Shown: positions 1 to 64,000 of the stretch, piece by piece
Numbering within the stretch: position 1 is the stretch's first letter
How the letters are laid out: every line of letters starts with the position of its first letter
NCBI GenBank assembly: GCA_002840405.1
Contig: PHAR01000002.1
Span: forward strand, 310,001-374,000
Length of the DNA stretch: 64,000 bases
DNA from: Deltaproteobacteria bacterium HGW-Deltaproteobacteria-8
GTDB lineage: Bacteria > Desulfobacterota > Desulfovibrionia > Desulfovibrionales > Desulfovibrionaceae
Reading direction: 5' to 3'
The notes under the pieces: model-generated
Told to the model about the DNA's origin: nothing
The model's database searches: none
Seen by the model: only the letters and a program-made list of their open reading frames with translations
Program-made: the position numbers and the translations under genes

Positions 1-1
1 G

Positions 2-325
2 GCCATGAGCGCGCGCGAGCGCCTGGGGGAGTTCGCGGCCCTGAAGGCACTGGGCTTTGGCGGCGGGTACCTGGCCCTGCTCATCCTGGGCGAGTCCATG
101 GCCCTGGCCTCCATCGGCTGCGCGCTCGGCTGCGCGTTGACCTTCCCCGCCGCGAGCGCCTTTGGCAGCGCGGTGAGCCAGTTCTTTCCCATCTTTCAGG
201 TGTCGACGCTGACCGTGACCCTGCAAGGCGCCTCGGCCCTGGTCGTGGGGCTGGTGGCGGGCATCGTCCCGGCCTGGCGCGCGCAACGCATCGGCATTGC
301 CGAGGCCCTGCGGCGGATCGCATGA
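2..325 (+). CDS. ABC transporter permease, FtsX family (5' truncated by window)
   Basis: This is the C-terminal end of an inner-membrane permease of the FtsX/MacB type; the frame is open to the window edge, so its start lies upstream. About 107 residues remain. They contain the typical end of such permeases: a short cytoplasmic coupling stretch (ARERLGEFAALKALGF, where the family has R-x-x-E-I-G-x-L-R-A-L-G), then two hydrophobic segments, and a last basic tail (PAWRAQRIGIAEALRRI) matching the usual P-A-x-x-A-x-x-x-x-P-x-E-A-L-R ending. The stop lies 22 bases before the next permease gene, so the two are almost certainly subunits of one exporter whose ATPase is outside the window. The substrate cannot be told from the sequence. 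The internal ATG at 5 is not the start. Confidence 0.85.
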   Translation, partial: AMSARERLGEFAALKALGFGGGYLALLILGESMALASIGCALGCALTFPAASAFGSAVSQFFPIFQVSTLTVTLQGASALVVGLVAGIVPAWRAQRIGIAEALRRIA

Positions 326-347
326 GAATTCTGCGGAGGACAGCCTG

Positions 348-1514
348 ATGGCCCTGCTCGTGTCCTACAGCCTGCGCAACCTGTTGGCCCGGCGCATGAC
401 CACGGCCCTCACCGCCGGGGGCATGGCGCTCGTGGTCTTCGTGTTCGCTGCGGCGCTCATGCTGGCCGAGGGCCTGCGTGCGACCCTGGTGCAGACGGGC
501 ACGGCAGGCAACGCCCTGGCGTTGCGCAAAGGCTCCAAGTCCGAGATCGAGAGCGTGGTGGACCGCGGCATCGCCGCGCTGGTGGAGACCCGCCCGGAGA
601 TAGCCCGGGACGCGGACGGCTCGCCCCTGGCCGCGCGCGAGGTGGTGGTGCTCATCAACCTGGCCAAACGCGGCACGGGTGAGGCCTCAAACGTGATGCT
701 GCGCGGCATCGGGGAGAAGTCCCTGGGCTTGCGCCCCCAGGTGCGCCTGAAGTCCGGGCGCATGCCGCGCTTCGGGTCCTTGGAGATCATTGCCGGGGAG
801 GGCGTGGCTCGGCGTTTCAAGGGCGCGGGCCTGGGCGAGAAACTCAGGTTCGGCATGCGCCAGTGGACTGTGGTGGGGATCTTCGACGCCGGGGCCACGG
901 GCTTCAACTCCGAGATCTGGGGCGACGTGGACCAGTTCATGAACGCCTTCCGGCGCAACGCCTACACCCTGATTCTGGTCCGATTGGCGCGGGAGGATGC
1001 TCTCGCCGCCTTTCAGGCGGGCCTGGGGGCTGACCCGCGCCTGCAGCTTGATGTCAAGGCTGAGACGGTTTTCTATGCCGAGCAGTCGGAGATGATGGCC
1101 AAGTTCCTGAAGATATTGGGTGTGTCGCTGACGGCGATCTTTTCCATCGGGGCCATGATCGGGGCCATGATCACCATGCACGCGGCCGTGGCCGGGCGCA
1201 CGGGCGAGATTGGCACCCTGCGCGCCCTGGGCTTTCCCCGGCGGTCCATCCTCTGGGCCTTTGTGCTGGAGGCGTTGTTTCTGGGGCTTCTCGGCGGGTC
1301 GGTGGGGCTCTTGGCTGCTTCCGGTCTGCAGCTGTTCACCATCTCCACCATGAACTTCCAGACCTTCTCGGAGCTGGCCTTCGGCTTTGCCCTCACGCCC
1401 GGCATCGTGCTCCTGTCCCTGGCCTTTGGCACGGGCATGGGACTGCTCGGCGGGCTCATCCCGGCCCTGCGCGCGGCGAGGATCAAGATTGTGGATGCGC
1501 TGCGGGCGGCGTAA
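348..1514 (+). CDS. ABC transporter permease, FtsX/MacB family
   Basis: This is a second FtsX-type inner-membrane permease of 388 residues. Residues about 1-40 form an N-terminal membrane segment after SLRNLLARR, a typical MacB/LolC start. Residues about 45-260 form a soluble periplasmic domain. Three hydrophobic segments follow, with the coupling motif AGRTGEIGTLRALGFPRRSI and the terminal RAARIKIVDALRA. ATG 348 is chosen because GGAGGA lies at 335-340 with a 7-base gap; an in-frame ATG at 297 would overlap the previous gene. Together with the preceding permease it probably forms a heteromeric MacB- or Lol-like exporter that uses an upstream ATPase. The cargo (lipoprotein, lipid, peptide or drug) is not evident. 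Confidence 0.85.
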   Translation: MALLVSYSLRNLLARRMTTALTAGGMALVVFVFAAALMLAEGLRATLVQTGTAGNALALRKGSKSEIESVVDRGIAALVETRPEIARDADGSPLAAREVVVLINLAKRGTGEASNVMLRGIGEKSLGLRPQVRLKSGRMPRFGSLEIIAGEGVARRFKGAGLGEKLRFGMRQWTVVGIFDAGATGFNSEIWGDVDQFMNAFRRNAYTLILVRLAREDALAAFQAGLGADPRLQLDVKAETVFYAEQSEMMAKFLKILGVSLTAIFSIGAMIGAMITMHAAVAGRTGEIGTLRALGFPRRSILWAFVLEALFLGLLGGSVGLLAASGLQLFTISTMNFQTFSELAFGFALTPGIVLLSLAFGTGMGLLGGLIPALRAARIKIVDALRAA

Positions 1515-1541
1515 GACGGAGGAACGGGGCTCGGGCGGGTG

Positions 1542-1760
1542 CTAGCGCAGCTCACCCCGGCCGGAGCGCACTTGCAGCTCCTGCAGGATGAGGCGTTCGT
1601 ACTCGGGATGCACCTGCTCCTCTGACACCGACTCGCCGGAGTTCAGGAGTTTGAGCAGGTGCTGGGTCTCTTCCCAGAAATCGAGCAGTTCGTCGTCGCC
1701 CAGGGACTTGATCTGCTCTTCCAGGGAGATGATTTCGTCAGCGTTGGCGAATTGGCCCAT
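1542..1760 (-). CDS. Small acidic conserved hypothetical protein
   Basis: This is a 72-residue, mostly helical, acidic protein that I do not recognise. It starts MGQFANADEI, has the segment SLGDDELLDFWEETQHLLKLL and ends with a basic stretch, VRSGRGELR. There is no signal peptide, membrane segment or cysteine. A good ribosome site, AAGGAAG, lies 7 bases upstream of the ATG (plus-strand 1768-1774), which supports a real gene. It is convergent with the permease gene (27 bases between stops) and divergent from cheW, so it probably has its own promoter in the 238-base gap at 1761-1998. Function unknown. Confidence 0.6.
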   Translation of the reverse strand: MGQFANADEIISLEEQIKSLGDDELLDFWEETQHLLKLLNSGESVSEEQVHPEYERLILQELQVRSGRGELR

Positions 1761-1892
1761 GCAATGCGCTTCCTTGGGGTAAAGTTTTCAATGTTTCGGT
1801 TCGATGTTGCGTGGTATGGATAGCCGTTTCCTGGCCTTCCGTCAAACAGGGGACTTGAGGTTCGCTGTTTTGCATGTGGTAAGCGAATGTTA

Positions 1893-1922
1893 TTGACAAA
1901 ACACGTTGATGCTGCGAAATTT
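1893..1922 (+). promoter_or_regulatory. Putative sigma-70 promoter of cheW
   Basis: A perfect -35 hexamer TTGACA lies at 1893-1898. A weak -10 candidate, GAAATT or AAATTT, starts at 1916-1917, giving a 17-18 base spacer. The promoter sits in the AT-richer gap (1761-1998) between the small minus-strand gene and cheW. Only the -35 element is convincing. Confidence 0.4.
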
Positions 1923-1998
1923 TCTTAAGGCTAAACTTCTGTAAGCAGATCTAGGTCACTGACCGCCTGTTTGCTCGGCGGATAACAAGGAGCCGGAA

Positions 1999-2478
1999 AT
2001 GGAAGAAAACACAAGACGCCAGGACGACGCTCTCATTCAGCTCGTCACCTTCAGCATCGGCGATGAGGAATTCGGCGTGGACATCCTGAAGGTCCAGGAG
2101 ATCATCCGCACCATGGAGATCACCCGCGTGCCGCGCGCCCCGGAATTCGTCGAGGGCGTGATCAACCTGCGCGGCAAGGTCATCCCCATCATCGACCTGC
2201 GCCGCAGGTTCAAGCTGGCCGACCGCGCCCACGACAAGCACACCCGCATCATCGTCATTGAGATCAGCAGCATGGTTGTCGGCTTCGTGGTCGACTCCGT
2301 GTCCGAGGTGCTGCGAATTCCCGCCAATACGGTGGAGCCGCCTCCGCCTGTTGTGTCCGGCCTGGATTCCGAGTATATCAGCGGCGTCGGGAAGCTCGAG
2401 GACCGCCTGCTGATCCTGCTGGATCTGAACAAGCTCCTGAGCAACGAGGAGCATGCGGCGCTGGGCTCAGCGGCCTAA
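1999..2478 (+). CDS. cheW: Chemotaxis coupling protein CheW
   Basis: CheW is the cytoplasmic adaptor that links chemoreceptors (MCPs) to the histidine kinase CheA. The 159-residue product is a single CheW domain of standard length: LVTFSIGDEEFGVDILKVQEI, then RVPRAPEFVEGVINLRGKVIPIIDLR, the central signature of the family, then GFVVDSVSEVLRIP and YISGVGKLEDRLLILLDLNKLL. There is no extra domain, so it is an adaptor and not a CheA or CheV. AAGGAG at 1987-1992, six bases before the ATG, fixes the start. It has its own promoter candidate and a strong terminator, so it is probably transcribed alone. An MCP at 52601 and CheZ at 55191 are partners in the same window. Confidence 0.95.
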   Translation: MEENTRRQDDALIQLVTFSIGDEEFGVDILKVQEIIRTMEITRVPRAPEFVEGVINLRGKVIPIIDLRRRFKLADRAHDKHTRIIVIEISSMVVGFVVDSVSEVLRIPANTVEPPPPVVSGLDSEYISGVGKLEDRLLILLDLNKLLSNEEHAALGSAA

Positions 2479-2502
2479 ACGGTCCGCATAGCGTAGGCTT
2501 TC

Positions 2503-2548
2503 AGGCCGCCTTTTCGCTTTCCCGGCGAAGAGGCGGCCTTTCATTTTC
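2503..2548 (+). terminator. Rho-independent terminator after cheW
   Basis: The stem AGGCCGCCT (2503-2511) pairs with AGGCGGCCT (2531-2539), and an inner TTCGC/GCGAA extension tightens the hairpin. TTTCATTTT follows. It lies 25 bases after the cheW stop and before mfd. Confidence 0.8.
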
Positions 2549-2604
2549 CGAACATCAATAACGCGACGCCATGATTTGTGGCGCCGCGCGCTGGAGTTTT
2601 TGCC

Positions 2605-5600
2605 GTGCAGTTTCCGAAGGAATTGAGCGAGTTTTTCCAGGGCCGGGGCGGCGCCCTGCGCGTCTTCAAGAGCGGTCCGGGCACCCAGGCCCTTTTGGCC
2701 CAGGCCCTGCGCGCGGCCGGGCAGGAGGTGGTCCTGGTGGCCGCCGGGGCGCGGGAGTTCCGCGAGCTGGAGGGGTTGCTTGCGCTCTTCACCGGGCCGC
2801 AGGACGAGCTGCTCCCGGCCTGGGAGCGCGCTATCCTGACCTTGCCCCAGCACCTGCCGCGCAAGCCCACGGCCGAGGACTGGGCCGGGCGCTGGGCCGC
2901 ACTGCATGGCCTGTGCTTCGGCCGCAAGCCGCGCATCGTGCTCATGACCGTGGACAACCTGCTGCCCCGCTGGCCCTCGGTGGAGGTGGTGGAGAAGAGC
3001 AGCCTCACCCTGACCAGGGGCGAGGAACTCTCGCCGGAGATGCTGCTGGAGCAGGCCGTGTCCTGGGGGTACGTGCGACGCCCCGTGGTCACCGCCGTGG
3101 GCGAGATCGCCGTGCGCGGCGACATCGTGGACATCTACGCCTCCGGTTACAACCTCCCACTGCGCCTGGAGTTCTTTGGCGACACCCTGGACGAGATCCG
3201 CCTGTTCGACCCGGCCACCCAGCGTTCGCGCGCCGATCTGAAGGAGCTGACGCTCTTGCCGGTGTCGCCCGGGGTGCTGGACGCGCACTCTCTGGGGCAG
3301 GCGCTGGAGCACTGGCGTCGCCTGCGCATGAGCGGGGAGATGGCCCAGTCCCTGGAACAGGAGCTGGGCGACCGCCTGGAGCGCTCCGATCCCTTCCTGT
3401 GGCCGGGCCTGTTCTATCCGGACGCCGCCAGCCTGGACCTCTTTTTGCCGCAGGACGCCGTGTACCTGCTGGGTTCGGCCCCGGAGCTGCGCAACCGCCT
3501 GAGTGACCAGCACGCGGGCTGGCGGTCGTTCCTGGAGCGCGAGGCCGCCGAGAGCGGCTGGCGCTGGCCCCTGCACGCCTTGTGCTGGCCAGAGGAATCG
3601 GCCCGCAAGACCTGGCAGGGCATGCGCCAGGTGGTCTTCGAGGACCTGGTCATGGGCCAGGAGAAGTTCGGCGTGGACCTGCTGGAGAAGAGCTACCAGA
3701 GCTTCCAGGATCTGTTCTGGCGGCCGGACAGCGCGCGCCGCCCCTGGACCGCCCTGACCACGGCCCTGAAAGAGTGGAGCGCCTCGGGCGCGCAGGTGCT
3801 CCTGAGCTTCCACACCGAGCGCTCGCGCCGCAAGTTCCTTACTCTGGCCGAGCAGGAAGGCCTGAGCATCGGCACGGAATACGCGCCCGGAAAGCGCGGC
3901 GTGACGGCGCTGATCTCACCCCTCAAGGCCGGCATGGAGCTGTCCTTCTGCAATCTTTCCATCCTGCCCGAGAACATCCTCCAGCCCGAGGCCGCGCCGA
4001 GCGTTCGCGCCGACCGCAAGAAGGCCTTCGAGGGGCTGTCGCGCCACGACGACCTGAGTCTGGACGACCTGCTGGTGCACCGCCAGTACGGGGTCTCGCG
4101 CTTTGGCGGCCTGCACCATCTGAAGGTCGGCAGCGTGGCCAACGACTACCTGCTTCTTTTCTTCGACGGCGAGGACAAGCTGTACCTGCCCGTGGATCGC
4201 CTGAACCTGGTGCAGCGCTTCAAGGGGCCCGAGGGCCTGGACCCGCGCCTGGACCGCCTGGGCAGCAGCCTCTGGGCCAAGAGCACGGAGCGCGCCCGCA
4301 AGGCCATCGAGAAGATCGCCCAGGACCTTGTGGAGATGTACGCCTTCCGCCGCGTGGCCAAGGGCTATTCCTACGGCCCGCCGGACGAGATGTACCGCGA
4401 GTTCGAGGCCACCTTCGGCTTCGAGGAGACCCCGGATCAGGCCAAGGCCATCGACGACGTGTTCGACGACATGGCCGGGAGCGAGCCCATGGATCGGCTG
4501 GTCTGCGGCGACGTGGGCTTCGGCAAGACCGAGGTGGCCCTGCGCGCGGCTTTCCGCGCCGTCAGCGACGGCAGGCAAGTGGCCCTGCTGTGCCCGACGA
4601 CCGTGCTGGCCGAGCAGCACTACCAGACCTTCACCCGGCGCATGGAGGGCTTCCCGGTGCGCGTGGCCATGCTCAGCCGCTTCGTGCCGCCAGCGCGCCA
4701 GAAACTGGTGGTGCAGGCTGCCGCGCGCGGCGAGGTGGACATCCTCATCGGCACCCACCGGCTCATCTCCAAGGACGTGGACCTGCCGAATCTGGGCCTG
4801 CTCATCCTGGACGAGGAACAGCGTTTTGGCGTCAAGCACAAGGAGAAGCTCAAGCTCTTGCGCAAGAACATCGATGTGTTGACCCTCACGGCCACGCCCA
4901 TCCCGCGCACCCTGCAGCTTTCCCTGTCCGGCCTGCGCGGGTTGTCGGTCATCGAGACCGCGCCCGAGGACCGCAAGCCCGTGGAGACGGCGCTTGTGGA
5001 GCGCGACGACTCGCTGCTCGGCAACGTTCTGGCGCGCGAGCTTGAGCGCGGCGGCCAGGTGTTCTGGGTCTACAATCGCGTGGAGGGCCTGGAGCAGGTG
5101 GCGGAGTATGTGTGCACGCTCGCGCCCGGCGCGCGCGTGGGCATGGCCCACGGCCAGATGAACGAGCGCGCGCTGGAGGACGCCATGCACGGCTTCTGGC
5201 ACAAGGAGCTGGACGTGCTGGTGTGCACGGCCATCGTCGAGTCCGGCCTGGACTTCCCCAACGCCAACACGCTCATCGTGGACCAGGCCCAGATGTTCGG
5301 CCTGGGCCAGCTGTACCAGCTGCGCGGCCGCGTGGGCCGCAGCGACCGCCAGGCGTATGCCTATTTCGTGGTGCCCAGCCTGGACCGCCTGCCGGAGATC
5401 AGCAAGCGCCGCCTGCGCATCATCCTGGAGTTGGACTACCTGGGCGCTGGCTTCCAGGTGGCCATGGAGGACCTGCGCCTGCGCGGGGCCGGGAACATTC
5501 TGGGCGAGGTGCAGAGCGGCCAGATCGCGCGCGTGGGCCTGGACCTGTTCCTGGAGATGCTCGAGGAGGAGGTGCGGCGCATCCGCGGCGGGCCGCTGAC

Positions 5601-6084
5601 CCAGGAGACCAGCCCGGAGCTGCAGTTCGTGTTCGAGGCGCACATCCCGGCGGACTATGTTTCCGACTCCAAGGAGCGCCTGCGCTACTACAAGGCCCTG
5701 TCCAGCGCGCGCGGCCAGCAACTTCTGGTTGAACTGGCGGCGGAGATGCGTGACCGTTTCGGACCCATGCCCGAGCCGGCCAAGAACTTCCTGGCCGTGC
5801 TGGAGGTCAAGGCCGTGCTGGCGCGCCTGCAAGTGCTGCGGGCCGAGCTCTCGCCCGGCCGGGCCGTGCTGCATTGGGGCCAGGAGACCGGGGCCGTGTC
5901 GCCGGAGGCCCTGGTGGCCTGGGTCGGGGCGAGGACGCCCCAAGCGCGCCTGCTGCCGCCATCCAAGATTGAGCTGCGCTACCCCGAGGGTCTGGACGTT
6001 GGCGGCGGGTTGGAGTACTTGCGCACGGAACTGGAGATCCTCACAACCGGCTGCGCGAGCACGCCGGACAAGGCCGGTGCCTGA
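2605..6084 (+). CDS. mfd: Transcription-repair coupling factor Mfd
   Basis: Mfd is an ATP-driven DNA translocase that removes RNA polymerase stalled at lesions and recruits UvrA for nucleotide excision repair. The product is about 1,159 residues, normal for the family. In order it shows a UvrB-like N-terminal module (GDIVDIYASGYNLPLRLEFFG), the RNA-polymerase-interacting domain (LDDLLVHRQYGVSRFGGL), the helicase core with Walker A GDVGFGKTE near residue 640 and the DEEQ box (LILDEEQRFGV) near 735, a second RecA lobe (ESGLDFPNANTLIVDQ, QLRGRVGR), and the C-terminal regulatory domain. GTG 2605 is preferred because GGAG lies 8 bases upstream; a GTG at 2578 is in frame but has no ribosome site. 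The stop overlaps the next start (TGATG at 6082-6086), so the downstream lipoprotein is translationally coupled. Confidence 0.96.
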   Translation: MQFPKELSEFFQGRGGALRVFKSGPGTQALLAQALRAAGQEVVLVAAGAREFRELEGLLALFTGPQDELLPAWERAILTLPQHLPRKPTAEDWAGRWAALHGLCFGRKPRIVLMTVDNLLPRWPSVEVVEKSSLTLTRGEELSPEMLLEQAVSWGYVRRPVVTAVGEIAVRGDIVDIYASGYNLPLRLEFFGDTLDEIRLFDPATQRSRADLKELTLLPVSPGVLDAHSLGQALEHWRRLRMSGEMAQSLEQELGDRLERSDPFLWPGLFYPDAASLDLFLPQDAVYLLGSAPELRNRLSDQHAGWRSFLEREAAESGWRWPLHALCWPEESARKTWQGMRQVVFEDLVMGQEKFGVDLLEKSYQSFQDLFWRPDSARRPWTALTTALKEWSASGAQVLLSFHTERSRRKFLTLAEQEGLSIGTEYAPGKRGVTALISPLKAGMELSFCNLSILPENILQPEAAPSVRADRKKAFEGLSRHDDLSLDDLLVHRQYGVSRFGGLHHLKVGSVANDYLLLFFDGEDKLYLPVDRLNLVQRFKGPEGLDPRLDRLGSSLWAKSTERARKAIEKIAQDLVEMYAFRRVAKGYSYGPPDEMYREFEATFGFEETPDQAKAIDDVFDDMAGSEPMDRLVCGDVGFGKTEVALRAAFRAVSDGRQVALLCPTTVLAEQHYQTFTRRMEGFPVRVAMLSRFVPPARQKLVVQAAARGEVDILIGTHRLISKDVDLPNLGLLILDEEQRFGVKHKEKLKLLRKNIDVLTLTATPIPRTLQLSLSGLRGLSVIETAPEDRKPVETALVERDDSLLGNVLARELERGGQVFWVYNRVEGLEQVAEYVCTLAPGARVGMAHGQMNERALEDAMHGFWHKELDVLVCTAIVESGLDFPNANTLIVDQAQMFGLGQLYQLRGRVGRSDRQAYAYFVVPSLDRLPEISKRRLRIILELDYLGAGFQVAMEDLRLRGAGNILGEVQSGQIARVGLDLFLEMLEEEVRRIRGGPLTQETSPELQFVFEAHIPADYVSDSKERLRYYKALSSARGQQLLVELAAEMRDRFGPMPEPAKNFLAVLEVKAVLARLQVLRAELSPGRAVLHWGQETGAVSPEALVAWVGARTPQARLLPPSKIELRYPEGLDVGGGLEYLRTELEILTTGCASTPDKAGA

Positions 6085-7181
6085 TGCCAAAACACCTTCG
6101 CGCATGCGTGGCGCTTTGCCTGTTCCTGCTTCTGGCGCTCTTTTTGGGCTGTGGCCGCAAGTCCGATGCTGACATCGGTGTGGTGGCCAAAGTCAACGGA
6201 CGGCCCATCCAGCTGGAGCTGCTGGAGTTCCAGTACGACCTGCTGCACTTCGACGCCTTTTCCGGTTCCATGCCCACGGTCGGCGCCCTGCGCGAGGCCT
6301 ACGGAAAGATCCTGGGCGGACTCATCGCGCTGGAACTGGTGAACCAGGAGCTGGAGAAGCGCGGCCAGGAGGTCAGCGACAAGGAGCTGGCAGAAGCCGA
6401 GGCTCTGGTCCGGGCCGACTATCCTGATGACGCCTTTGAGAAGATGCTTGCCGATGAGTTCATCGACCTGGCCATGTGGCGCAGGCACCTGCGCTATGCC
6501 TGCGGGGCGGAGAAGTTTCAGCGCCTGGTGCTCCGGCCCCAGATCCACTTGGACTACCGCGAGATCGAGGCCTACTACCATGAGCACGTGGCTGATTTCC
6601 GCCTGCCCGAAAGGCTGCGCCTGGTGGTGATCCACGGGCCGGGCCGCGATGCAGTGGAGAAGGCCCTGGCCCACTACGGCCAGAAGCAGAACGTCAAGGC
6701 CGTGGCCGAAGCCTTCCCTGGCATCCAGGCGCGCGAAGTGACAGTCCCCAAGGACTTGTTGACCACATCCTGGGCCGAGGCCCTGCAAAAGCTCCAGCCG
6801 GACAAGACTGCGGTGGTTGCGGGCGGGCGGGGATTGTTCGAGGGGCTCATTCTGCTTGAGCGCCTGCCGGCGCAGACCCTGGATGTTGCCCAGGCCTACC
6901 CGCAGGTTGAGGCCGCCCTGGTGGAGGAGCGCCTGCAGCAGGCCTTTGACGCCTGGCTGACCAAGGCCGTGGGGTCCTCGGTGATCCTTGTGAGCAAGCG
7001 GCTGCTGCACAAGGAGGATGACGAGGACCTGCCGCCCGAGGCGCCCCCTGCTGAGGGCAGCCAACCGGATGTCCCCGCAGGCATTCAGCCGGACGCGCAG
7101 CCGAGCCTCAAGCCGGGCCTCCCGCAGGGCAGGCAGCCAGCCGGTCAGGTGGGCGTTGCCAGCGGCAACGAGACCGGGTAG
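6084..7181 (+). CDS. SurA-N-like lipoprotein (periplasmic chaperone/PPIase-related)
   Basis: This is a 365-residue predicted lipoprotein: a hydrophobic leader ends in FLGC with the lipidated cysteine at 23. The segment VAKVNGRPIQLELLEFQYDL is the start of a SurA/PpiC N-terminal chaperone domain, and a long helical region follows. Residues about 195-310 fall where a parvulin PPIase domain would be. They lack the usual F-x-x-x-A-x-x-x-S and G-G-D-L-G signatures, so the domain is either degenerate or absent. The C-terminal 45 residues are rich in P, Q and G and probably disordered. It overlaps the mfd stop by one base and lies directly upstream of a SurA-like gene. It is probably a holdase for outer-membrane or exported proteins; PPIase activity is doubtful. 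Confidence 0.75.
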   Translation: MPKHLRACVALCLFLLLALFLGCGRKSDADIGVVAKVNGRPIQLELLEFQYDLLHFDAFSGSMPTVGALREAYGKILGGLIALELVNQELEKRGQEVSDKELAEAEALVRADYPDDAFEKMLADEFIDLAMWRRHLRYACGAEKFQRLVLRPQIHLDYREIEAYYHEHVADFRLPERLRLVVIHGPGRDAVEKALAHYGQKQNVKAVAEAFPGIQAREVTVPKDLLTTSWAEALQKLQPDKTAVVAGGRGLFEGLILLERLPAQTLDVAQAYPQVEAALVEERLQQAFDAWLTKAVGSSVILVSKRLLHKEDDEDLPPEAPPAEGSQPDVPAGIQPDAQPSLKPGLPQGRQPAGQVGVASGNETG

Positions 7182-7198
7182 GGTCTACCGCTGAGGCG

Positions 7199-7224
7199 GG
7201 TCTGCCCCAGAGGCGGGCCTTTTT
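7199..7224 (+). terminator. Possible attenuating terminator between the two SurA-like genes
   Basis: GGTCTGCC (7199-7206) can pair with GGCGGGCC (7212-7219), with two G-U pairs. The loop is CCAGA and five T residues follow. It lies 18 bases after the lipoprotein stop and 30 bases before the next start. The wobble pairs make it moderate, so read-through is likely. Confidence 0.5.
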
Positions 7225-7253
7225 GCAAAGTTTGTGATCGTTTGAGGAGAGAT

Positions 7254-8231
7254 ATGTTCGCATCCAGGTCCACAAAGAAACGCACTGTTCCCGGATTGCT
7301 GATCCTGGCGGCGGCCCTGCTGGTGCTCCTGCTGTCGTTTAGCCTGGCCTTGGCCGCAGACGTCGTGCTTGACAGCATTGTGGCCACGGTCAACGGTAAG
7401 ATCATCACCCGCTACGAACTCGACGAGCAGCTGCGCCCTGTCTATGAGCAGATGCGCGGCCGCACTCTTACCACAGACGAGATGCGGCAGGTGGAGGCCC
7501 TCCGTCGGCAGGCTCTGGACCGGATGATCGACGACATGCTCATCGTTGATGACGCCGCGCGCTACAATCTCAAGATAACCGATGCGGAAGTGGAAGCGCA
7601 GACCAAGGTCTTCCGCGAGAAGCGCGAACTCAGTGAGGCGGACTTCAAGAAGCAGCTGGAATTGCAGCACATGCCTCTTGAGGAATTCAACCGCAACATG
7701 CGGCGTGACCTGATCAAGCACCGGCTCATCGGCGGCGTGGTCACCGCCAAGGTTGTGGTCACGGATACCGAGGTCGAGCATGAGTACAACGAGCGCAAGG
7801 CCGAGTTCGCCAAGGACAGCATGGTGCAGCTCGCCCTCATCCTGGTGCCTGCGGGGATGTCCGCTTCGGAACTCAAGGCGACCATCGAGTCCGGGAAGAT
7901 GACCTTTGCCCAGGCTGCGGAGAAGTACTCCCAGGGTCCTAGCCCCAAGCAGGGCGGCGACATCGGCTTCATCGCCTGGAAGGACTTGGCGCCGGAGTGG
8001 AACACCGTCCTGCGCGGGCTCACCCCCGGACAGATTGCCCAGCCTGTTCACGTCAATGACTTTGAGGGTCTGCTTCAGGTCGTCAGCATTCAGGAGGGCG
8101 AGCAGCTGCCCCTAGATGCCGTGCGTGAGCAGATTTACAACTCCCTGCACGAGGGCAAGTTCGACAAGGTCTTCAAAGACTATATGGAGAAGCTGCGTGG
8201 GAAAGCAGTCATAGAATACAGGAACATGTAG
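7254..8231 (+). CDS. SurA-like periplasmic peptidyl-prolyl isomerase
   Basis: This periplasmic chaperone and proline isomerase assists outer-membrane protein folding. The 325-residue product has a cleavable signal peptide (hydrophobic core LLILAAALLVLLLSF, cut after LALA), a SurA N-domain (DSIVATVNGKIITRYELDEQL, DDMLIVDDAARYNLKITDAEV) and one parvulin domain at about residues 185-290. The parvulin domain carries the signatures FAQAAEKYSQGPS and GGDIGFIAWKDLAPEW. E. coli SurA has two parvulin domains; the one here is like the shorter SurA of deltaproteobacteria. ATG 7254 is preferred because GAGGAG lies at 7244-7249; an in-frame TTG at 7242 overlaps that site. The RodZ-like gene follows 28 bases downstream. 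Confidence 0.88.
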   Translation: MFASRSTKKRTVPGLLILAAALLVLLLSFSLALAADVVLDSIVATVNGKIITRYELDEQLRPVYEQMRGRTLTTDEMRQVEALRRQALDRMIDDMLIVDDAARYNLKITDAEVEAQTKVFREKRELSEADFKKQLELQHMPLEEFNRNMRRDLIKHRLIGGVVTAKVVVTDTEVEHEYNERKAEFAKDSMVQLALILVPAGMSASELKATIESGKMTFAQAAEKYSQGPSPKQGGDIGFIAWKDLAPEWNTVLRGLTPGQIAQPVHVNDFEGLLQVVSIQEGEQLPLDAVREQIYNSLHEGKFDKVFKDYMEKLRGKAVIEYRNM

Positions 8232-8259
8232 CCCAGTTCGGCGTATGCGGGGCAATGCC

Positions 8260-9354
8260 ATGAATTTGTTGGAAGTCGGAGCCCTCCTGAAGAGGGAGCG
8301 CGAGCGGTGTGGGATCTCCATCCGTGATGTTATGGATGCGACCAAGATCAGCCGCCGCAACCTGACGGCCCTCGAGGAGGGCCAGATGAAGTCCTTGCCG
8401 CATCCCGTGTATCTCAAGGGTTACGTGCGCAATATCGCCAAGATGGTCGGGCTCGACGCCGTTGAATTGGCGCAGGTTGTAGACGAGCAATACGATCAGG
8501 AACTGGCAAAATACCTGCCCCAGAACCCGGCTGTTGCTCCTGCCGCTTCGCCATCCGCCACCTTGTTCGGTTCCATACCGGCCGACAACGCTCCGGAGTC
8601 CGCACCGCCGCAGCCGGAGACGACTCCTGTGCCGCAGCGCCTTGCACCGGAACCGGACCGCGAGGCCGGGCCGCGTTTCGTCCCGGAGCCCCTCTCTGCG
8701 CCCAAGCCGAAATCCTCCGGGGCCATGCACTCCGTCATCGTGCTCATCCTGCTGGCGGCCGTGTTGATCTGGTTGCTTGTGCAGTACAAGAACAGGCCCG
8801 TCGAGGTGCCGCCGCCTCCGGCCCCGGTGGTGCAGCCTGCCCTGAGCGCAGTCAACGCCACGGCCCAGGATAACGCCTCCGCAGCTTTGGACAACGCCAC
8901 GGCGGAACCGACTCAGTCTGAGCCAGGCAGCGCCGCCACGCCAGCTGTGGCCCCTGCGTCCGAGCCTGCGCACACCCCGGCCCCTGTTTCGACCCTGGCC
9001 CCGGCTCCGGCCAAACAAAGCACCCCTGTCACCTCCATCGAGGTCTCGCGCAAGGCGCCCGTGTCTGTGCCCGCGATCGAGACGCAGACGCAGGCCCAGA
9101 TGCCCACGCCGGGCATGCAGCAGCTTACCATCCAGGCCAAGGCCGATGAGGTCTGCTGGGTTCAGGTCAGCGACGGACAGCAGGTCAGGAGCTTCACCCT
9201 GCGCAACGGCGAGATCCACCAGGTGGAGTTTTCCAAGCGGGTGCGCGTGCGCCTGGGCAACGCGGGGGGCGTGACCTTCCGCCTGAACGGGAAGGGCCAC
9301 CCCTACGAGGGCAAGCGCGGCAGCATCGACACCGTGGAGTTTGGCGCGCGCTAG
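8260..9354 (+). CDS. RodZ-like protein: HTH_25, one TM, DUF4115
   Basis: This 364-residue membrane protein has the RodZ layout. Residues 1-80 are a cytoplasmic helix-turn-helix (LLKRERERCGISIRDVMDAT, then an SRRNLTALEEG segment) of the kind that binds MreB in rod-shaped cells. Residues about 90-155 are a proline-rich linker and 158-175 one membrane helix. A second long P/A/T-rich periplasmic linker leads to a C-terminal DUF4115 domain (about 285-364: VCWVQVSDGQQV, GNAGGVTFRLNGK). ATG 8260 has GCGGGG eight bases upstream; ATG 8245 in the same frame is possible. RodZ ties MreB filaments to cell-wall synthesis. The role here is inferred from the architecture, because mreB is not in the window. 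Confidence 0.82.
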   Translation: MNLLEVGALLKRERERCGISIRDVMDATKISRRNLTALEEGQMKSLPHPVYLKGYVRNIAKMVGLDAVELAQVVDEQYDQELAKYLPQNPAVAPAASPSATLFGSIPADNAPESAPPQPETTPVPQRLAPEPDREAGPRFVPEPLSAPKPKSSGAMHSVIVLILLAAVLIWLLVQYKNRPVEVPPPPAPVVQPALSAVNATAQDNASAALDNATAEPTQSEPGSAATPAVAPASEPAHTPAPVSTLAPAPAKQSTPVTSIEVSRKAPVSVPAIETQTQAQMPTPGMQQLTIQAKADEVCWVQVSDGQQVRSFTLRNGEIHQVEFSKRVRVRLGNAGGVTFRLNGKGHPYEGKRGSIDTVEFGAR

Positions 9355-9375
9355 GCCGCCGTCAGGGGACCGGAC

Positions 9376-10170
9376 GTGGAGTTCACCGATAAGGCCCTGG
9401 TGCTCAAGGTGGGCCGGTTTCGGGAGTCCGACATCTGGCTCAGGCTGTTTTTCGCGGGCCGTGGCATGGTCACGGCCTTCGCCTTTGGAGGCAGCCGGAG
9501 CACCAGGCGCTTCTGCGGATGCCTGGACCAACTGGTCCTCGGGACCTTCCGGGTGGGCAGCAACCGGCGCGGCACCTACAAGGTGCTGGAGGAAGGCACG
9601 CTGCTGCACGCCTTCCCGGGTCTGCGCTCCGACCCGCGCAAGCTGGGGCTGGTGGCGCACTGCCTGAAGTTCGTGGAGGCTGTGCAGCTTGGCTCCCAGG
9701 GCGCGCGGCCGGTGTTCGATCTCCTGCTGGAGACCCTGGACACCTTGGAGCGGAGCGAGGTCGGCGCGGAGCTTTTGCCGCTGTTGTTCAAGACCAAGCT
9801 GACCTTTGAGCAGGGCCTGAAGCCGGATCTGACCCTGTGCGTGCGCTGCGGCCGCCCGGCCTGGGACCACGAGGGCCTGGACCACTCACCGGCGGAGCGC
9901 GATCAGCCGTCGCAGGGCCTTGGCTTTTCGGTGGAGCGAGGCGGGCTGGTCTGCACAAGTTGCGGCGATCTGCACCTGGATATGGAGGCCGAGCCGCTCT
10001 CGGTCGGGGCTGTGCGCACCCTGGAGTGGATCGGCGCAAGCCGCCCGGCGGACTGGCCCAGGCTGTCCCTTGAGCCGGAGATGCGCAGACAGCTGGGGCG
10101 GATCGTGGACCGCTTCGTGGCCTTTCACCTGGGCCTGCGCTGGGAACATGGAATGTATCGGAAAATCTAG
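9376..10170 (+). CDS. recO: DNA repair protein RecO
   Basis: RecO binds SSB-coated single-stranded DNA and, with RecR, loads RecA in gap repair. The 264-residue protein has the N-terminal OB fold (MEFTDKALVLKVGRFRESD, where the family has A-L-V-L-x-x-R-x-x-x-E-x-D) and a helical C-domain with a four-cysteine zinc site (C155, C158 in CVRCG; C193, C196 in CTSC). The start is GTG 9376, with GGGGA six bases upstream; it falls 21 bases after the RodZ-like gene, so the two are probably co-transcribed. The insert between the two cysteine pairs is somewhat long. SSB is encoded at 28813 in this window. Confidence 0.92.
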   Translation: MEFTDKALVLKVGRFRESDIWLRLFFAGRGMVTAFAFGGSRSTRRFCGCLDQLVLGTFRVGSNRRGTYKVLEEGTLLHAFPGLRSDPRKLGLVAHCLKFVEAVQLGSQGARPVFDLLLETLDTLERSEVGAELLPLLFKTKLTFEQGLKPDLTLCVRCGRPAWDHEGLDHSPAERDQPSQGLGFSVERGGLVCTSCGDLHLDMEAEPLSVGAVRTLEWIGASRPADWPRLSLEPEMRRQLGRIVDRFVAFHLGLRWEHGMYRKI

Positions 10171-10187
10171 TCGTTCTGGAGAGATAA

Positions 10188-11060
10188 ATGCATTTTCAAG
10201 ACGTGATCCAAACCTTGCAGCGCTTCTGGACGGACCGGGGCTGCGTGCTGGTCCAGCCCTTTGACATCGAGTGCGGGGCCGGGACCTTCAACCCCTCCAC
10301 CTTTTTCCGCGTCATCGGTCCGGAGCCCTGGAACGTGTGCTATGTCGAACCCTCGCGCCGGCCCACGGACGGCCGCTACGGCGAGAACCCCAACCGCCTG
10401 CAGCACTACTACCAGTTCCAGGTCATCCTCAAACCCTCGCCCGACGACGTGCAGGAGCTGTATCTGGAGAGCCTGCGCGCGCTGGGCGTGGACCCCGCGG
10501 CCCACGACATCCGCTTCGTGGAGGACGACTGGGAGTCGCCCACGCTTGGCGCCTGGGGCCTGGGCTGGGAGGTCTGGCTCAACGGCATGGAGGTGACGCA
10601 GTTCACCTATTTCCAGCAGGTGGGCGGGCTTGACCTGTTCCCCACCAGCGTGGAGATCACCTACGGCCTGGAACGCATCTCCATGTACCTGCAGGAGAAG
10701 GAGTCGGTCTACGACCTCATGTGGAACGACACCGTGACCTACGGGCAGGTGTACCACCAGAACGAGGTGGAGCAGTCGAAGTACAACTTCGAGCTCTCCG
10801 ACGCTTCCATGCTGCTGGACATGTTCAATAAGTTCGAGGGTGAGTGCAAGCGCCTGATCGAGGCCGGGGTGCCCTGGCCCGCCTACGATTACTGCCTCAA
10901 GTGCTCGCACACCTTCAATCTGCTGGACGCGCGCGGGGCCATCTCCATCACCGAACGCACAGGCTACATCGGCCGCGTGCGTGTTCTGGCCTCGGCCATC
11001 GCCGCCCTGTATGCCGCCCAGCGCGAGGCCATGGGCTACCCCATGCTCGCCGCAAAATAG
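10188..11060 (+). CDS. glyQ: Glycine--tRNA ligase alpha subunit
   Basis: This is the alpha chain of the bacterial alpha2-beta2 glycyl-tRNA synthetase, which carries the aminoacylation site. At 290 residues it has the family's normal length. Recognisable stretches include [72 protein letters not shown] and [11 protein letters not shown], which cover the class II motifs. A GGAGAG ribosome site precedes ATG 10188. It follows recO by 17 bases, and glyS starts 28 bases after its stop. Confidence 0.97.
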
Positions 11061-11088
11061 CCAGCCAAGCAAGCCGGAGCGCCATCAT

Positions 11089-13197
11089 ATGTCTGAATTC
11101 ATTCTTGAGATCGGAACCGAGGAGATGCCCGCGCGCTTTGTGCCGCGCCTGGGCGAGGAACTTGTCGAGCTGTTCGAGCGCCTGCTGGCCGAGGCGCGCA
11201 TCGACCACGCCGGGGTCCGGGCTTTCGCCACCCCGCGCAGGCTCGTTGCCCACGTCTCCGGCCTTGGGCTGACCCAGCGCCTGGAGGAGGAGATCGTGTC
11301 CGGCCCGCCGGTGCGCATCGCCTATGCCGACGGCAAGCTGACCAAGGCCGGCGAAGGCTTTGCCAAGACCCAGGGCGTGGCCGAGGCCGACCTGTTCGTG
11401 CAGCAGACGCCCAAGGGCGAGTACCTGGCCGCGAAAAAGAGGGTCGGCGGCGGACGTACCCTGGACATCCTGCCCGCGCTCTGCCTCACTGCCCTCAAGG
11501 GCCTGAACTTTCCCAAGCGCATGAAGTGGGGCAGCCTGGACTTCCTGTTCGGCCGCCCCTTGCGCTGGGTGCTGGCCCTGCTCGACGCCGACGTGGTGCC
11601 CCTGGAGATCGCGGGGCTGGCCTCCGGCCGCGTCACCCACGGCCACCGGGTGCTCGGCCCCGGCCCCTGGGCCGTGGACAGCGCGGTCGACTATTTCGAC
11701 ACCATCCGCGACAAGGGCAATGTCGTGCTCGACGCCCGCGAGCGCCTGGACCTGGTGCGCGCCGAGGGCGACCGCATCGCCGCTGGCGTGGGCGGCAGCG
11801 TGGTCTGGGACGAGGCCCTGCTGCTTGAGGTGGCCAACCTCGTGGAGTTCCCCCGGCCCATCCTGGGCGAGTTCGCGCGCCTGTACCTGGAGCTTCCCGC
11901 CCAGGTGCTGCTGACCAGCATGCAGAGCCACCAGAAGAGCTTCGGCATCACCGGCGCGGACGGCAGTCTGCTGCCGTACTTCCTGACCACGCTCAACATC
12001 GAGCCGCTGAACATGGCCCTGGTCAAGAAGGGCTGGGAGCGCGTCTTGAAGGCCCGCCTGGAGGACGCCCGGTTCTTCTGGGAGGCCGACCTGGCGACGG
12101 ACATGGACGAGTGGCTGGTCAAGCTCGACAGCGTGGTCTTCCTCGGGCCCCTGGGCAGCATGGGCGACAAGTCCCGCCGCCTGGAGAAGCTTTGTGCGCG
12201 CTTGGCCGAGGCCGTTGCCGCGCCCGCGGCCCCGGTGGCCGACATGGCCCGCGCCGGGCGCCTGGCCAAGGCCGACCTCATGAGTGAGCTGGTCTACGAG
12301 TTCGACAGCCTGCAGGGCGTCATTGGCGGCATCTACGCCCGCAAGAAGGGCGAGGGTGAGCTGGTGGGCCAGGCCATCGCCGAACAGTACCTGCCTGCCG
12401 GGCCGGATTCGCCCGTGCCTGCCACCCTCACCGGCGCGCTTTTGGCCATTGCCGACAAGGCCGACACCATGGCCGGGTGCTTCGGCCTGGGCATGATCCC
12501 CACCGGCACTGCCGATCCGTACGCGCTCAGGCGCGCGGCCCTGGGCATCAGCCGCATCATCATGGAGCATGGCCTGCGGCTCAAGCTCGACGAGGTGCTT
12601 GGCTGGGCGCAAGCAGGCTATGACAACGTGAAGTGGAAGCTGAGTCCGGCCGACGCCCAGGCCAAGATGCTGGACTTCTTTGGCCAGCGCCTGCGCGCGC
12701 TCTTCGCAAGCGGCCCTGATGGGAGTGTTCGCACCGACAGCCGCGTGGCCGACGCCGCCCTTGGTGTTGGCTTCAACGACATCCGCACGCTCAAGATGCG
12801 CTTTGACGCGCTGACCACCTTCAGCCGCCAGGCGGACTTTGAGCAGGCCGTTCTGACCTTCAAGCGCGCCGCCAACATCATCCGCAAGCAGGGCGGCGAG
12901 GCAGGCGTTGCGCTGTCCGCAGACGTGGACATGGCGCGCCTGGAGATGGAGCAGGAGCGCGTGCTGGCAGAGAGCCTGCGGGCCAGCGCCGGGCGCTTCG
13001 AGGAGCTCTGGGCCGCTGACGACTTCGCCGGGCTTTTTGCCATGCTGGGTGAGCTCAGGCCCGCTGTGGACGCCTTTTTCGACAACGTCATGGTCATGGC
13101 CGAGGACGCGGATTTGCGCCAGAACCGTCTGAACATCCTGTACACCCTGGTCGAGAGGCTGGGGCGGCTGGCGGACTTCGGGGCGCTGCAGGTATAG
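11089..13197 (+). CDS. glyS: Glycine--tRNA ligase beta subunit
   Basis: This is the beta chain of the tetrameric glycyl-tRNA synthetase; it binds the tRNA and is needed for activity. It is 702 residues long. The start MSEFILEIGTEEMPARFVP at 11089 is the family's conserved N-terminus; the frame is open further upstream (10981), but that stretch overlaps glyQ. Family landmarks are NFPKRMKWG, RWVLALLD, FLTTLNIEP, LEDARFFWEAD, AKADLMSELVYEFDSLQGVIG and TADPYALRRAALGI, with the anticodon-binding helical domain at the end (FFDNVMVMAEDADLRQNRL). It forms a pair with glyQ and is followed by rpsT. Confidence 0.97.
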   Translation: MSEFILEIGTEEMPARFVPRLGEELVELFERLLAEARIDHAGVRAFATPRRLVAHVSGLGLTQRLEEEIVSGPPVRIAYADGKLTKAGEGFAKTQGVAEADLFVQQTPKGEYLAAKKRVGGGRTLDILPALCLTALKGLNFPKRMKWGSLDFLFGRPLRWVLALLDADVVPLEIAGLASGRVTHGHRVLGPGPWAVDSAVDYFDTIRDKGNVVLDARERLDLVRAEGDRIAAGVGGSVVWDEALLLEVANLVEFPRPILGEFARLYLELPAQVLLTSMQSHQKSFGITGADGSLLPYFLTTLNIEPLNMALVKKGWERVLKARLEDARFFWEADLATDMDEWLVKLDSVVFLGPLGSMGDKSRRLEKLCARLAEAVAAPAAPVADMARAGRLAKADLMSELVYEFDSLQGVIGGIYARKKGEGELVGQAIAEQYLPAGPDSPVPATLTGALLAIADKADTMAGCFGLGMIPTGTADPYALRRAALGISRIIMEHGLRLKLDEVLGWAQAGYDNVKWKLSPADAQAKMLDFFGQRLRALFASGPDGSVRTDSRVADAALGVGFNDIRTLKMRFDALTTFSRQADFEQAVLTFKRAANIIRKQGGEAGVALSADVDMARLEMEQERVLAESLRASAGRFEELWAADDFAGLFAMLGELRPAVDAFFDNVMVMAEDADLRQNRLNILYTLVERLGRLADFGALQV

Positions 13198-13233
13198 CCC
13201 GACAGGAAAAACAGCTTGACAAGCGCGTGGCGC

Positions 13234-13239
13234 TATGAT
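13234..13239 (+). promoter_or_regulatory. Possible -10 element upstream of rpsT
   Basis: TATGAT at 13234-13239 is a good -10 hexamer in the 104-base glyS-rpsT gap. A perfect TTGACA lies at 13216-13221, but the spacer is only 12 bases, too short for an ordinary sigma-70 promoter. Either the -10 works without that -35 element, or the hexamers are coincidental. Confidence 0.35.
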
Positions 13240-13301
13240 TAAGGACCCTCTCTCGACTTAGTGTCGGGACCGAACAACACAAAGAATCAGGAGACAGAGC
13301 G

Positions 13302-13577
13302 TTGGCTAATCATCCTTCCGCATCCAAGAGGCACCGTCAGAGCCTGAAGCGCCAGGCGCGCAACAAGTCCGTCAAGACCCGCATCAAGAATGTGGTGAAG
13401 GCTGTGCGTCAGGCCCTGGCCGAGAAGAACGCCGATACGGCCGCCATCGCGCTCAAGACCGCCAGCTCCGTGCTGGACCGCGCCGCTTCCAAGAAGGTCA
13501 TCCACTGGAAGAAGGCTGGCCGCTGCATCGCGCGCCTGCAGACCGCCGTCAACAAGATGGCTGCTGTCGAAGCCTAG
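13302..13577 (+). CDS. rpsT: 30S ribosomal protein S20
   Basis: S20 is a helical primary binder of 16S rRNA. The 91-residue basic product is typical ([40 protein letters not shown]-like [17 protein letters not shown]). The start codon is TTG at 13302, with CAGGAGA about seven bases upstream. No ATG or GTG could replace it without losing the conserved N-terminus. E. coli rpsT also starts with UUG, and translation from it is autoregulated, so the rare start may matter here too. The gene ends in a strong terminator and has its own leader after glyS. Confidence 0.96.
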
Positions 13578-13600
13578 ACGGATTCTTGATCTGACAATAA

Positions 13601-13634
13601 AGCCCGCTGCGGAATTCCGTAGCGGGCTTTTTTT
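13601..13634 (+). terminator. Strong Rho-independent terminator after rpsT
   Basis: A 12-bp stem, AGCCCGCTGCGG (13601-13612) with CCGTAGCGGGCT (13617-13628) and one G-T pair, has an AATT loop and is followed by a run of seven T residues. It ends the recO-glyQS-rpsT stretch and also lies just before the stop of the convergent minus-strand gene. Confidence 0.95.
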
Positions 13635-13654
13635 AGTTGTGCGGTGGATTGTCG

Positions 13655-15274
13655 TCAGTCCTTGCGGATGATGCCTGTGGCCCCGGCGATGCCCATGGAG
13701 GCCAGGAACCAGCCTAAAAGCACCTCGGTCCAGTTGACGATCCAGTAGAAATGGCCAAATTCAGATTTTGAATTTGGCATCCAGTAGCGCTCTTGCTGCA
13801 AGTCTACAATGGGTAGCGCTACATCAATGGAATAGATTATTGGTTGAAATGCAGGGTAATCAGATGCAATCGCAGAGCCTTTATCCTGGTACGTGGAGTT
13901 TGATGCATAGTCGTAGCTGATGGTCTTTGTCATGTATTCCGGGTAGCCAAGCCAGAACATGAATGCGCAGAGAAGAATGAGCATACTAAGCGGCACAAGA
14001 ACCATCTGCGGTTTGTAGCCATAGCCGATGGTGTGCCCGGCCAACTGCCAGAAGAGACTCTGGAACGGCTGACCGTGCATATGCTCAAGCCGTTTATCCT
14101 CTTTTGCAATTCTCACTGTCCTGGCATCGCTGTCGTGTCCGGCGCGCTGATAAAACTTCGCCAACTGTTCGTAAGGCTGGGGCAGGAACTGGTCTTGTGG
14201 CTGGTGGCCTAGCCAGTCCAGTCGTTCCTTGGCGGTCAGGGGTGCGTCGCAGTAAATGCTCTCATAGTGGAAACCATCTAGGTGCAGCTTGCCCTGCTTA
14301 GGCCAACTTGCGCTGGCATCGTAGAGCAGGCCGATCTTTGCGCCGCGGAGGTCAAGCGAGGCCTTGGCCAGCGTGGGGGAGACCATGCGCAGGCATTTGT
14401 TCACCACTGCTCTATGTAGAAGTATAGTTCCATTCACTTTTTTGGGGTCGAGAAATATGGAGTCCAGAAGAGTAGAGCATTCTAAGTTGAGTGCTATTTC
14501 ATCTTCTTTAGCGACCCAGAAACTTCCCCCTGTGCAGTCAAATTGCCCAACGATCTTGGCACCCGGAAGGCGCACCGCACCTTTGGCACGAAAGCCCTGA
14601 GAAATACGCATGTCGCTGCCTAATTTTGCGTTGTCTGCGTTGATGGCAGTGCCATTACGATTCAGGAAGAAACCCTTCTCGCAGTCCAACTGCCCGGTGA
14701 TATTCGCTCCAGTTAGGCGTACCGCACCTACAGCCCGGAACCCTTGAGAAAGATAAACGCTGCTACCGATGACCACGCGGTCTGCGTTGAGGGTATCGCC
14801 GCCCCTGTTGAGAAACAAGGCACCCTGGCATTGAAATTGACCGGAGATGGTGGCTCCTAAAAGATTAACCTCTCCATCCACGCGGCAACGCTTGAGGTAT
14901 AGATTGTTTTTCAGCGTTGCGCCTGGTGCCATCAACCCAGGTAGGCGGCAGTTCTGAAGGCCAACATAGAAGGATACTTCGGCGGACTCGAGGTCCAGCA
15001 CGGCGTCCAATGTCGCGTTCGCGATGCACAGGCCTCCGCGATGCACAAGACGCTTTGCGCGAATGTCCGTGCACAGCCATGTCACAAGCTCCGAGCGCAG
15101 AGGACCGCCGCCGGGATTGTACTTTTTAGGCTTCGTGGGAGGAGGTGGACCCCACGGGAGAAGATCGGCCCACTCGCCCAATGAAGCGGCGCGTAGAACC
15201 TCAAATTCAGGCGCAGTAAGGTCAGGGAATTCCTTCAGGCCCAGTTTGGTCAGCAGTTCCGCTTTTGTCGCCAC
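13655..15274 (-). CDS. Membrane protein with beta-helix-like repeats and C-terminal two-TM module
   Basis: This is a 539-residue protein. Residues about 95-340 are repeats of roughly 20 residues with regular G/A/D spacing, as in pentapeptide or bactofilin-like right-handed beta-helices. Two near-identical 47-residue units stand out, each with LNRxG..xNAD, then SQGFRAxGAVRLxGAxIxGQxDC. A linker follows (QPYEQLAKFYQRAGHDSDARTV). A membrane helix lies at about 425-443 and a last one at about 509-533, with the segment IDVALPIVDLQQERYW between them. Relatives are often mislabelled 'oxidoreductase', but no redox motif is present. The start is GTG 15274, directly abutting the stop of the M48 protease gene, with GGGGATGGG upstream. 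Base composition is clearly more AT-rich than its neighbours. Function unknown. Confidence 0.75.
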   Translation of the reverse strand: MATKAELLTKLGLKEFPDLTAPEFEVLRAASLGEWADLLPWGPPPPTKPKKYNPGGGPLRSELVTWLCTDIRAKRLVHRGGLCIANATLDAVLDLESAEVSFYVGLQNCRLPGLMAPGATLKNNLYLKRCRVDGEVNLLGATISGQFQCQGALFLNRGGDTLNADRVVIGSSVYLSQGFRAVGAVRLTGANITGQLDCEKGFFLNRNGTAINADNAKLGSDMRISQGFRAKGAVRLPGAKIVGQFDCTGGSFWVAKEDEIALNLECSTLLDSIFLDPKKVNGTILLHRAVVNKCLRMVSPTLAKASLDLRGAKIGLLYDASASWPKQGKLHLDGFHYESIYCDAPLTAKERLDWLGHQPQDQFLPQPYEQLAKFYQRAGHDSDARTVRIAKEDKRLEHMHGQPFQSLFWQLAGHTIGYGYKPQMVLVPLSMLILLCAFMFWLGYPEYMTKTISYDYASNSTYQDKGSAIASDYPAFQPIIYSIDVALPIVDLQQERYWMPNSKSEFGHFYWIVNWTEVLLGWFLASMGIAGATGIIRKD

Positions 15275-16402
15275 CTAATTGCCCATCCCCAAGCCCACAG
15301 CCACCGGCGCCCAGCCGTCCTTCATGGTCGGCTTCTTCTCTGCGCTCTCGATCTTCATCTCCGGGATGAGCGGCTGGCCCAGCGCGGTCTTCTTGCGGAT
15401 CTCCGCGATGGCCGCCTCCTGCGCCACAAAGCGTTCGGCGAGCTTCGGATGCGTGCTGCTGCGGTTGATGGCCCCAGGCGAATCAAGCGCCAGCTTGCGC
15501 AGGAACTCCGGTGCGCCTTCATAGTCCAGGCCTGCACGCGCGGTCAGGTACAGCCCCACGTAGTCGGCCTCGAACTCATAGTCCACGCTGCTGTCCAGGT
15601 AGGAGAAGTTGGCGTACACGGTGCCTGCGTTGGTGCCCGTGGCCCCATTCAGGACCTTCATGATGTAGATGTCCTTCCACAACTCCAGCTGCTTCTTCTC
15701 CCTGTGCCCCATGATGTTGTGCGCCATTTCGTGGCCCACAACCATGCCGAGGATGTTGTCGTCCTGAAAAGCGCTCATCAGGCCAGTGTAGACGGTGATG
15801 GATGTCCCGGTGGCATAGGCCTGGATATCCCCATTTGTCAGCAGCCGCACGGGGTAGTCGCAGGCCATGACCGGCTGGACCAGGGCGGTGATCTTCTCGG
15901 CCTTGCGCAGCAGGCTGAACTTGATGGGCTTGCCCGCCTCCACCAGCGGGGTGACGTGCACCTTGAAAAAGGCGGACGCGGCCATGCCCCGGGGCGTCTG
16001 GATGTCGTTCACGGCGAGGATGACGTCGCCCTCGCGGATGCCCGAAATATGCGCCGGGCCTTCGCGGCCCACCTGGGTCACGCGGATGCGCTCGTCCAGC
16101 TCGTACACGGACTCCATAACGTCGCGCCTGCGCCCCCGGAAGTCCTCCAGGTTGCGCGCGGCCATGGCGACGACGTAGCGGGTCTTGCTTTCACACAGGT
16201 CGGCGTTGTTGATGAGCAGGGGGGTCGAGATGTCGCCAAGCCGTTTCGCCATCTGCTGGTCGCGGCCAACCACCATCTCGTACATGCGGTTGGCCTCGGC
16301 GGCCACCTCTCCCTCGTCGATGTCCGGGCGTCTGGTCACCGCGCCGCAGCCAAAAAGAAAGGCAAGGGTCGCAACGAGGAATAGATTGCGCACCATGAGC
16401 AT
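15275..16402 (-). CDS. M48-family zinc metalloprotease lipoprotein with PDZ domain
   Basis: This is a predicted lipid-anchored periplasmic protease of 375 residues. A short leader ends in the lipobox LFGC (Cys19). Residues about 105-175 form a PDZ-like domain (REGPAHISGIREGDVILAVND). The M48 catalytic domain follows, with HEMAH (H224, E225, H228) and the third zinc ligand in EFEAD (E278). TM segments like those of HtpX are absent, so it resembles BepA/LoiP-type envelope proteases. ATG 16402 has GGAGG close upstream; ATG 16414 in the same frame is the alternative. It follows nadB on the same strand by about 50 bases. Its stop codon abuts the GTG of the beta-helix membrane protein, which suggests the two products work together, perhaps as protease and membrane partner. 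Confidence 0.85.
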   Translation of the reverse strand: MLMVRNLFLVATLAFLFGCGAVTRRPDIDEGEVAAEANRMYEMVVGRDQQMAKRLGDISTPLLINNADLCESKTRYVVAMAARNLEDFRGRRRDVMESVYELDERIRVTQVGREGPAHISGIREGDVILAVNDIQTPRGMAASAFFKVHVTPLVEAGKPIKFSLLRKAEKITALVQPVMACDYPVRLLTNGDIQAYATGTSITVYTGLMSAFQDDNILGMVVGHEMAHNIMGHREKKQLELWKDIYIMKVLNGATGTNAGTVYANFSYLDSSVDYEFEADYVGLYLTARAGLDYEGAPEFLRKLALDSPGAINRSSTHPKLAERFVAQEAAIAEIRKKTALGQPLIPEMKIESAEKKPTMKDGWAPVAVGLGMGN

Positions 16403-16452
16403 GACGGCCTCCATAAGGAAATATCCGCCAGACTATAGAAAAAAAGGAGGCG

Positions 16453-18045
16453 CTAGTCCACCCGATAGTGGCAGCCCTGGCTCTTCGTGTTGCGCATGGC
16501 GGCCAGGGTGACCACGTAGGCGGTCTGGCAGCCGTGAAACAGGCCGATGATGGGCTTTGAGATGGGCGTCTGCCTGTAGAAGTCGTGCATGTTCTTGGAC
16601 AGGGTGCGCAGGTCCTCGAAGGCGCGGCGCAGGCGGGCGGTGGAGCGGATGATGCCCACGTAGTTCCACATGGTGTTGCGGATGGTGGCCCAGTCCTGGG
16701 CGATGAGCGCCGGGTCCTCGTTCTGGATGTCGCCGGGGTTCTGCCAGTCCGGGATGGCGTCGCTGAGCTTTTTGGTGAGCCGCCACTTGCCGCCCAGGCG
16801 CTTGGCGATGTCCTGGCCTGTGCTGTAGCCCCAGAGCAGACCCTCGAGCAGCGAGGTGCTGGCCAGGCGGTTGGCCCCATGCACGCCGGTGCAGGTGCAT
16901 TCCCCGGCCGCGTACAGGCGCTCCAGCGTGGTGCGGCCGCGCGTGTCCACCAGGATGCCGCCGCAGAAGAAATGCGCGGACGGCACCACCGGGATGGGCG
17001 TGGTGCGCATGTCGATGCCGTGTTCCAGGCACTTGTTGAAGATGGTGGGGAAGCGTTCAGCCACTTCGTCGTGCATGCCCTGGGTGGTGTCCAGGAACAT
17101 GCAGTCCTCGCCGGTGTGCAGCATCTCGGCCATGATGGCGCGGGTGACGATGTCGCGCGGGGCCAGGTCGCCGCGCTGGTCGTAGCGCCCCATGAAGGGC
17201 TCGCCCTTGCTGTTCACCAGGCGTGCGCCCTCGCCGCGCACGGCCTCGGAGATGAGGAAGCGCCGTTCGAAGCGCCGCGCGCCCTGGTAGAAGGCAGTGG
17301 GGTGGAACTGCACGTATTCCAGGTTGTGCAGCTTGACGCCCGCGCGGTTGGCCATGGACAGGCCCGAGCCGATGGCATCGTTGGCGTTGGTGCTGTTCAG
17401 GTAGATGCGCCCGGCTCCGCCGGTGGCCAGCACGGTGAAGTCGGCCAGGATGATCTCCACCTGGTTGAGGGCTTCGTTGAAGACGTAGGACCCGACGCAC
17501 TGGTTGGACAGATTGTACTTGAAATCCAGGTGTGTGGCGTGGTGGTGCGTGGTCAAAAGGTCGATGGCCGTGCGCCGGGTCAAGACCCGGATGTTTGGGT
17601 TGTCCTTCACGGCCTGGGACAGCTGCTGCATGATTGTCAGCCCGGTGTGGTCTTTGGCGAAGAGGATGCGCGCCACGCTGTGCCCGCCCTCGCGGGTGAA
17701 GTACCACTCAGCCGCGTCGCGCTGGGCAAAGGGCACGTGGTAGGCGTCGATGAGGGTCTTTTGCAGGACCTTGGGGCCTTTGTGGGTCAGGTAGCGCACG
17801 GCGCGCAGATAGTTCTGGCCCCACCCGGCGGTCATGATGTCCTTCTCAAGCGTTCCGGGGTCGTCGTCCTGGGAGTGGAAGACCACGCCGCCCTGGGCCA
17901 GGCTGGTGTTTCCGGAGAAGAGGTCCTCGCCTGCGGTCAAGAGGATGACGTCCGCGCCGGCTTCGGCCAGGGTGAGGGCGGCCACGGATCCGGCGATGCC
18001 GGAGCCGATGACCAGCACGTCGGACTTGAGGCGGTAGTCGTTCAT
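16453..18045 (-). CDS. nadB: L-aspartate oxidase
   Basis: This FAD enzyme oxidises L-aspartate to iminoaspartate, the first step of de novo NAD synthesis. The product is 530 residues long. The N-terminal dinucleotide fold is VLVIGSGIAGSVAALTLAEAG. Other family marks are SLAQGGV, RREGGHS-like TREGGHSVARILFAKD, ATGGAGRIYLNSTN, QFHPTAFY, RGEGARLVNSKGEPFM, the active-site region PSAHFFCGGILVDTRGRT, and AAGECTCTGVHGANRLASTSLLE. AAGGAG precedes the ATG. In an oxygen-poor cell fumarate would be the likely electron acceptor (inference). It lies 36 bases after nadA and is third in nadC-nadA-nadB. Confidence 0.96.
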   Translation of the reverse strand: MNDYRLKSDVLVIGSGIAGSVAALTLAEAGADVILLTAGEDLFSGNTSLAQGGVVFHSQDDDPGTLEKDIMTAGWGQNYLRAVRYLTHKGPKVLQKTLIDAYHVPFAQRDAAEWYFTREGGHSVARILFAKDHTGLTIMQQLSQAVKDNPNIRVLTRRTAIDLLTTHHHATHLDFKYNLSNQCVGSYVFNEALNQVEIILADFTVLATGGAGRIYLNSTNANDAIGSGLSMANRAGVKLHNLEYVQFHPTAFYQGARRFERRFLISEAVRGEGARLVNSKGEPFMGRYDQRGDLAPRDIVTRAIMAEMLHTGEDCMFLDTTQGMHDEVAERFPTIFNKCLEHGIDMRTTPIPVVPSAHFFCGGILVDTRGRTTLERLYAAGECTCTGVHGANRLASTSLLEGLLWGYSTGQDIAKRLGGKWRLTKKLSDAIPDWQNPGDIQNEDPALIAQDWATIRNTMWNYVGIIRSTARLRRAFEDLRTLSKNMHDFYRQTPISKPIIGLFHGCQTAYVVTLAAMRNTKSQGCHYRVD

Positions 18046-18081
18046 CCTGGCTCCTTGAAGGCGGCGGTCCCGGACGCAGGC

Positions 18082-19113
18082 TTAGGCGCAGATGCGCAGC
18101 ATGCGCTCCAGGGCCACGCGGGAATGCTCGGTGACGTCAGCGCTCAGGCTGAGCGGGGTGGCTGTGTCGAGGTTTTCAAGCAGCGCCAGCAGGCTCTCCT
18201 CGGTGGTCTTGGCCATGTTGGAGCAGGCCAGGGACTTGAGGGGGAAGATCTCCTTGCCCTCGGGCTTGTGGCGTGCGGCCAGGCGCTGGACCAGGTTGCA
18301 TTCCGTAGCGACTGCGATCCTGGCCCCGGCCGGAGCGTTGGCGCAGTACTTGATGAGGTACGAGGTGGAGCCCGCGCCATCTGCCGCGCGCACAACGCCC
18401 TGCGGGCATTCGGGATGCACGATCACACGCACGCCGGGCTGGGTCCTGCGCAGGTCCTGGATCTGCTTCTTCTTGAACATGTGGTGGATGGCGCAGGCGC
18501 CGGGCCAGAGCAGCAGCCGGGCGTACTGGGCCTTCTTGTGGTCGATGCGGCCGCCGTGCTGGCGGATGTCGATCTCCAGGCGCTCGGTGGTGTCGATGTT
18601 CAGCTGGTTGGCGGTGTTGTGCCCCAGGTTCTTGTCCGGCAGAAAGAGCACGGCGTCGCCCTGCTGGAGCGCCCATTCGAGCATGACCTTGGCGTTGGCC
18701 GAGGTGCACACGCTGCCGCCGTAGAGGCCGCACACGGCCTTCACCTCGGCCGAGGAGTTGACGTAGGCCAGGGGGATGACCAGGCGGCCTTCCTCGCGCA
18801 GGGCGGAGAGCACATCCTCCATCAGCGCGGCCGGGGCCATGTCGGCCATGGGGCAGGTGGCGCTCGCGTCCGGGATGTGGATCTTCTGGCCGGGGCGGGC
18901 CAAAGCGGCTGCGGACTCTGCCATGAAGTACACGCCGCAGAAGACCACGTGTTCGGCGGCCAGGCCGTCGATCTTGCGGGCCAGCTCAAGCGAGTCGCCC
19001 TGGAAGTCCACGTGGCGGATGACCTCGTCGGACTGGTAGTGGTGGCCCAGGATGGCCAGCCTGTTTCCGTACTGCGCGCGCAGGGTCTCAATGCGTTCGT
19101 TCAGTGCGCTCAT
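18082..19113 (-). CDS. nadA: Quinolinate synthase
   Basis: This enzyme condenses iminoaspartate with dihydroxyacetone phosphate to quinolinate, using a [4Fe-4S] cluster. It is 343 residues long. The three cluster cysteines are where the family has them: in VKAVCGLYGGSVCTSANA, in VIVHPECPQGV and in KSLACSNMAKTTEESLL. The start MSALNERIETLRAQYGNRLAILGHHYQ shows the substrate-binding His-His-Tyr. AAGGA lies upstream of ATG 19113. It sits between nadC and nadB. Confidence 0.96.
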   Translation of the reverse strand: MSALNERIETLRAQYGNRLAILGHHYQSDEVIRHVDFQGDSLELARKIDGLAAEHVVFCGVYFMAESAAALARPGQKIHIPDASATCPMADMAPAALMEDVLSALREEGRLVIPLAYVNSSAEVKAVCGLYGGSVCTSANAKVMLEWALQQGDAVLFLPDKNLGHNTANQLNIDTTERLEIDIRQHGGRIDHKKAQYARLLLWPGACAIHHMFKKKQIQDLRRTQPGVRVIVHPECPQGVVRAADGAGSTSYLIKYCANAPAGARIAVATECNLVQRLAARHKPEGKEIFPLKSLACSNMAKTTEESLLALLENLDTATPLSLSADVTEHSRVALERMLRICA

Positions 19114-19198
19114 GCCTTTGTCCTTAGGATATTGGCCTCATTCCATTGGCCTTATGTTGCCTGCATACTCGTCTTGCGGTGGATATTCAAGCGGTCGG

Positions 19199-20083
19199 CT
19201 ACTCAAGTGGTTGAATGCGCATGGAGAGGTCCGCAGCCGGGGCGGAGTGGGTGATGCGGCCCACGGACACGAAGTCCGGGCCCACGGCCCCGATCTCGGC
19301 GATGTTCTCCAGGGTCACGTTGCCGCTGGCCTCGGTTTCGATGCCTGCGGGGATGCGCGCCAGGGACTCACGCATGAGGGCGAGGTCCATGTTGTCGAGC
19401 ATGATTCGCGAGACCTTCGCGGCCACGGCCTCGTCCACCTCGGCCAGGGTGCGGCACTCCACCTCGATGGGCGGGCAGTGGTCGGGATAGGCTTGGCGCA
19501 GCTTGGCCACGGCCAAAGCGATGCCCCCGGCGCGGTCGATGTGGTTGTCCTTGACCATGAGCATCTCGGACAGGTTCAGGCGGTGGTTCTTGGCCCCGCC
19601 CACGAGCACGGCGTACTTTTCTGGATAGCGCAGTCCGGGCAGGGTCTTGCGCGTGTCCAGCAGGGTTGTGCGCGAATCTTTCAGCGCGGCCACGTAGCGC
19701 GCGGTGAGGCTGGCGATGCCGGACATGTGCCCCAGGTAGTTCAGGATGACGCGCTCGGTGCGCAACAGGTGCGTGGCCGGGCCTTGGATGGCCGCCAGCA
19801 TGGTGCCAGCGGATACGCGATCGCCCTCGTCCACGTTCAGCATGTGCTGGAACTCGCAGCCCGCGAATTCGAGGATGAGCGCAATGAGCGGCAGGCCCGC
19901 CACGATGCAGTCCTCCTTGGCCACGATGTGTGCCACGGCCAGGTCTGAATCTTCAAAGATGCCAAGCGATGTCAGGTCCTTGCCGTCTTCGGACAAGGAA
20001 ATGCGGATGCCGGCCAAAAGGAACAGCTTGGCTTCGGCCTGGAAAAATGTGTCGAACAAAGAATCCGGCAATGATGCGGACAT
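19199..20083 (-). CDS. nadC: Nicotinate-nucleotide pyrophosphorylase (quinolinate phosphoribosyltransferase)
   Basis: This enzyme converts quinolinate and PRPP to nicotinate mononucleotide, the last step of the nadABC route. The 294-residue product has the family marks LNYLGHMSGIASLTARYV, LDTRKTLPGLRYPEKYAV, GGAKNHRLNLSEMLMVKDNHI, IEVECRTLAEVDEA, IMLDNM and IETEASGNVTLENI. ATG 20083 is chosen because GAGGGAGA lies about eight bases upstream; an upstream in-frame ATG at 20146 would lie inside the likely promoter. It is the first gene of nadC-nadA-nadB. Confidence 0.95.
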   Translation of the reverse strand: MSASLPDSLFDTFFQAEAKLFLLAGIRISLSEDGKDLTSLGIFEDSDLAVAHIVAKEDCIVAGLPLIALILEFAGCEFQHMLNVDEGDRVSAGTMLAAIQGPATHLLRTERVILNYLGHMSGIASLTARYVAALKDSRTTLLDTRKTLPGLRYPEKYAVLVGGAKNHRLNLSEMLMVKDNHIDRAGGIALAVAKLRQAYPDHCPPIEVECRTLAEVDEAVAAKVSRIMLDNMDLALMRESLARIPAGIETEASGNVTLENIAEIGAVGPDFVSVGRITHSAPAADLSMRIQPLE

Positions 20084-20117
20084 GCGCGCGTCTCCCTCTC
20101 TCATGGTGTGGTCGAGA

Positions 20118-20146
20118 TTGGTAGGTGAGGATTTACGCGGCGTCAA
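20118..20146 (-). promoter_or_regulatory. Putative sigma-70 promoter of nadC-nadA-nadB
   Basis: On the minus strand, -35 TTGACG (20146-20141) and -10 TACCAA (20123-20118) are separated by 17 bases. The predicted start site lies about 28 bases before ATG 20083. The -35 matches five of six consensus bases; the -10 is weak. I saw no NAD-regulator site. Confidence 0.5.
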
Positions 20147-20175
20147 GGGCGGCCCGGGGCGGCCCGGACTGGGGG

Positions 20176-20958
20176 CTATCGGACGAGGTCGCGTTCGAGG
20201 TAGCTGTTGCGCTGGCCCGAGGTGTTGGCGATGCCATGCGGGCTGGTGCCAAGCGTGGTGCGCACCGAGGGCTGCATGCCGCCGTGCTGCTTGAGCTGCG
20301 GCAACAGCGCGCGGGTGTTGCGGTTCACGGGCACTGTCCAGCTGTGGGCGGTCATGACCTGGCCGTTGTCCAGGGCCGTGATCCGGGCCGTGACGTAAAC
20401 GACCCTGTCGGCGATGAGGTAGGTGCCGGAAAGGACGCAGGGCCTGACCGGGTTGAACTCCTCCTGGGTGCGCTGGAATTCGGCCTCGCGCGCCTCGGGC
20501 GAGCTGGGCATGGGGTCGTGCACCACGGGCTTGGGCACGACGGTGGGCGGTACCCTGGGCGGTCCATCGGTGACCATGAAGCTGCGCAGGGCCAAGCGCG
20601 ACGCAACCTGCTCGGACACCAGGCGGCCGAAGGGCGAGGGGTCGGCCGGGTCGACCCGGTTGGTGAAGCGGTCGTAGTAGATGGGCGAGTTCTTGTTCAG
20701 GGCCGACATGAACAGGCCCATCATGTCGTCCGCAGCGTCATAGTTGATGTCGATGAGCGGGGTGCTGTCCTCGGGAAAGAGCTCGGCCGTGGTGGGCCGT
20801 GTACCCATCACATCGTCCTTGGCGTCCACCACGGTGCGTTTGATGCGGTTGTAGTAGGAGGTGCCTGCGCTGCTGCCGCCGCAACCGGCCAGGACCAGGC
20901 TGGCCAGGGTGACCACGGCCAGCAGGCAGAGGGTGCGGTTTCGTGTCGATGCGTTCAT
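20176..20958 (-). CDS. FlgO-family outer-membrane lipoprotein
   Basis: This 260-residue lipoprotein has a leader ending LAGC, with the lipidated cysteine at 26. The central part matches the FlgO fold: an early helix (INYDAADDMMGLF), then SPFGRLVSEQVASRLALRSF, then the strand segments CVLSGTYLIADRVVYVTARITALDNGQVMTA. In Vibrio, FlgO is an outer-membrane lipoprotein needed for flagellar stability and motility. The usual C-terminus is extended here by about 50 residues of unclear role. A sigma-28-like promoter upstream supports a flagellar role. The upstream ribosome site is weak. The flanking genes belong to NAD synthesis and purine salvage. Confidence 0.8.
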   Translation of the reverse strand: MNASTRNRTLCLLAVVTLASLVLAGCGGSSAGTSYYNRIKRTVVDAKDDVMGTRPTTAELFPEDSTPLIDINYDAADDMMGLFMSALNKNSPIYYDRFTNRVDPADPSPFGRLVSEQVASRLALRSFMVTDGPPRVPPTVVPKPVVHDPMPSSPEAREAEFQRTQEEFNPVRPCVLSGTYLIADRVVYVTARITALDNGQVMTAHSWTVPVNRNTRALLPQLKQHGGMQPSVRTTLGTSPHGIANTSGQRNSYLERDLVR

Positions 20959-21011
20959 GTATGCTTTGTCCGGGGTGCGGTTGTTTGTAACGCTCTCCCG
21001 TCACATAGGGG

Positions 21012-21039
21012 ATATCGTACGTTTGGCGAAAAAACTTTA
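21012..21039 (-). promoter_or_regulatory. Sigma-28 (FliA)-like promoter of the FlgO-like gene
   Basis: On the minus strand, TAAAGTTT (21039-21032) matches the flagellar sigma-28 -35 consensus exactly. After 12 bases TACGATAT (21019-21012) carries the CGATA core of the GCCGATAA -10 box. The usual gap is 11, so the spacing is one base long. It overlaps the stop of the purine nucleoside phosphorylase gene and lies 54 bases before the lipoprotein start. Confidence 0.6.
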
Positions 21040-21906
21040 CGCCATGTCCGCAGACTCGTCCAGGCCCGGCAGCACCTGGGCCACAGCCTCCAGCAGCTGC
21101 GCCATGTCCTGCGCCGCCCTGCTGGCCATGTCGAGCACCTCCTGGTGGCTGGTCTCGGCCATGCAGTCGGGCAGGTTCTTGTTGGTCAGGCAGCTGACGC
21201 CCAGCAAGCGCATGCCCATGTGCGTCGCTGCGATGGCCTCGGTGGCCGTGCTCATCCCTATGGCATCCGCGCCGAACTGCCGATAAGCTCTTGTCTCGGC
21301 AGGAGTCTCCAGGTTCGGTCCGGCCACCTGGATGTACACGCCGCGCTCCAGGACCAGGCCCAGCCGTCTTGCCTGGGCGCTGGCCAGGGCCACGAGCCTT
21401 GGGCACCAGACCCGGCTCAGGTCCGGGAAGCGCGGCCCCCATTCCTCGGCGTTTGGCCCGGTGAGGGGGCTCTGGCCGGAAAAATTGATGTGGTCGGTGA
21501 CGCACATGAGCGTTCCGGCCGAGAAGAGCGGGTTCAGCGCTCCGGCCGCGTTGGTGAGCACGAGGGTGCGCACGCCGAGTTCGTAAAGGATGCGCACGGG
21601 GAGGCAGGCCTCGGCGGCGGTGTAGCCCTCGTAGAGGTGTACGCGGCCGCACAGGGCGAGAACCGACTGCCCGCCGAGCGTTCCGGCGCGCAGGAAGCCG
21701 CCGTGGCCCTCGATGCTGGACTGCGGCAGGCCCGGGATTTGGGAGTAGGGCAGGTCCTGGAACTCGGTGATCCTCTCGCTCACGGCCCCAAGCCCGGACC
21801 CGAGCACGAGGCCCAAGGTTCCTGCTTGAACATTGCATAGCTTTTCGCGTATGAAGCGGGCAGAGTGCCGAGTAGCATCGAGGTTGGTCAGGTTTATTTT
21901 CGTCAT
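21037..21906 (-). CDS. Purine nucleoside phosphorylase (trimeric, PNP-I type)
   Basis: This enzyme phosphorolyses purine (deoxy)nucleosides to the free base and (deoxy)ribose-1-phosphate in the salvage pathway. The 289-residue product carries the trimeric class marks: phosphate-binding LVLGSGLGAVSERI, GHGGFLRAGTLGGQSVLALCGRVHLYEGY, VLTNAAGALNPLFSAGTLM, TDHINFSGQSPL, and the base-binding region YIQVAGPNLETPAETRAYRQFGADAIGMST. ATG 21906 is chosen because AAGGA lies six bases upstream and the conserved part begins soon after it. It is divergent from motA across a 73-base gap. Confidence 0.93.
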   Translation of the reverse strand: MTKINLTNLDATRHSARFIREKLCNVQAGTLGLVLGSGLGAVSERITEFQDLPYSQIPGLPQSSIEGHGGFLRAGTLGGQSVLALCGRVHLYEGYTAAEACLPVRILYELGVRTLVLTNAAGALNPLFSAGTLMCVTDHINFSGQSPLTGPNAEEWGPRFPDLSRVWCPRLVALASAQARRLGLVLERGVYIQVAGPNLETPAETRAYRQFGADAIGMSTATEAIAATHMGMRLLGVSCLTNKNLPDCMAETSHQEVLDMASRAAQDMAQLLEAVAQVLPGLDESADMA

Positions 21907-21979
21907 GGTGTTCCTTGCGCCCCCAGGGCGTTTGTATCCCAGGAGCGCCGGAAAACACAAGCCAGGGTAGGCACATCGT

Positions 21980-22726
21980 ATGGATTTCGCAACCCTCTTA
22001 GGTCTCTTTTCCGGTCTCTCGCTGGTTATGGTCGCCATTTTCATGGGCGGCCAGGTCAACATTTTCGTTGACCTCCCCAGCGTCATGATCGTGATCGGCG
22101 GAACCGTTGGCACCATCTTCGTGGCCTTCCCCTTTGAGGAGGTCGGCCAAGCTTTCTATGCCGGGTTCAAGGCCTTCTCTTCGAGGAAGGTGCAGGTGCG
22201 CGAGGTCGTTGGCACCATGGTCAAGATCGCGGAGATCAGCCGCCGTGAGGGCTTGATCGCGCTCGAGAACATCAAGACCGAGAACATGGTCCTCAAGAAG
22301 GCCTGCCAGCTCATCGCCGACAATGCCGACCCCGGCCTCATCCGCACCACCCTGTCCATTGAGATCAGCTCCATGAAACGCCGCCACAAGGTCGGTGAGG
22401 AGGTCTTCAGGCGCCTGGGCAGCATCGCCCCGTCTTTCGGGATGATCGGAACGCTCATCGGCCTCATCCAGATGCTGGCCAACCTGAACGATCCCAAGAG
22501 CATCGGCCCGGCCATGGCCGTGGCCATCATCACCACCTTCTACGGCACCATCCTGGCCACGGTCATATTCCTGCCCATAGCCAACAAGCTGCGTACCCGC
22601 ACCTTGCAGGAGGAACTGCACCTGGAGGTCATCTTCGAGGGTGCCAAGTCCATCCTGGAGAACAACAATCCGTTGCTGGTCTCTGAGAAGCTCTCGTCTT
22701 TCCTCGCCCCCAGGGAAAGAAGGTAG
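21980..22726 (+). CDS. motA: Flagellar motor stator protein MotA
   Basis: MotA is the outer part of the stator and couples ion flow to flagellar rotation. The 248-residue product has four membrane helices (first FATLLGLFSGLSLVMVAIFMGG; last pair around LGSIAPSFGMIGTLIGLIQML and AMAVAIITTFYGTILATVIFLP) and a large cytoplasmic loop between helices 2 and 3 containing KTENMVLKKACQLIADNAD. The pattern GxxAPxxGMxGTxxGLIxM is diagnostic of MotA/PomA. The stop lies three bases before motB. The ribosome site is weak. Whether it uses protons or sodium is not certain from the sequence. Confidence 0.94.
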   Translation: MDFATLLGLFSGLSLVMVAIFMGGQVNIFVDLPSVMIVIGGTVGTIFVAFPFEEVGQAFYAGFKAFSSRKVQVREVVGTMVKIAEISRREGLIALENIKTENMVLKKACQLIADNADPGLIRTTLSIEISSMKRRHKVGEEVFRRLGSIAPSFGMIGTLIGLIQMLANLNDPKSIGPAMAVAIITTFYGTILATVIFLPIANKLRTRTLQEELHLEVIFEGAKSILENNNPLLVSEKLSSFLAPRERR

Positions 22727-22729
22727 CCC

Positions 22730-23473
22730 ATGGCCGAGAGCGAAGAACTCATTCCTCATCCCATCGAAGAAGACTCCGGCGACACGCAGGAGTGGTTGAC
22801 TACATTCTCCGACCTGACGATGCTCCTGCTGGTCTTCTTCATCCTGCTCTATTCCATGTCCGTGCCTGACGAAAAGAAGATCTCCACGGCCCTGCAGGCC
22901 GTCACCGCCGCCCTGAGCGGCAAGGAGGTCAAGCTTGCCACCAGCACCATAAGCAAGGAGGAGGCCGGTATCATCCTGGACCAGGTGATGCTGAACCGTC
23001 AGATGCAGATTGCGCAGCAGAAGGTCTTCTCCGACGTGAAGCTGCTGCAGACCAAGAAGGGGCTGGAAGGGCTGGTGGGAGCGAACTTCGAGGACGGGAT
23101 CATCACCCTGCGCGCTCCCGGAGACGTGCTCTTCGCCCGGGGAGATGTGAACCTGACGGACAAGGGGCGCGCCATAATCACGGAGATGAAGGACTTTTTC
23201 ATCCAGCACGCGGACCAGACCATCAACATCCGGGGCTACACGGATGACCAGCCTCCGCCTGGGGGTTCGCGCTTCAAGGACAACTGGGAGGTCTCCTCCA
23301 TGCGCGCGGTAAACGTGCTGCGCCTGCTCATGTCCATGGGCATTGAGCCCAAAAGGCTCACCTCCACGGGCCTGGCGGACCTGAACCCCTTGTTCCCCAA
23401 CACCAGCGAGGACTACCGGGCCCAGAACCGCAGGGTCGAATTTGTGCTGGAAAAACGAGTCTTCGGCAAGTAG
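22730..23473 (+). CDS. motB: Flagellar motor stator protein MotB
   Basis: MotB is the peptidoglycan-anchored stator half. The 247-residue product has one N-terminal membrane helix carrying the ion-binding aspartate (D28 in FSDLTMLLLVFFILLYSM). A periplasmic linker and plug region follow, then a C-terminal OmpA-like peptidoglycan-binding domain (INIRGYTDDQPP, SSMRAVNVLRLLMSMGI, NRRVEFVLEK). AAAGAAGG inside the end of motA is its ribosome site. It is coupled to motA and followed 80 bases later by a PilZ gene. Confidence 0.95.
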   Translation: MAESEELIPHPIEEDSGDTQEWLTTFSDLTMLLLVFFILLYSMSVPDEKKISTALQAVTAALSGKEVKLATSTISKEEAGIILDQVMLNRQMQIAQQKVFSDVKLLQTKKGLEGLVGANFEDGIITLRAPGDVLFARGDVNLTDKGRAIITEMKDFFIQHADQTINIRGYTDDQPPPGGSRFKDNWEVSSMRAVNVLRLLMSMGIEPKRLTSTGLADLNPLFPNTSEDYRAQNRRVEFVLEKRVFGK

Positions 23474-23553
23474 AATGCCCTGAAGCGCCGCAGACGAACG
23501 CCTGAAAGGGCGCTGGCCTGCGCCGCAACGCCACGAATCACGCGAGGTGCTGC

Positions 23554-23937
23554 ATGGACTTCGAGATCAAAGTGGATGAGGAAGACAAGCTCCGCCAGGC
23601 CTTCCGCACACGCGTCCCTGGGTTGGACATTCGTATCAACACCAAGAAAGGCCCACTGGACTTCCCCGTGAGCGACATCAGCGCCTCGGGCTTCGCCTTT
23701 CAGGACAACCCGCGCGGCTACAGCTCCGGCCTGGAGTTCACCTTTGATCTCCTGCTGAGCAAGAAGCTCTTCCTGGGTGATCTCAAGGCCAAGGTCATGC
23801 GTGTGCTGGACAAGGGCATCATCGGCTGCAACTTCATGGAAATGGACCGCCGCCAGGAGATCAAGCTCGACAAGCTCGTGCTGGAGGTCCAGAAACGTCT
23901 CATCGAACTGCGCAAGGCCAAGCGCGCGGCTGAATAG
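23554..23937 (+). CDS. PilZ-domain protein (probable c-di-GMP receptor)
   Basis: This is a 127-residue cytoplasmic protein consisting of one PilZ domain plus a C-terminal helix. Both nucleotide-binding motifs are intact: RxxxR at R14-R18 (RQAFR) and D/NxSxxG at 41-46 (DISASG). It therefore very likely binds cyclic di-GMP. The charged C-terminal helix (LDKLVLEVQKRLIELRKAKRA) could contact a partner. Its position directly after motAB suggests that it acts on motor function, as YcgR does, but it lacks the YcgR N-domain; that role is inference. The next gene starts 22 bases later. Confidence 0.88.
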   Translation: MDFEIKVDEEDKLRQAFRTRVPGLDIRINTKKGPLDFPVSDISASGFAFQDNPRGYSSGLEFTFDLLLSKKLFLGDLKAKVMRVLDKGIIGCNFMEMDRRQEIKLDKLVLEVQKRLIELRKAKRAAE

Positions 23938-23959
23938 CGCTCTGTCCCGAAGACTGGGA

Positions 23960-25396
23960 ATGGCCAGACACACTCTGCTCATCGCCAACCGTGGCGAGAT
24001 CGCCATGCGTATTCTGCGCGCCTGCGTCACGCTTGGGCACGACTTCGTTTGCGTCTACACCACGGCCGATGCCCAGTCCGGACATGTGCGCCTCGCACGT
24101 GAGCTTGGCGGGCCGGACCGGCTCTTTCGCATCAACTCTTACCAGGACCCAAGCGAGATCCTGGCTGTGGCCGATGCCAGCCAGGCCACTGCTGTGCATC
24201 CCGGCTACGGTTTCTTCGCCGAGGACTTCCGTTTCGCCCGCCGCGTTGTGGAGCGCCAGCGCCCGCTGATTTTCATCGGCCCCTCTTGGACCCTGGTGCG
24301 CGACCTGGGCGACAAGATCAACACCAAGCGCATCGCCCGCGCCCACTCTGTGCCCACCATCCCCGGCTCTGACAGGCCCATCTACGACGAGATGGAGGCC
24401 GTGGAGCTGGCCCAGACCATCTTCGCCTTCCAGCAGGACCAGGGCATCGCCGAGGGCTGCGTCCTGGTCAAGGCCTCGGCCGGGGGTGGCGGCATGGGCA
24501 TCGAGGAAGTCTACGACCTCGACAAGTTCCGCTCCGTGTACCGGCGCATCCGCAACTACGCCAAGCGCAACTTGAGCGACGAGGGCGTGCTCATCGAGCA
24601 GCGCATCTTTGATTTCAACCACCTGGAGGTGCAGGTGCTGGCCGAGCGTGGCGGGAAGAACGCCGTGCACCTGGGCACGCGCAACTGCTCGGTGCAGAGC
24701 CTGGGCCGCCAGAAACGCATCGAGGTGGCCCCGGGCTTTGACCCGGCGAGCCTGACCTACGCCTTTGACGCCGCGGGCGTGCTCGACGCCATCACCCGGC
24801 ACAGCGTGAACATGAGCCTGCAGGTGGGCTACGACAACGTGGGCACCTGGGAGTGGATCGTGACCCCCAGGGGCGAGCCTTTCCTCATGGAGGTCAACAC
24901 GCGCATCCAGGTGGAGAACGGCGTCTCGGGCGTGACCTCGCGCATTCAAGGCCGGGCGGACGGCGCGGACGGGGTGGACGTCATTGCCGAACAGATACGC
25001 CTGGGCCTGGGCGAGCCCCTGGGCTACACGCAGCAGAACGTCAGCACGACCGGCGTGGGCATCGAGTACCGCATCCTGGCCGAGGACCCGTTGGACCGCT
25101 TCACCCCCTGCCTGGGCCGCATCGAGGCCTTTGGCTGGGTGGCCGAGCCCTGGCTCCAGGTCTTCACCCAGGTGCCGACTCTTCAGCTTGGGGACGAGCC
25201 CTACGAGATCCCCATGGACTTCGACCCCAACCTGGCGCTCGGCATCGTCTGGGGCCAGAGCCTGGACGAGGCCCGGGCGCGCGGCGTGGAGTTCCTGGGC
25301 GGGCTCGTGCTCCAAGGCACGGACACCCGTGGGGAACCCCTGCGCACCAACGTGGACTTTCTCAAAAACCGCACCCAGACCCTTCTGCACTTCTAG
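23960..25396 (+). CDS. Biotin carboxylase (acetyl-CoA carboxylase AccC-like, ATP-grasp)
   Basis: This enzyme carboxylates a biotin carrier using ATP and bicarbonate. The 478-residue product has the pre-ATP-grasp domain (TLLIANRGEIAMRILRAC), the ATP-grasp domain with the glycine-rich loop KASAGGGGMGIEE, and the metal and catalytic segment FLMEVNTRIQVENGVSG followed by a C-terminal domain (VGIEYRILAEDP). The glycine loop and the strand order agree with AccC. The sequence diverges enough that substrate class cannot be called alone; its partners point to acetyl-CoA or a related acyl-CoA. ATG 23960 is the first start that leaves the conserved N-terminus intact. It forms a cluster with the carboxyltransferase and the carrier. 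Confidence 0.87.
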   Translation: MARHTLLIANRGEIAMRILRACVTLGHDFVCVYTTADAQSGHVRLARELGGPDRLFRINSYQDPSEILAVADASQATAVHPGYGFFAEDFRFARRVVERQRPLIFIGPSWTLVRDLGDKINTKRIARAHSVPTIPGSDRPIYDEMEAVELAQTIFAFQQDQGIAEGCVLVKASAGGGGMGIEEVYDLDKFRSVYRRIRNYAKRNLSDEGVLIEQRIFDFNHLEVQVLAERGGKNAVHLGTRNCSVQSLGRQKRIEVAPGFDPASLTYAFDAAGVLDAITRHSVNMSLQVGYDNVGTWEWIVTPRGEPFLMEVNTRIQVENGVSGVTSRIQGRADGADGVDVIAEQIRLGLGEPLGYTQQNVSTTGVGIEYRILAEDPLDRFTPCLGRIEAFGWVAEPWLQVFTQVPTLQLGDEPYEIPMDFDPNLALGIVWGQSLDEARARGVEFLGGLVLQGTDTRGEPLRTNVDFLKNRTQTLLHF

Positions 25397-25405
25397 GCGG
25401 CTTCA

Positions 25406-27664
25406 GTGGATATCGACAAACGGACCCAGGAACTGGCCGCGCGGCTCACCTACATCCGCGACATCTTCGGCCAGCGCGAGAACGCCTCCATGGCCATGTT
25501 GCGCACCCGGCTGGAGGAGTTCCTGGAACAGGCGCCGCACCTGGGCATGCGGGAGCTTTCCCGGCAGGTGGGCATGCTGGAGGAGCTCTTCGTCCTGCTG
25601 GAAGGCAAGCTCGAAAGCGAGCTGACCCCGATGGATCGCGTGCGCATCGTGCGCCACCCGCAGCGCATCTGCCTCAAGGACATCCTGGAGAATGTCTACG
25701 ACAACTACACCGAGATCGGTGGCCAGGACGAGTGGAGCATTGATCCGGGCATGCTCATCGCACGGGCCACCATCGCCCGGCGCATGGGCAAGAAGACCGT
25801 GCACCAGTCGGTGATGGTGATAGGCCAGGAGAAGGGCCACGGCCAGGAGTTCCGCAACGCAGGCTCCATCAAGCCTTGGGGCAACGCCAACGCGCTCTAC
25901 TACATGCGGGTTGCCGAGATCGAGAATATTCCCATCCACTCCTACGTCTTCACCCCCGGCGCCTTTCCGGTGGAGGACTACCCCGGCGCGGCCCAGCAGA
26001 TCTCCAAGAACCTTTACGTCATGGCTGGTTTGAAGGTGCCCATCATCAGCGTCTTCTCCGAGGGCGGCAGCGGCGGGGCCGAGGCCATCGCCCTGGCCGA
26101 CAAGCGCCTGATGCTTTCGCACGGCTACTACTCGGTTATCTCGCCCGAGGGCGCTGCGGCCATCGAGGGCGGCCTCAAGGACAAGGCCACGCCAGAGCTC
26201 ATCGAGCGTTGCGCCAGCCGCCTGCGCATCACCGCGGCCGACAACCTGGAACTCGGCTTTATCGACCGCGTCATCCAGGAGCCGCCGCTGGGCGCGCGGC
26301 CAGAGCACTACGACTTCTTCCGCCAGCTTAGGCGCGAGGTCATCCGCGCCACGGACGAGGTGGTGGATTCCGTGGACGGCCTGGGGCCGCTGCGCGGCAT
26401 GGCCATCCGCCGCCAGGCCAAGGCGGCTGACCCCCAGGACATCTTCGTGCGCTGGTCGCTTGGCGGGGGCGCCCGGACCAAGCTGGTGGACAGGCGCTTT
26501 GAGAAGTTCCGGGCCATGAGCCGCACGGCCTGCCGGGACAACCGCAGCCTCGGCGCGCGCATCTATTCCGGCCTGGAGGGCATGCTTTGGTCCGCTCACA
26601 GCACCCTGCGTCACGATTTTCTGGCCCGCTACAAGCGGCACCTGCTGCACATGCTGGAGGCCCTGGAGGCTGAGCTGCGTGCCCTGCGCCAGGGCGTGGG
26701 CGGGCCCCTCGGCAAGTTTCTGGGGCTGGGTGACGGCCAGCAGCGCCGCCTGGAGGTGCCGCCCGAGGCCCTGGAACGCCTGACCCTTCTGTCCTGTCCG
26801 GAGGAAGGGGCCTGCCGTCTGGAGGACACCTGGGTCTATGTGAGCCCCAAGAGCCGCGAGGACCGCACCCTGACCTGCCCGAACACCCCCACCCATGGCT
26901 GCCTGGATCTTTGGGGACCGGACCTGTTCGGGGAGTTCGCCGGTGTCTGTTCCCACTGTGGGCATCATTTCCCAATGGAATTCCAGTGGTATCTGTACAA
27001 CGTCTTCAACTTCGCCCAGGCCTATGAGTTCAATAGCGAGCTTGAGTCCAGCAACCCCTTGGGCTATGAGGGCTTTGACCTGAAGCTGGAGCAGGCCAAG
27101 CGCCAGACCGGCTTGGGCAGCGCCTGCATCACCTTTGAGACGCACATCGAGGGCGTGACCACGGTGGTGGCGGTGCTGGTGAGCCCGTTTCGGGGCGGAA
27201 CAGTGGGCGCGGCCGAGGGCGAAAAGATCATCCGCGCGGCCGAGCGGGCCATGCTCAAGCGCACCCCGTTCATCCTTTACTCCCACGGCACGGCTGGCAT
27301 TCGCATCCAGGAGGGCACCTGCGGGGTCATTCAGATGCCGCGCGTGACCATGGCCGTGCGGCGCTACATCGAGGCCGGAGGGCTGTACCTGGTGCTCTAC
27401 GACACCAATTCTTTCGCCGGACCAGTGGCCAGCTTTCTGGGCTGTTCGGCCTACCAGTTTGCGGTGCGCTCCTCGAACATCGGCTTTGCCGGGCCGGGCG
27501 TCATCCGCGAGACCACAGGCGTTGAGGTTCCCCCGAAATACCACCGGGCATTCTCGGCCTTGTCGCGCGGGCACATTCAGGGTATCTGGGACAGGCGCGA
27601 GATCAAGAAGAACCTGCACCAGGCGCTTCTGACCATGGGTGGCAAGAATCTGTACTACCGCTAG
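25406..27664 (+). CDS. Fused acetyl-CoA carboxylase carboxyltransferase (AccA-like + AccD-like)
   Basis: This carboxyltransferase moves the carboxyl group from carboxybiotin to an acyl-CoA. The 752-residue chain has the AccA-like half first (about 1-330: MDRVRIVRHPQR, RNAGSIKPWG, FSEGGSGGAEAIALADKRLML, YSVISPEGAAAIEGG). The AccD-like half follows (about 480-752), with a four-cysteine zinc site at about 491-518 (CPNTPTHGC and CSHCGHHF) and the crotonase-like core (VSPFRGGTVGAAEG, GIRIQEGTCGVIQMPR). E. coli encodes these halves as separate proteins. The alpha-then-beta order is the reverse of fusions in which the beta half comes first. It starts with GTG 25406, ten bases after the biotin carboxylase stop. 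No obvious loss of catalytic glycines is seen. Confidence 0.88.
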   Translation: MDIDKRTQELAARLTYIRDIFGQRENASMAMLRTRLEEFLEQAPHLGMRELSRQVGMLEELFVLLEGKLESELTPMDRVRIVRHPQRICLKDILENVYDNYTEIGGQDEWSIDPGMLIARATIARRMGKKTVHQSVMVIGQEKGHGQEFRNAGSIKPWGNANALYYMRVAEIENIPIHSYVFTPGAFPVEDYPGAAQQISKNLYVMAGLKVPIISVFSEGGSGGAEAIALADKRLMLSHGYYSVISPEGAAAIEGGLKDKATPELIERCASRLRITAADNLELGFIDRVIQEPPLGARPEHYDFFRQLRREVIRATDEVVDSVDGLGPLRGMAIRRQAKAADPQDIFVRWSLGGGARTKLVDRRFEKFRAMSRTACRDNRSLGARIYSGLEGMLWSAHSTLRHDFLARYKRHLLHMLEALEAELRALRQGVGGPLGKFLGLGDGQQRRLEVPPEALERLTLLSCPEEGACRLEDTWVYVSPKSREDRTLTCPNTPTHGCLDLWGPDLFGEFAGVCSHCGHHFPMEFQWYLYNVFNFAQAYEFNSELESSNPLGYEGFDLKLEQAKRQTGLGSACITFETHIEGVTTVVAVLVSPFRGGTVGAAEGEKIIRAAERAMLKRTPFILYSHGTAGIRIQEGTCGVIQMPRVTMAVRRYIEAGGLYLVLYDTNSFAGPVASFLGCSAYQFAVRSSNIGFAGPGVIRETTGVEVPPKYHRAFSALSRGHIQGIWDRREIKKNLHQALLTMGGKNLYYR

Positions 27665-27715
27665 CGCGCAAAACGCGAACACTTCCGCCGAACATGAAAA
27701 CCCGAGGGACACGCT

Positions 27716-28366
27716 TTGCTGAACGTCAAGGAAATGCTTGAGGAACTGAACGCCTCGCCCTACGAAGAGATCGAGATCAGGACGCCGCACACCGGCGTGG
27801 TGGAGTTCGTGGGCCTCGCCCCGGGCGACCGCGTCAACGGACCCTCCGGCAAATGGTTGGAACGGCCCGGTACGCTTCTGGCCAACCTTACCCGCGAGAA
27901 GAACAAGAAGCCCATTTGCGCCACGCAGAAGGGCCAGGTCATGGACATACGCGCCGAGCTCGAGGGCCGGTTCGTGGAGGCCGGGGAGCGCCTGCTCACC
28001 ATCCGCCACTTCTTGTCCAAGGAGGAGGTCCTGGGGCGCATCCTCAAGAAGGCCCTGCACCTCTTTTGCGCCCCGGAGCGCGCCAAGTACTACTTCGTCC
28101 CGGAGATCGACGCCAAGATCAAGGCCGGGGGCGAGCAGTCCGTGAAGGTGCGCGAGGGCCTGGACATGTTTATCGTTTCGCGCATGAAGCGCGAGACCCC
28201 GCTTTCATACTCCGGGCCGGAGGGCATCATCTACGCCGTGTATTTCCAGCAGGGCGACAATGTCGACGGCGGTCAGCCGCTCATCGGCGTGTGCCCGGAA
28301 AGCCAGCTCACCCTCATCCAGGACGTGGTCAGCCGCGTCCAGGGCGAATGGGAAGAGCGGGACTAA
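27716..28366 (+). CDS. Biotin carrier protein with two biotinyl-like domains
   Basis: This is a 216-residue carrier protein for the carboxylase encoded just upstream. The C-terminal domain (about 125-203) reads like a biotinyl domain with the sequence VSRMKRETPLS around the probable biotinylated K158, followed by GDNVDGGQPLIGV. The canonical motif is A/V-M-K-M; the residue before M is R, not A/E, and the residue after K is R. The N-terminal domain (about 20-98) also looks like a biotinyl fold (TPHTGVVEFVGLAPGDRV, then GQVMDIRAELEGRFVEAGERLLTI), with NKKP where the lysine motif should be. The start is TTG 27716, with CGAGGGA about six bases upstream; ATG 27734 is an alternative. Confidence 0.78.
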   Translation: MLNVKEMLEELNASPYEEIEIRTPHTGVVEFVGLAPGDRVNGPSGKWLERPGTLLANLTREKNKKPICATQKGQVMDIRAELEGRFVEAGERLLTIRHFLSKEEVLGRILKKALHLFCAPERAKYYFVPEIDAKIKAGGEQSVKVREGLDMFIVSRMKRETPLSYSGPEGIIYAVYFQQGDNVDGGQPLIGVCPESQLTLIQDVVSRVQGEWEERD

Positions 28367-28376
28367 GGAGGACCAC

Positions 28377-28757
28377 ATGGGACGTACTCTGCAAATCCGT
28401 GTTTCGGCCTCGACCTTTGACCCGGTCGAGGTGGAGCGCCGCTGGCCCAGGCTCTCGGCCCTGGCCTTCAGCCCGGTGGCCGTGAAGATCCCGGCCCTGC
28501 CCCCGGAAACGCGCGGCGTGCAGGAGCTGGTTGTCCACCTGGCCGACCGCCTGGAGATCGGCATGCTGCCGGACGAGGCCGCGCGCGAACTGGCGGATGG
28601 CATCAGAAAGGCGGCGAGCTCACGCGCCAGGCTCGAAGCCGAGCTGGCCGAGTGGAACGCCAAAGCCGCCAACGCGGCCACGGACGAGATCGAGGACGCC
28701 CTGGACGAATTGGAGGCGCAGGCCAAGAAGCTCAAGGATCAGCCTGGACCGGATTAG
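28377..28757 (+). CDS. Small coiled-coil protein, conserved hypothetical
   Basis: This is a 126-residue soluble protein that I do not recognise. The first 60 residues are beta/alpha mixed (RTLQIRVSASTFDPVEVERR, LAFSPVAVKIP). The last 55 are charged helix with heptad character (ARLEAELAEWNAKAANAA, DALDELEAQAKKLKDQ) and probably form a coiled coil. AAGGAGGA at 28366-28372 gives an excellent ribosome site for ATG 28377, and the gene starts ten bases after the carrier stop, so it is in the carboxylase operon. An accessory or assembly role is possible; nothing more can be said. Confidence 0.7.
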   Translation: MGRTLQIRVSASTFDPVEVERRWPRLSALAFSPVAVKIPALPPETRGVQELVVHLADRLEIGMLPDEAARELADGIRKAASSRARLEAELAEWNAKAANAATDEIEDALDELEAQAKKLKDQPGPD

Positions 28758-28812
28758 CGTCTTTTGATATCTCATAGACGTTGAACACAAATACCCGCAA
28801 GGAGTACGACAT

Positions 28813-29316
28813 ATGGCTGGCAGCCTGAACAAAGTGATTCTCGTTGGGCACCTGGGGCAGGACCCGAAAATTTCCTACGCGCAGTCCGGCTTGCCCATCG
28901 CCAACATGCGTCTGGCCACCAGCGAGCGCATCCGCGACAAGGACGGCCAGTTCACCGAGCGCACCGACTGGCACACTATCGTGACCTTTGACAAGCAGGC
29001 CGACTTCTGCGGCAAGTATCTGGCCAAGGGCTCGCTGATCCTGGTCGAGGGCCGGTTGCAGACCCGCAAATGGCAGGACAAGGAAGGCCAGGACCGCTAT
29101 TCCACTGAGGTGGTGGCCCAGCGCGTGCAGGCCCTTGGACCCCGCCCGGGCGGCGGACAGGGCGGCGGCTATGCCCCGCGTCCGCAGGGCGGCCAGCAGG
29201 GCGGCCAGCAGGGAAATCAGCAGGGCGGCGGACAGAAGCCTCCCTTCCACGACGACGAAGACCTCGGCCCGGCCTTCCCGTCCGAGGCCAGCGGCATGGA
29301 CGACGTTCCGTTTTAG
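28813..29316 (+). CDS. ssb: Single-stranded DNA-binding protein
   Basis: SSB protects single-stranded DNA in replication and repair. The 167-residue product has the OB fold (LNKVILVGHLGQDPKISY, PIANMRLATSE, TDWHTIVTF, KGSLILVEGRLQTRKWQDKEG), a disordered G/Q/P-rich linker (about 112-145) and the conserved acidic partner-binding tip DDVPF. AAGGAG lies at 28799-28804 before ATG 28813. It is followed by a set of intergenic hairpins that probably end its transcript. Confidence 0.96.
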   Translation: MAGSLNKVILVGHLGQDPKISYAQSGLPIANMRLATSERIRDKDGQFTERTDWHTIVTFDKQADFCGKYLAKGSLILVEGRLQTRKWQDKEGQDRYSTEVVAQRVQALGPRPGGGQGGGYAPRPQGGQQGGQQGNQQGGGQKPPFHDDEDLGPAFPSEASGMDDVPF

Positions 29317-29587
29317 GTAAAGAGAATGCCTCTGGCGGTCGGGGGGAATGATTCCCCCCGAACCCCCTCATACCAGTCAAAGGGCCGGGTCGAGCTACGC
29401 TCGTTCCCGGCCCTTTGACTGGGGATTGGGTACACGGGAGAAGGCCGTTCTGGCTGAACCCGATAATTCTCCCCCCACGAACGCCCAAGCAAAGGGCTCC
29501 TTCCGGCGGCTTTGCGCTGGAAGGAGCCCTTTGCGTAATGGGGGTTCCAAGGGGCCTCAGGCCCCTTGGCCGCCGGAGGCTATTGCT
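29317..29587. repeat. Convergent intergenic region with four hairpins, including an inverted repeat pair
   Basis: This 271-base gap between ssb and a convergent gene holds four perfect or near-perfect hairpins. (1) CGGGGGGAA/TTCCCCCCG at 29340-29360. (2) A 17-bp stem, CCAGTCAAAGGGCCGGG (29373-29389) with its complement at 29406-29422, and an inner CGAG/CTCG stem. (3) A 16-bp stem, GCAAAGGGCTCCTTCC (29489-29504) with its complement at 29519-29534. (4) CCAAGGGGCC/GGCCCCTTGG at about 29547-29569. Units 1 and 4 lie in inverted copies of one pattern: GCCTCyGGCGGyC, hairpin, GAACCCCC (29328-29367 plus; 29540-29580 minus). There is no T-run of note. They may act as bidirectional terminators or as dispersed REP-like elements. 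Confidence 0.85.
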
Positions 29588-30010
29588 CTACTTCCCGCCC
29601 AGCGCCACGCGCTCCAAATCCAATTCAGTCAGCAGGTCAATGAGCGCCCAGGTTTCGCTTGTGGGCGTGAGCGTGGCCCAGTTCTGGCGCGGCAGGTTTA
29701 GGTGCTTCCAGGCGGCCATGAAGGTGTTCAGTTCCTTCTCCGTCAGCCCGGAGAGGATCACCGCGCGCGGGAGCGGGCTGTCCTGGCCCTGGCCGTAGCC
29801 AGCGGTCTCGCCCAGGATATCGCCTACCGGGCGGTCCATGTCTGCGGCCTGGGCAAAGAGCGCGGGCATGTCCGCGAAATTCCAACGCAGCATCATGGCC
29901 AGAAGGGTGTCCTGCTCAGCTGCGGTGTAGCCGCAGGCCAGGCAGGCGCGCGGGCCGTACAGGCGCTTCTTGGCGCTGTTTTTTACTTTCGAGAAGCCGG
30001 AAGCTGGCAT
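29588..30010 (-). CDS. DUF3783-domain protein
   Basis: This is a 140-residue soluble protein that I take as a DUF3783 member. The N-terminus is basic (KVKNSAKKRLYGPRACLACGY) with two cysteines in CLAC. The C-terminal part (PRAVILSGLTEKELNTFMAAWKHLNLPRQNWATLTPTS) has the signature pattern of the family. Function is unknown. It overlaps the end of the upstream membrane-protein gene by 28 bases and has only a weak ribosome site (AGGAC 12 bases before ATG), so it is probably translated by coupling. The CDS abuts the hairpin-rich gap shared with ssb. Confidence 0.7.
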   Translation of the reverse strand: MPASGFSKVKNSAKKRLYGPRACLACGYTAAEQDTLLAMMLRWNFADMPALFAQAADMDRPVGDILGETAGYGQGQDSPLPRAVILSGLTEKELNTFMAAWKHLNLPRQNWATLTPTSETWALIDLLTELDLERVALGGK

Positions 30011-30873
30011 GGCGGTTCAAATGTCCTGGCGGTTATGGTGTAGAAGCGGTTGGAGGCGTAGGTCAGGCACACGGCGAAGAGCATGGCGCCCACGCCCACG
30101 ATGACCGAAAGCGTTGTCTCGGCGGTGAGGGCCATGCGGATGAAGAGCGTGGACAGGGCGAAGCCGGAGTTGCGGAAGATCGCGTGGAATTCCGGCATGT
30201 AGCGCTGGGCGATGAGCACGATGAGGATGTCTGTGAAGATGAGCACGGTGTAGAAGTCGTGGAACACGTCGAAGTGCGGCAGCCCGCGCACGATCAGCGA
30301 GGCATTGTACATGCCCATGCACAGGAAGGAGCCCAGGACGATGAGCGCCACAAGTTTCTTGGAGGCGATGAATTTTTCCAGGATGTCCGGCGCCAAGTGC
30401 TTGGGCGCGCAGCGTTGGGCATGCTTGTATGCCCCCAGCAGAACGAACACCGCCAGCGCGCCGGCTCCGTCCGTGGCCAGGCGGATGAGCACGTCCGTGT
30501 GGCCAACTATGTCGATGGGAAAAGGCAGGTTGGTCAGCTCCTTGAAGGCGTTGCGCAGCAGGATCAGGGCCAGGATCTCGAACTGCTTGCCCACGGACTT
30601 TGACGTGGACTTGGGGAGCGAGAACACCAAGCCCACCACTTCGAGCACCAGGACCAGGGTGAAGGTCTGGGTCACGGCGGCGAAGCGGTTGGTGGAGATG
30701 TTCTCCGCCAGGAACCTGGGGAGCCAGCCCAGGCTGTTCAGTTCGATGAGGGCGAGGGCCGCCAGAAAGTAGAAGATCAGCGCCTTGCCGACGTAGCGGC
30801 GCGTCGGCTCAGCCTCGGCAAAGGCCTGCAGCCGGTCGAAGACGCTGATGAGTGGGCGGGTAAGGGCGTTCAT
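29983..30873 (-). CDS. Multi-spanning membrane protein of unknown function
   Basis: This is a 296-residue integral membrane protein with about seven hydrophobic segments, for example ALIFYFLAALALIEL, FTLVLVLEVVGLVFSL, GAGALAVFVLLGAY, LVALIVLGSFLCMGMYNAS, FYTVLIFTDILIVLIA and LSVIVGVGAMLFAVCLTYAS. I do not recognise a named family. AAAGGAG lies upstream of ATG 30873. It follows the SNF2-helicase gene by 21 bases and overlaps the DUF3783 gene, which suggests one three-gene transcript. There is no transport signature. The call rests on hydrophobicity only. Confidence 0.65.
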   Translation of the reverse strand: MNALTRPLISVFDRLQAFAEAEPTRRYVGKALIFYFLAALALIELNSLGWLPRFLAENISTNRFAAVTQTFTLVLVLEVVGLVFSLPKSTSKSVGKQFEILALILLRNAFKELTNLPFPIDIVGHTDVLIRLATDGAGALAVFVLLGAYKHAQRCAPKHLAPDILEKFIASKKLVALIVLGSFLCMGMYNASLIVRGLPHFDVFHDFYTVLIFTDILIVLIAQRYMPEFHAIFRNSGFALSTLFIRMALTAETTLSVIVGVGAMLFAVCLTYASNRFYTITARTFEPPCQLPASRK

Positions 30874-30894
30874 GCGTGGTGCTCCTTTGGCCCG

Positions 30895-33800
30895 CTAAAC
30901 CTCGAAGAGCATCTCCAGGTCGTCGCGCGTGAGGGACTTGAAGGCCGACTGGCCCGGGATGATGGACTCGGCCACGTCCTTCTTCATCTCCTGAAGCTTC
31001 AGGATCTTCTCCTCCACCGTGTTCTGGCAGATCATCTTGTAGGCGAAGACCTGGCGCTTCTGGCCGATGCGGTGGGTGCGGTCCGTGGCCTGGTTCTCCA
31101 CGGCCGGGTTCCACCACGGGTCGTAGTGGATGACGTAGTCCGCGCTCGTCAGGTTGAGCCCCGTGCCGCCAGCCTTGAGCGAGATGAGGAAGATCGGAAT
31201 CTCGGGCGTGTCGTTGAACTTGTCCACCTGCTCGAAGCGGTCCTTGCTTGAGCCGTCGAGGTAGGCGAAGGGCACCTCGCGGATCTGCAGCCAGGAGCGG
31301 ATGATGTGCAGCATCTGCACGAACTGGGAGAACACCAGCACCTTGTGCCCGCCCTCCACGATGTCGGTCACCAGGTCCTTGAAGGCGTCGAACTTGCCCG
31401 AGGGCAGGTTGGTGTTGATGCCCGGGATGTCCAGCTTCAAGAGGCGCGGGTGGCAGCAGATCTGGCGCAGCTTCAAGAGCGCGTCGAGGATGGACATCTG
31501 GCTCTTGGCCAGGCCCTTCTCGTCCACGTCGCGCAGCACCTGGGCCTTGAGCCTGGCGGCCAAAGCGCCGTAGAGGTCGCGCTGCTCGTCGGCCAGCTCG
31601 CAGTAGTGCGTGGTCTCGATCTTGGGCGGCAGGTCCTTGGCGACCTCGTTCTTGGTGCGCCGCAGAATGAACGGCTTCACGCGGGAGCGCAGGTAGTCGA
31701 GCGTCTCCTCGTCGGCGTCCTTGATGGGCTTGACGATGCCGCGCTGGAAGGCGTGCTGCGAGCCCAGGAAGCCGGGCATGAGGAACTCGAACAGGCTCCA
31801 GAGCTCGAAGAGGTTGTTCTCGATGGGCGTGCCGGACAGGCACAGGCGCATCTCGGCGTCCAGGCGGCGCACGGAGCGGGCTGTGATGGTGTTGGGATTC
31901 TTGATGTTCTGGGCCTCGTCCAGGATCACCACCGTGTACTTGTACTTGCACAGCTCCTCCAGGTCGCGGCGGAGCAGGGCGTAGGTGGTGATGATCAGGT
32001 CCGAGTCCTTGATGCGGATGAACAGGTCGTCGCGCTTGGCGCCGTAAATGGTCAGCCGGGTCATGGCTGGCACGAATTTCGCGGCCTCGCGCTCCCAGTT
32101 GGGCAGAACAGAGGTGGGCACCACGATGAGGCTGGGCCCCTTGGTCCCGCGCTCCTTGAGGGAGAGCAGAAAGGCCAGGGTCTGCACGGTCTTGCCCAGG
32201 CCCATCTCGTCGGCCAGGATGCCGCCGAAGCCGTAGTCGCGAAGGAAGTTCAGGTAGGACAAGCCCATGACCTGATAGGGGCGCAGGGTGGCGTTCAGGC
32301 CCCTGGGCGGAGGAAGCTGGCGTATCTGCTGGAAGTTGCTGATCTTCTCGCGCAACTTCACGAAATAGGCGTCGGTCTTGGCGCCGGGCATGTCGTCCAG
32401 CAGGTTGTCCAGCACCGGGGCCTCGAACTGCTGGAACTTTTTCTGTGGCGGCTTCTCGGGGTCAAAGCCCAGGGCCTTGAGCTTGTGGCCCAGGCGACGC
32501 AGCCAGGACTCGGGCAGGCTGGTGTAGGAGCCGTCCTTGAGCTGGACGTAGCGCTTCTTTTGGGTCCAGGCCTTCCAGATCTCCTCGATGGGCACCTTCT
32601 GGTCGTCGTACTGCACGGTGAGGTCGAGGGTGAACCACTTGTTCTCCTCGTCGCTCGTGACTTCGGCGATGATCTCCGGCTTGCTCAGGCGCACCTTGTA
32701 GCGCGTCAGGTTCTGCTCGCCGAAGACGCGGTAGCCCTCGACGAGCATGGGGTAGAAGTCCAGCAGGAAGTTGATGGCCGCCTCCTGCTCCATGAACCAG
32801 GTGTGGTTGCTCCTGGGCTGAAAGCCCATGTGCTGGAGCTCGGCGAAGAGCACGGCCTCCTCGTCCTGGGCGCGGCGGATGAGGTAGCTCTTTTCGGCGT
32901 AGCGGTAGCTGCCGGTCTGCAGGTCCGGGTTGGGTCCAGGCAGGGTGACCTCGCCGTGGTCGGTGTCGTACATGCACTGGATCTTGAGCACGAGCAGGCT
33001 GCCTTCCTCGTCCAGGAAGAGCTTGGGGTTGAACTCCGCGGGCTGGAAGATCGGCCCCATGCGCTCCAGGAAGTCCTCCTGGCCGTAGAGGTCGGAGACC
33101 GGGATCTTTGTCCACACGCGGTCCAGGTACTCGGAGATGTCGGCGTGCGGCACGATGGGCGCTTGCTCGACCATCTCCTGGATGAGCTCGGGGTCGAGCC
33201 CGGTCTGCACCGGGTGGAAGCTGCCCTTCCAGTAAAGCCACAGGGGCAGCCGTCCGTAGAAGAAAATTTCGTCTTCCCTGCGGATGGAGAACGGTGGGCG
33301 GTCCTCGCGCGAGAGCATCAGGTCAAACCCCAGGCCGTCTTCGGAGAGCTGCGGCGAGAGCTTGAGTTGCAGGGTCTTGCTCTCGATGCGCACCGGCTGG
33401 TCCGTGTCGCGCAGGTAGATGTAGTACTCGTTCTTGATGGCCCGGAAGAACCAGGAGTGCAGGCCTGCTGGCAACTCCACCCGGTGGCCCTGGTAGTCCA
33501 GGTAGTGGGCGATCATGCCCGCCACCTTGGGCAGGCCGGGCGAGATCTCGCACCAGTCCGGGTTCTTGATGATCTGCTCCAGCGTGATGTCCTGCTGCAC
33601 GGTGGAGATGCCGGACTTGTTCTGGCGGGCGCGGGCAAAGGACACCTGCAGGCGGCCAGGCTCCGGGAACAGGCGGAACACCAGGTAGTGCTTGCCCGGT
33701 TCGGGCTCAAGGTCTGTGGAGAAGAAGCTGCGGAAGGTCTGCCGCCAGTCCGTGCGCGGCTTGGGCACGTCGCTCTTCTTGGTGCTCGTGAGCGTCTTGA

Positions 33801-34104
33801 GCATCTTGAGGGCCGTGGCCCCCACATGCCGACACACGCCCGAGAAGGAGTCCGGACAGTTGCAGTAGGAGTTGATGGTTCCGTCGCTGAGGTTGAGGCC
33901 AAGCTCGGAGGTGTAGATCTGGAAGTCGTCTCCCTGCACCTGCCCGTCCACGTCCAGAAACTGGTCGCGCTGCTGGATGTCGAGCTTTTGCACGCCATCG
34001 GCCTCGACAATGGCTGCGGAATTCTCCACAATATAATCCGGGATGGTGTCCCGGATGAAGCGGGTGAGTATTTCCCGGACTCTGTTCTCGTCGGCGATGG
34101 GCAT
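30895..34104 (-). CDS. SNF2-family DNA-dependent ATPase with SWIM zinc finger
   Basis: This 1,069-residue bacterial SNF2 ATPase resembles RapA/HepA-like chromatin-remodeller relatives. An N-terminal SWIM zinc finger is intact (C81, C83, C91, H93 in CNCPDSFSGVCRH). A central part of about 450 residues of mixed fold follows (family SNF2_assoc). The helicase core has Walker A GGILADEMGLGKT near residue 638, DEAQNIKN near 730, and LSGTPIENNLFELWSLFEFL, with a C-lobe ending THRIGQKRQVFAYK and the arginine finger region. It probably translocates on double-stranded DNA to move proteins or alter supercoiling; the target is unknown. AAGGAG lies ten bases before ATG 34104. Confidence 0.88.
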   Translation of the reverse strand: MPIADENRVREILTRFIRDTIPDYIVENSAAIVEADGVQKLDIQQRDQFLDVDGQVQGDDFQIYTSELGLNLSDGTINSYCNCPDSFSGVCRHVGATALKMLKTLTSTKKSDVPKPRTDWRQTFRSFFSTDLEPEPGKHYLVFRLFPEPGRLQVSFARARQNKSGISTVQQDITLEQIIKNPDWCEISPGLPKVAGMIAHYLDYQGHRVELPAGLHSWFFRAIKNEYYIYLRDTDQPVRIESKTLQLKLSPQLSEDGLGFDLMLSREDRPPFSIRREDEIFFYGRLPLWLYWKGSFHPVQTGLDPELIQEMVEQAPIVPHADISEYLDRVWTKIPVSDLYGQEDFLERMGPIFQPAEFNPKLFLDEEGSLLVLKIQCMYDTDHGEVTLPGPNPDLQTGSYRYAEKSYLIRRAQDEEAVLFAELQHMGFQPRSNHTWFMEQEAAINFLLDFYPMLVEGYRVFGEQNLTRYKVRLSKPEIIAEVTSDEENKWFTLDLTVQYDDQKVPIEEIWKAWTQKKRYVQLKDGSYTSLPESWLRRLGHKLKALGFDPEKPPQKKFQQFEAPVLDNLLDDMPGAKTDAYFVKLREKISNFQQIRQLPPPRGLNATLRPYQVMGLSYLNFLRDYGFGGILADEMGLGKTVQTLAFLLSLKERGTKGPSLIVVPTSVLPNWEREAAKFVPAMTRLTIYGAKRDDLFIRIKDSDLIITTYALLRRDLEELCKYKYTVVILDEAQNIKNPNTITARSVRRLDAEMRLCLSGTPIENNLFELWSLFEFLMPGFLGSQHAFQRGIVKPIKDADEETLDYLRSRVKPFILRRTKNEVAKDLPPKIETTHYCELADEQRDLYGALAARLKAQVLRDVDEKGLAKSQMSILDALLKLRQICCHPRLLKLDIPGINTNLPSGKFDAFKDLVTDIVEGGHKVLVFSQFVQMLHIIRSWLQIREVPFAYLDGSSKDRFEQVDKFNDTPEIPIFLISLKAGGTGLNLTSADYVIHYDPWWNPAVENQATDRTHRIGQKRQVFAYKMICQNTVEEKILKLQEMKKDVAESIIPGQSAFKSLTRDDLEMLFEV

Positions 34105-34183
34105 GAAGCAGGGAACTCCTTACGTGCTGCATAGTGCGTCCGGCGCGGACCTGGGCTCCGCTGGGTTCGGATGCGAATGTGCG

Positions 34184-34211
34184 AGTATAGCAATCGCCAA
34201 CGCAAAAGCAA
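34184..34211 (-). promoter_or_regulatory. Putative promoter of the SNF2 gene
   Basis: On the minus strand a good -10, TATACT (34189-34184), lies 16 bases downstream of a weak -35, TTGCTT (34211-34206). The predicted start is about 70 bases before ATG 34104. The gap 34105-34313 also holds the divergent solute-binding-protein start, for which TTGGCT (34219-34224) and CATAGT (34242-34247) with a 17-base spacer are a further weak candidate. Confidence 0.4.
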
Positions 34212-34313
34212 GGGCCGCTTGGCTTTTTACGTGGTCTGGGCCATAGTGTCAGCGACAGCGGCCGTTCGGCTAGTATATGCGCAAGGTTTGGGGATTTGGC
34301 AAGAGGATTGATG

Positions 34314-35998
34314 ATGCTTGTGATACGAACACTGGCGCTCATTGCGGGGCTTGTGCTCCTGGCTGCCTGTGGCCAGGGCGGGGGAAAAGATGCGCCTTCC
34401 GCTTCCGCACGCCCCGCAGACGCCCCGGCCTCCAGCCAGAAAGACGCCCTGGCCGCCAAAGTGGGCCACCCGCAACCCGGAGGGCGCCTGGTGGAGGCGA
34501 CCATCGGCGAGCCGAGCAACCTCATCCCGCCCCTGGCCTCGGACGCCGCATCCCATGAGATCGCGGACCTCATCTATGTCGGCCTGCTCAAGTTCGACAA
34601 GAACATCAACCTGGTGCCGCTGGCTGCCCAGTCCTTCGAGATTCTGGAGGACGGGCGGCTCCTCAAGTTCACCCTGAAGAAGGGCATCCGCTGGACCGAC
34701 GGGCAGCCGCTCACCGCGCGCGACGTGGAGTTCACCTACAAGCTCATGATCGACCCCAAGACGCCCACGGCCTATGCCGAGGACTTCCTGGCCGTGAAGG
34801 AGTTCAAGCTCACTGGCGAGTATTCCTTTGAGGTTCGCTACGACAAGCCCTTTGCCCGGGCCCTGGTCACCTGGGCCAGCTCCATCCTGCCCCGGCACCT
34901 GCTGGAGGGCCAGGACCTTTTGAAGACCCCGCTGGCGCGTCAGCCCGTGGGCGCGGGGCCATACATCCTCAAGAGCTGGACCGCGGGCGACCGGCTGGTG
35001 CTGGTGGCCAACCCGGACTATTTCGAGGGCCGCCCCTACATCGACGAGGTGGTCATGCGCGTCATCCCGGACCAGTCCACCCAGTTCATGGAACTGAAGT
35101 CCGGCAACCTGGACGAGATCAACCTCTCGCCCCAGCAGTACCTGTACCAGACCGAGGGCCAGGACTGGACGGCCAATTACCGCAAGTTCCAGTACGTGGC
35201 CTCGGCCTACACCTACCTTGGGTTCAACCTGAGGAGCAGCCTTTTTTCGGATGTGCGCGTGCGCCGGGCCATCAACCACGCGCTGAACAAGGACGAGATC
35301 GTGCGCGGGGTGCTCTCGGGCCTGGGCCAGGCCGCTGGCGGCCCCTACAAGCCCGGCACCTGGGCCTACGACAAGGCCATCCCGGCCAACGAGTACGACC
35401 CGGCCAAGGCGAAGAGGCTCCTGGCCGAGGCCGGGTGGACGCGCCGCACGCCGAACGGACCGCTTGTGGACACGAGCGGGCGGCCCTTCGCCTTCACCAT
35501 CCTGACCAACCAGGGCAACAGCCAGCGCATCAAGACGGCCATCATCGTCCAGAGCAGGCTCGCGGCGCTGGGCATCCAGGTGGAGATCCGCACCGTGGAG
35601 TGGGCCGCCTTCATCAAGGAATTCGTGGACAAGGGCCGCTTCGACGCCATCATCCTCGGCTGGACCATCACGCAGGACCCGGACCTCTTTGATGTCTGGC
35701 ATTCGTCCAAGGCCGTGCCCGGCGGGCTCAACTTCGTGGGCTACAAGAATCCGGAGCTGGACGAACTGCTGGAGCGTGGCCGCAGGCTGCTCGACCAGAA
35801 GAAGCGCAAGCCCATCTACGACCGCATCCAGGAGATCCTGCACCAGGACCAGCCCTACTGCTACCTCTACGTGCCCATGGCCCTGCCCATGGTCCACAAG
35901 CGCGTGCAGGGCATCGAGCCCGCGCCGGCAGGCATCGCCTACAACTTCATCCGCTGGTGGATACAAGGGGCCAAGCAAGGCCCGGAGCTGACACAATA

Positions 35999-35999
<1 letters not shown>
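34314..35999 (+). CDS. Extracellular solute-binding lipoprotein, family 5 (peptide/nickel ABC)
   Basis: This is the periplasmic, lipid-anchored binding protein of an ABC importer of the oligopeptide/dipeptide/nickel class (561 residues). The leader ends LAAC with the lipidated cysteine at 19. SBP_bac_5 marks include PSNLIPPLASDAASHEIADLIYVGLLKFD, SFEILEDGRLLKFTLKKGIRWTDG, FLAVKEFKLTGEYSFEVRYDKPFA, VGAGPYILKSW and RVRRAINHALNKDEIV. ATG 34314 is preferred because AGAGGA lies six bases upstream; ATG 34311 is three bases closer. No permease or ATPase gene is adjacent, so it is an orphan. Its stop overlaps the rel start (TAATG at 35997-36001). Confidence 0.9.
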
Positions 36000-38170
<2,171 letters not shown>

Positions 38171-38221
38171 CGCCCCGCAAACGCCGCGCCGCGAGGAGCG
38201 GAAACAGCCCTGTGACTCGTC

Positions 38222-39454
38222 CTAACGGCTGGCGCGGAAGCGCTCCGTGCCCAGGGCCAGGCCGTCCCGGCCGGGCAGGGTCACCAGCAGTCTGCGCATC
38301 CGTGCCAGGCGTTCCTTGGCGGGCGGGTGCAGCGCCGACCAGACGAGGGGCGGCTCCTGCCGCTTGTGGATGCGCCCGGCCTGCTCAATGCTTTCCACGG
38401 CCTTGGGCATCTGCTGCGGGTCGTAGCCCGCGCCATAGACCATCTCAATGGCGGCCAGGTCGGCCGCGAACTCCTGGTTCTTGTCGATGCCCTGGGTCAG
38501 GTCCGTGGCCAGCAGGTCGTCGAGCATGGCGGCGAAGAGCGGGCTGTGCACGCCCGCCTGGTCCACTGTTCCTCCGGCCTGGAAGAATTGGGAGTGCAGA
38601 GCCTTGGCCCAGAGGTGGGCGAGGGACGCGTGCGCTGTCTCGTGCGCCAGGATGCAGGCCAGCTGGGCCTCGTTGTCCAGGGCGGCGAGCAGGCCGGTGC
38701 TCAGCATCACGATGCCGCCAGGCAGGCTGAAGGACACCGGCTCGGGCAGGTCCAGGACCACGGCCCGGAAGTGCGGCGTATTCCCCGGCGCGAACCGCGC
38801 CACGGCCAGACCAACCAGATTCACATAGCGCTGCAACGCGTTGCCAAAGGCGGGCTTGGCCAGACGCGGCACCACCCTGGCCGCGAGGTTCAGGCCCACC
38901 TGTCGTTCGGCCTCGCCGCCGGAAGGCGCTGCCGCGTGCAGCTTGGGGAAGGTGGCGCGCCTGCCCAGGTTGCGCTGCCGCCCGCGCGCGAACTCGCCGA
39001 TGCCGCCCTGCTCCAGGAAGGCGTCCAGGTCGTCGGGCGAGAGGCGCAGGTCCAGCACGCTCCACAGGGCCTCGCTGCCCTGGGGCCGGACCGGCACCGG
39101 CACGGTGGACCTGGAGCTGCGCGAGGTGTCCGCCGCCTCGGCCAGGATCAGGGTCTTGGGCGCGGCGTCGAAGAGGTCGGCCAGGGCCGGGGGCTGGGGC
39201 GAGGAGGCAAGATGCCCCTGGTAGACCCAGCCCTGCTGTCCGCCGGGTTCGCTGAGCCTTGTCCAGGCGCCCTGGACGTACAGGGGCTGGACAACGGTGC
39301 CGCGCGGGAGGCGCAGCACGACCTCGGCCTCGGCCGAGCGCCAGACGCGCACCGGGGCCTGGTCCACGCTGATCCACAGGGCCGACTCGGCCTGCGCCAG
39401 CGCGGGCAGGGCGAGCAGGACGGCGATAACCAAAGCGCGCAGGAATTTCGACAT
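38222..39454 (-). CDS. Exported SH3/M48 zinc metalloprotease
   Basis: This is a periplasmic protease of 410 residues. Residues 1-22 are a cleavable signal peptide (cut after AQA), and 27-85 form an SH3b-like domain (VRVWRSAEAEVVLRLPRGTVV). Residues 170-405 form an M48 catalytic domain with zinc ligands H271 and H275, catalytic E272 (HETAH) and E328 in NQEFAADLAAIEM. No membrane helices follow, so it resembles BepA-type envelope proteases, here with an SH3 targeting module. It is the last gene of the four-gene minus-strand operon, starting eight bases after the CHAT gene stop. I infer that it works in the same pathway, for example removing misassembled outer-membrane proteins. Confidence 0.85.
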   Translation of the reverse strand: MSKFLRALVIAVLLALPALAQAESALWISVDQAPVRVWRSAEAEVVLRLPRGTVVQPLYVQGAWTRLSEPGGQQGWVYQGHLASSPQPPALADLFDAAPKTLILAEAADTSRSSRSTVPVPVRPQGSEALWSVLDLRLSPDDLDAFLEQGGIGEFARGRQRNLGRRATFPKLHAAAPSGGEAERQVGLNLAARVVPRLAKPAFGNALQRYVNLVGLAVARFAPGNTPHFRAVVLDLPEPVSFSLPGGIVMLSTGLLAALDNEAQLACILAHETAHASLAHLWAKALHSQFFQAGGTVDQAGVHSPLFAAMLDDLLATDLTQGIDKNQEFAADLAAIEMVYGAGYDPQQMPKAVESIEQAGRIHKRQEPPLVWSALHPPAKERLARMRRLLVTLPGRDGLALGTERFRASR

Positions 39455-39462
39455 GGCGCAGC

Positions 39463-42400
39463 CTACCTGTAGTCACCGGACAGGGTGAACGCGCCCCAGT
39501 AGCCGGGGTGCGGGAAGCGGTTCTTCACGTGCAGCATGGCCCGGCGCAGGCTCTCGGCCTTGGGCCGGGTCTGATACTCGCGGTAGAACTGCTTCATGAG
39601 CATGGCGGTGGAGATGTCGCTCACCCTCCAAAGACTCGAAATCAGCGCGTGGGTTCCGGCGTACAGGAAGGCCTGGTTCAGCCCCTGGACCTCGTCGCCG
39701 CTGCTGACCTTCCCCAGGCCTGTCTGGCAGGCCGAGAGCACGATCAGATCCGCCGTGATCTTGAGATCGAAGATCTCGGCGGCGTCCAGGTCGCCGTCCT
39801 TGTCCTTCTTGTCGCTGACCAGCTTGAGCGCCGAGAACAGCGGGTTCACGGGGTCGAACTCGCCGTGGGTGGCCAGGTGGATGATGCCGAATTCGGCTAT
39901 GTGCTCTGAGACCCAGCTCTTGGTGGCCTTCTCGCGGGTCAGGGCGGTCATGTTCGGGTAGTTCCAGGCCAGCGAGCCCACCTCGCGCTCGGCAAAGGGC
40001 AGCTCCAGGGACTGGTCGTGCAGGTCCGGGTTGCCCACGGCCAGCACCTTGGTGTTGCGCTCGGTCTTGCGCCGCTCCAGCGTGAACTTGAACACGCTGG
40101 CGGATGGCAGCTGGAACAACGGGTAGCGGTCCAGCAGGCTCGACTCGCCGTCTGAGAGCGTTGCGAAGGCCAGGGTGTGCAGGCAGTCGTGGGGGATGAT
40201 GCCCAGGACCTTTACGCCCGTGAGCTTGGGCAGCACCGGGGCGAGCAGCAGCTTGTACAGCTCCCTAGAGTGCGCCTCCACGGGCTCCAGGTTCTGGAGC
40301 ATGCGCCGGTAGGTCAGGATCATCCGGCCCAGGGCGCCCCGGCCCAGGCGCGTGCGCGTCAGGTCCACGCGGTCGTGGTCCAGGGTCCAGCAGAGGATCT
40401 CGTTATCCGTGATGTAGTAGCTCAAAAGCGCCACGCCCGGCTCAAGCATCTTCTGCACCTCGGGCAGGGTCAGCGGGTTCACGCTGACCAGGCTGGCGAT
40501 GTCCGGGCGGCTGGCCTGGATCTCCAGCAGGATGTCGCGGTAGTCGTCCTGCAGGCGCTTGACGCCCTTGGCGTAGACCTCGCGTTCATTGGTGTTCTGG
40601 GCGCTGGCCAGGAGCGACTCCTGCTCGCGCAGGCGCGCGCGCACAGCGGTGATGCGCTCGTACAGGGCCTGGTCTTCCTTGCGCTGCGGGCTTCTGCGCT
40701 TGTTGCCCAAAAGGTCGATGAGGTTGCGGGCGCGGGAGCGTTCGGCCGTGCGGAAGGCCTCGGACACATCGCCCATGTCGGCCAGCAGGGTCACCAGGTC
40801 CTCGTAGACCACGGCCTTGTCGGCGATGAAGCCGTCCTTCAGCTGGTCAACTTTGAGCTCGGAGCGCATGGCCTCGATGACGTCCACGGCCTGGATGAGC
40901 AGGGCCTTGGCCTCGGGGCGCTTGCCTGCTGAGATGTCCAGCCGCGCCAACCCGTGCAGGGCGCGCCACTGGCTGTCGCGCAGGCCCATGCTGCGGGCCA
41001 GTTCGTCGGCCTGGGAGAAGGAGGCCTTGGCCTTGTCGGCCCAGGTCTTGCCGGAAGCGGAGAGCAAAAGCTGGGCCTCTCCTATCGCCAGCAGGATCTT
41101 GGCCTGGTTGATGCGGTTGCCCGTGGCGGCCACGATGCCAAGCGCCTCGTCCAGCAGGGGCAGGGCCTTCTTGGGGTCGCCCATGCGAATGTATGTCTGC
41201 GCGATGTTGCGCAGGTCGTAGGCGATGGCCCAGCGTGAGCGGATGGCGCGGTCGATGGTGAGCGCCTCGCCCAGGGTCTTGAGCGCCTGCTCGCTTTTGC
41301 CCATGTCGCGCTCCACGAGGCCGCGATTGTTCAGGGTGGTGGCCACCTCGTCCTGGCGGATGCGCAAGGAGCGGGCCAGGGGCAGGGCCGCGTCCAGCTC
41401 GCGCACGGCGCGGTTGTGGTCGCCCAGGCTCCACCACAAAAGCCCGGCGGTGTTGCGGGCGATGACCTGCTCCAGCACCCAGCCGCCTGCTTCGGCGCTT
41501 TTGAGCACCTGGCGCTGCAGGTCGAAGGCCTGCTGGAAGCGGGCCTGCTGCCAGGCGTTGTTGGCCTGTTCGATGACGATGCGCGCGCGCAGGCGCTCAT
41601 TGACTTTGTCGGCGCCAGTGAGCTTGAGCGCCTCGGCGTATTGTGTCTCGGCCTCGCTGAAGTTGCCAATGAGCCGCGCGCAGCGGCCCAGGTCGAGCAT
41701 GGCCTGGGCCATGTCAGCCTTGCGGCCCAGGGCGGTGTAGATGCCAAGCGCCGTGCCATAGGCCTCGCGGGCCTGGGCATACTGGGACAGCCGCAGGTCA
41801 TAAATGCGGCCGATGCTCATGTACTGCTTGGCCACCAGCTCCCTGGTCCCGGCCTTCTGCGAGAGCTTGGCCGCGCCCTCGAAGCGCTTGAGCGCGCGGT
41901 CGAACTGGATGGCGTTCTCCAGCACCGCCCCAAGGCTTGACATGGCCTCGATCTCCTTGGGCGCGAGCTCCAGGTTGGCCAGCATCTCCGTGGCCTGCTC
42001 CAGCACAGGGATGGCCTGGGCATACTGCTCCATGCGGGCGTAGACCAGGCCCAGGCGCATCAGCGCCTCGGCGTGGGCCGGTGTGTCCGGCTTGGTCTTG
42101 GCCACCAGCAGGGCCAGTTCCTTGGCAAAGGCCAGGGACTTGTCGAACTGCTCCGAGGCGTAGGCGCTCTCGCGGCTGTAGGACAAGAGGTCGGGCAGAT
42201 AGGTGTTGAACTGGCTGGAGGAACGGGCCACGCGCAGGGCGTTCTCGAACAGGGCCAAAGCCTGCGGGAAGCGCCCGGCCTTGAAGTCCTCCATGCCCGC
42301 GCGCACGTACCTAGCGAACTGGGTCACGGCGAAGGCCCCGGCCTCGCGGGCGTTCAGGCCCGGATCGCCCAGCAGCAGCCAGGGCGCGGCAACCGTTCCA

Positions 42401-45400
42401 GACGCCTGGGCCTTGGCGCGGGCGTCGGCCGCAGAGTCCTCGGCATAGGCCGCCAGGAAGGAAGCGTCGAAACGGGCGTCCTGCGCGGCCAGCACGGACG
42501 GCACGCCATAGAGCGAGAGCAGGTGCGCCACCAGGGGCAGGTCCTCGGCCGGAACCTGGGTCAGCACGGCCAGGGACACATCCTGCATGCAGGCGGCCAG
42601 CCCGGAGAGCGGCAGGGGCTCGCCGTTTGTGGGCGACAGGGCCAGGAAGCGCACGGGCAGCTCGTCCTGGCGGCTGGGCGCGGACTGGGACTGGCGTGCC
42701 GGGATTCCGGCCACCAGGGTGTGGGCCTGGGATACGGCCTGGGTAAGGCCCGGCGAGGAGAGCGGCATGGCCTGGGCCGAAAAGGCCTTTTGTCCGGCCA
42801 GGGCGGGCGGCATTGCGCCAGAGCCTGCACCAGACTTCGGCCCTGTGATGAACACGAGGTTCCGGCGGAAGGGTTTGCGCGCCTTGAACGAGCGCACCAG
42901 ATGCGTGCCGCTCAAGGCCACGGTCTGGGCAAAGCGCAGGTCCTGGGGCGACAGGGCGGTCAGGTCCTCGAAGGCCAGCAGGCGGCGTTCACCCTGGCCC
43001 AGGGCAGGGAGCACCGGGCGCGGGCCAGTGCCCAGGGCCACGGCGCGCACGGAGTCGGCGTCCAGGCGGAAGGCCGCCCAGCGCAGGGCGTCGCGCCGGG
43101 GGGGGGGCAGGGCGATAATCCGGAAGACACTTGAACCCTTGGGCAGGGTCTCCATGAGGTCGATGGCCTCGCTGGGCGCGGCCAGGAACAGGCCAAGGGC
43201 TCCGGGCGCGTCCAGCCTGGCCAGGGATTTCCCGGCCTCGGCCTTGAGCGCGCCCAGGCGGGTCATGAGCTGGGCGTGGCGGGCGCGCTGCTCGGCGGAG
43301 CCGCCAACAGCGGCCTCGGCAGCGGCTGCGGCCTCCAGCGACAGCCCGTGCAGGATGGTCAGCCAGTCCTGCTCGGCAATGCCAGCCCCGATGCGGGCCA
43401 CGCCGGGCAGGGACTCGCGGTCTGGCCCCAGGTCGCGCGCCAGGATCTCCTCTTCCTGGGCCAGGCGGCGCGACAGCTCAATGCGGTCGTCGTCCTTGAA
43501 GCCCTTGGCGTCCTTGGCGGCGGCCAGGCGGGCCTTGAGGTCGCGGATGGCCAGCAGGCGTAGGGATGTGCGGCGCAGGAGCCCGGCCTCAGGCCCGGTG
43601 GGCTGGGCCACGTCGAGGCGGCCCATGCGGCCCACGCGCTCCAGCTCGGACAGGCGTTCGGACAGGTTGTACGCGTCCTCAGCCTTGCCGGAATCAATGA
43701 GCGCTGCCACCAGGGGCGCAAAGGCCCCGGTGATCTCGCCCGCGCCGCAGGCGGCCTCGTCCAGGGGCAGGGCCTGGACCACGGACAGGGCCTCCTGGAG
43801 GCGTCCAAGCCCGGCCAGGGCACGCCAGCGCAGGCCCGGCAACAGCCCCTGGTCGGCCAGGGTCAGGGCGGCTTTTAGGTGTTCGGCGCGGATATCGTCC
43901 TCGCCCAGGCGTAGGCTTAGGTCAGCCATGTTCAGGTGCAGGGCGGCGTTCAGGGCCAGGGCCCGGCGGCTGCCTGCGGGCGGATTGTCCTTGAACCAGG
44001 CCAGGCCCTCGGACAAGCGCTGCCCGGCGCGGGAGAGCGCGTCCATATGCAGCGCCGTGCTGCCAGCGTCCGTGGCAGGCAGGCGGTCGGCCTGGGCCAG
44101 GTCGTGGGCGGCCATGATGTTCTGGAAGGCCGGAGCCGAGAGCGAACTCCCGCCCAGGAGCGGCTGGCGCAGGGCCTCGGCCGCCAGGGCCTCCAAACGG
44201 CGCAGCTCGGCCAGGCGCGGCGCGAAGTCCTTGCCCTCCACAGGCAGGCGTTCCAGGGTCGCGGCCAGGTCGATGACGTTGAGCGAGGCGCTGACCGGGT
44301 TCTTCATCGTCAGCGACAGCTCGGCCGAGCGGCGGAAGCGCTCGAAGGCCAAGGCTTCGCTGCCCAGAGAGGACTCCAGCAGCCCGGCCCGGTGCAGCAA
44401 GAGCGCCGCGCCAAAGGTGTCCTGGGGGGCCACGTCGCCCTTCTCGAAGGCGCTGGACTGGCGCTCCACCAGCCCCAGGGCCTCGCGCGGGCGGCCGCGC
44501 TCCGTGGCGATGCGCGACAAGAAGGCCTCGGCCAGGCGCAGTTCCTGCTCGGCGCTGAAGCCGTACGCCGCCTGGGAGGCCGTGGCCTTGTCCAGGCTCA
44601 CGTCCAGGTCGATGTTTATGAGGCCCTTGCCGGGCCTGCCGCCCTTCTTGTCGGCCACGCCAAACTTCTTCACCAGTTCCGGGATGCGCCGGAAGCCTGT
44701 CTCGGCGGCCTCAAGCAGCCGGTCGCGGTCGCGGCCCGTGGTCAGCCCGGCCTCCATGTATGCGCAGTAGGCAACCGAGCGCTGGTTGGCCGTGAGGTTC
44801 TGGTTCAGGCCCAGGGCCGTGTTCATGGCCAGCGCCTTCTCAAAGGCCTCCTTGGCCTCGCGCCAGCGCCCGGCCTCCTGGTAGGCCAGGCCCAGGCGGT
44901 CATAGAGCTCGGCGCGGAGCTGCACGAAGCGCGGCGGGAAACCCAGGGCCTCGCGCACCTTCCCGACCATGACGGCCAGCGTCTGCATGGACGCTTCCCG
45001 GTCCTTCGGCATGAGCGGCGGCAGCTCGCTTATGATGCGTTCCTGCTCGGAGAGCAGCGTTTCCACGGCCTTGACGTAGACGCTCCAGGTGGGGTCTGGC
45101 GGCGGCCCGGCGGGCTTGATGCTGGCCTCGAAGAGGCTGTTGTTCAGGTCCGACTGGCGCGTGGCCAGTGCCTTGGCGTGATCCGCCTGGTCGCTTGCCC
45201 CATCCGGGTGGCCCAGGGCCGGGGTCAGCACGCGGTCGAAGACGTGCTTGTTGATGCGCCCGAAGATCTCGGAGGCGAACTTGGGCTGGATGCGGCTCTC
45301 CACCAGCTCCAGGGATTTGGCGAAGGCCTCGATGGGCTTGTCGCGTTCGCGCGCCTGGAAGGCCGAGGTGCCGAGGCGCTGGTAGAAGAGGATTTCGGTC

Positions 45401-48108
45401 TCCGGGTTGTCGAAGGCGACCTTGGAGTCCTGGCGCTTGCGGTATTCCTCGAAGGCCTGGGCGTACTGGCCGAGCAGGAAGTGGATGTTGCCGATGTTGA
45501 GGTCGAGGTTGGCTGCGTTTTCCGGGTTCTGCTCGCGGCTGTTGAGGAAGCGGGCGCGCTGGTAGGACTCCAGGGCCGCCTCAAGCCGTCCGCGTTCGCC
45601 GTGCACGGTCTCCAGCACCTCGTCGATGTAGCCCAGGGTCTGGTGGAAGTACTCCACCTGCCCGTTCTTCTGGATGGCCCGGCGGATGAGGTCGCGCGCC
45701 TCCAGCAGCGGGGCCTTGCCGTCCAGGTAGGTCATGGTCAGGCCCAACGCGTAGAGCAGGGTGGGGTCGCCGGGCTTGGCAACAAGCTTGGCCCGGTAGT
45801 CGGCCAAAGTGGCCGGGATGGTCTTCAGCGCGGCCGAGGCGCGGATCATGCCCCTGTGCGCTGGCACGAAGTCCGGGTCGTCGCGCAAAAGCCCGGCGAA
45901 GATGGCCCGGGCCGACGGCACCTCGCCGATGCGCAGCAGGTAGTCTCCGGCTGCGGTGGACTTGCGCAGGTGCGCGGCTTTGGCCAGGCGGTAGAGGCGG
46001 TCCTCGTACGGGCGCGAGGCCATTTCGGTCTCGTAGAGGTCCAGCGCCTGGTGGAAGCGCTCCTCGCGGTACAAAATCTCGGCCAGGGCCAAGCGCGCGG
46101 CGGCCACCTGCGTGGAGATTTGCGCAGAGGTCTGCGGCGTGTCCTGTGGCGAATTTTTGGCCCCGTCCAGGGCCTGGCGGTAGGCGTCCTTGGCCTTGGA
46201 CCACTCGTCGGCCGCGTAGTAGATGTCGCCCAGACGGTTCAGCGCGCCCAGGGAGAGCTTGGGCAGTTTCATGCGGTTCTGGCCGGAGAGCAGCAACAGG
46301 GCCTGGGTCTGGTCCTCGGGCTTTGGCCCGGCGGCCTCGATTGTGCGGTCCAGCACGCGCGACACGGCCAGGTCAGCCCAGGGGCCGTTTGCCGGGTAGT
46401 CCTGGATGACCCGGGCGTAGAGGGGCAGCACGGCCTGCACCTGGCCGATGCGGCCATAGGTCTCGGCCTTGAGGAACAGGGCCTCGGCAGTCTGCTCCGG
46501 TGCGGCCCCTTGCACGGCCAACTGGGCGTCCAGAATGCGCAGGGCCTCGCCCAGGGCCTTGGAGTCGCCGGCGCCGAGCAGGAGCCGGGCCTGTTCCAGG
46601 CGGGCCTGGGCCTGGACGCGGGCCTGTTCCTGTGACTTGGCGGGCTGGGCGATGAGCACGGCGAGGCTCTTCAGGCCCTTCTGCAGCGCGGCCAGCCTGC
46701 CCTTGTCGTTCAAAGCCTGGCGGCTCTCGGCGGCAATGGTCAGCAACAGGGCGCGGATGCCCGCAAAGCCGGACTGCGGCTGGACGTTTAGGGCTGCAGC
46801 GGCATCAAAGGAGCGTCGCGCGGCCGCGTCCAGGCCGAGGGCCTCGTACTGGCGGCCCTGATTGAACAGGGCCTGGGCCGCGATGGCTTTGTCGGCGTCT
46901 GAACCGCTGATTCCGGCGGCGCGCGCGGCCTTGTCCAGGGCCAGAATGACCAGGTGCCGCTCCACGGGCAGCTGGCTGCTCAGGGTCTCGGCCAGTGCCA
47001 GCAGCTCCCCCGCGCTCTTGTCCGGGATCTCGCCCTCGGGCGGCAGGCTCCAGATGTTGGCCGGGCCACTGCTTCCGGCGTTGCGCGCGGCGATGGAGTA
47101 GAGCTTGCCCGCAGCCATGAGCGGCGAGAGGTCCGCGCCCTGGGCCGAAGTCAGCGGCTCGGCCCGTCCACCTTGGACCGGCGCGCGGGCGATGACGGTC
47201 TGGATGCCGCCCTGGCCCGAGAACTGGCCCGATGCCACGCCGAAGGCCGGGGCCGTGGTGAAGAGCAGGGCCGCGCCGTCCGTGGTGAAGCGCGGGTACG
47301 CCTGGGGCAGGGCGTCGGGCGTGAGTTTCCTGGGCTCGCCGTCAGTCCCTCCGGCTGACAGAGCCATGACAAAGATGGAGCTGACGCCCGTGCGCAGGGA
47401 CACGAAGGCCAGCCTGCGGCCATCGGGCGAGAGCGTCGGGTGAGCGGCGTCGCCCTTGGTCTCGATGACGCGCGGCGCGGCCTTGGGGCTCCCCAGGTCC
47501 AGGGCCACGATGTGCCGGACCGGCTCGCCCTCGGCGCGCTGCTGGAAGTACAAGACCTTGCCGTCCGGGCTGAAGCAGGGCGCGGCGTCCTCGGTGTCGC
47601 GGCCGGTGAGCTTCCGCGCCTGGGCCTTTGGGTCGGTCAGGTCGAGGAGAAAGATATCGCCCTTGACGTCGTCCTCCGCGCCCACAAAGGCGATGCGGCG
47701 GCCGTCGGGCGAGAGGGCCGGGGATTGGCGGTCGGCCAGGGCCGAGGCCAAGCGCCGGGGCAGCACGCTGAGTTCGTTGTCCAGGCTGCGCAGCCAGAGT
47801 TCGGCGTAGCCGTCGCCCTGGCGCGTGTAGGCCAGCCACTTGCCGTCCGGGGTGATGTCCATGTGCAGCACGTTGCCGGTCTCGAAGCTGACCTGCACGG
47901 GCTGGTTGACCTCCAGACGGCGCGGCGCCACGCGTATGGCCGGGGCGCGCAACGCCTCCTCGGCAATGGCTTTGGCCGACTTGGTTTCCGAAGCCGCAAG
48001 TGTCGCAGGAGCGGCTGGCGCACCTGCCAAAAGTGGACTCGGCCAGGGCAGCAGGGCCAGCGCCAGGGCCGCCCCCGCCAGGAGATGTCGGGAGGGGCGC
48101 GCGTTCAT
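39463..48108 (-). CDS. Giant exported TolB-propeller/TPR/CHAT (caspase-like) protein
   Basis: This is a 2,881-residue protein. Residues 1-30 are a signal peptide (hydrophobic core LLAGAALALALLPW), so export is predicted. Residues about 70-370 are a TolB-like beta-propeller (repeated TPDG/SPDG blade motifs at 86 and 133 and further on). Residues about 400-1600 and 1930-2500 are helical TPR arrays. At about 1640-1920 lies a CHAT-like domain without a catalytic pair. The C-terminal 330 residues (2550-2881) are a complete CHAT peptidase: the N-terminal EPGVALLSYYITDNEILCW strand, the catalytic His2748 in HLATHGEFD, Cys2794 in LSACQTG, and the end motif FLYAGTHALISSLW. ATG 48108 overlaps the lipoprotein stop by ATGA. 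CHAT proteases are known from Craspase and gasdermin systems, where they are cytoplasmic; here it would act outside the cytoplasm. Confidence 0.85.
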   Translation of the reverse strand: MNARPSRHLLAGAALALALLPWPSPLLAGAPAAPATLAASETKSAKAIAEEALRAPAIRVAPRRLEVNQPVQVSFETGNVLHMDITPDGKWLAYTRQGDGYAELWLRSLDNELSVLPRRLASALADRQSPALSPDGRRIAFVGAEDDVKGDIFLLDLTDPKAQARKLTGRDTEDAAPCFSPDGKVLYFQQRAEGEPVRHIVALDLGSPKAAPRVIETKGDAAHPTLSPDGRRLAFVSLRTGVSSIFVMALSAGGTDGEPRKLTPDALPQAYPRFTTDGAALLFTTAPAFGVASGQFSGQGGIQTVIARAPVQGGRAEPLTSAQGADLSPLMAAGKLYSIAARNAGSSGPANIWSLPPEGEIPDKSAGELLALAETLSSQLPVERHLVILALDKAARAAGISGSDADKAIAAQALFNQGRQYEALGLDAAARRSFDAAAALNVQPQSGFAGIRALLLTIAAESRQALNDKGRLAALQKGLKSLAVLIAQPAKSQEQARVQAQARLEQARLLLGAGDSKALGEALRILDAQLAVQGAAPEQTAEALFLKAETYGRIGQVQAVLPLYARVIQDYPANGPWADLAVSRVLDRTIEAAGPKPEDQTQALLLLSGQNRMKLPKLSLGALNRLGDIYYAADEWSKAKDAYRQALDGAKNSPQDTPQTSAQISTQVAAARLALAEILYREERFHQALDLYETEMASRPYEDRLYRLAKAAHLRKSTAAGDYLLRIGEVPSARAIFAGLLRDDPDFVPAHRGMIRASAALKTIPATLADYRAKLVAKPGDPTLLYALGLTMTYLDGKAPLLEARDLIRRAIQKNGQVEYFHQTLGYIDEVLETVHGERGRLEAALESYQRARFLNSREQNPENAANLDLNIGNIHFLLGQYAQAFEEYRKRQDSKVAFDNPETEILFYQRLGTSAFQARERDKPIEAFAKSLELVESRIQPKFASEIFGRINKHVFDRVLTPALGHPDGASDQADHAKALATRQSDLNNSLFEASIKPAGPPPDPTWSVYVKAVETLLSEQERIISELPPLMPKDREASMQTLAVMVGKVREALGFPPRFVQLRAELYDRLGLAYQEAGRWREAKEAFEKALAMNTALGLNQNLTANQRSVAYCAYMEAGLTTGRDRDRLLEAAETGFRRIPELVKKFGVADKKGGRPGKGLINIDLDVSLDKATASQAAYGFSAEQELRLAEAFLSRIATERGRPREALGLVERQSSAFEKGDVAPQDTFGAALLLHRAGLLESSLGSEALAFERFRRSAELSLTMKNPVSASLNVIDLAATLERLPVEGKDFAPRLAELRRLEALAAEALRQPLLGGSSLSAPAFQNIMAAHDLAQADRLPATDAGSTALHMDALSRAGQRLSEGLAWFKDNPPAGSRRALALNAALHLNMADLSLRLGEDDIRAEHLKAALTLADQGLLPGLRWRALAGLGRLQEALSVVQALPLDEAACGAGEITGAFAPLVAALIDSGKAEDAYNLSERLSELERVGRMGRLDVAQPTGPEAGLLRRTSLRLLAIRDLKARLAAAKDAKGFKDDDRIELSRRLAQEEEILARDLGPDRESLPGVARIGAGIAEQDWLTILHGLSLEAAAAAEAAVGGSAEQRARHAQLMTRLGALKAEAGKSLARLDAPGALGLFLAAPSEAIDLMETLPKGSSVFRIIALPPPRRDALRWAAFRLDADSVRAVALGTGPRPVLPALGQGERRLLAFEDLTALSPQDLRFAQTVALSGTHLVRSFKARKPFRRNLVFITGPKSGAGSGAMPPALAGQKAFSAQAMPLSSPGLTQAVSQAHTLVAGIPARQSQSAPSRQDELPVRFLALSPTNGEPLPLSGLAACMQDVSLAVLTQVPAEDLPLVAHLLSLYGVPSVLAAQDARFDASFLAAYAEDSAADARAKAQASGTVAAPWLLLGDPGLNAREAGAFAVTQFARYVRAGMEDFKAGRFPQALALFENALRVARSSSQFNTYLPDLLSYSRESAYASEQFDKSLAFAKELALLVAKTKPDTPAHAEALMRLGLVYARMEQYAQAIPVLEQATEMLANLELAPKEIEAMSSLGAVLENAIQFDRALKRFEGAAKLSQKAGTRELVAKQYMSIGRIYDLRLSQYAQAREAYGTALGIYTALGRKADMAQAMLDLGRCARLIGNFSEAETQYAEALKLTGADKVNERLRARIVIEQANNAWQQARFQQAFDLQRQVLKSAEAGGWVLEQVIARNTAGLLWWSLGDHNRAVRELDAALPLARSLRIRQDEVATTLNNRGLVERDMGKSEQALKTLGEALTIDRAIRSRWAIAYDLRNIAQTYIRMGDPKKALPLLDEALGIVAATGNRINQAKILLAIGEAQLLLSASGKTWADKAKASFSQADELARSMGLRDSQWRALHGLARLDISAGKRPEAKALLIQAVDVIEAMRSELKVDQLKDGFIADKAVVYEDLVTLLADMGDVSEAFRTAERSRARNLIDLLGNKRRSPQRKEDQALYERITAVRARLREQESLLASAQNTNEREVYAKGVKRLQDDYRDILLEIQASRPDIASLVSVNPLTLPEVQKMLEPGVALLSYYITDNEILCWTLDHDRVDLTRTRLGRGALGRMILTYRRMLQNLEPVEAHSRELYKLLLAPVLPKLTGVKVLGIIPHDCLHTLAFATLSDGESSLLDRYPLFQLPSASVFKFTLERRKTERNTKVLAVGNPDLHDQSLELPFAEREVGSLAWNYPNMTALTREKATKSWVSEHIAEFGIIHLATHGEFDPVNPLFSALKLVSDKKDKDGDLDAAEIFDLKITADLIVLSACQTGLGKVSSGDEVQGLNQAFLYAGTHALISSLWRVSDISTAMLMKQFYREYQTRPKAESLRRAMLHVKNRFPHPGYWGAFTLSGDYR

Positions 48109-48689
48109 TTCTTCACCGTCCATGTCCCGTTGGTGGCCTGCAACTTTTCACCTGGTTTGGCGGTGTCTTCGGCGAGCTTGGCGAACACGGCGCGCACCTT
48201 GGGCAGGTCGGCCGGGGTGAGGGAGGCGTTGGTATCGATGGCCCGGCGCATGATGGTGTTCCGGGCGCGGTTGACCTCGGCCAGCACGGCGTCGAACTCC
48301 TGCTGGCGGTAGCGCGCGGCAAAGTCCTTCAGGTCGTCCGGGGCGTGGTCGCGCGTGAGCGGGAAGGCCTTGAGCAGGCCCTGGTTGTCCTCGCCCACCC
48401 AGCCCAGGCGCTTGAAGGCGTCCACGTCGTCGGCATGGAAGCTGGTGACCTGCATGGCGCTGATGGCGTCCTGCTGCTCGCCGCTCTTGCGCGGCGGGGT
48501 CTGAATGCGCCCGAGGGGGTCCACACCGCGCACCGAGGCCACGAGCAGCGTCTCCTCGGACAGGGAGTTGTAGGAGCCCAGGATCTGGTTCTCCAGCGAG
48601 GTGCGCTCGCTGGCCACGTTGACCTTGACCTCGGCCAGGGTGCAGCCGGACAGAACAACAAGGGCGGCAGCCAGGATCAGTCGTTTCAT
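48105..48689 (-). CDS. DUF1318 (YdbL-like) lipoprotein
   Basis: This is a 194-residue lipoprotein with a leader ending LSGC, lipidated cysteine at 16. The C-terminal 100 residues follow the DUF1318/YdbL pattern as I recall it: a G-x-V-G-E box (GWVGEDNQGLLK), a helix with VNRARNTIM, and the closing PGEKLQATNGTWTVKK where E. coli YdbL has P-G-E-x-x-x-x-x-N-G-x-W. The N-terminal part after the lipid cysteine is YnbE-like in position (short, charged, CTLAEVKVNV). In E. coli, YnbE and YdbL act with AsmA-like YdbH in an inter-membrane lipid bridge. Both neighbours overlap this gene by ATGA (48105-48108 and 48686-48689), so the products are made in fixed ratio. Confidence 0.72.
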   Translation of the reverse strand: MKRLILAAALVVLSGCTLAEVKVNVASERTSLENQILGSYNSLSEETLLVASVRGVDPLGRIQTPPRKSGEQQDAISAMQVTSFHADDVDAFKRLGWVGEDNQGLLKAFPLTRDHAPDDLKDFAARYRQQEFDAVLAEVNRARNTIMRRAIDTNASLTPADLPKVRAVFAKLAEDTAKPGEKLQATNGTWTVKK

Positions 48690-51600
48690 GGGGTGACTCC
48701 TTCTTGGGCGGTGGTTCCGATGACCTTGAGCCTGCCAGGAGGGCCTGCCGGATCGCGGCAGATGCCACCGGCCGAGGCGGCGTCAAGGATGGTGCCGAGG
48801 GCCTGGACCGGTGCCAGGGCCTTGGTCAGTTGTTTGCGGAGGGGCAGGTTGCCAACGGGCAGGCGGTCGATGCGCGGCAGGTCGAGCCGGAAGCCCTTGA
48901 CCTCCAACTCGCCGGACAGGCTCAGGTTGCCATAGGCCAGTCCTAGGCGGACGAAGCGCGGGTAACCCACGTCCATGAGGCGGCGCTGCTGCACGATGGT
49001 CTCGTTCTGTTCGTCCGGGTCCAGGGCGTAGAGCATGCGCTCAAGGGTGCGTGGGCCGATCTTGGTGATGTCCGCGCGCATCGACATGCGCTGGAGCAGG
49101 GCCTCAGGGTCAGGTGTGAGCGGCACGGACAGGCTCACGCGACCGGAGGTCTCGGCCTGGCTGCCCAGGTCCTTGGAGGCCTTGTCCGGGAACAGGCGCG
49201 TGGGGTCGATGTCGGTGAAGGCGAGGTCGGCCTCAAGGCTGTAGCTGCCGCGCCCCCCCTTGATGACCGTGCTGCCCTGGATGTTCCCGCCGAGCAGTCC
49301 GGCCCGGTAGGAGCGCAGGGCCGGGAGCGGGCCGCTGGTGTCCAGGCGCAGCAACACGTCGTGCAGGGAGAGCGGCAGCGCGCCGGACTTGAGCTTCAGC
49401 TGGCTGAAGCCCAGGCTGCCGCCGCCGCTTTGAAATTCGTGCAGGACGGTGCGGGCGAAATCGTTGCTGCCGCCACGGTTTGCGCTGGCCGTGGGGAATA
49501 GGTCGAAGACCTGCTCGGACAAGGGGGGCTGAACGTTGTTGGCGGCCGCGGCGCAGCGCAGGCCGGGCGACAGGGCGTAGCGTTTGTCCAGGCGCAGGGA
49601 GCTTACCAGGCCGCTGATGGACAGCTCCGGCCCCAGGCGCAGGTCCAGGCCCGGGCTGAGCAGCCGCGCGGACAGGGCCAGGCTGCGGCCGCCGGACAGC
49701 CTGGCGTCGAAACCGGCCTCCAGGCGGCCCTTGCCGGAAACGCCCTGGCCGGACTTGCCGGGCAGCGCCTGGAGTCCAGTCTTGAGGCCCATCGTGATGT
49801 CGGCGCCAAGGGTTCCGTCCACATGCTCGAGAATGGCTGCCAGACGGTCCTGATCGTGGTCCAGCACCTGATCCAGGCGGTCCAGGGTCAGGCGCAGGTT
49901 CTGGTCCAGCTCCAAGCCGTCCAGGTGCAGCACTTCCGTGACCTGCACCGAACGCAGGTCCTGCTGGGCCGCGTTGAGGGTCAGCAGGCCGCGCAGGGGC
50001 TTGGTCAGGCGGCCTGTGCCCGGCAGTTCGCTGAGCGGTCCAAAGGTCAGGGAGCCGCTGAGGCTTGATTCGCGCAGTCCCGCCGTGCTGGTCATGCGCA
50101 GGGGCTTGGGCGTGGTCAGCCCACGCAGGCGGAGCGTCTCCGCTGGTCCTCCCTTGCTGGCCAACGGCCAGTCCAGAGACACCTCCGAGAGCTTCAGCAC
50201 AGCCTCAAGCTCCTTGAGGAAACCCAGGCGGGCAAGTTTTTGCGAGAGCCTCTCAGGCTTGGGAGTGGGGGCCTGCTTCTGCGGCAGGTCGGCATTGAGC
50301 TTCCAGTCCAGGGCCACGCCGCCCGAGCCCTTGGCCTTGGGCGGGAGCAGGGGGGCAGCCAGGGCCAGCAGTTTCTGCACGTCCAGGGTCAGGCCGCCGC
50401 TGCTTTGCACGGCGCTGCCGCCAAGGCTTCCGGTGGCCTGGCAGCGCAACGCCGGGCCGACATCCAGGCTGAGCTTGGCGTCAGAGACCTTGGCGATACC
50501 CACCGGCGAGCCGCTCAGGCGGATGTCCGGAGCCGTGAGGCGCAGGGTGACCGGAGCCTCCACCGGACGCTTGCCGGGCTGGGGCACGCGCACAAGCGGG
50601 ATGTCCAGGACCAGGTTGTCCAGGCGGACCGTGGCGGTCTTTGTGGCCGGGAGGTCCGCGTGCAGTGACAGGCTGTGGGTCAGTGCGGGAATCTGTGCTT
50701 TGCTGGGCGCATCAAGCCCCTGGACCTCGCCCCCGGCCTCCAGGCTGACTGCGCCGAGGACGCCGAACAGGGCGAGCGGGTCCTGGGCCAGGGCATCGAT
50801 CTTGACGGCCAGGCGGGAGAGGATGGCGCGCTTCACCGTCAATGGGGACTTGCCTTGCAGGCGCAGCCCGTCGAGCTCCAGCACAGCGCTGGCGTCGAGC
50901 TGGCCTTGGCCGCTGCCGGGCAGCGTTGCCTGGGCCGAGTCCAGGCGCAGCGATGCCTTGGCCAGGCTTAGCCGTTCCGGACCGGAGGCGCGGGTGATGC
51001 CCTCGGCCTTGATGATCAGACCCTTGACGCTGGCCTCCAGGTGCGGCCTGGTCGCATCCGGTCCGGGCTTCTCCGGCAGCGTGGCCTGAAACCCGATGTC
51101 CTCGGCGTCGACCGTGCCCGAGCGGATGCCCAGGCCAGGGGGCAGCAGTCCGCGCGTGACGGCCAGAAGCTCGTTGAGTTGCAGTTGCAGGGGCCGGATG
51201 TTCAGCGAAATTCTAGTCAAGCCCTGGTTCAGACCCGTAATCTCTCCCTGCCAGTCTGCGGTGCTCTTGTTCAGCAGGCGGAGCTTTCCCGGCAGGCGCA
51301 CGGTCCCGGCCTTAAGGTCAAATCTGGCCTCTTGCAGCATGTTCAAGTTCAGCGGGCCAACGGCCTTTGCGCCCAGCGGGCCGCCAGCAGCTCGCAGGGA
51401 GTCGGCAAAGGCCACCAGCCCCAGGTCCAGGTGGTCCGGGTCGGGCTGGGCGAGTGTCAGCCCCAGGGCCACGGAGCCGGAGGATTCGGGCAGGGAGGTC
51501 CCGGCAAAAGGCTTCAGGAGCGTCGTCAGCTGCCGCAGATCCAGGCGCAGGTCTGTCTTGAAGCCTTTGGCCACGCTGCCCAGAGACGTCAGGTGCAGGC

Positions 51601-52420
51601 CTGGGGCCTCGGCCTCGGCCGTGAGCCGCGCCTGGGCCGGGGCCAGCAGCCCGGCGGCGTCCACCAGGTCTTCGACCTTGGCCTGCAGCTTGAGCGGAGT
51701 CAGTTCCCTGCCGTCAAGCACGACCTTGAGTCCGGCGTCCAGGCTGGCCGGCCCGCTGGCGAGGCCGGGCACGTTCAGGCGCAAAACCACGTCGCGCAGG
51801 TCGACTTGGTGCTCGACGACGTGACTCGGATCGGCTTGTCTCTGATCCAGGGCGTTGCCGCTGGCGGGCAGGATCAGGCGCACGGCGATGTCCAAGAGGT
51901 CCATGGAGACATGCGCGTCGCCGCTCCTGGGGGTGGCCTTGAGGCCCTGGCGCAGGGCGGCGAGGCCGTCCTTGAGCCGGGTGGGCAGCGGTATCGCGAG
52001 AGGCGCGGCAGGGGGCTTGTCTGGGGGTGCCAGGCGCTTGCGCAGGCGCAGGCCGGTCAACTGCACGTTCAGGCGCAGGTCGCGGCGCAGGGCCGGCAGG
52101 ATGTCGATGCCGACGTGCAGGCGCTCCAGGGTGCAGAGGAAGGATTCGTCGTCCAGGCCACCGCGCCCCACGCGCAGCCCTTCGACGCGCAGGCCGTCGG
52201 ACCAGCTGAAGGACAGCAGGCGCAGCGAGGCGGGCTTGTCCGTGGCCGAGGCCAGGCCCTGTTCAACATTGGTGCGTGCCCAGTCAGAGGAAACCACGAG
52301 GGGAACGGCCAGGATGGTTACCGAGAGCAGCAGGAGCGCGGCGGCAAACCCCAGCAGTGATCGGCGCACCCATGTGCGTTGAAGGAATAATTTCGTCGGC
52401 TCCGGCCTGGGTTCGGACAT
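48686..52420 (-). CDS. AsmA/YdbH-like inter-membrane protein
   Basis: This is a 1,244-residue protein with one N-terminal membrane helix (about 21-43) and a very long, beta-rich, low-complexity-like extracytoplasmic body. The body has alternating hydrophobic strands typical of AsmA/TamB/YdbH beta-groove proteins, which carry phospholipids from the inner to the outer membrane. Visible family-like features are the start [14 protein letters not shown] just after the helix and repeated segments of the type L-x-L-x-G-L-x-L with Q/K/P. The last 150 residues ([18 protein letters not shown] and [19 protein letters not shown]) may be the tip that meets an outer-membrane partner. ATG 52420 has GGAG six bases upstream. 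It is the first gene of the four-gene operon. Confidence 0.75.
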
Positions 52421-52522
52421 CAAGGCTCCGTTCTGTCCGCATGCGCGGCTCGGTCTCTCACGCGTGGCAACGGACAAGCTGATTCAACAGGCATTTTGCA
52501 AGAACCACACTGCGGTTGCAAC

Positions 52523-52551
52523 ATAATAATCGGCAGACACAAACTGGTCCA
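52523..52551 (-). promoter_or_regulatory. Putative promoter of the AsmA/CHAT operon
   Basis: On the minus strand, -35 TGGACC (52551-52546; four of six) and -10 TATTAT (52528-52523; five of six) are 17 bases apart. The predicted start lies about 95 bases before ATG 52420. The leader crosses an imperfect palindrome (TTGCAAGAACC / GGTTGCAA) at 52496-52521 that could be an operator shared with the divergent MCP gene. Confidence 0.45.
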
Positions 52552-52600
52552 TGATTTGCTTATGGCTCTACCACTTGTTTATAGAACAGAAGGAGCAGCC

Positions 52601-54367
52601 ATGGTCATCAGTGTCCGTTTGAAGTTTGCTATTTCAATTGTTATCGGTGTGTTAACATGTGTCTGCGGTTTGTTGCTCCTGGCCGCGCCCACTCGTGGAG
52701 ATTTGGCCACCCAGGCGCTGTCCTTGACATTTTTGCAAGGTCTCGTGGTCGATGGCAGCCCTTATCTAGGTGTTCTGCTTCTTGCTGCGGGGCTGGCGCT
52801 CTCCTGTGTTGTCTACGTATCAAGCCAGAATGATACCATTTTTTTTAAGTCGCTGCGCGCCAGGCTGGCGGCTTCGGTACAGTTGTCAGGGCTGACAAAA
52901 ACGATGTCCACTGAAGACAGTTCTGTCATGTCGAGGCAGCTGCTGATGTCCGCCTTGGATCAGCTGGAGACTGCCGCCAGCCTGGAAGCCGAGCTCCGCT
53001 CCAGTCTCGCCCGGCAGGAGCAGGCCACTCAGGCCGCCAGGGATGAGGCTCTGGTCATCCGCGAAAGCTCTGAGGCCTCCCGGCGTGACGGGCTGCTCTC
53101 TGCGGCGCGCACTTTGGGCGTGGCCATCGAGGGAATCCACGGGGCCAGCGAGAACCTGCGCGCCCTGTCGCAATCCGCCGGAAGCGGCGCCAAGGACCAG
53201 CAGCGGCTGGTGGCCGAGGCCGTGACGACCATTGACGGCCTGGACTCGGCCCTGGTGCAGATGCAGAACGGCTCGGACAGAACGGTGTTGCAGGCCCAGT
53301 CGGCCCGCGACCGCGCCCTGGGCGGGGCCAAGGTGGTGGACGAGACCGTGGAGTCCATTCGCCAGGTGGAGCGCAAGGCCGAGGATCTGGCCGAGGTGGT
53401 GCGCGACCTTGGCAGCCAGGCCAGAGACGTGGAGCGCATCATGGAGGTCATCAGCGACATCGCCGACCAGACCAACCTGCTGGCGCTGAACGCAGCCATT
53501 GAGGCCGCGCGCGCTGGCGACGCCGGGCGAGGGTTTGCGGTGGTGGCCGACGAGGTTCGCAAGCTGGCCGAGAAGACCATGAACGCCACCCGTGAGGTGG
53601 CCAGCCGCATCGAAGGCATCCAGAACGGCGTGGACCGCACAGGCAAGGACATGGAGGAAACCTCCCGGCGGGTCGACCAGGCCGTGACCCTGGCCCAGAG
53701 TTCCGGGGAGTCCCTGCGCGAGATCGTGGACCTGGCCGGGAGCACTGCCGCGCACATCCACGAGATCGCCGAGGACACGCGCCGGCAGACCGAGACAGGT
53801 GAACGCGTCAGCCGCATCGTGCGCCAGGTCAGCAGCATCTCCGAGTCGAGCTTCGAGGGGGCGCAGAACTCGTCCCTGGCCGTGGACGTCCTGCTTGAGC
53901 GCGTGGTCGAGCTGGAAGCCATGAACGCCGTGTTCCAGCTCATCGGCGGCGGCAGCATCCAGAAGATCGTCGAGGGCATGGCTGGACAGGCGGCCGTGCG
54001 TTCCATGCGCCGCGACGACCAGGAGCTCGCCATGCGCGAGGCGCTCAAGCGCAACCCCTCGTTCGAACTGCTGTACATTACCGATGGCCGAGGCCGCCAG
54101 ACGGTGTCCAACATCGGGCGCGGTCCGTCCGGCCTCAGCGCCGATGGCGGAGCCGTGGGCAAGGACTGGAGCACGCGGGCCTGGTTCCGCCAGCCGGTGG
54201 ACATGCGCGGGACCGTGGTCTCGGAGGTGTATGTGTCCAGCGCCACCGGGGAGAACTGCATCACCGTGTCCACGCCGCTCAGCACGGAATCCGGCGAGAT
54301 CCTGGGCGTTCTGGCTGCGGACATCAACCTGGGCAAGGCCTCCTCCGCGCATTCCCGCGCCATCTGA
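52601..54367 (+). CDS. Methyl-accepting chemotaxis protein with C-terminal Cache-like domain
   Basis: This is a chemoreceptor of 588 residues. Two N-terminal membrane helices (about 8-29 and 54-73) are separated by only about 24 residues, so there is no real periplasmic sensor domain. The cytoplasmic signalling domain is intact, with the conserved tip at about 281-330 ([20 protein letters not shown], then [16 protein letters not shown]). After it, residues about 480-585 form a Cache/PAS-like domain ([16 protein letters not shown], then [22 protein letters not shown], then [10 protein letters not shown]). Cache domains are normally periplasmic and N-terminal; this one would be cytoplasmic. AAGGAG lies five bases before ATG 52601. 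It is likely to signal through the CheW encoded at 1999. Confidence 0.9.
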
Positions 54368-54389
54368 CCTGGCTAACCAACGCGCACAA

Positions 54390-54421
54390 AAAAAGGCTCC
54401 GGCGAACCGGAGCCTTTTTTT
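54390..54421 (+). terminator. Bidirectional Rho-independent terminator between MCP and sodC
   Basis: The stem AAAAAGGCTCCGG (54390-54402) with CCGGAGCCTTTTT (54407-54419) has a CGAA loop and is followed by T residues. The A-run before the stem makes it work on the minus strand as well, so it can end both the MCP gene and the convergent sodC gene. Confidence 0.9.
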
Positions 54422-54437
54422 GCGCCAGGCGATGACT

Positions 54438-54929
54438 CTACTGGGCCTTGATCACGCCGCAGGCTACGCCAGGGCCGGAATTCCCCGTGGGCTGGGTGGT
54501 GAAATCGTCAGGCCTGGCGTGGACGATGATGCTGCGGCCGAGGATGTTGCCAGGGCCGTACTCCAGGCTGATTCCATCCATGAGCGCCGTGAACCGTGCG
54601 GTCCCATCGGACCCGGCCACGAGCATGGGCAGGTCGCCCGCGTGGTGGTCAGGCCTGGACAGGTCGCCGTGGCGCTTTCCAAACGGGTTGAAGTGCCCGC
54701 CGGCCTTGGCGCAGTCGCCAATTTCGTGGATGTTGAGCCCGTGGGCGCCTGGGGCCAGGCCCGTCAGGTGGCCCTTGATGAGCACGCCTTCGCCCTGCTG
54801 GCTGAAGGTCATGGTCCCGGCGGCGGTATTGCCCCGGGTGGGCTTGAGCACGGCCTCCGCGCCGGGGTTCTTGAAGGCGCACGCCGAGAGGGAGAGCAGG
54901 ATGATGGCAAGGAGTATGGATCGGCGCAT
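54438..54929 (-). CDS. sodC: Cu,Zn superoxide dismutase, lipoprotein
   Basis: This is a 163-residue periplasmic superoxide dismutase anchored by lipid: the leader ends LSAC with the lipidated cysteine at 17. The copper and zinc ligands are in their family positions (HGLNIHEIGDC, then GGHFNPFGKRHGDL, then HHAGDLP, and IIVHARPDD near the end), and the active-site arginine region is GNSGPGVACGVI. The fold is complete, and the cysteines for the usual disulfide are present. AGGAGG sits just before ATG 54929. It is followed by the bidirectional terminator. In an anaerobe it would protect the periplasm during oxygen exposure. Confidence 0.93.
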   Translation of the reverse strand: MRRSILLAIILLSLSACAFKNPGAEAVLKPTRGNTAAGTMTFSQQGEGVLIKGHLTGLAPGAHGLNIHEIGDCAKAGGHFNPFGKRHGDLSRPDHHAGDLPMLVAGSDGTARFTALMDGISLEYGPGNILGRSIIVHARPDDFTTQPTGNSGPGVACGVIKAQ

Positions 54930-55026
54930 GGTTCCTCCTGTGTTCACTCCAGGGCGCGAGGGCAAGACGTCCTGTTCTGATTGCCTCTGTCGGCAGAACC
55001 GTCAAGCCATGCCGGGGAAATGAGAA

Positions 55027-55047
55027 AGGCCGCCTCTTGGGCGGCCT
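55027..55047 (-). terminator. Terminator-like hairpin downstream of tRNA-Arg
   Basis: The stem AGGCCGCC (55027-55034) pairs with GGCGGCCT (55040-55047). Read on the minus strand it begins 6 bases beyond the tRNA CCA end and is followed by TTTCTCATTT, a weak T-run. It probably ends the tRNA transcript. Confidence 0.65.
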
Positions 55048-55052
55048 GAAAA

Positions 55053-55129
55053 TGGTGGGCAATGCGGGGCTCGAACCCACGACCTTTGGCTTCGGAGGCC
55101 AACGCTCTATCCACCTGAGCTAATTGCCC
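55053..55129 (-). tRNA. tRNA-Arg (anticodon CCG)
   Basis: On the minus strand this is a complete tRNA of 77 bases including an encoded CCA. The acceptor stem is GGGCAAT paired with ATTGCCC, the D arm starts TAGCTCAGG, the anticodon arm is TTGGC-CTCCGAA-GCCAA with anticodon CCG (reads CGG), and the T arm holds GGTTCGAACC. It sits between cheZ and sodC, with its own promoter candidate upstream. Confidence 0.96.
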
Positions 55130-55140
55130 GCGAGGGTGAA

Positions 55141-55169
55141 TGGCTACAGTGTTGGCCTGCAGCTGTCAA
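55141..55169 (-). promoter_or_regulatory. Putative promoter of tRNA-Arg
   Basis: On the minus strand a perfect -35, TTGACA (55169-55164), and a weak -10, TAGCCA (55146-55141), are 17 bases apart. They end 12 bases before the tRNA 5' end, a typical distance for a tRNA promoter. Confidence 0.55.
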
Positions 55170-55190
55170 GGCGAAAGGCGGCTTGAACTA

Positions 55191-55928
55191 CTACAGCCCC
55201 ATGCTGGCCAGCAGGTCGTCCACCGAGCCCTGGGTGCTGTCCAGCTGCGGCCCTTGCAACTCGGAGAGCTTGGTCTTGGCCTGGGCCTGCAGGTGGCTGA
55301 AGTCGGCCTTGGAGTCCGGCGCTTCGGACCGGGCCTTGATCATGAGCCCGGTGGTCATGTACACATCCAGGACGATTTTCTCTATCTTCTTGATCGTTTC
55401 GATGATGATCTTGATGCGCTGACCGGTGAGGTCCTGGAAGCTCAGGGTGGTCATGATGGACATGAGGTCCTGGCTCAGGGCGGAGTTTATGTCGCCCAGC
55501 TGCTGGCGGTCGGCCTTGGATACGCCGCCCGTCTCAAAGGACTTGACGATGTTGGCCAGGGTGTCGGACAGGGCCTGCAGGTTCTCGATGGTGTCGATGA
55601 TCTTGACCGTGGCCGTCTCGGTGGTCTGGAGGATGGCGTCGAGCTGGTTGGAGGCCTGGCTGAACAGCTCGTTGGGGTCCTCCTTGAGCACGGGCAGGGG
55701 CTCGCCGTTGCCTGTCTTGGCGTGCTTGATCTCCTTGTAGATCTCCTTGAAGCCCTTTTGCAGGTCCTCGTTGACGCGTCGATAGAACTCGCCCTCCACC
55801 AGCGCGCCGGAAAGGAGCTTGGCGATCTCGCGCTCCACTGTGGCGCTCAGTGTTTCACGCAAGTCGGCCGTGATCTGGTCGGCAACCTTCTGCATGAGCT
55901 CTTGGGTCAGCTTCGCCTCGTCCGTCAT
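55191..55928 (-). CDS. cheZ: Chemotaxis response-regulator phosphatase CheZ
   Basis: CheZ removes the phosphoryl group from CheY-P and resets the flagellar switch. The 245-residue product is largely helical, with the catalytic motif QDLTGQ at 165-170 (D166 and Q170 equivalent to E. coli D143 and Q147). It ends SVDDLLASMGL, matching the C-terminal CheY-binding tail. The N-terminal part (1-110) is a long helix pair with a few extra turns. GGAGG lies upstream of ATG 55928. It is the last gene of an ileS-lspA-...-ferredoxin operon, 22 bases after the ferredoxin stop. Confidence 0.93.
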   Translation of the reverse strand: MTDEAKLTQELMQKVADQITADLRETLSATVEREIAKLLSGALVEGEFYRRVNEDLQKGFKEIYKEIKHAKTGNGEPLPVLKEDPNELFSQASNQLDAILQTTETATVKIIDTIENLQALSDTLANIVKSFETGGVSKADRQQLGDINSALSQDLMSIMTTLSFQDLTGQRIKIIIETIKKIEKIVLDVYMTTGLMIKARSEAPDSKADFSHLQAQAKTKLSELQGPQLDSTQGSVDDLLASMGL

Positions 55929-55950
55929 GAGGGCCTCCAGAAAACACGCG

Positions 55951-56394
55951 TTAACGCAGGTCGTTCTCGTTCATGTCCACGATCATGGCCTTGACCGGGC
56001 AGACACGGGTGCACATGCCGCAGGCAGAGCATTTCTCCACGTCGAATTCAACCTTGCGATTGTCGAGGTTCACGCACAGGGCCTTGGTGGGGCAGAGTGA
56101 TGTGCACAGGCCGCAGTGCATGCACAGATCCTCGTCGCGGAAGATCTTCTGCGAGGCCGGGGTGATCTTGACCCCGTTCTGCTTCAGGTAGGAGATGCCC
56201 TTGTGGTAGTCCACCTCGCGTCCGGCCAGCTCCAAGGTCAGGGAGCCTTCGTGCCGGGGGCTGATGTCCGCCTTGAGGATGTTGAAGCTCAAGTTGAACA
56301 GCAGGGCGAGGTTGCAGACCACCGGCCGGTTGGAAACCTCCGGCGGGAAGGACAGGTAGACGATTTTGCGGAAACCGTTGGCTTCTTCAGTCAT
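55951..56394 (-). CDS. NIL-domain two-[4Fe-4S] ferredoxin
   Basis: This is a 147-residue protein with two parts. Residues about 10-85 form a NIL-type ligand-binding fold (KIVYLSFPPEVSNRPVVCNLALLFNLSFNILKADISPR). The C-terminal 55 residues hold two complete [4Fe-4S] motifs (CMHCGLCTSLCP and CSACGMCTRVCP). This arrangement is common in anaerobes, where NIL domains are linked to methionine or sulfur-amino-acid metabolism; the partner here is not clear. ATG 56394 has GGAG about six bases upstream. It lies between the cpoB-like gene and cheZ in the same operon. Confidence 0.88.
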   Translation of the reverse strand: MTEEANGFRKIVYLSFPPEVSNRPVVCNLALLFNLSFNILKADISPRHEGSLTLELAGREVDYHKGISYLKQNGVKITPASQKIFRDEDLCMHCGLCTSLCPTKALCVNLDNRKVEFDVEKCSACGMCTRVCPVKAMIVDMNENDLR

Positions 56395-56431
56395 GCTGCG
56401 CTCCAAACAAGGCCCGGTTGATGAACCGGGG

Positions 56432-57346
56432 CTACTTGTGCTCCTTGAGAAACTTCTTGGCGCTTATGGACTCGGGGTCCTTGGGATAGCGGTCGATGAG
56501 GTCTTGCAAGACAACGCGGCCTGCCTTGTCCTGGCCGATCTTGAAAAAGGCCATGCCCTGCTTGAGGACCGCAGGCTTGTACTTGGTGCTCTTCGGGTAC
56601 TTCTCGATGACCCTCTGGTAGGCCAGCACGGCCTTGCCATAGTCCTGGAGGTTGTAGGCGCACTCGCCCACCCAGAAGACGGCCTGGGAGGTGTTGGCAT
56701 GTTTCGGGAAGGCCGTGGCGAACTCGGAGTAGTACTGCCGCGCCACCTCGTACTTCTTGGCCTTGAAGGCGGTCGTGGCCTTGGCGAACAGGGCGTCGGC
56801 GGTGTTGGTCTTGTCTTCGGCCTTGGGCTGTTCGGCGGGCTTGGACTTTGTGGAGTCGGCCTTGGTCGCGGCCTGGGCCTTGTCGGCGAGGGCCGGGGCT
56901 GCCTCGGCGTTCGCCGGAGCAGGTGCGGCGGAGTCAAGCTCAAGACCGAACTGGCTCTGCAGGGCGACCTTGATGTTCTGCACGTCGCGCACCGTATCGG
57001 CCAGGCTCGGGCCTTCGCCCTGGGCGCTGGTCAGGGCGCCAAACTTCATGGTCAGGGTCTCCAGCTTCTCCTGCTGCTTGGCCACCTGCACGCGCAGGGC
57101 CTCCAGCTCGGCCCAGGTGTTGGCCTGTCTGGCCTGCACCGGGGAGGTGGACTTCTGGATGTCGTCGCGCAAGGCCTCCTGGCTCTTGGCCAGATCTTCC
57201 TCAAGCCGCTGGATGGTCTTGCGGCTTTCCTGGCGGTCGCGATAGGCCTGATTCTGCAGGGTCTCCATGTCGCCCTTGGTGGCGCAGGCCCCAAGGAGTC
57301 CGGCGCAGACGAGACAGAGCAGCGCGTTGCGGCAGCTTGTGTTCAT
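56432..57346 (-). CDS. CpoB/YbgF-like TPR lipoprotein
   Basis: This is a 304-residue lipoprotein with a leader ending LGAC (lipidated cysteine at 21). Residues about 30-105 are a coiled coil (DRQESRKTIQRLEEDLAKSQ), as in the YbgF/CpoB N-terminus, followed by an A/K/P-rich linker and three TPR units (about 190-300; ADALFAKATTAFKAKKYEVA, VFWVGECAYNLQDYGKA, PAVLKQGMAFFKIGQ). In E. coli, CpoB works with the Tol system in outer-membrane constriction at division. The tol genes are not here, so the name is by architecture only. ATG 57346 overlaps the PLDc_N stop by ATGA, and GAGGGAGA lies about eight bases upstream. Confidence 0.85.
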   Translation of the reverse strand: MNTSCRNALLCLVCAGLLGACATKGDMETLQNQAYRDRQESRKTIQRLEEDLAKSQEALRDDIQKSTSPVQARQANTWAELEALRVQVAKQQEKLETLTMKFGALTSAQGEGPSLADTVRDVQNIKVALQSQFGLELDSAAPAPANAEAAPALADKAQAATKADSTKSKPAEQPKAEDKTNTADALFAKATTAFKAKKYEVARQYYSEFATAFPKHANTSQAVFWVGECAYNLQDYGKAVLAYQRVIEKYPKSTKYKPAVLKQGMAFFKIGQDKAGRVVLQDLIDRYPKDPESISAKKFLKEHK

Positions 57347-57570
57347 TGATCGATTCTCCCTCTTTTTCTTCCGAAGAAGAGATACGCCAGTCCACCGAAA
57401 AAGGGAACCAGCACGGCCAGCTGAACCCAGGCCAGCTTGGCGTTGGTCGAGCCGAAGTCGCGGCGCAGGGCGTCGTAGATGCTGTAGCAGCTGATGCCAA
57501 CGAACAGGGCGGCGCCGACCAGGATGGCGGTCCACTGCATGGTCGACAGCTGGGGCATGGAGAAGAACAT
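57343..57570 (-). CDS. Small PLDc_N-domain membrane protein
   Basis: This is a 75-residue membrane protein. Two hydrophobic segments (MQWTAILVGAALFVGISCYS and LAWVQLAVLVPFFGGLAYLF) are joined by YDALRRDFGSTNAK, which matches the N-terminal domain of cardiolipin-synthase-type phospholipase-D proteins (PLDc_N). No catalytic domain follows, as in many short stand-alone members. It starts 24 bases after the lspA stop, with GGGAG upstream, and its stop overlaps the next start. Function unknown. Confidence 0.8.
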   Translation of the reverse strand: MFFSMPQLSTMQWTAILVGAALFVGISCYSIYDALRRDFGSTNAKLAWVQLAVLVPFFGGLAYLFFGRKRGRIDQ

Positions 57571-57594
57571 GGGCGCTCCCTTGAGTCCTTTACG

Positions 57595-58110
57595 CTATTT
57601 CGCTGCCAGGCGACGCCTGTGGACGGGCTTCTCGCGGCGGTTCTGCATGTACATGGACACGAGCACGGCAAAGGCCCCGCAGGTGATGGCGATGTCCGCC
57701 ACGTTGAAAGCGGGCCAGTGGTACTGGCCGACGTAGAAGTCCAGGAAGTCCACCACGAGGCCCGTGCGCAGGCGGTCGATGAGGTTGCCGAGCGCACCGC
57801 CGAGGATCAGCCCCAGGCCCCAGATGAAGAACCGGTCGCCCCGGTCGGCCGTGGTCAGCAGGTAGTAGATGAAGCCCACGGCGGCAATGGTCACGGTCAC
57901 GAAGAACCATATCTGCCAGTCCGAATCCGGGCGGTTCAAAAACCCGAAGGCCGCGCCCTTGTTCAGCACGTGCACGATGTTGAAGAAGCCCGGAATCACC
58001 GTGTCCGAGGCCCACAGGTCGTATTTCTGCTGGATCACGGCCTTGGTGATCTGGTCGGGCACGATGATGGCCGCAGCCAGAAGCACAGCCGTCTTGAGGC
58101 GCTGGTCCAT
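57595..58110 (-). CDS. lspA: Lipoprotein signal peptidase (signal peptidase II)
   Basis: LspA cleaves the signal peptide of lipidated prolipoproteins. The 171-residue product has four membrane helices. The two catalytic aspartates are in the conserved blocks GALGNLIDRLRTG and FNVADIAITCG, and the substrate-gate region is NKGAAFGFL. GGGAGG precedes ATG 58110. It starts 11 bases after the ileS stop, the common ileS-lspA arrangement. Its substrates include the several lipoproteins of this window (sodC, CpoB-like, DUF1318, M48, solute-binding protein, FlgO-like). Confidence 0.96.
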   Translation of the reverse strand: MDQRLKTAVLLAAAIIVPDQITKAVIQQKYDLWASDTVIPGFFNIVHVLNKGAAFGFLNRPDSDWQIWFFVTVTIAAVGFIYYLLTTADRGDRFFIWGLGLILGGALGNLIDRLRTGLVVDFLDFYVGQYHWPAFNVADIAITCGAFAVLVSMYMQNRREKPVHRRRLAAK

Positions 58111-58121
58111 GGCGGACCTCC

Positions 58122-60935
58122 CTACAGGCCCTGGACCACGGCGGTGCAGCGCGGGCAGATCTCCGGATGCTCATCGTCGGAGCCAAGGTTCTCTTCGTAG
58201 CGCCAGCAGCGCTGGCATTTCTCGCCCGGGGCCTTGGCCACGGACACGGCCAGCCCCTTGACCTCTTCGGACACGCAGGCGCCTTCAGGAACAAGGCCGG
58301 ACTCGTCCAGGCTGGCGCGCGACACGATGAGGAACTCGCACAGGTCCAGGCCCGGCGTGGCCAGGGTCAGGGCGGCGTCGCCGCTGACGTGCAGGGTCAC
58401 GTGGGTGTCGAGCGAATGCCCCACATCGCCGGCCTTGCGCTTGGGCTCGATGGCCTTGGTCACCTCGCCGCGGATGGCCATGAGCAGTTCAAAGGCCTGC
58501 CGGGTATTCTCCGGCATGGCGGGCGGGCCCTCGGGCAGGCGCAGGGAGAACACGCTCTCAGTCCCGGGGCGGCTTTCCGCGGCCAGGTAGCCGTAGGCCT
58601 CCTCGGCGGTGAAGGAGAGCACCGGGGCCATGTCGTGCAGGAGCACGAGCAGGGCGCGCCAGAGCACGGTCTGGGCAGAGCGGCGGTCAAGGCCCGCGCA
58701 GACGTAGAGGCGGTCCTTGATGATGTCCAGGTAGAAGGCCGAGAGGTCCACGGTGCACAGGTTGTGCAGGGTGTGGTAGACCTTGTGGAACTCGAAGTCC
58801 TCGTAGGCCTGGGCGATGGTCTTGTGGCGGCGCTCCACCAGGTCGAGCATGAAGCGGTCCAGCGGCAGCAGCTTGTCGGCGGGCAGCGCGTCGGTTTGCG
58901 GGTAGAAGTCCGCCAGGTTGCCCAGGATGAAGCGGCAGGTGTTGCGGATGCGCCGGTAGGCGTCCACCAGGCGGCTTAGGATCTCGTCGGAGATGCGCAC
59001 GTCTTCCTGGTAGTTCACAGCGGCCACCCACATGCGCAGGATCTCCGCCCCGTGCTTGTCGATGATCTCTTGCGGGGCGATGACGTTGCCGATGGACTTG
59101 CTCATCTTGCGGCCGTCGCCGTCCACCACGTAGCCGTGGGTCAAGACGGCCTTGTAGGGCGGCACGCCGCGCGTGCCAACGCTGGCCAGGAGCGAGCTGT
59201 GGAACCAGCCGCGGTGCTGGTCCGAGCCTTCCAGGTACAGATCGGCCGGGCAGGACAGCTCCGGGCGCTGCTCCAGCACCGCCGCGAAGCTCGTGCCGGA
59301 GTCGAACCAGACGTCCAGGATGTCCGTCTCGCGTCGCCAGTGGCTGCGGCCGCATTTGGGGCAGGCCAGGCCGGCCGGGACGATCTCCTCGAGCGGGGCC
59401 TCGAACCAGTAGTCGCAGCCCGTGGGATGGGAGGCGAAGCGGTCCACCACGCCCATGACCCAGGAGGTCTCGAAATAGGCCTCGTCGCAGTCCTCGCAGA
59501 TGAGAGCCACGATGGGCACGCCCCAGTTGCGCTGGCGCGAGATGCACCAGTCCGGGCGGTTTTCGATCATGTTGGCGATGCGCTCTTCGCCCCAGCCCGG
59601 AATCCAGCGCACGTCCTCATGGATGGCGGCGAGCGCCTTCTTGCGCAGATCGTTGGCCTCCATGCTGATGAACCACTGGGTGGTGGCGCGGAAGATGACC
59701 GGCTCCTTGCAGCGCCAGCAGTGCGGGTAGGAGTGGGTGATCTTCTCCTGGGCGATCAAGTTGCCCACCTGCTTGAGCTTCTCGATGACCTTGGGATTGG
59801 CCTCGAAGACGTTCAGGCCCGCGAAGAACTCCACGTCGGTCAAAAAGCGGCCCGCGTCGTCCAGGGGCGAGTAGACCTCCAGGCCGTACTTCAGGCCCAC
59901 GTCGTAGTCCTCGCGGCCGTGGCCCGGCGCGGTGTGGACGCAGCCGGTGCCCGCGTCCAGCGTCACGTGGTCGCCCAGGATGATGGGCGACTTGCGCTTG
60001 TAGAAGGGGTGCTGCGCCTCGAGGCCTTCCAGCTTATGGCCCGGAACGGTGGCCAGGACCTTGGGCGCGTCCCAGCCGAAGATCTCGGCGCAGGGGGTGA
60101 GCAGGCGCGCGGCCATGAGGTACAGGTTGCCCGCCACCTCGGCCAGCACGTAGTCGAACTCCGGGTGCACGCACACGCCCATGTTGTCCGGCAGGGTCCA
60201 GGGGGTGGTGGTCCAGATGACCACGAAGGTCTTGGCCGGATCGAACTTGGCGCCCTGGGGCAGAAGCTCCTTCACGCGCTTGTCGGCAAGCGGGAAGCGC
60301 ACGAAGACCGACGGCGAGGAGTGGTCGGCGTACTCGACCTCGGCCTCGGCCAGCGCGGTGTGGCAGGAGCAGCACCAGTAGATGGGCTTCTTGCCGCGGA
60401 TCACCGAGCCCTTGGCCATGAAGTTGCCGAGCTCTCTGGCCGTGGCGGCCTCATACTTGGGATCAAGCGTCATGTAGGGCTTGTCCCAGGTGCCCAGCAC
60501 GCCCAGGCGCTTGAACTCGGTGCGCTGGATGTCCAGGAACTTGAGTGCGTATTCGCGGCAGAGCTTGCGGATGACCACCGCAGGCAGGTCCTTCTTCTTT
60601 TTCTTGAGCTCGGTCTCGACCTTGTGCTCGATGGGCAGGCCGTGGCAGTCCCAGCCAGGCACATACTCGGCCCTCTTGCCGCTCATGTTGCGCGACTTGA
60701 CCACAATGTCCTTGAGGACCTTGTTCATGGCCGTGCCCATGTGGATGTGGCCGTTGGCGTAGGGGGGGCCGTCGTGCAGGACGTAGGCCTGGCGTCCCTC
60801 GTTGGCCGAGACCATCTTGCCGTAGGCGTCGATTTCCGCCCAGAACTTGAGGGTTTCAGGCTCCTTCTGCTTCAGGTTGGCCTTCATGGGAAAGCCGGTC
60901 TGCGGCAGTCTGAGGGTGCTCTTGTAATCGCTCAT
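58122..60935 (-). CDS. ileS: Isoleucine--tRNA ligase
   Basis: This is a class I aminoacyl-tRNA synthetase of 937 residues. It shows the HIGH motif ([14 protein letters not shown]), the KMSKS motif ([11 protein letters not shown]), the tRNA-binding and editing segments ([26 protein letters not shown]) and a C-terminal zinc site ([10 protein letters not shown] and CPRC). The editing domain looks intact. The start is [11 protein letters not shown] at 60935. GGAGGA lies further upstream, and no T-box leader is evident. It is the first gene of an operon with lspA, PLDc_N, cpoB-like, ferredoxin and cheZ. Confidence 0.96.
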
Positions 60936-61040
60936 AGCCTTGTGTGTCCTCCGCTGGGGGTGTCGGCGCCGCAATCCGGCGGCATGTCTGAATCAAGGGA
61001 AGGGGGTAACTTGGAGCATCGCGGGCCGGAAGTCAAGCCG

Positions 61041-61072
61041 CCCCTGGTGCGGCTTGCAGGGCCGCACAGGGG
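61041..61072. other. Strong GC hairpin between cyclase and ileS
   Basis: CCCCT-g-GTGCGGC (61041-61053) pairs with GCCGCAC-AGGGG (61061-61072) around TTGCAGG. Neither strand has a following T-run. A separate perfect 12-base palindrome, GGTGTCGACACC, lies at 61087-61098. The two lie in the 175-base gap after the cyclase stop. They may act as a non-canonical terminator or protect an mRNA end. Confidence 0.6.
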
Positions 61073-61110
61073 GGAGGCTTGAACCTGGTGTCGACACCGG
61101 CTGCGTGGGG

Positions 61111-63333
61111 CTACTTGGTCTTGTGGGTGTACACTCCGTCCCAGCCCTCGCCCGGGGGCTCGTCCTTCAGGTGCAGGCAGCGCTCCTCGTACATGGTGCA
61201 CAGCACCACCTCGAAGCCCTTGTCCTTGAGCTCGGCGAAGACCTCGGCCGCCTCGCCGAAGCGCATGGCCTTGTACAGGGCCAGGGCCTCCTCGTAGCGG
61301 TCGAAGTCGACCTGCTTGGCCGCCCGCGCCTCGTGGGTCATGGCGGTAAAGATGGTGATGGGCTCGTGCTTGCCCTTCACGCGCACGGAGTCCATTTCCA
61401 CGTAAGCATACTCGTCGCCGCAGACTTCCTTCATGACCTGGCTGACCAAAAGCACCTGGCCGTAGTATTTCGTCAGGCTCTCCAGGCGCGAGGTCAGGTT
61501 CACGTTGTCGCCGATGAGCGTGTAGTCGAACAGGTCGGCCGAACCCATGTTGCCCACGCGCACACGGCCGCAGTGCAGGCCCACGCCGATCTTGATGCTC
61601 AGCCCGAACTTCTCCTTAAAGCCCTCGTTCAGCACGTGGATGTGGTCGAGCATCTGCAGGGCCGAGGACAGGGCCTTTTTCTGGTGCTCGGGCACGTCGA
61701 TGGGCGCGTTCCAGAAGGCCATGATGGCGTCGCCGATGAACTTGTCCAGCGTGCCCATGTTGCTGGTGATGATGCGCGTCATGGGCGTCAGGTAGTCGTG
61801 CAGGAGGTCCGTCACCTGGGTCGGGGTGAGCTGCTCGCTCATGGTGGTGAACCCGCGCACATCCGAGAACATGACCGTGACTTCCTTCTCCTGGCCCTGC
61901 AGGCTCAAGGACTCGGGCGAGTCGTAGATCTGCTTGATGACCGCAGGGGCCAGGTAGTGCGAGAAGGCGCCATGGATGAACCTCTTCTGCTTCTCCTCGC
62001 GCCAGAACTTGAGCAGGGTCAGCAGCGTGAAGTTGCCCGCCAGGATGATGTAGGCGTAGAGCGGCGAGATGTAGACCCTTGCGGTGGACATCATGTAGGC
62101 CGAACCCTCCCACATGCCGAAGGCCATGCCGGCCAGCGGCAGCACCAGCCACACGGCGCGCGCCCAGGCCACCAGCAGGGTGATGACGATACCCGCGAGG
62201 ATGGTGGCGAACAGCTCCACGGCCGGAGCGTAGTCCGGGATGGAGATGAAGTCCTGGGTCAGGATATTGTCCACGATGGTGGCATGGGTCTCAACGCCGG
62301 GGTAGACGGGGGAGAAGGGTGTGGTGCGCAGATCCTTCAGGCCAGCGGCCGAGGTGCCGATGAAGGCGATCTTTCCGTCCAGGGACCCCGGGGCGAGCTT
62401 GCCCTCGATGATGTCCACGGCGCTGATGTAGGGGAAGGCCCCGCCAGGGCCGCGGTAGTTGATCAAGAGCTGGCCTGCGCGGTCCACGGGGATCACGGCG
62501 CCGCCGAAGCGCAGGGATTCCGTGCCCTGGGTGTCGAGCTTGAGCAGGACGTTGCGCTCGCCGGTGGCCTCCATGAGGGTGGCCAGGGCCAGGGAGGGGT
62601 AGATCTGGCCATTGAAATTGATGAGCAGGGCAACGCGGCGCAGGATGCCGTCCGGGTCCGGGGTGGCGTTGAAGAAGCCCGTGGCCGTGGCGGCTCTCGC
62701 CAGGACCGGCAGCGGGCAGACGGTGCCGAAGGCCGAGTGCAGGGCGTCCTTGGCTTTAACCGAGCCCGGCGCTTCGAGCAGGGACACCTGGGCCGGCTTG
62801 ATGATGCATTCTGAGGTCTGGACCTGCTGGTCGGCCTCGGCCTTGGAGAAATTGAAGTAGAAGCCGAGCACGTAGGGCTTGCCGGTGATGATGTTGGCCA
62901 GGAGCACATCGTTGTCCTCCAGGGCCTTGGGCAGCCCCTGGAAGTCCACGTCGACCTGAAGCTCCTTCTTGATCTGCTGGCGGAGCAGGGCCGGTGAGGT
63001 GCGGTCCGGCTCGGCCAGCACCACGTCCATGCCCACAGACAATGCTCCGGCCATGCGTATTTTTTCCAGCAAGAGTGCGACTCGGTAGCGGGGCCAGGGC
63101 CACTGGCCCAGGGCGGCCAGGCTCTTTTCGTCGATGTCGACGATGACCGGCACGCCCGAGGTCTTGGTGGTGTGCTGCCTGCGCAGCAGCTGATCGTAGA
63201 TTTTATAGTCCAGGAAACGCAGGACCGTGGGCTGAACGATATACAGCCCAGCCATGGCAAGGGACGCCAGGATGCCTGCGGCGACCAGGAACGTCTTGTC
63301 GCTTTTCAGAAATTTCTTTAGAAATGCGACCAT
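61111..63333 (-). CDS. CHASE2-domain class III adenylate/guanylate cyclase
   Basis: This membrane cyclase has 740 residues. After one N-terminal helix (FLVAAGILASLAMAGLYIV), residues about 45-350 form a periplasmic CHASE2 sensor (VIVDIDEKSLAALGQWPWPR is its typical start). Three membrane helices follow (about 370-460), then a class III catalytic domain (about 475-650) with both metal aspartates (FSDVRGFT and GDAIMAFWN) and the Asn/Arg-bearing LIGDNVNLTSRLE. A C-terminal helical tail (ALALYKAMRFGEAAEVFAELK) could be TPR-like. ATP or GTP specificity is not settled from the sequence. GGAGA lies before ATG 63333. It is divergent from the TolC-like gene. Confidence 0.9.
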   Translation of the reverse strand: MVAFLKKFLKSDKTFLVAAGILASLAMAGLYIVQPTVLRFLDYKIYDQLLRRQHTTKTSGVPVIVDIDEKSLAALGQWPWPRYRVALLLEKIRMAGALSVGMDVVLAEPDRTSPALLRQQIKKELQVDVDFQGLPKALEDNDVLLANIITGKPYVLGFYFNFSKAEADQQVQTSECIIKPAQVSLLEAPGSVKAKDALHSAFGTVCPLPVLARAATATGFFNATPDPDGILRRVALLINFNGQIYPSLALATLMEATGERNVLLKLDTQGTESLRFGGAVIPVDRAGQLLINYRGPGGAFPYISAVDIIEGKLAPGSLDGKIAFIGTSAAGLKDLRTTPFSPVYPGVETHATIVDNILTQDFISIPDYAPAVELFATILAGIVITLLVAWARAVWLVLPLAGMAFGMWEGSAYMMSTARVYISPLYAYIILAGNFTLLTLLKFWREEKQKRFIHGAFSHYLAPAVIKQIYDSPESLSLQGQEKEVTVMFSDVRGFTTMSEQLTPTQVTDLLHDYLTPMTRIITSNMGTLDKFIGDAIMAFWNAPIDVPEHQKKALSSALQMLDHIHVLNEGFKEKFGLSIKIGVGLHCGRVRVGNMGSADLFDYTLIGDNVNLTSRLESLTKYYGQVLLVSQVMKEVCGDEYAYVEMDSVRVKGKHEPITIFTAMTHEARAAKQVDFDRYEEALALYKAMRFGEAAEVFAELKDKGFEVVLCTMYEERCLHLKDEPPGEGWDGVYTHKTK

Positions 63334-63502
63334 GTCGTTTCTCCGCTTGGCCGGGCCGGTTGATCGTGCCAGTTCGTCGGACTTTGGGTCTCGTTTCTGC
63401 CTGGGCAGGTTGTCAGGTGAATACGTAATTTCACTTGCTAATTCAATTCTTGTGATGTATCGAATTTTTCAGTATTCGTCAAAGAGCAGTGGACAAACAT
63501 GA

Positions 63503-63521
63503 CCGTAAATTTTATTTACGG
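63503..63521. promoter_or_regulatory. AT-rich palindrome upstream of the TolC-family gene
   Basis: CCGTAAAT (63503-63510) and ATTTACGG (63514-63521) form a perfect 8-bp inverted repeat with a 3-base centre. It sits 21 bases before the TolC-family start in the AT-rich 209-base gap (63334-63542) that it shares with the cyclase. A weak -35/-10 pair, TTGTGA (63450-63455) and TATTCG (63473-63478), lies just upstream, so the palindrome could be an operator or a leader hairpin. Confidence 0.45.
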
Positions 63522-63542
63522 AAGACATGTAGGAATAGCAGT

Positions 63543-64000
63543 ATGATAAACATGTTTCGCTGCCAAAAGTCTGCGTTTGTGACGCTGGCCGCAAGTATGT
63601 TCCTGTTCGCTTTCGCAGCGGGGGATCTTTGCGCCGCCGAGACCGGGACCCAGGCCCCGGCAGAGAGCGCCGCGCAGAAGGATGCCGTTGTGCAGCCTGC
63701 CGTAAAGGTCACGCTCAGGGATTCCATCGCCGAACTCTTCCGCACCCATGACCGCATCAAGGCAGCAGAAGCCGCCGTCGCCTCCGCCACCCACATGCAC
63801 GACCGCGCCAAAGGCGCCTGGTACCCGCGTTTGAATGCTGTTGTCGATGGCGGCCACGAGGATATGTACAAGCCGGCCGACCCCTCTTCCACCAGCAAGT
63901 GGCGCAACACACAGACCCTCTCCGCCGCGCAGACCGTCTACGATTTCGGCGGCACCAGCGGCGGCGTCAATCAGGCCGAGGGCATCCGCAAGGAGTCCCT
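63543..64000 (+). CDS. TolC-family outer-membrane protein (3' truncated by window)
   Basis: This is the start of an outer-membrane channel component; the frame runs open to the window end (about 152 residues seen). The N-terminal leader (MINMFRCQKSAFVTLAASMF, continuing LFAFAAGDLCAA) is a cleavable signal peptide. The following part reads like the first TolC repeat: VTLRDSIAELFRTHDRIKAAEAAVASA, then GAWYPRLNAVVDGG, then TLSAAQTVYDFGG. The arrangement L-x-x-S-x-x-Q-x-x-Y-D-F-G is typical of TolC/AggA (LapE)-type channels that serve type I secretion. AGGA lies eight bases before ATG 63543. Partner transporter genes would lie downstream. Confidence 0.88.
   Translation, partial: MINMFRCQKSAFVTLAASMFLFAFAAGDLCAAETGTQAPAESAAQKDAVVQPAVKVTLRDSIAELFRTHDRIKAAEAAVASATHMHDRAKGAWYPRLNAVVDGGHEDMYKPADPSSTSKWRNTQTLSAAQTVYDFGGTSGGVNQAEGIRKES

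Follow-up and report, generated by a model that had tools for sequence, protein, structure and literature searches.

In Escherichia coli, the genes ydbH-ynbE-ydbL encode, in this order, an AsmA-type protein, a lipoprotein and a DUF1318 protein. The construction and regulation of phospholipid bridges that link the two membranes is an open question, and we know of no bridge-like lipid-transfer system with a proteolytic control layer. An excerpt of PMC8593681 reports that E. coli K-12 without TamB and YhdP is sensitive to bile salts and that the ydbH-ynbE-ydbL locus rescues it. Eukaryotic separase combines helical repeats with a pseudo-protease and with an active protease that has the caspase fold, and the CHAT-fold protein DdvA is, by the title of its PDB entry (8rw5), a transmembrane anti-sigma factor for which no bridge partner is known to us. 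Envelope protease complexes include NlpI-Prc of E. coli and LbcA-CtpA of Pseudomonas aeruginosa, where CtpA is a carboxyl-terminal processing protease that degrades cell-wall endopeptidases. The excerpt of PMC12569750 describes LbcA as an outer-membrane lipoprotein, ties the protease activity to phospholipid transport and reports that the LbcA-CtpA complex is less active upon overproduction of TamB, YhdP or YdbH. According to an excerpt of PMC9729208, TPR-CHAT (Csx29, the RNA-activated CRISPR partner in Craspase) resembles separase, is thought to be autoinhibited, and becomes active when target RNA binds, and further factors in AsmA-superfamily protein complexes are called unclear in the available part of PMC12977461. 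Searches of the open-licence literature, judged mostly by titles and the beginnings of abstracts, gave no description of a CHAT-AsmA-DUF1318 module, which is weak evidence of absence, and the excerpts of PMC10907252 and PMC8999054 do not describe it either.

The window, meaning the whole stretch of DNA that was analysed, comprises 64,000 nt of the forward strand (positions 310,001-374,000) of contig PHAR01000002.1 from Deltaproteobacteria bacterium HGW-Deltaproteobacteria-8 (assembly GCA_002840405.1; GTDB lineage Bacteria; Desulfobacterota; Desulfovibrionia; Desulfovibrionales; Desulfovibrionaceae), a sulfate-reducing bacterium. Its single RNA match at Rfam gathering scores is a tRNA. The minus strand carries four genes in tandem, encoding an AsmA-like protein, a DUF1318 lipoprotein, a giant protein and an SH3-M48 protein (Table 1). 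The first two joints are ATGA overlaps of 4 bases (48686-48689 and 48105-48108), and the third is a gap of 8 bases between 39463 and 39454. This arrangement, put forward in the original prediction, was found again in the ORF calls, and every product likewise carries the export-type N-terminus, lipobox or anchor that it had been assigned. For the giant and the SH3 and M48 proteins, the call comes from a crude rule based on a hydrophobic stretch, a lipobox and AxA, and not from a trained predictor; by this rule, the N-termini of both the giant and the SH3-M48 protein are of the export type.

Table 1. Features of the operon (window positions; residues of the giant in P0002 numbering)
Feature	Position	Strand	Details and basis
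AsmA-superfamily-like protein	48686..52420	-	1,244 aa; ORF call, AF2, Foldseek
DUF1318 (YdbL-type) lipoprotein	48105..48689	-	194 aa; Pfam PF07027
Giant: TolB-like propeller - TPR - pseudo-CHAT - TPR - CHAT	39463..48108	-	2,881 aa from ATGA start; Pfam, NCBIfam
TolB-like beta-propeller (PD40 repeats)	47194..47871	-	residues ~85-310; Pfam, NCBIfam, solved TolB match
Internal pseudo-CHAT	42274..43716	-	residues 1470-1950; hhalign, AF2, VIA-align
Catalytic CHAT domain (predicted)	39472..40272	-	residues 2618-2884; Pfam PF12770, 209.2 bits
His2753 codon	39865-39867	-	CHAT dyad
Cys2799 codon	39727-39729	-	CHAT dyad
SH3 + M48 metalloprotease fusion	38222..39454	-	410 aa; Pfam
SH3 part	39209-39364	-	Pfam SH3_4, SH3_3
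M48 part	38291-38833	-	Pfam M48; HETAH motif

As in E. coli, the DUF1318 protein is encoded beside an AsmA-type protein, here with overlapping reading frames and in a conserved order, and Pfam bore out the DUF1318 assignment made earlier (33.4 bits against a cut-off of 27). The window differs in having one lipoprotein that itself carries DUF1318, whereas E. coli has separate YnbE and YdbL proteins. No separate short YnbE lipoprotein was found at the window operon, and a separate short YnbE-like ORF is present in six loci of relatives. The lipobox of the DUF1318 lipoprotein (LSGC) is followed by a VKVNVASERTSLENQ segment, which we propose stands in for YnbE. Both the lipobox cysteine and an ERT-x-[LM]E-x-Q motif are kept in 18 of 18 giant-linked DUF1318 rows.

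The AsmA-like protein, longer than YdbH (879 aa) and without a sequence match to it, has relatives in 6 of the 119 genomes of its own family. Searches of Pfam, NCBIfam and PADLOC returned no match to it up to E 0.1. Its label is based on its length, a hydrophobic segment near the N-terminus (residues ~20-42, read from the translation), a predicted all-beta fold and the position before DUF1318; to judge from its sequence, the hydrophobic segment is likely an inner-membrane anchor. The AF2 model of residues 45-1244 is all-beta with a pLDDT of 81, but its pTM is 0.54, and Foldseek gave ApoB100 and LPD-3 as top matches and also Atg2. A second-look alignment to the PDB returned mainly porins and TonB-dependent barrels (Z ~9-12, many with large rmsd), and this porin-dominated list was dropped as evidence on membership. 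When a profile of 18 operon AsmA-like proteins was compared with E. coli K-12 proteins by hhalign, AsmA reached 35%, YhdP 3%, TamB 0.4% and YdbH 0.2%, and the C-terminal parts alone gave no support (22% or less). Against three sets of same-family DUF1318-linked AsmA-like proteins, the values were 97.4% (117 N-terminal columns), 83.8% (51) and 71.9% (143). Given the hhalign scores for the whole profile and the C-terminal parts, no homology to YdbH is claimed from sequence. Of the AsmA/YdbH-like bridge suggested originally, the beta-rich model stands, being favourable rather than conclusive for a beta-groove; the sequence comparisons do not support membership in the YdbH family as it was stated.

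The residues of the giant are numbered from the longest ORF, which starts at 48123 and encodes 2,886 aa (P0002), and the dyad named His2748/Cys2794 in the original prediction is His2753/Cys2799 in this numbering. The propeller, TPR and CHAT layout claimed there was confirmed with Pfam, which finds PD40, many TPR and a CHAT domain far above its cut-off of 24 bits. The propeller scores 73 bits with TolB, under the equivalog cut-offs of NCBIfam, and matches a solved TolB structure at E 4e-9. The C-terminal domain exceeds the gathering score of PF12770 and is a predicted peptidase with an intact dyad; all 35 aligned C-terminal CHAT domains of the giant family retain His and Cys, at identities down to 27%. 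The giant shares TPR and a CHAT domain with a His-Cys dyad with Csx29; it differs in its probable export, its propeller and its two CHAT-fold modules, and it reaches 51.3 bits with the Csx29 model NF041237 against a cut-off of 300. An exported CHAT protein is in itself no exception, as 13 of 15 other CHAT ORFs from 14 regions start with a hydrophobic stretch of the export type by the crude rule. Such predicted exported CHAT proteins are common.

The original prediction had missed both the internal pseudo-CHAT module and the fusion of the SH3 and M48 genes. In hhalign, the internal module aligns with the C-terminal CHAT domain at 96.5% (E 9e-10), and a narrower segment (1560-1950) at 36% only (E 4e-4). 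Pro and Val occupy the dyad positions in this alignment, which leaves the module without a His-Cys dyad. Its AF2 model (pLDDT 90.4) aligns by VIA-align with yeast separase 5u1t (Z 18.7 over 288 residues, 3.7 A), Csx29 (Z 17.4) and DdvA (Z 15.1). A single-profile HMM for the internal copy, run on 32 giants, gave no match in 17 of them, the window protein included, and the claim for the window protein therefore rests on the profile-profile alignment and the predicted fold. Matches at E < 0.001 were obtained only in L150, L168, L143 and L167, and in L150 (E 1e-17) His is replaced by Ser and Cys by Val. In eleven further giants, E was 0.015 or higher; L171 is one of these, and in its match, which is not significant (E 0.37), the dyad positions are occupied by His and Ile. 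With a second predicted CHAT/separase-fold domain lacking the dyad, the giant pairs a putative pseudo-protease with a predicted protease in one chain, and the internal module is new here. This is the layout of separase, judged from sequence and dyad for the C-terminal CHAT and from the model for the internal module. The Pfam matches of the giant up to E 0.1 include no separase family, and the giant differs from eukaryotic separase in that its modules lie several hundred TPR residues apart, in its export-type N-terminus and in its partners.

A survey of 395 genomes of the same phylum found 13 giants, 10 of them with readable flanks. DUF1318 adjoins the giant in 9 of these 10, and an AsmA-like ORF lies upstream in all 8 giants whose contig extends that far. 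Five genomes from a second phylum share the order AsmA-like/DUF1318/giant, and this order is common to 21 compared operons, window included, from two phyla, which argues that the trio is more than a chance association. Across these operons, the distances of the three proteins co-vary (rho 0.91-0.95, with 0 of 999 permutations as high; the statistic ignores the species tree). By their sequences, the three genes form a conserved core envelope module. Co-occurrence holds for the trio, which is found together in several families and again in the second phylum and is not scattered, and fails for SH3-M48 as a fixed member. None of the three results that were to refute the original prediction was obtained. 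In support of the linkage, a different, shorter lipoprotein TPR-CHAT of 988 and 990 aa directly follows AsmA-DUF1318 in another genus of the family (G075, G106). One giant (G178) departs from the order and has no AsmA-DUF1318 pair beside it.

The SH3-M48 protein scores 69.4 bits for M48 (cut-off 20.3), 24.9 for SH3_4 (24.1) and 25.8 for SH3_3, under the cut-off of 27. Its description as BepA-like was not upheld, as it reaches 48.2 bits with the BepA equivalog NF052400 against a cut-off of 570. We regard the SH3 and M48 parts as accessory. They are fused in the window and encoded side by side as separate genes at 8 other loci, and a downstream M48 was not found in L127, L130, L133, L146, L149 and L150 or in any second-phylum locus, so that M48 cannot be essential.

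We tentatively propose, with slightly less than even confidence, that the operon is a conserved cell-envelope module in which proteolysis serves as a checkpoint for a lipid bridge between the membranes. The AsmA-like protein would be anchored in the inner membrane and span the periplasm, forming the bridge with a beta-groove for lipid, and the DUF1318 lipoprotein would dock or assemble it at the outer membrane, the work of YnbE and YdbL in E. coli. The giant would be a quality-control protease seated on the bridge, with the propeller and TPR superhelix binding the bridge or an outer-membrane partner, the internal module, a catalytically dead pseudo-protease, serving in docking or autoinhibition, and the C-terminal CHAT cleaving a specific substrate upon failure of the bridge or a change in lipid flow. 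In the operons that have it, SH3-M48 may clear the products or damaged outer-membrane proteins. The proposal starts from the genes and their domains, the export-type N-termini, the linkage in two phyla, the dyad conservation and the predicted folds; we infer lipid carriage by the bridge, CHAT activity in the periplasm, contact between the two, the trigger and the substrate. Such a checkpoint has no counterpart in the E. coli ydbH operon, where no CHAT protease is part of the set, and differs from LbcA-CtpA and NlpI-Prc in that repeats and caspase-like protease form one chain encoded beside the bridge. A giant tied to a predicted lipid bridge suggests an unexplored form of outer-membrane surveillance. 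With an invariant dyad and a protease built into a bridge operon in two phyla, deletion or mutation of one gene makes the question of how such bridges are built and regulated testable. The operon would also place a separase-type pseudo-protease/protease pair outside the bacterial cytoplasm. A bolder version, which we consider rather unlikely, is a periplasmic separase-like machine, an exported chain of ~2,900 residues whose dead and live CHAT modules sense and cut a lipid bridge or its tether, and which other bacteria could couple to a chemoreceptor-type protein. Bridge-mediated lipid flow would, if this is true, be under regulated proteolysis.

The giant could instead be a periplasmic sensor in envelope-stress signalling, with CHAT cutting a signalling protein once the propeller and TPR detect damage, and with the bridge as one of several inputs and an MCP-type receptor as another. 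In 6 second-phylum genomes, an MCP-type (chemoreceptor-type) gene directly precedes the giant on the same strand in place of the bridge genes (Pfam MCPsignal and HAMP in the three scanned, L165, L166 and L167; position and similar ends only in L168-L170), and in the window an MCP-type gene (Pfam) diverges from the AsmA-like gene. The fold match of the pseudo-CHAT to DdvA points the same way, as does the excerpt of PMC8999054, in which the carboxypeptidase, subtilase and CHAT proteins next to ECF54 sigma factors led to the proposal that these factors are controlled by proteolysis. However, no sigma or anti-sigma factor was seen in the own-phylum operons (ORF lists, part of the ORFs scanned), AsmA-DUF1318 is the more frequent partner in that phylum (9 of 10), and the ORF list of L089 has no MCP-like ORF beside the operon. 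We regard signalling as improbable, though worth keeping in view. A scaffold that chaperones or positions the AsmA-like bridge, with CHAT cleavage as rare self-processing, would suit the very long TPR/propeller architecture, the co-variation of the giant with both bridge proteins and a pseudo-CHAT whose fold is predicted to persist without its dyad. It is made doubtful, and to us quite unlikely, by the invariant dyad of the C-terminal domain and by the many same-family DUF1318 loci that have an AsmA-like gene and no adjoining CHAT gene, which implies that ordinary bridges need none.

Against the checkpoint on a lipid bridge, a suicide or anti-phage effector akin to gasdermin-linked or Craspase CHAT proteases has very little to commend it. 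Besides the CHAT domain, PADLOC gave weak TPR (50.8 bits) and BovA (18 bits) matches only, and defence was rejected as the leading view. The other three proteins have no PADLOC match, the giant has an export-type N-terminus and co-varies with the bridge, and the operon adjoins a RelA/SpoT-type gene in 5 genus-mates. That unrelated envelope genes are joined here by coincidence is scarcely credible. Of the 96 DUF1318-positive genomes searched, 27 are CHAT-positive, and in 20 of these CHAT and DUF1318 do not lie next to each other (the 20 include three giants, two of them on contigs ending at the giant), but the survey contradicts coincidence with one gene order shared by 21 operons from two phyla.

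The original prediction of a four-gene operon was confirmed in the window, where the genes share one strand and are joined by ATGA overlaps at two junctions and by a gap of 8 bases at the third. The genome that carries it comprises 3.5 Mb in 13 contigs.

Coordinates of the operon, its flanks and related features
Feature	Sequence	Coordinates	Strand or orientation	Remark
AsmA-like gene	Window	48686-52420	Minus	ORF
DUF1318 lipoprotein gene	Window	48105-48689	Minus	ORF
Giant propeller-TPR-CHAT gene	Window	39463-48108	Minus	ORF
SH3-M48 gene	Window	38222-39454	Minus	ORF
RelA/SpoT gene	Window	35957-38170	Convergent to operon	Flank
Chemoreceptor-type (MCP-type) gene with Cache domain	Window	52496-54367	Plus, divergent from AsmA-like gene	Flank
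AsmA-DUF1318 with short lipoprotein TPR-CHAT	Locus L101	6823-13799		
AsmA-DUF1318 with short lipoprotein TPR-CHAT	Locus L106	6808-13725		
PF05170 match	Own genome, C5	197355-199160		
PF05170 match	Own genome, C3	434796-437561		
PF05170 match	Own genome, C3	67057-67686		Below cut-off
SH3-M48 homolog	Locus L091	15253-16686		No HExxH in called frame
Giant gene	Locus L136	5582-14121		Three ORFs (frame break or misassembly)
Two exported CHAT genes close by	Region L121	3336-10493		
Two exported CHAT genes close by	Region L122	2825-10158		

The operon is real and conserved, and as far as the literature searches reach the module is undescribed. The full-length giant protein and the AsmA-like protein occur in the same 6 of 119 family genomes, the six listed under the window's own genus, and operon order is retained in five genus relatives; DUF1318 is present in 34 and CHAT in 23 of the 119. 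Of 15 named contigs with giants, 4 were deposited as Humidesulfovibrio and the rest as Desulfovibrio, Desulfocurvus or less precisely. Phylum-wide, 98 of 395 genomes gave a DUF1318 match, 96 of which were covered by a CHAT search and the remaining two (G029 and the window's own) by the family CHAT search. CHAT was present in 22 of 80 plus 5 of 16 of these genomes, one of the five scoring below the Pfam cut-off. Seven of the 27 (G415, G144, G395, G343, G384, G180 and G443, from families f97, f27, f88, f49 twice, f47 and f62) encode DUF1318 and a giant CHAT protein on one strand, 7-8 kb apart; the two genes do not adjoin in the remaining 20. A second DUF1318 lies elsewhere in G144, G395, G384 and G180, and the giant-linked copy scores below it in the last three and above it in G144.

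As a denominator, the C-terminal 845 residues of the giant were searched against the same 395 genomes (E up to 1e-60), matching 30. Thirteen matches of at least 521 bits make up the giant class; the next has 361 bits in a frame of 1,188 aa. The contig ends within three of these giants (G356, G425, G212), and DUF1318 adjoins nine of the ten with readable flanks, the sole exception being G178, where it is on a different contig. An AsmA-like ORF lies upstream of all eight giants whose contig extends that far; the one in G144 was missed by phmmer and was assigned from position, length and 18% aligned identity.

Giants were also found in 13 of the 195 searchable genomes of a second phylum, that of a MAG deposited as Myxococcales, which is taken to differ from the window's phylum because 195 is fewer than the own-phylum sample. 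AsmA-like and DUF1318 genes lie upstream of five of them (L171-L175); Pfam scans of three of the five DUF1318 proteins put one above the cut-off of 27 (32.3 bits) and two just under it (24.2 and 26.4), and the other two were recognised by a shared motif. Directly before six others (L165-L170), a chemoreceptor-like (MCP-type) gene on the same strand replaces AsmA-DUF1318; MCPsignal and HAMP domains were present in each of the three that were scanned. The contigs of G506 and G522 are too short to show the partner. The giant is therefore found with two or more types of partner. The divergent MCP-type gene of the window recalls the MCP-linked giants of the second phylum; unlike in the window, no MCP-type ORF was seen beside the operon at L089.

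TPR-CHAT, according to PMC9729208, appears autoinhibited until it is rearranged by target-RNA binding, and PMC12569750 describes lower activity of an envelope protease complex upon overproduction of AsmA-family bridges. On these two grounds we propose that the bridge operon has a built-in protease checkpoint; the coupling of protease to bridge, the activation of the protease and its substrate are all putative. The chief competing reading, which draws on the MCP-linked form, gives the giant a broader role as a sensor.

The giant comprises a TolB-like propeller, TPRs, an internal module, further TPRs and the CHAT domain, in that order. The His-Cys dyad is kept in 35 of 35 C-terminal domains, a non-trivial retention since identity to the window drops to 27% over the last 900 residues. 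By a crude rule, 20 of 21 giants checked have a hydrophobic export-type N-terminal segment, the start of the remaining one (L090) being over-extended. Lipoboxes were seen in some giants (L145, L146 and several of the second phylum). The giant gene of L136 is split in its assembly.

The internal module (residues 1470-1950), read as a pseudo-CHAT, matched the C-terminal CHAT module (2400-2886) in hhalign at 96.5% (E 9e-10), and four segments clear of both gave at most 1%. Of three further segments, 1100-1580 partly covers the internal module and scored 85%, 1560-1950 is shorter and reached only 36%, and 1940-2420 scored 89% over the 21 residues common with the target. A single-profile HMM search did not find an internal CHAT copy in the window giant, which counts against this reading. 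The predicted fold (pLDDT 90.4) retrieved chains from two CRISPR-TPR-CHAT complexes first in Foldseek (7zoq, E 5e-4; 8d9f), with separase 9hma in third place; in second-look alignments it matched separase 5u1t (Z 18.7, 288 residues, 3.7 Å) and TPR-CHAT 7y85 (Z 17.4, 275 residues, 3.6 Å). By our reading of the hhalign alignment, Pro stands opposite the catalytic His and Val opposite the Cys; the internal copy of L150 has Ser and Val at these positions.

The model of the AsmA-like protein (residues 45-1244, 18 sequences; pLDDT 81, pTM 0.54) is all-beta with many long strands, and PE-bound Atg2 appears below ApoB100 and LPD-3 in its Foldseek list (E 0.04, probability 0.97). Sequence similarity to E. 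coli AsmA-superfamily proteins is weak; a PF05170 search of the own genome matched other genes and not this one, and TamB (PF04357) was not found there. All 18 giant-linked DUF1318 rows carry an ERT-x-[LM]E-x-Q segment as well as the lipobox Cys. Relatives have, at six loci, a separate short lipoprotein-like ORF placed after the AsmA-like gene and before DUF1318; E. coli shows the corresponding order, ydbH-ynbE-ydbL. The giant-linked DUF1318 lipoprotein may merge YnbE-type and YdbL-type roles.

SH3-M48 is an accessory part. It is one fused gene in the window and eight related loci, and two adjoining genes in eight others; at L145, SH3 is present at the contig's end. It was not found downstream of the giant in L127, L130 and L133 (best-segment identity of the giants 68-71%), L146, L149 and L150, nor in L141 and L165-L175 of the second phylum, where L167 and L171 offer less than 1 kb of downstream sequence. 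Of 15 M48 rows checked, 14 have the HExxH motif.

A shorter CHAT form also follows AsmA-DUF1318. In G075 and G106, from another genus of the family, the pair is directly followed by a lipoprotein TPR-CHAT of 988 or 990 aa that resembles the giant distantly (phmmer, 74 and 64 bits); DUF1318 had no match in the other four sampled genomes of that genus. Either CHAT proteins were recruited to the AsmA-DUF1318 bridge repeatedly, or the association is ancient. Exported CHAT proteins look common in the phylum of the window: 13 of 15 non-giant CHAT ORFs (regions L120-L126 and L153-L159) have an export-type hydrophobic N-terminus, several with lipoboxes. Between the two CHAT genes of L121 lies a secreted protein with, by eye, a caspase-like N-terminus (RRTALVIGNSAY).
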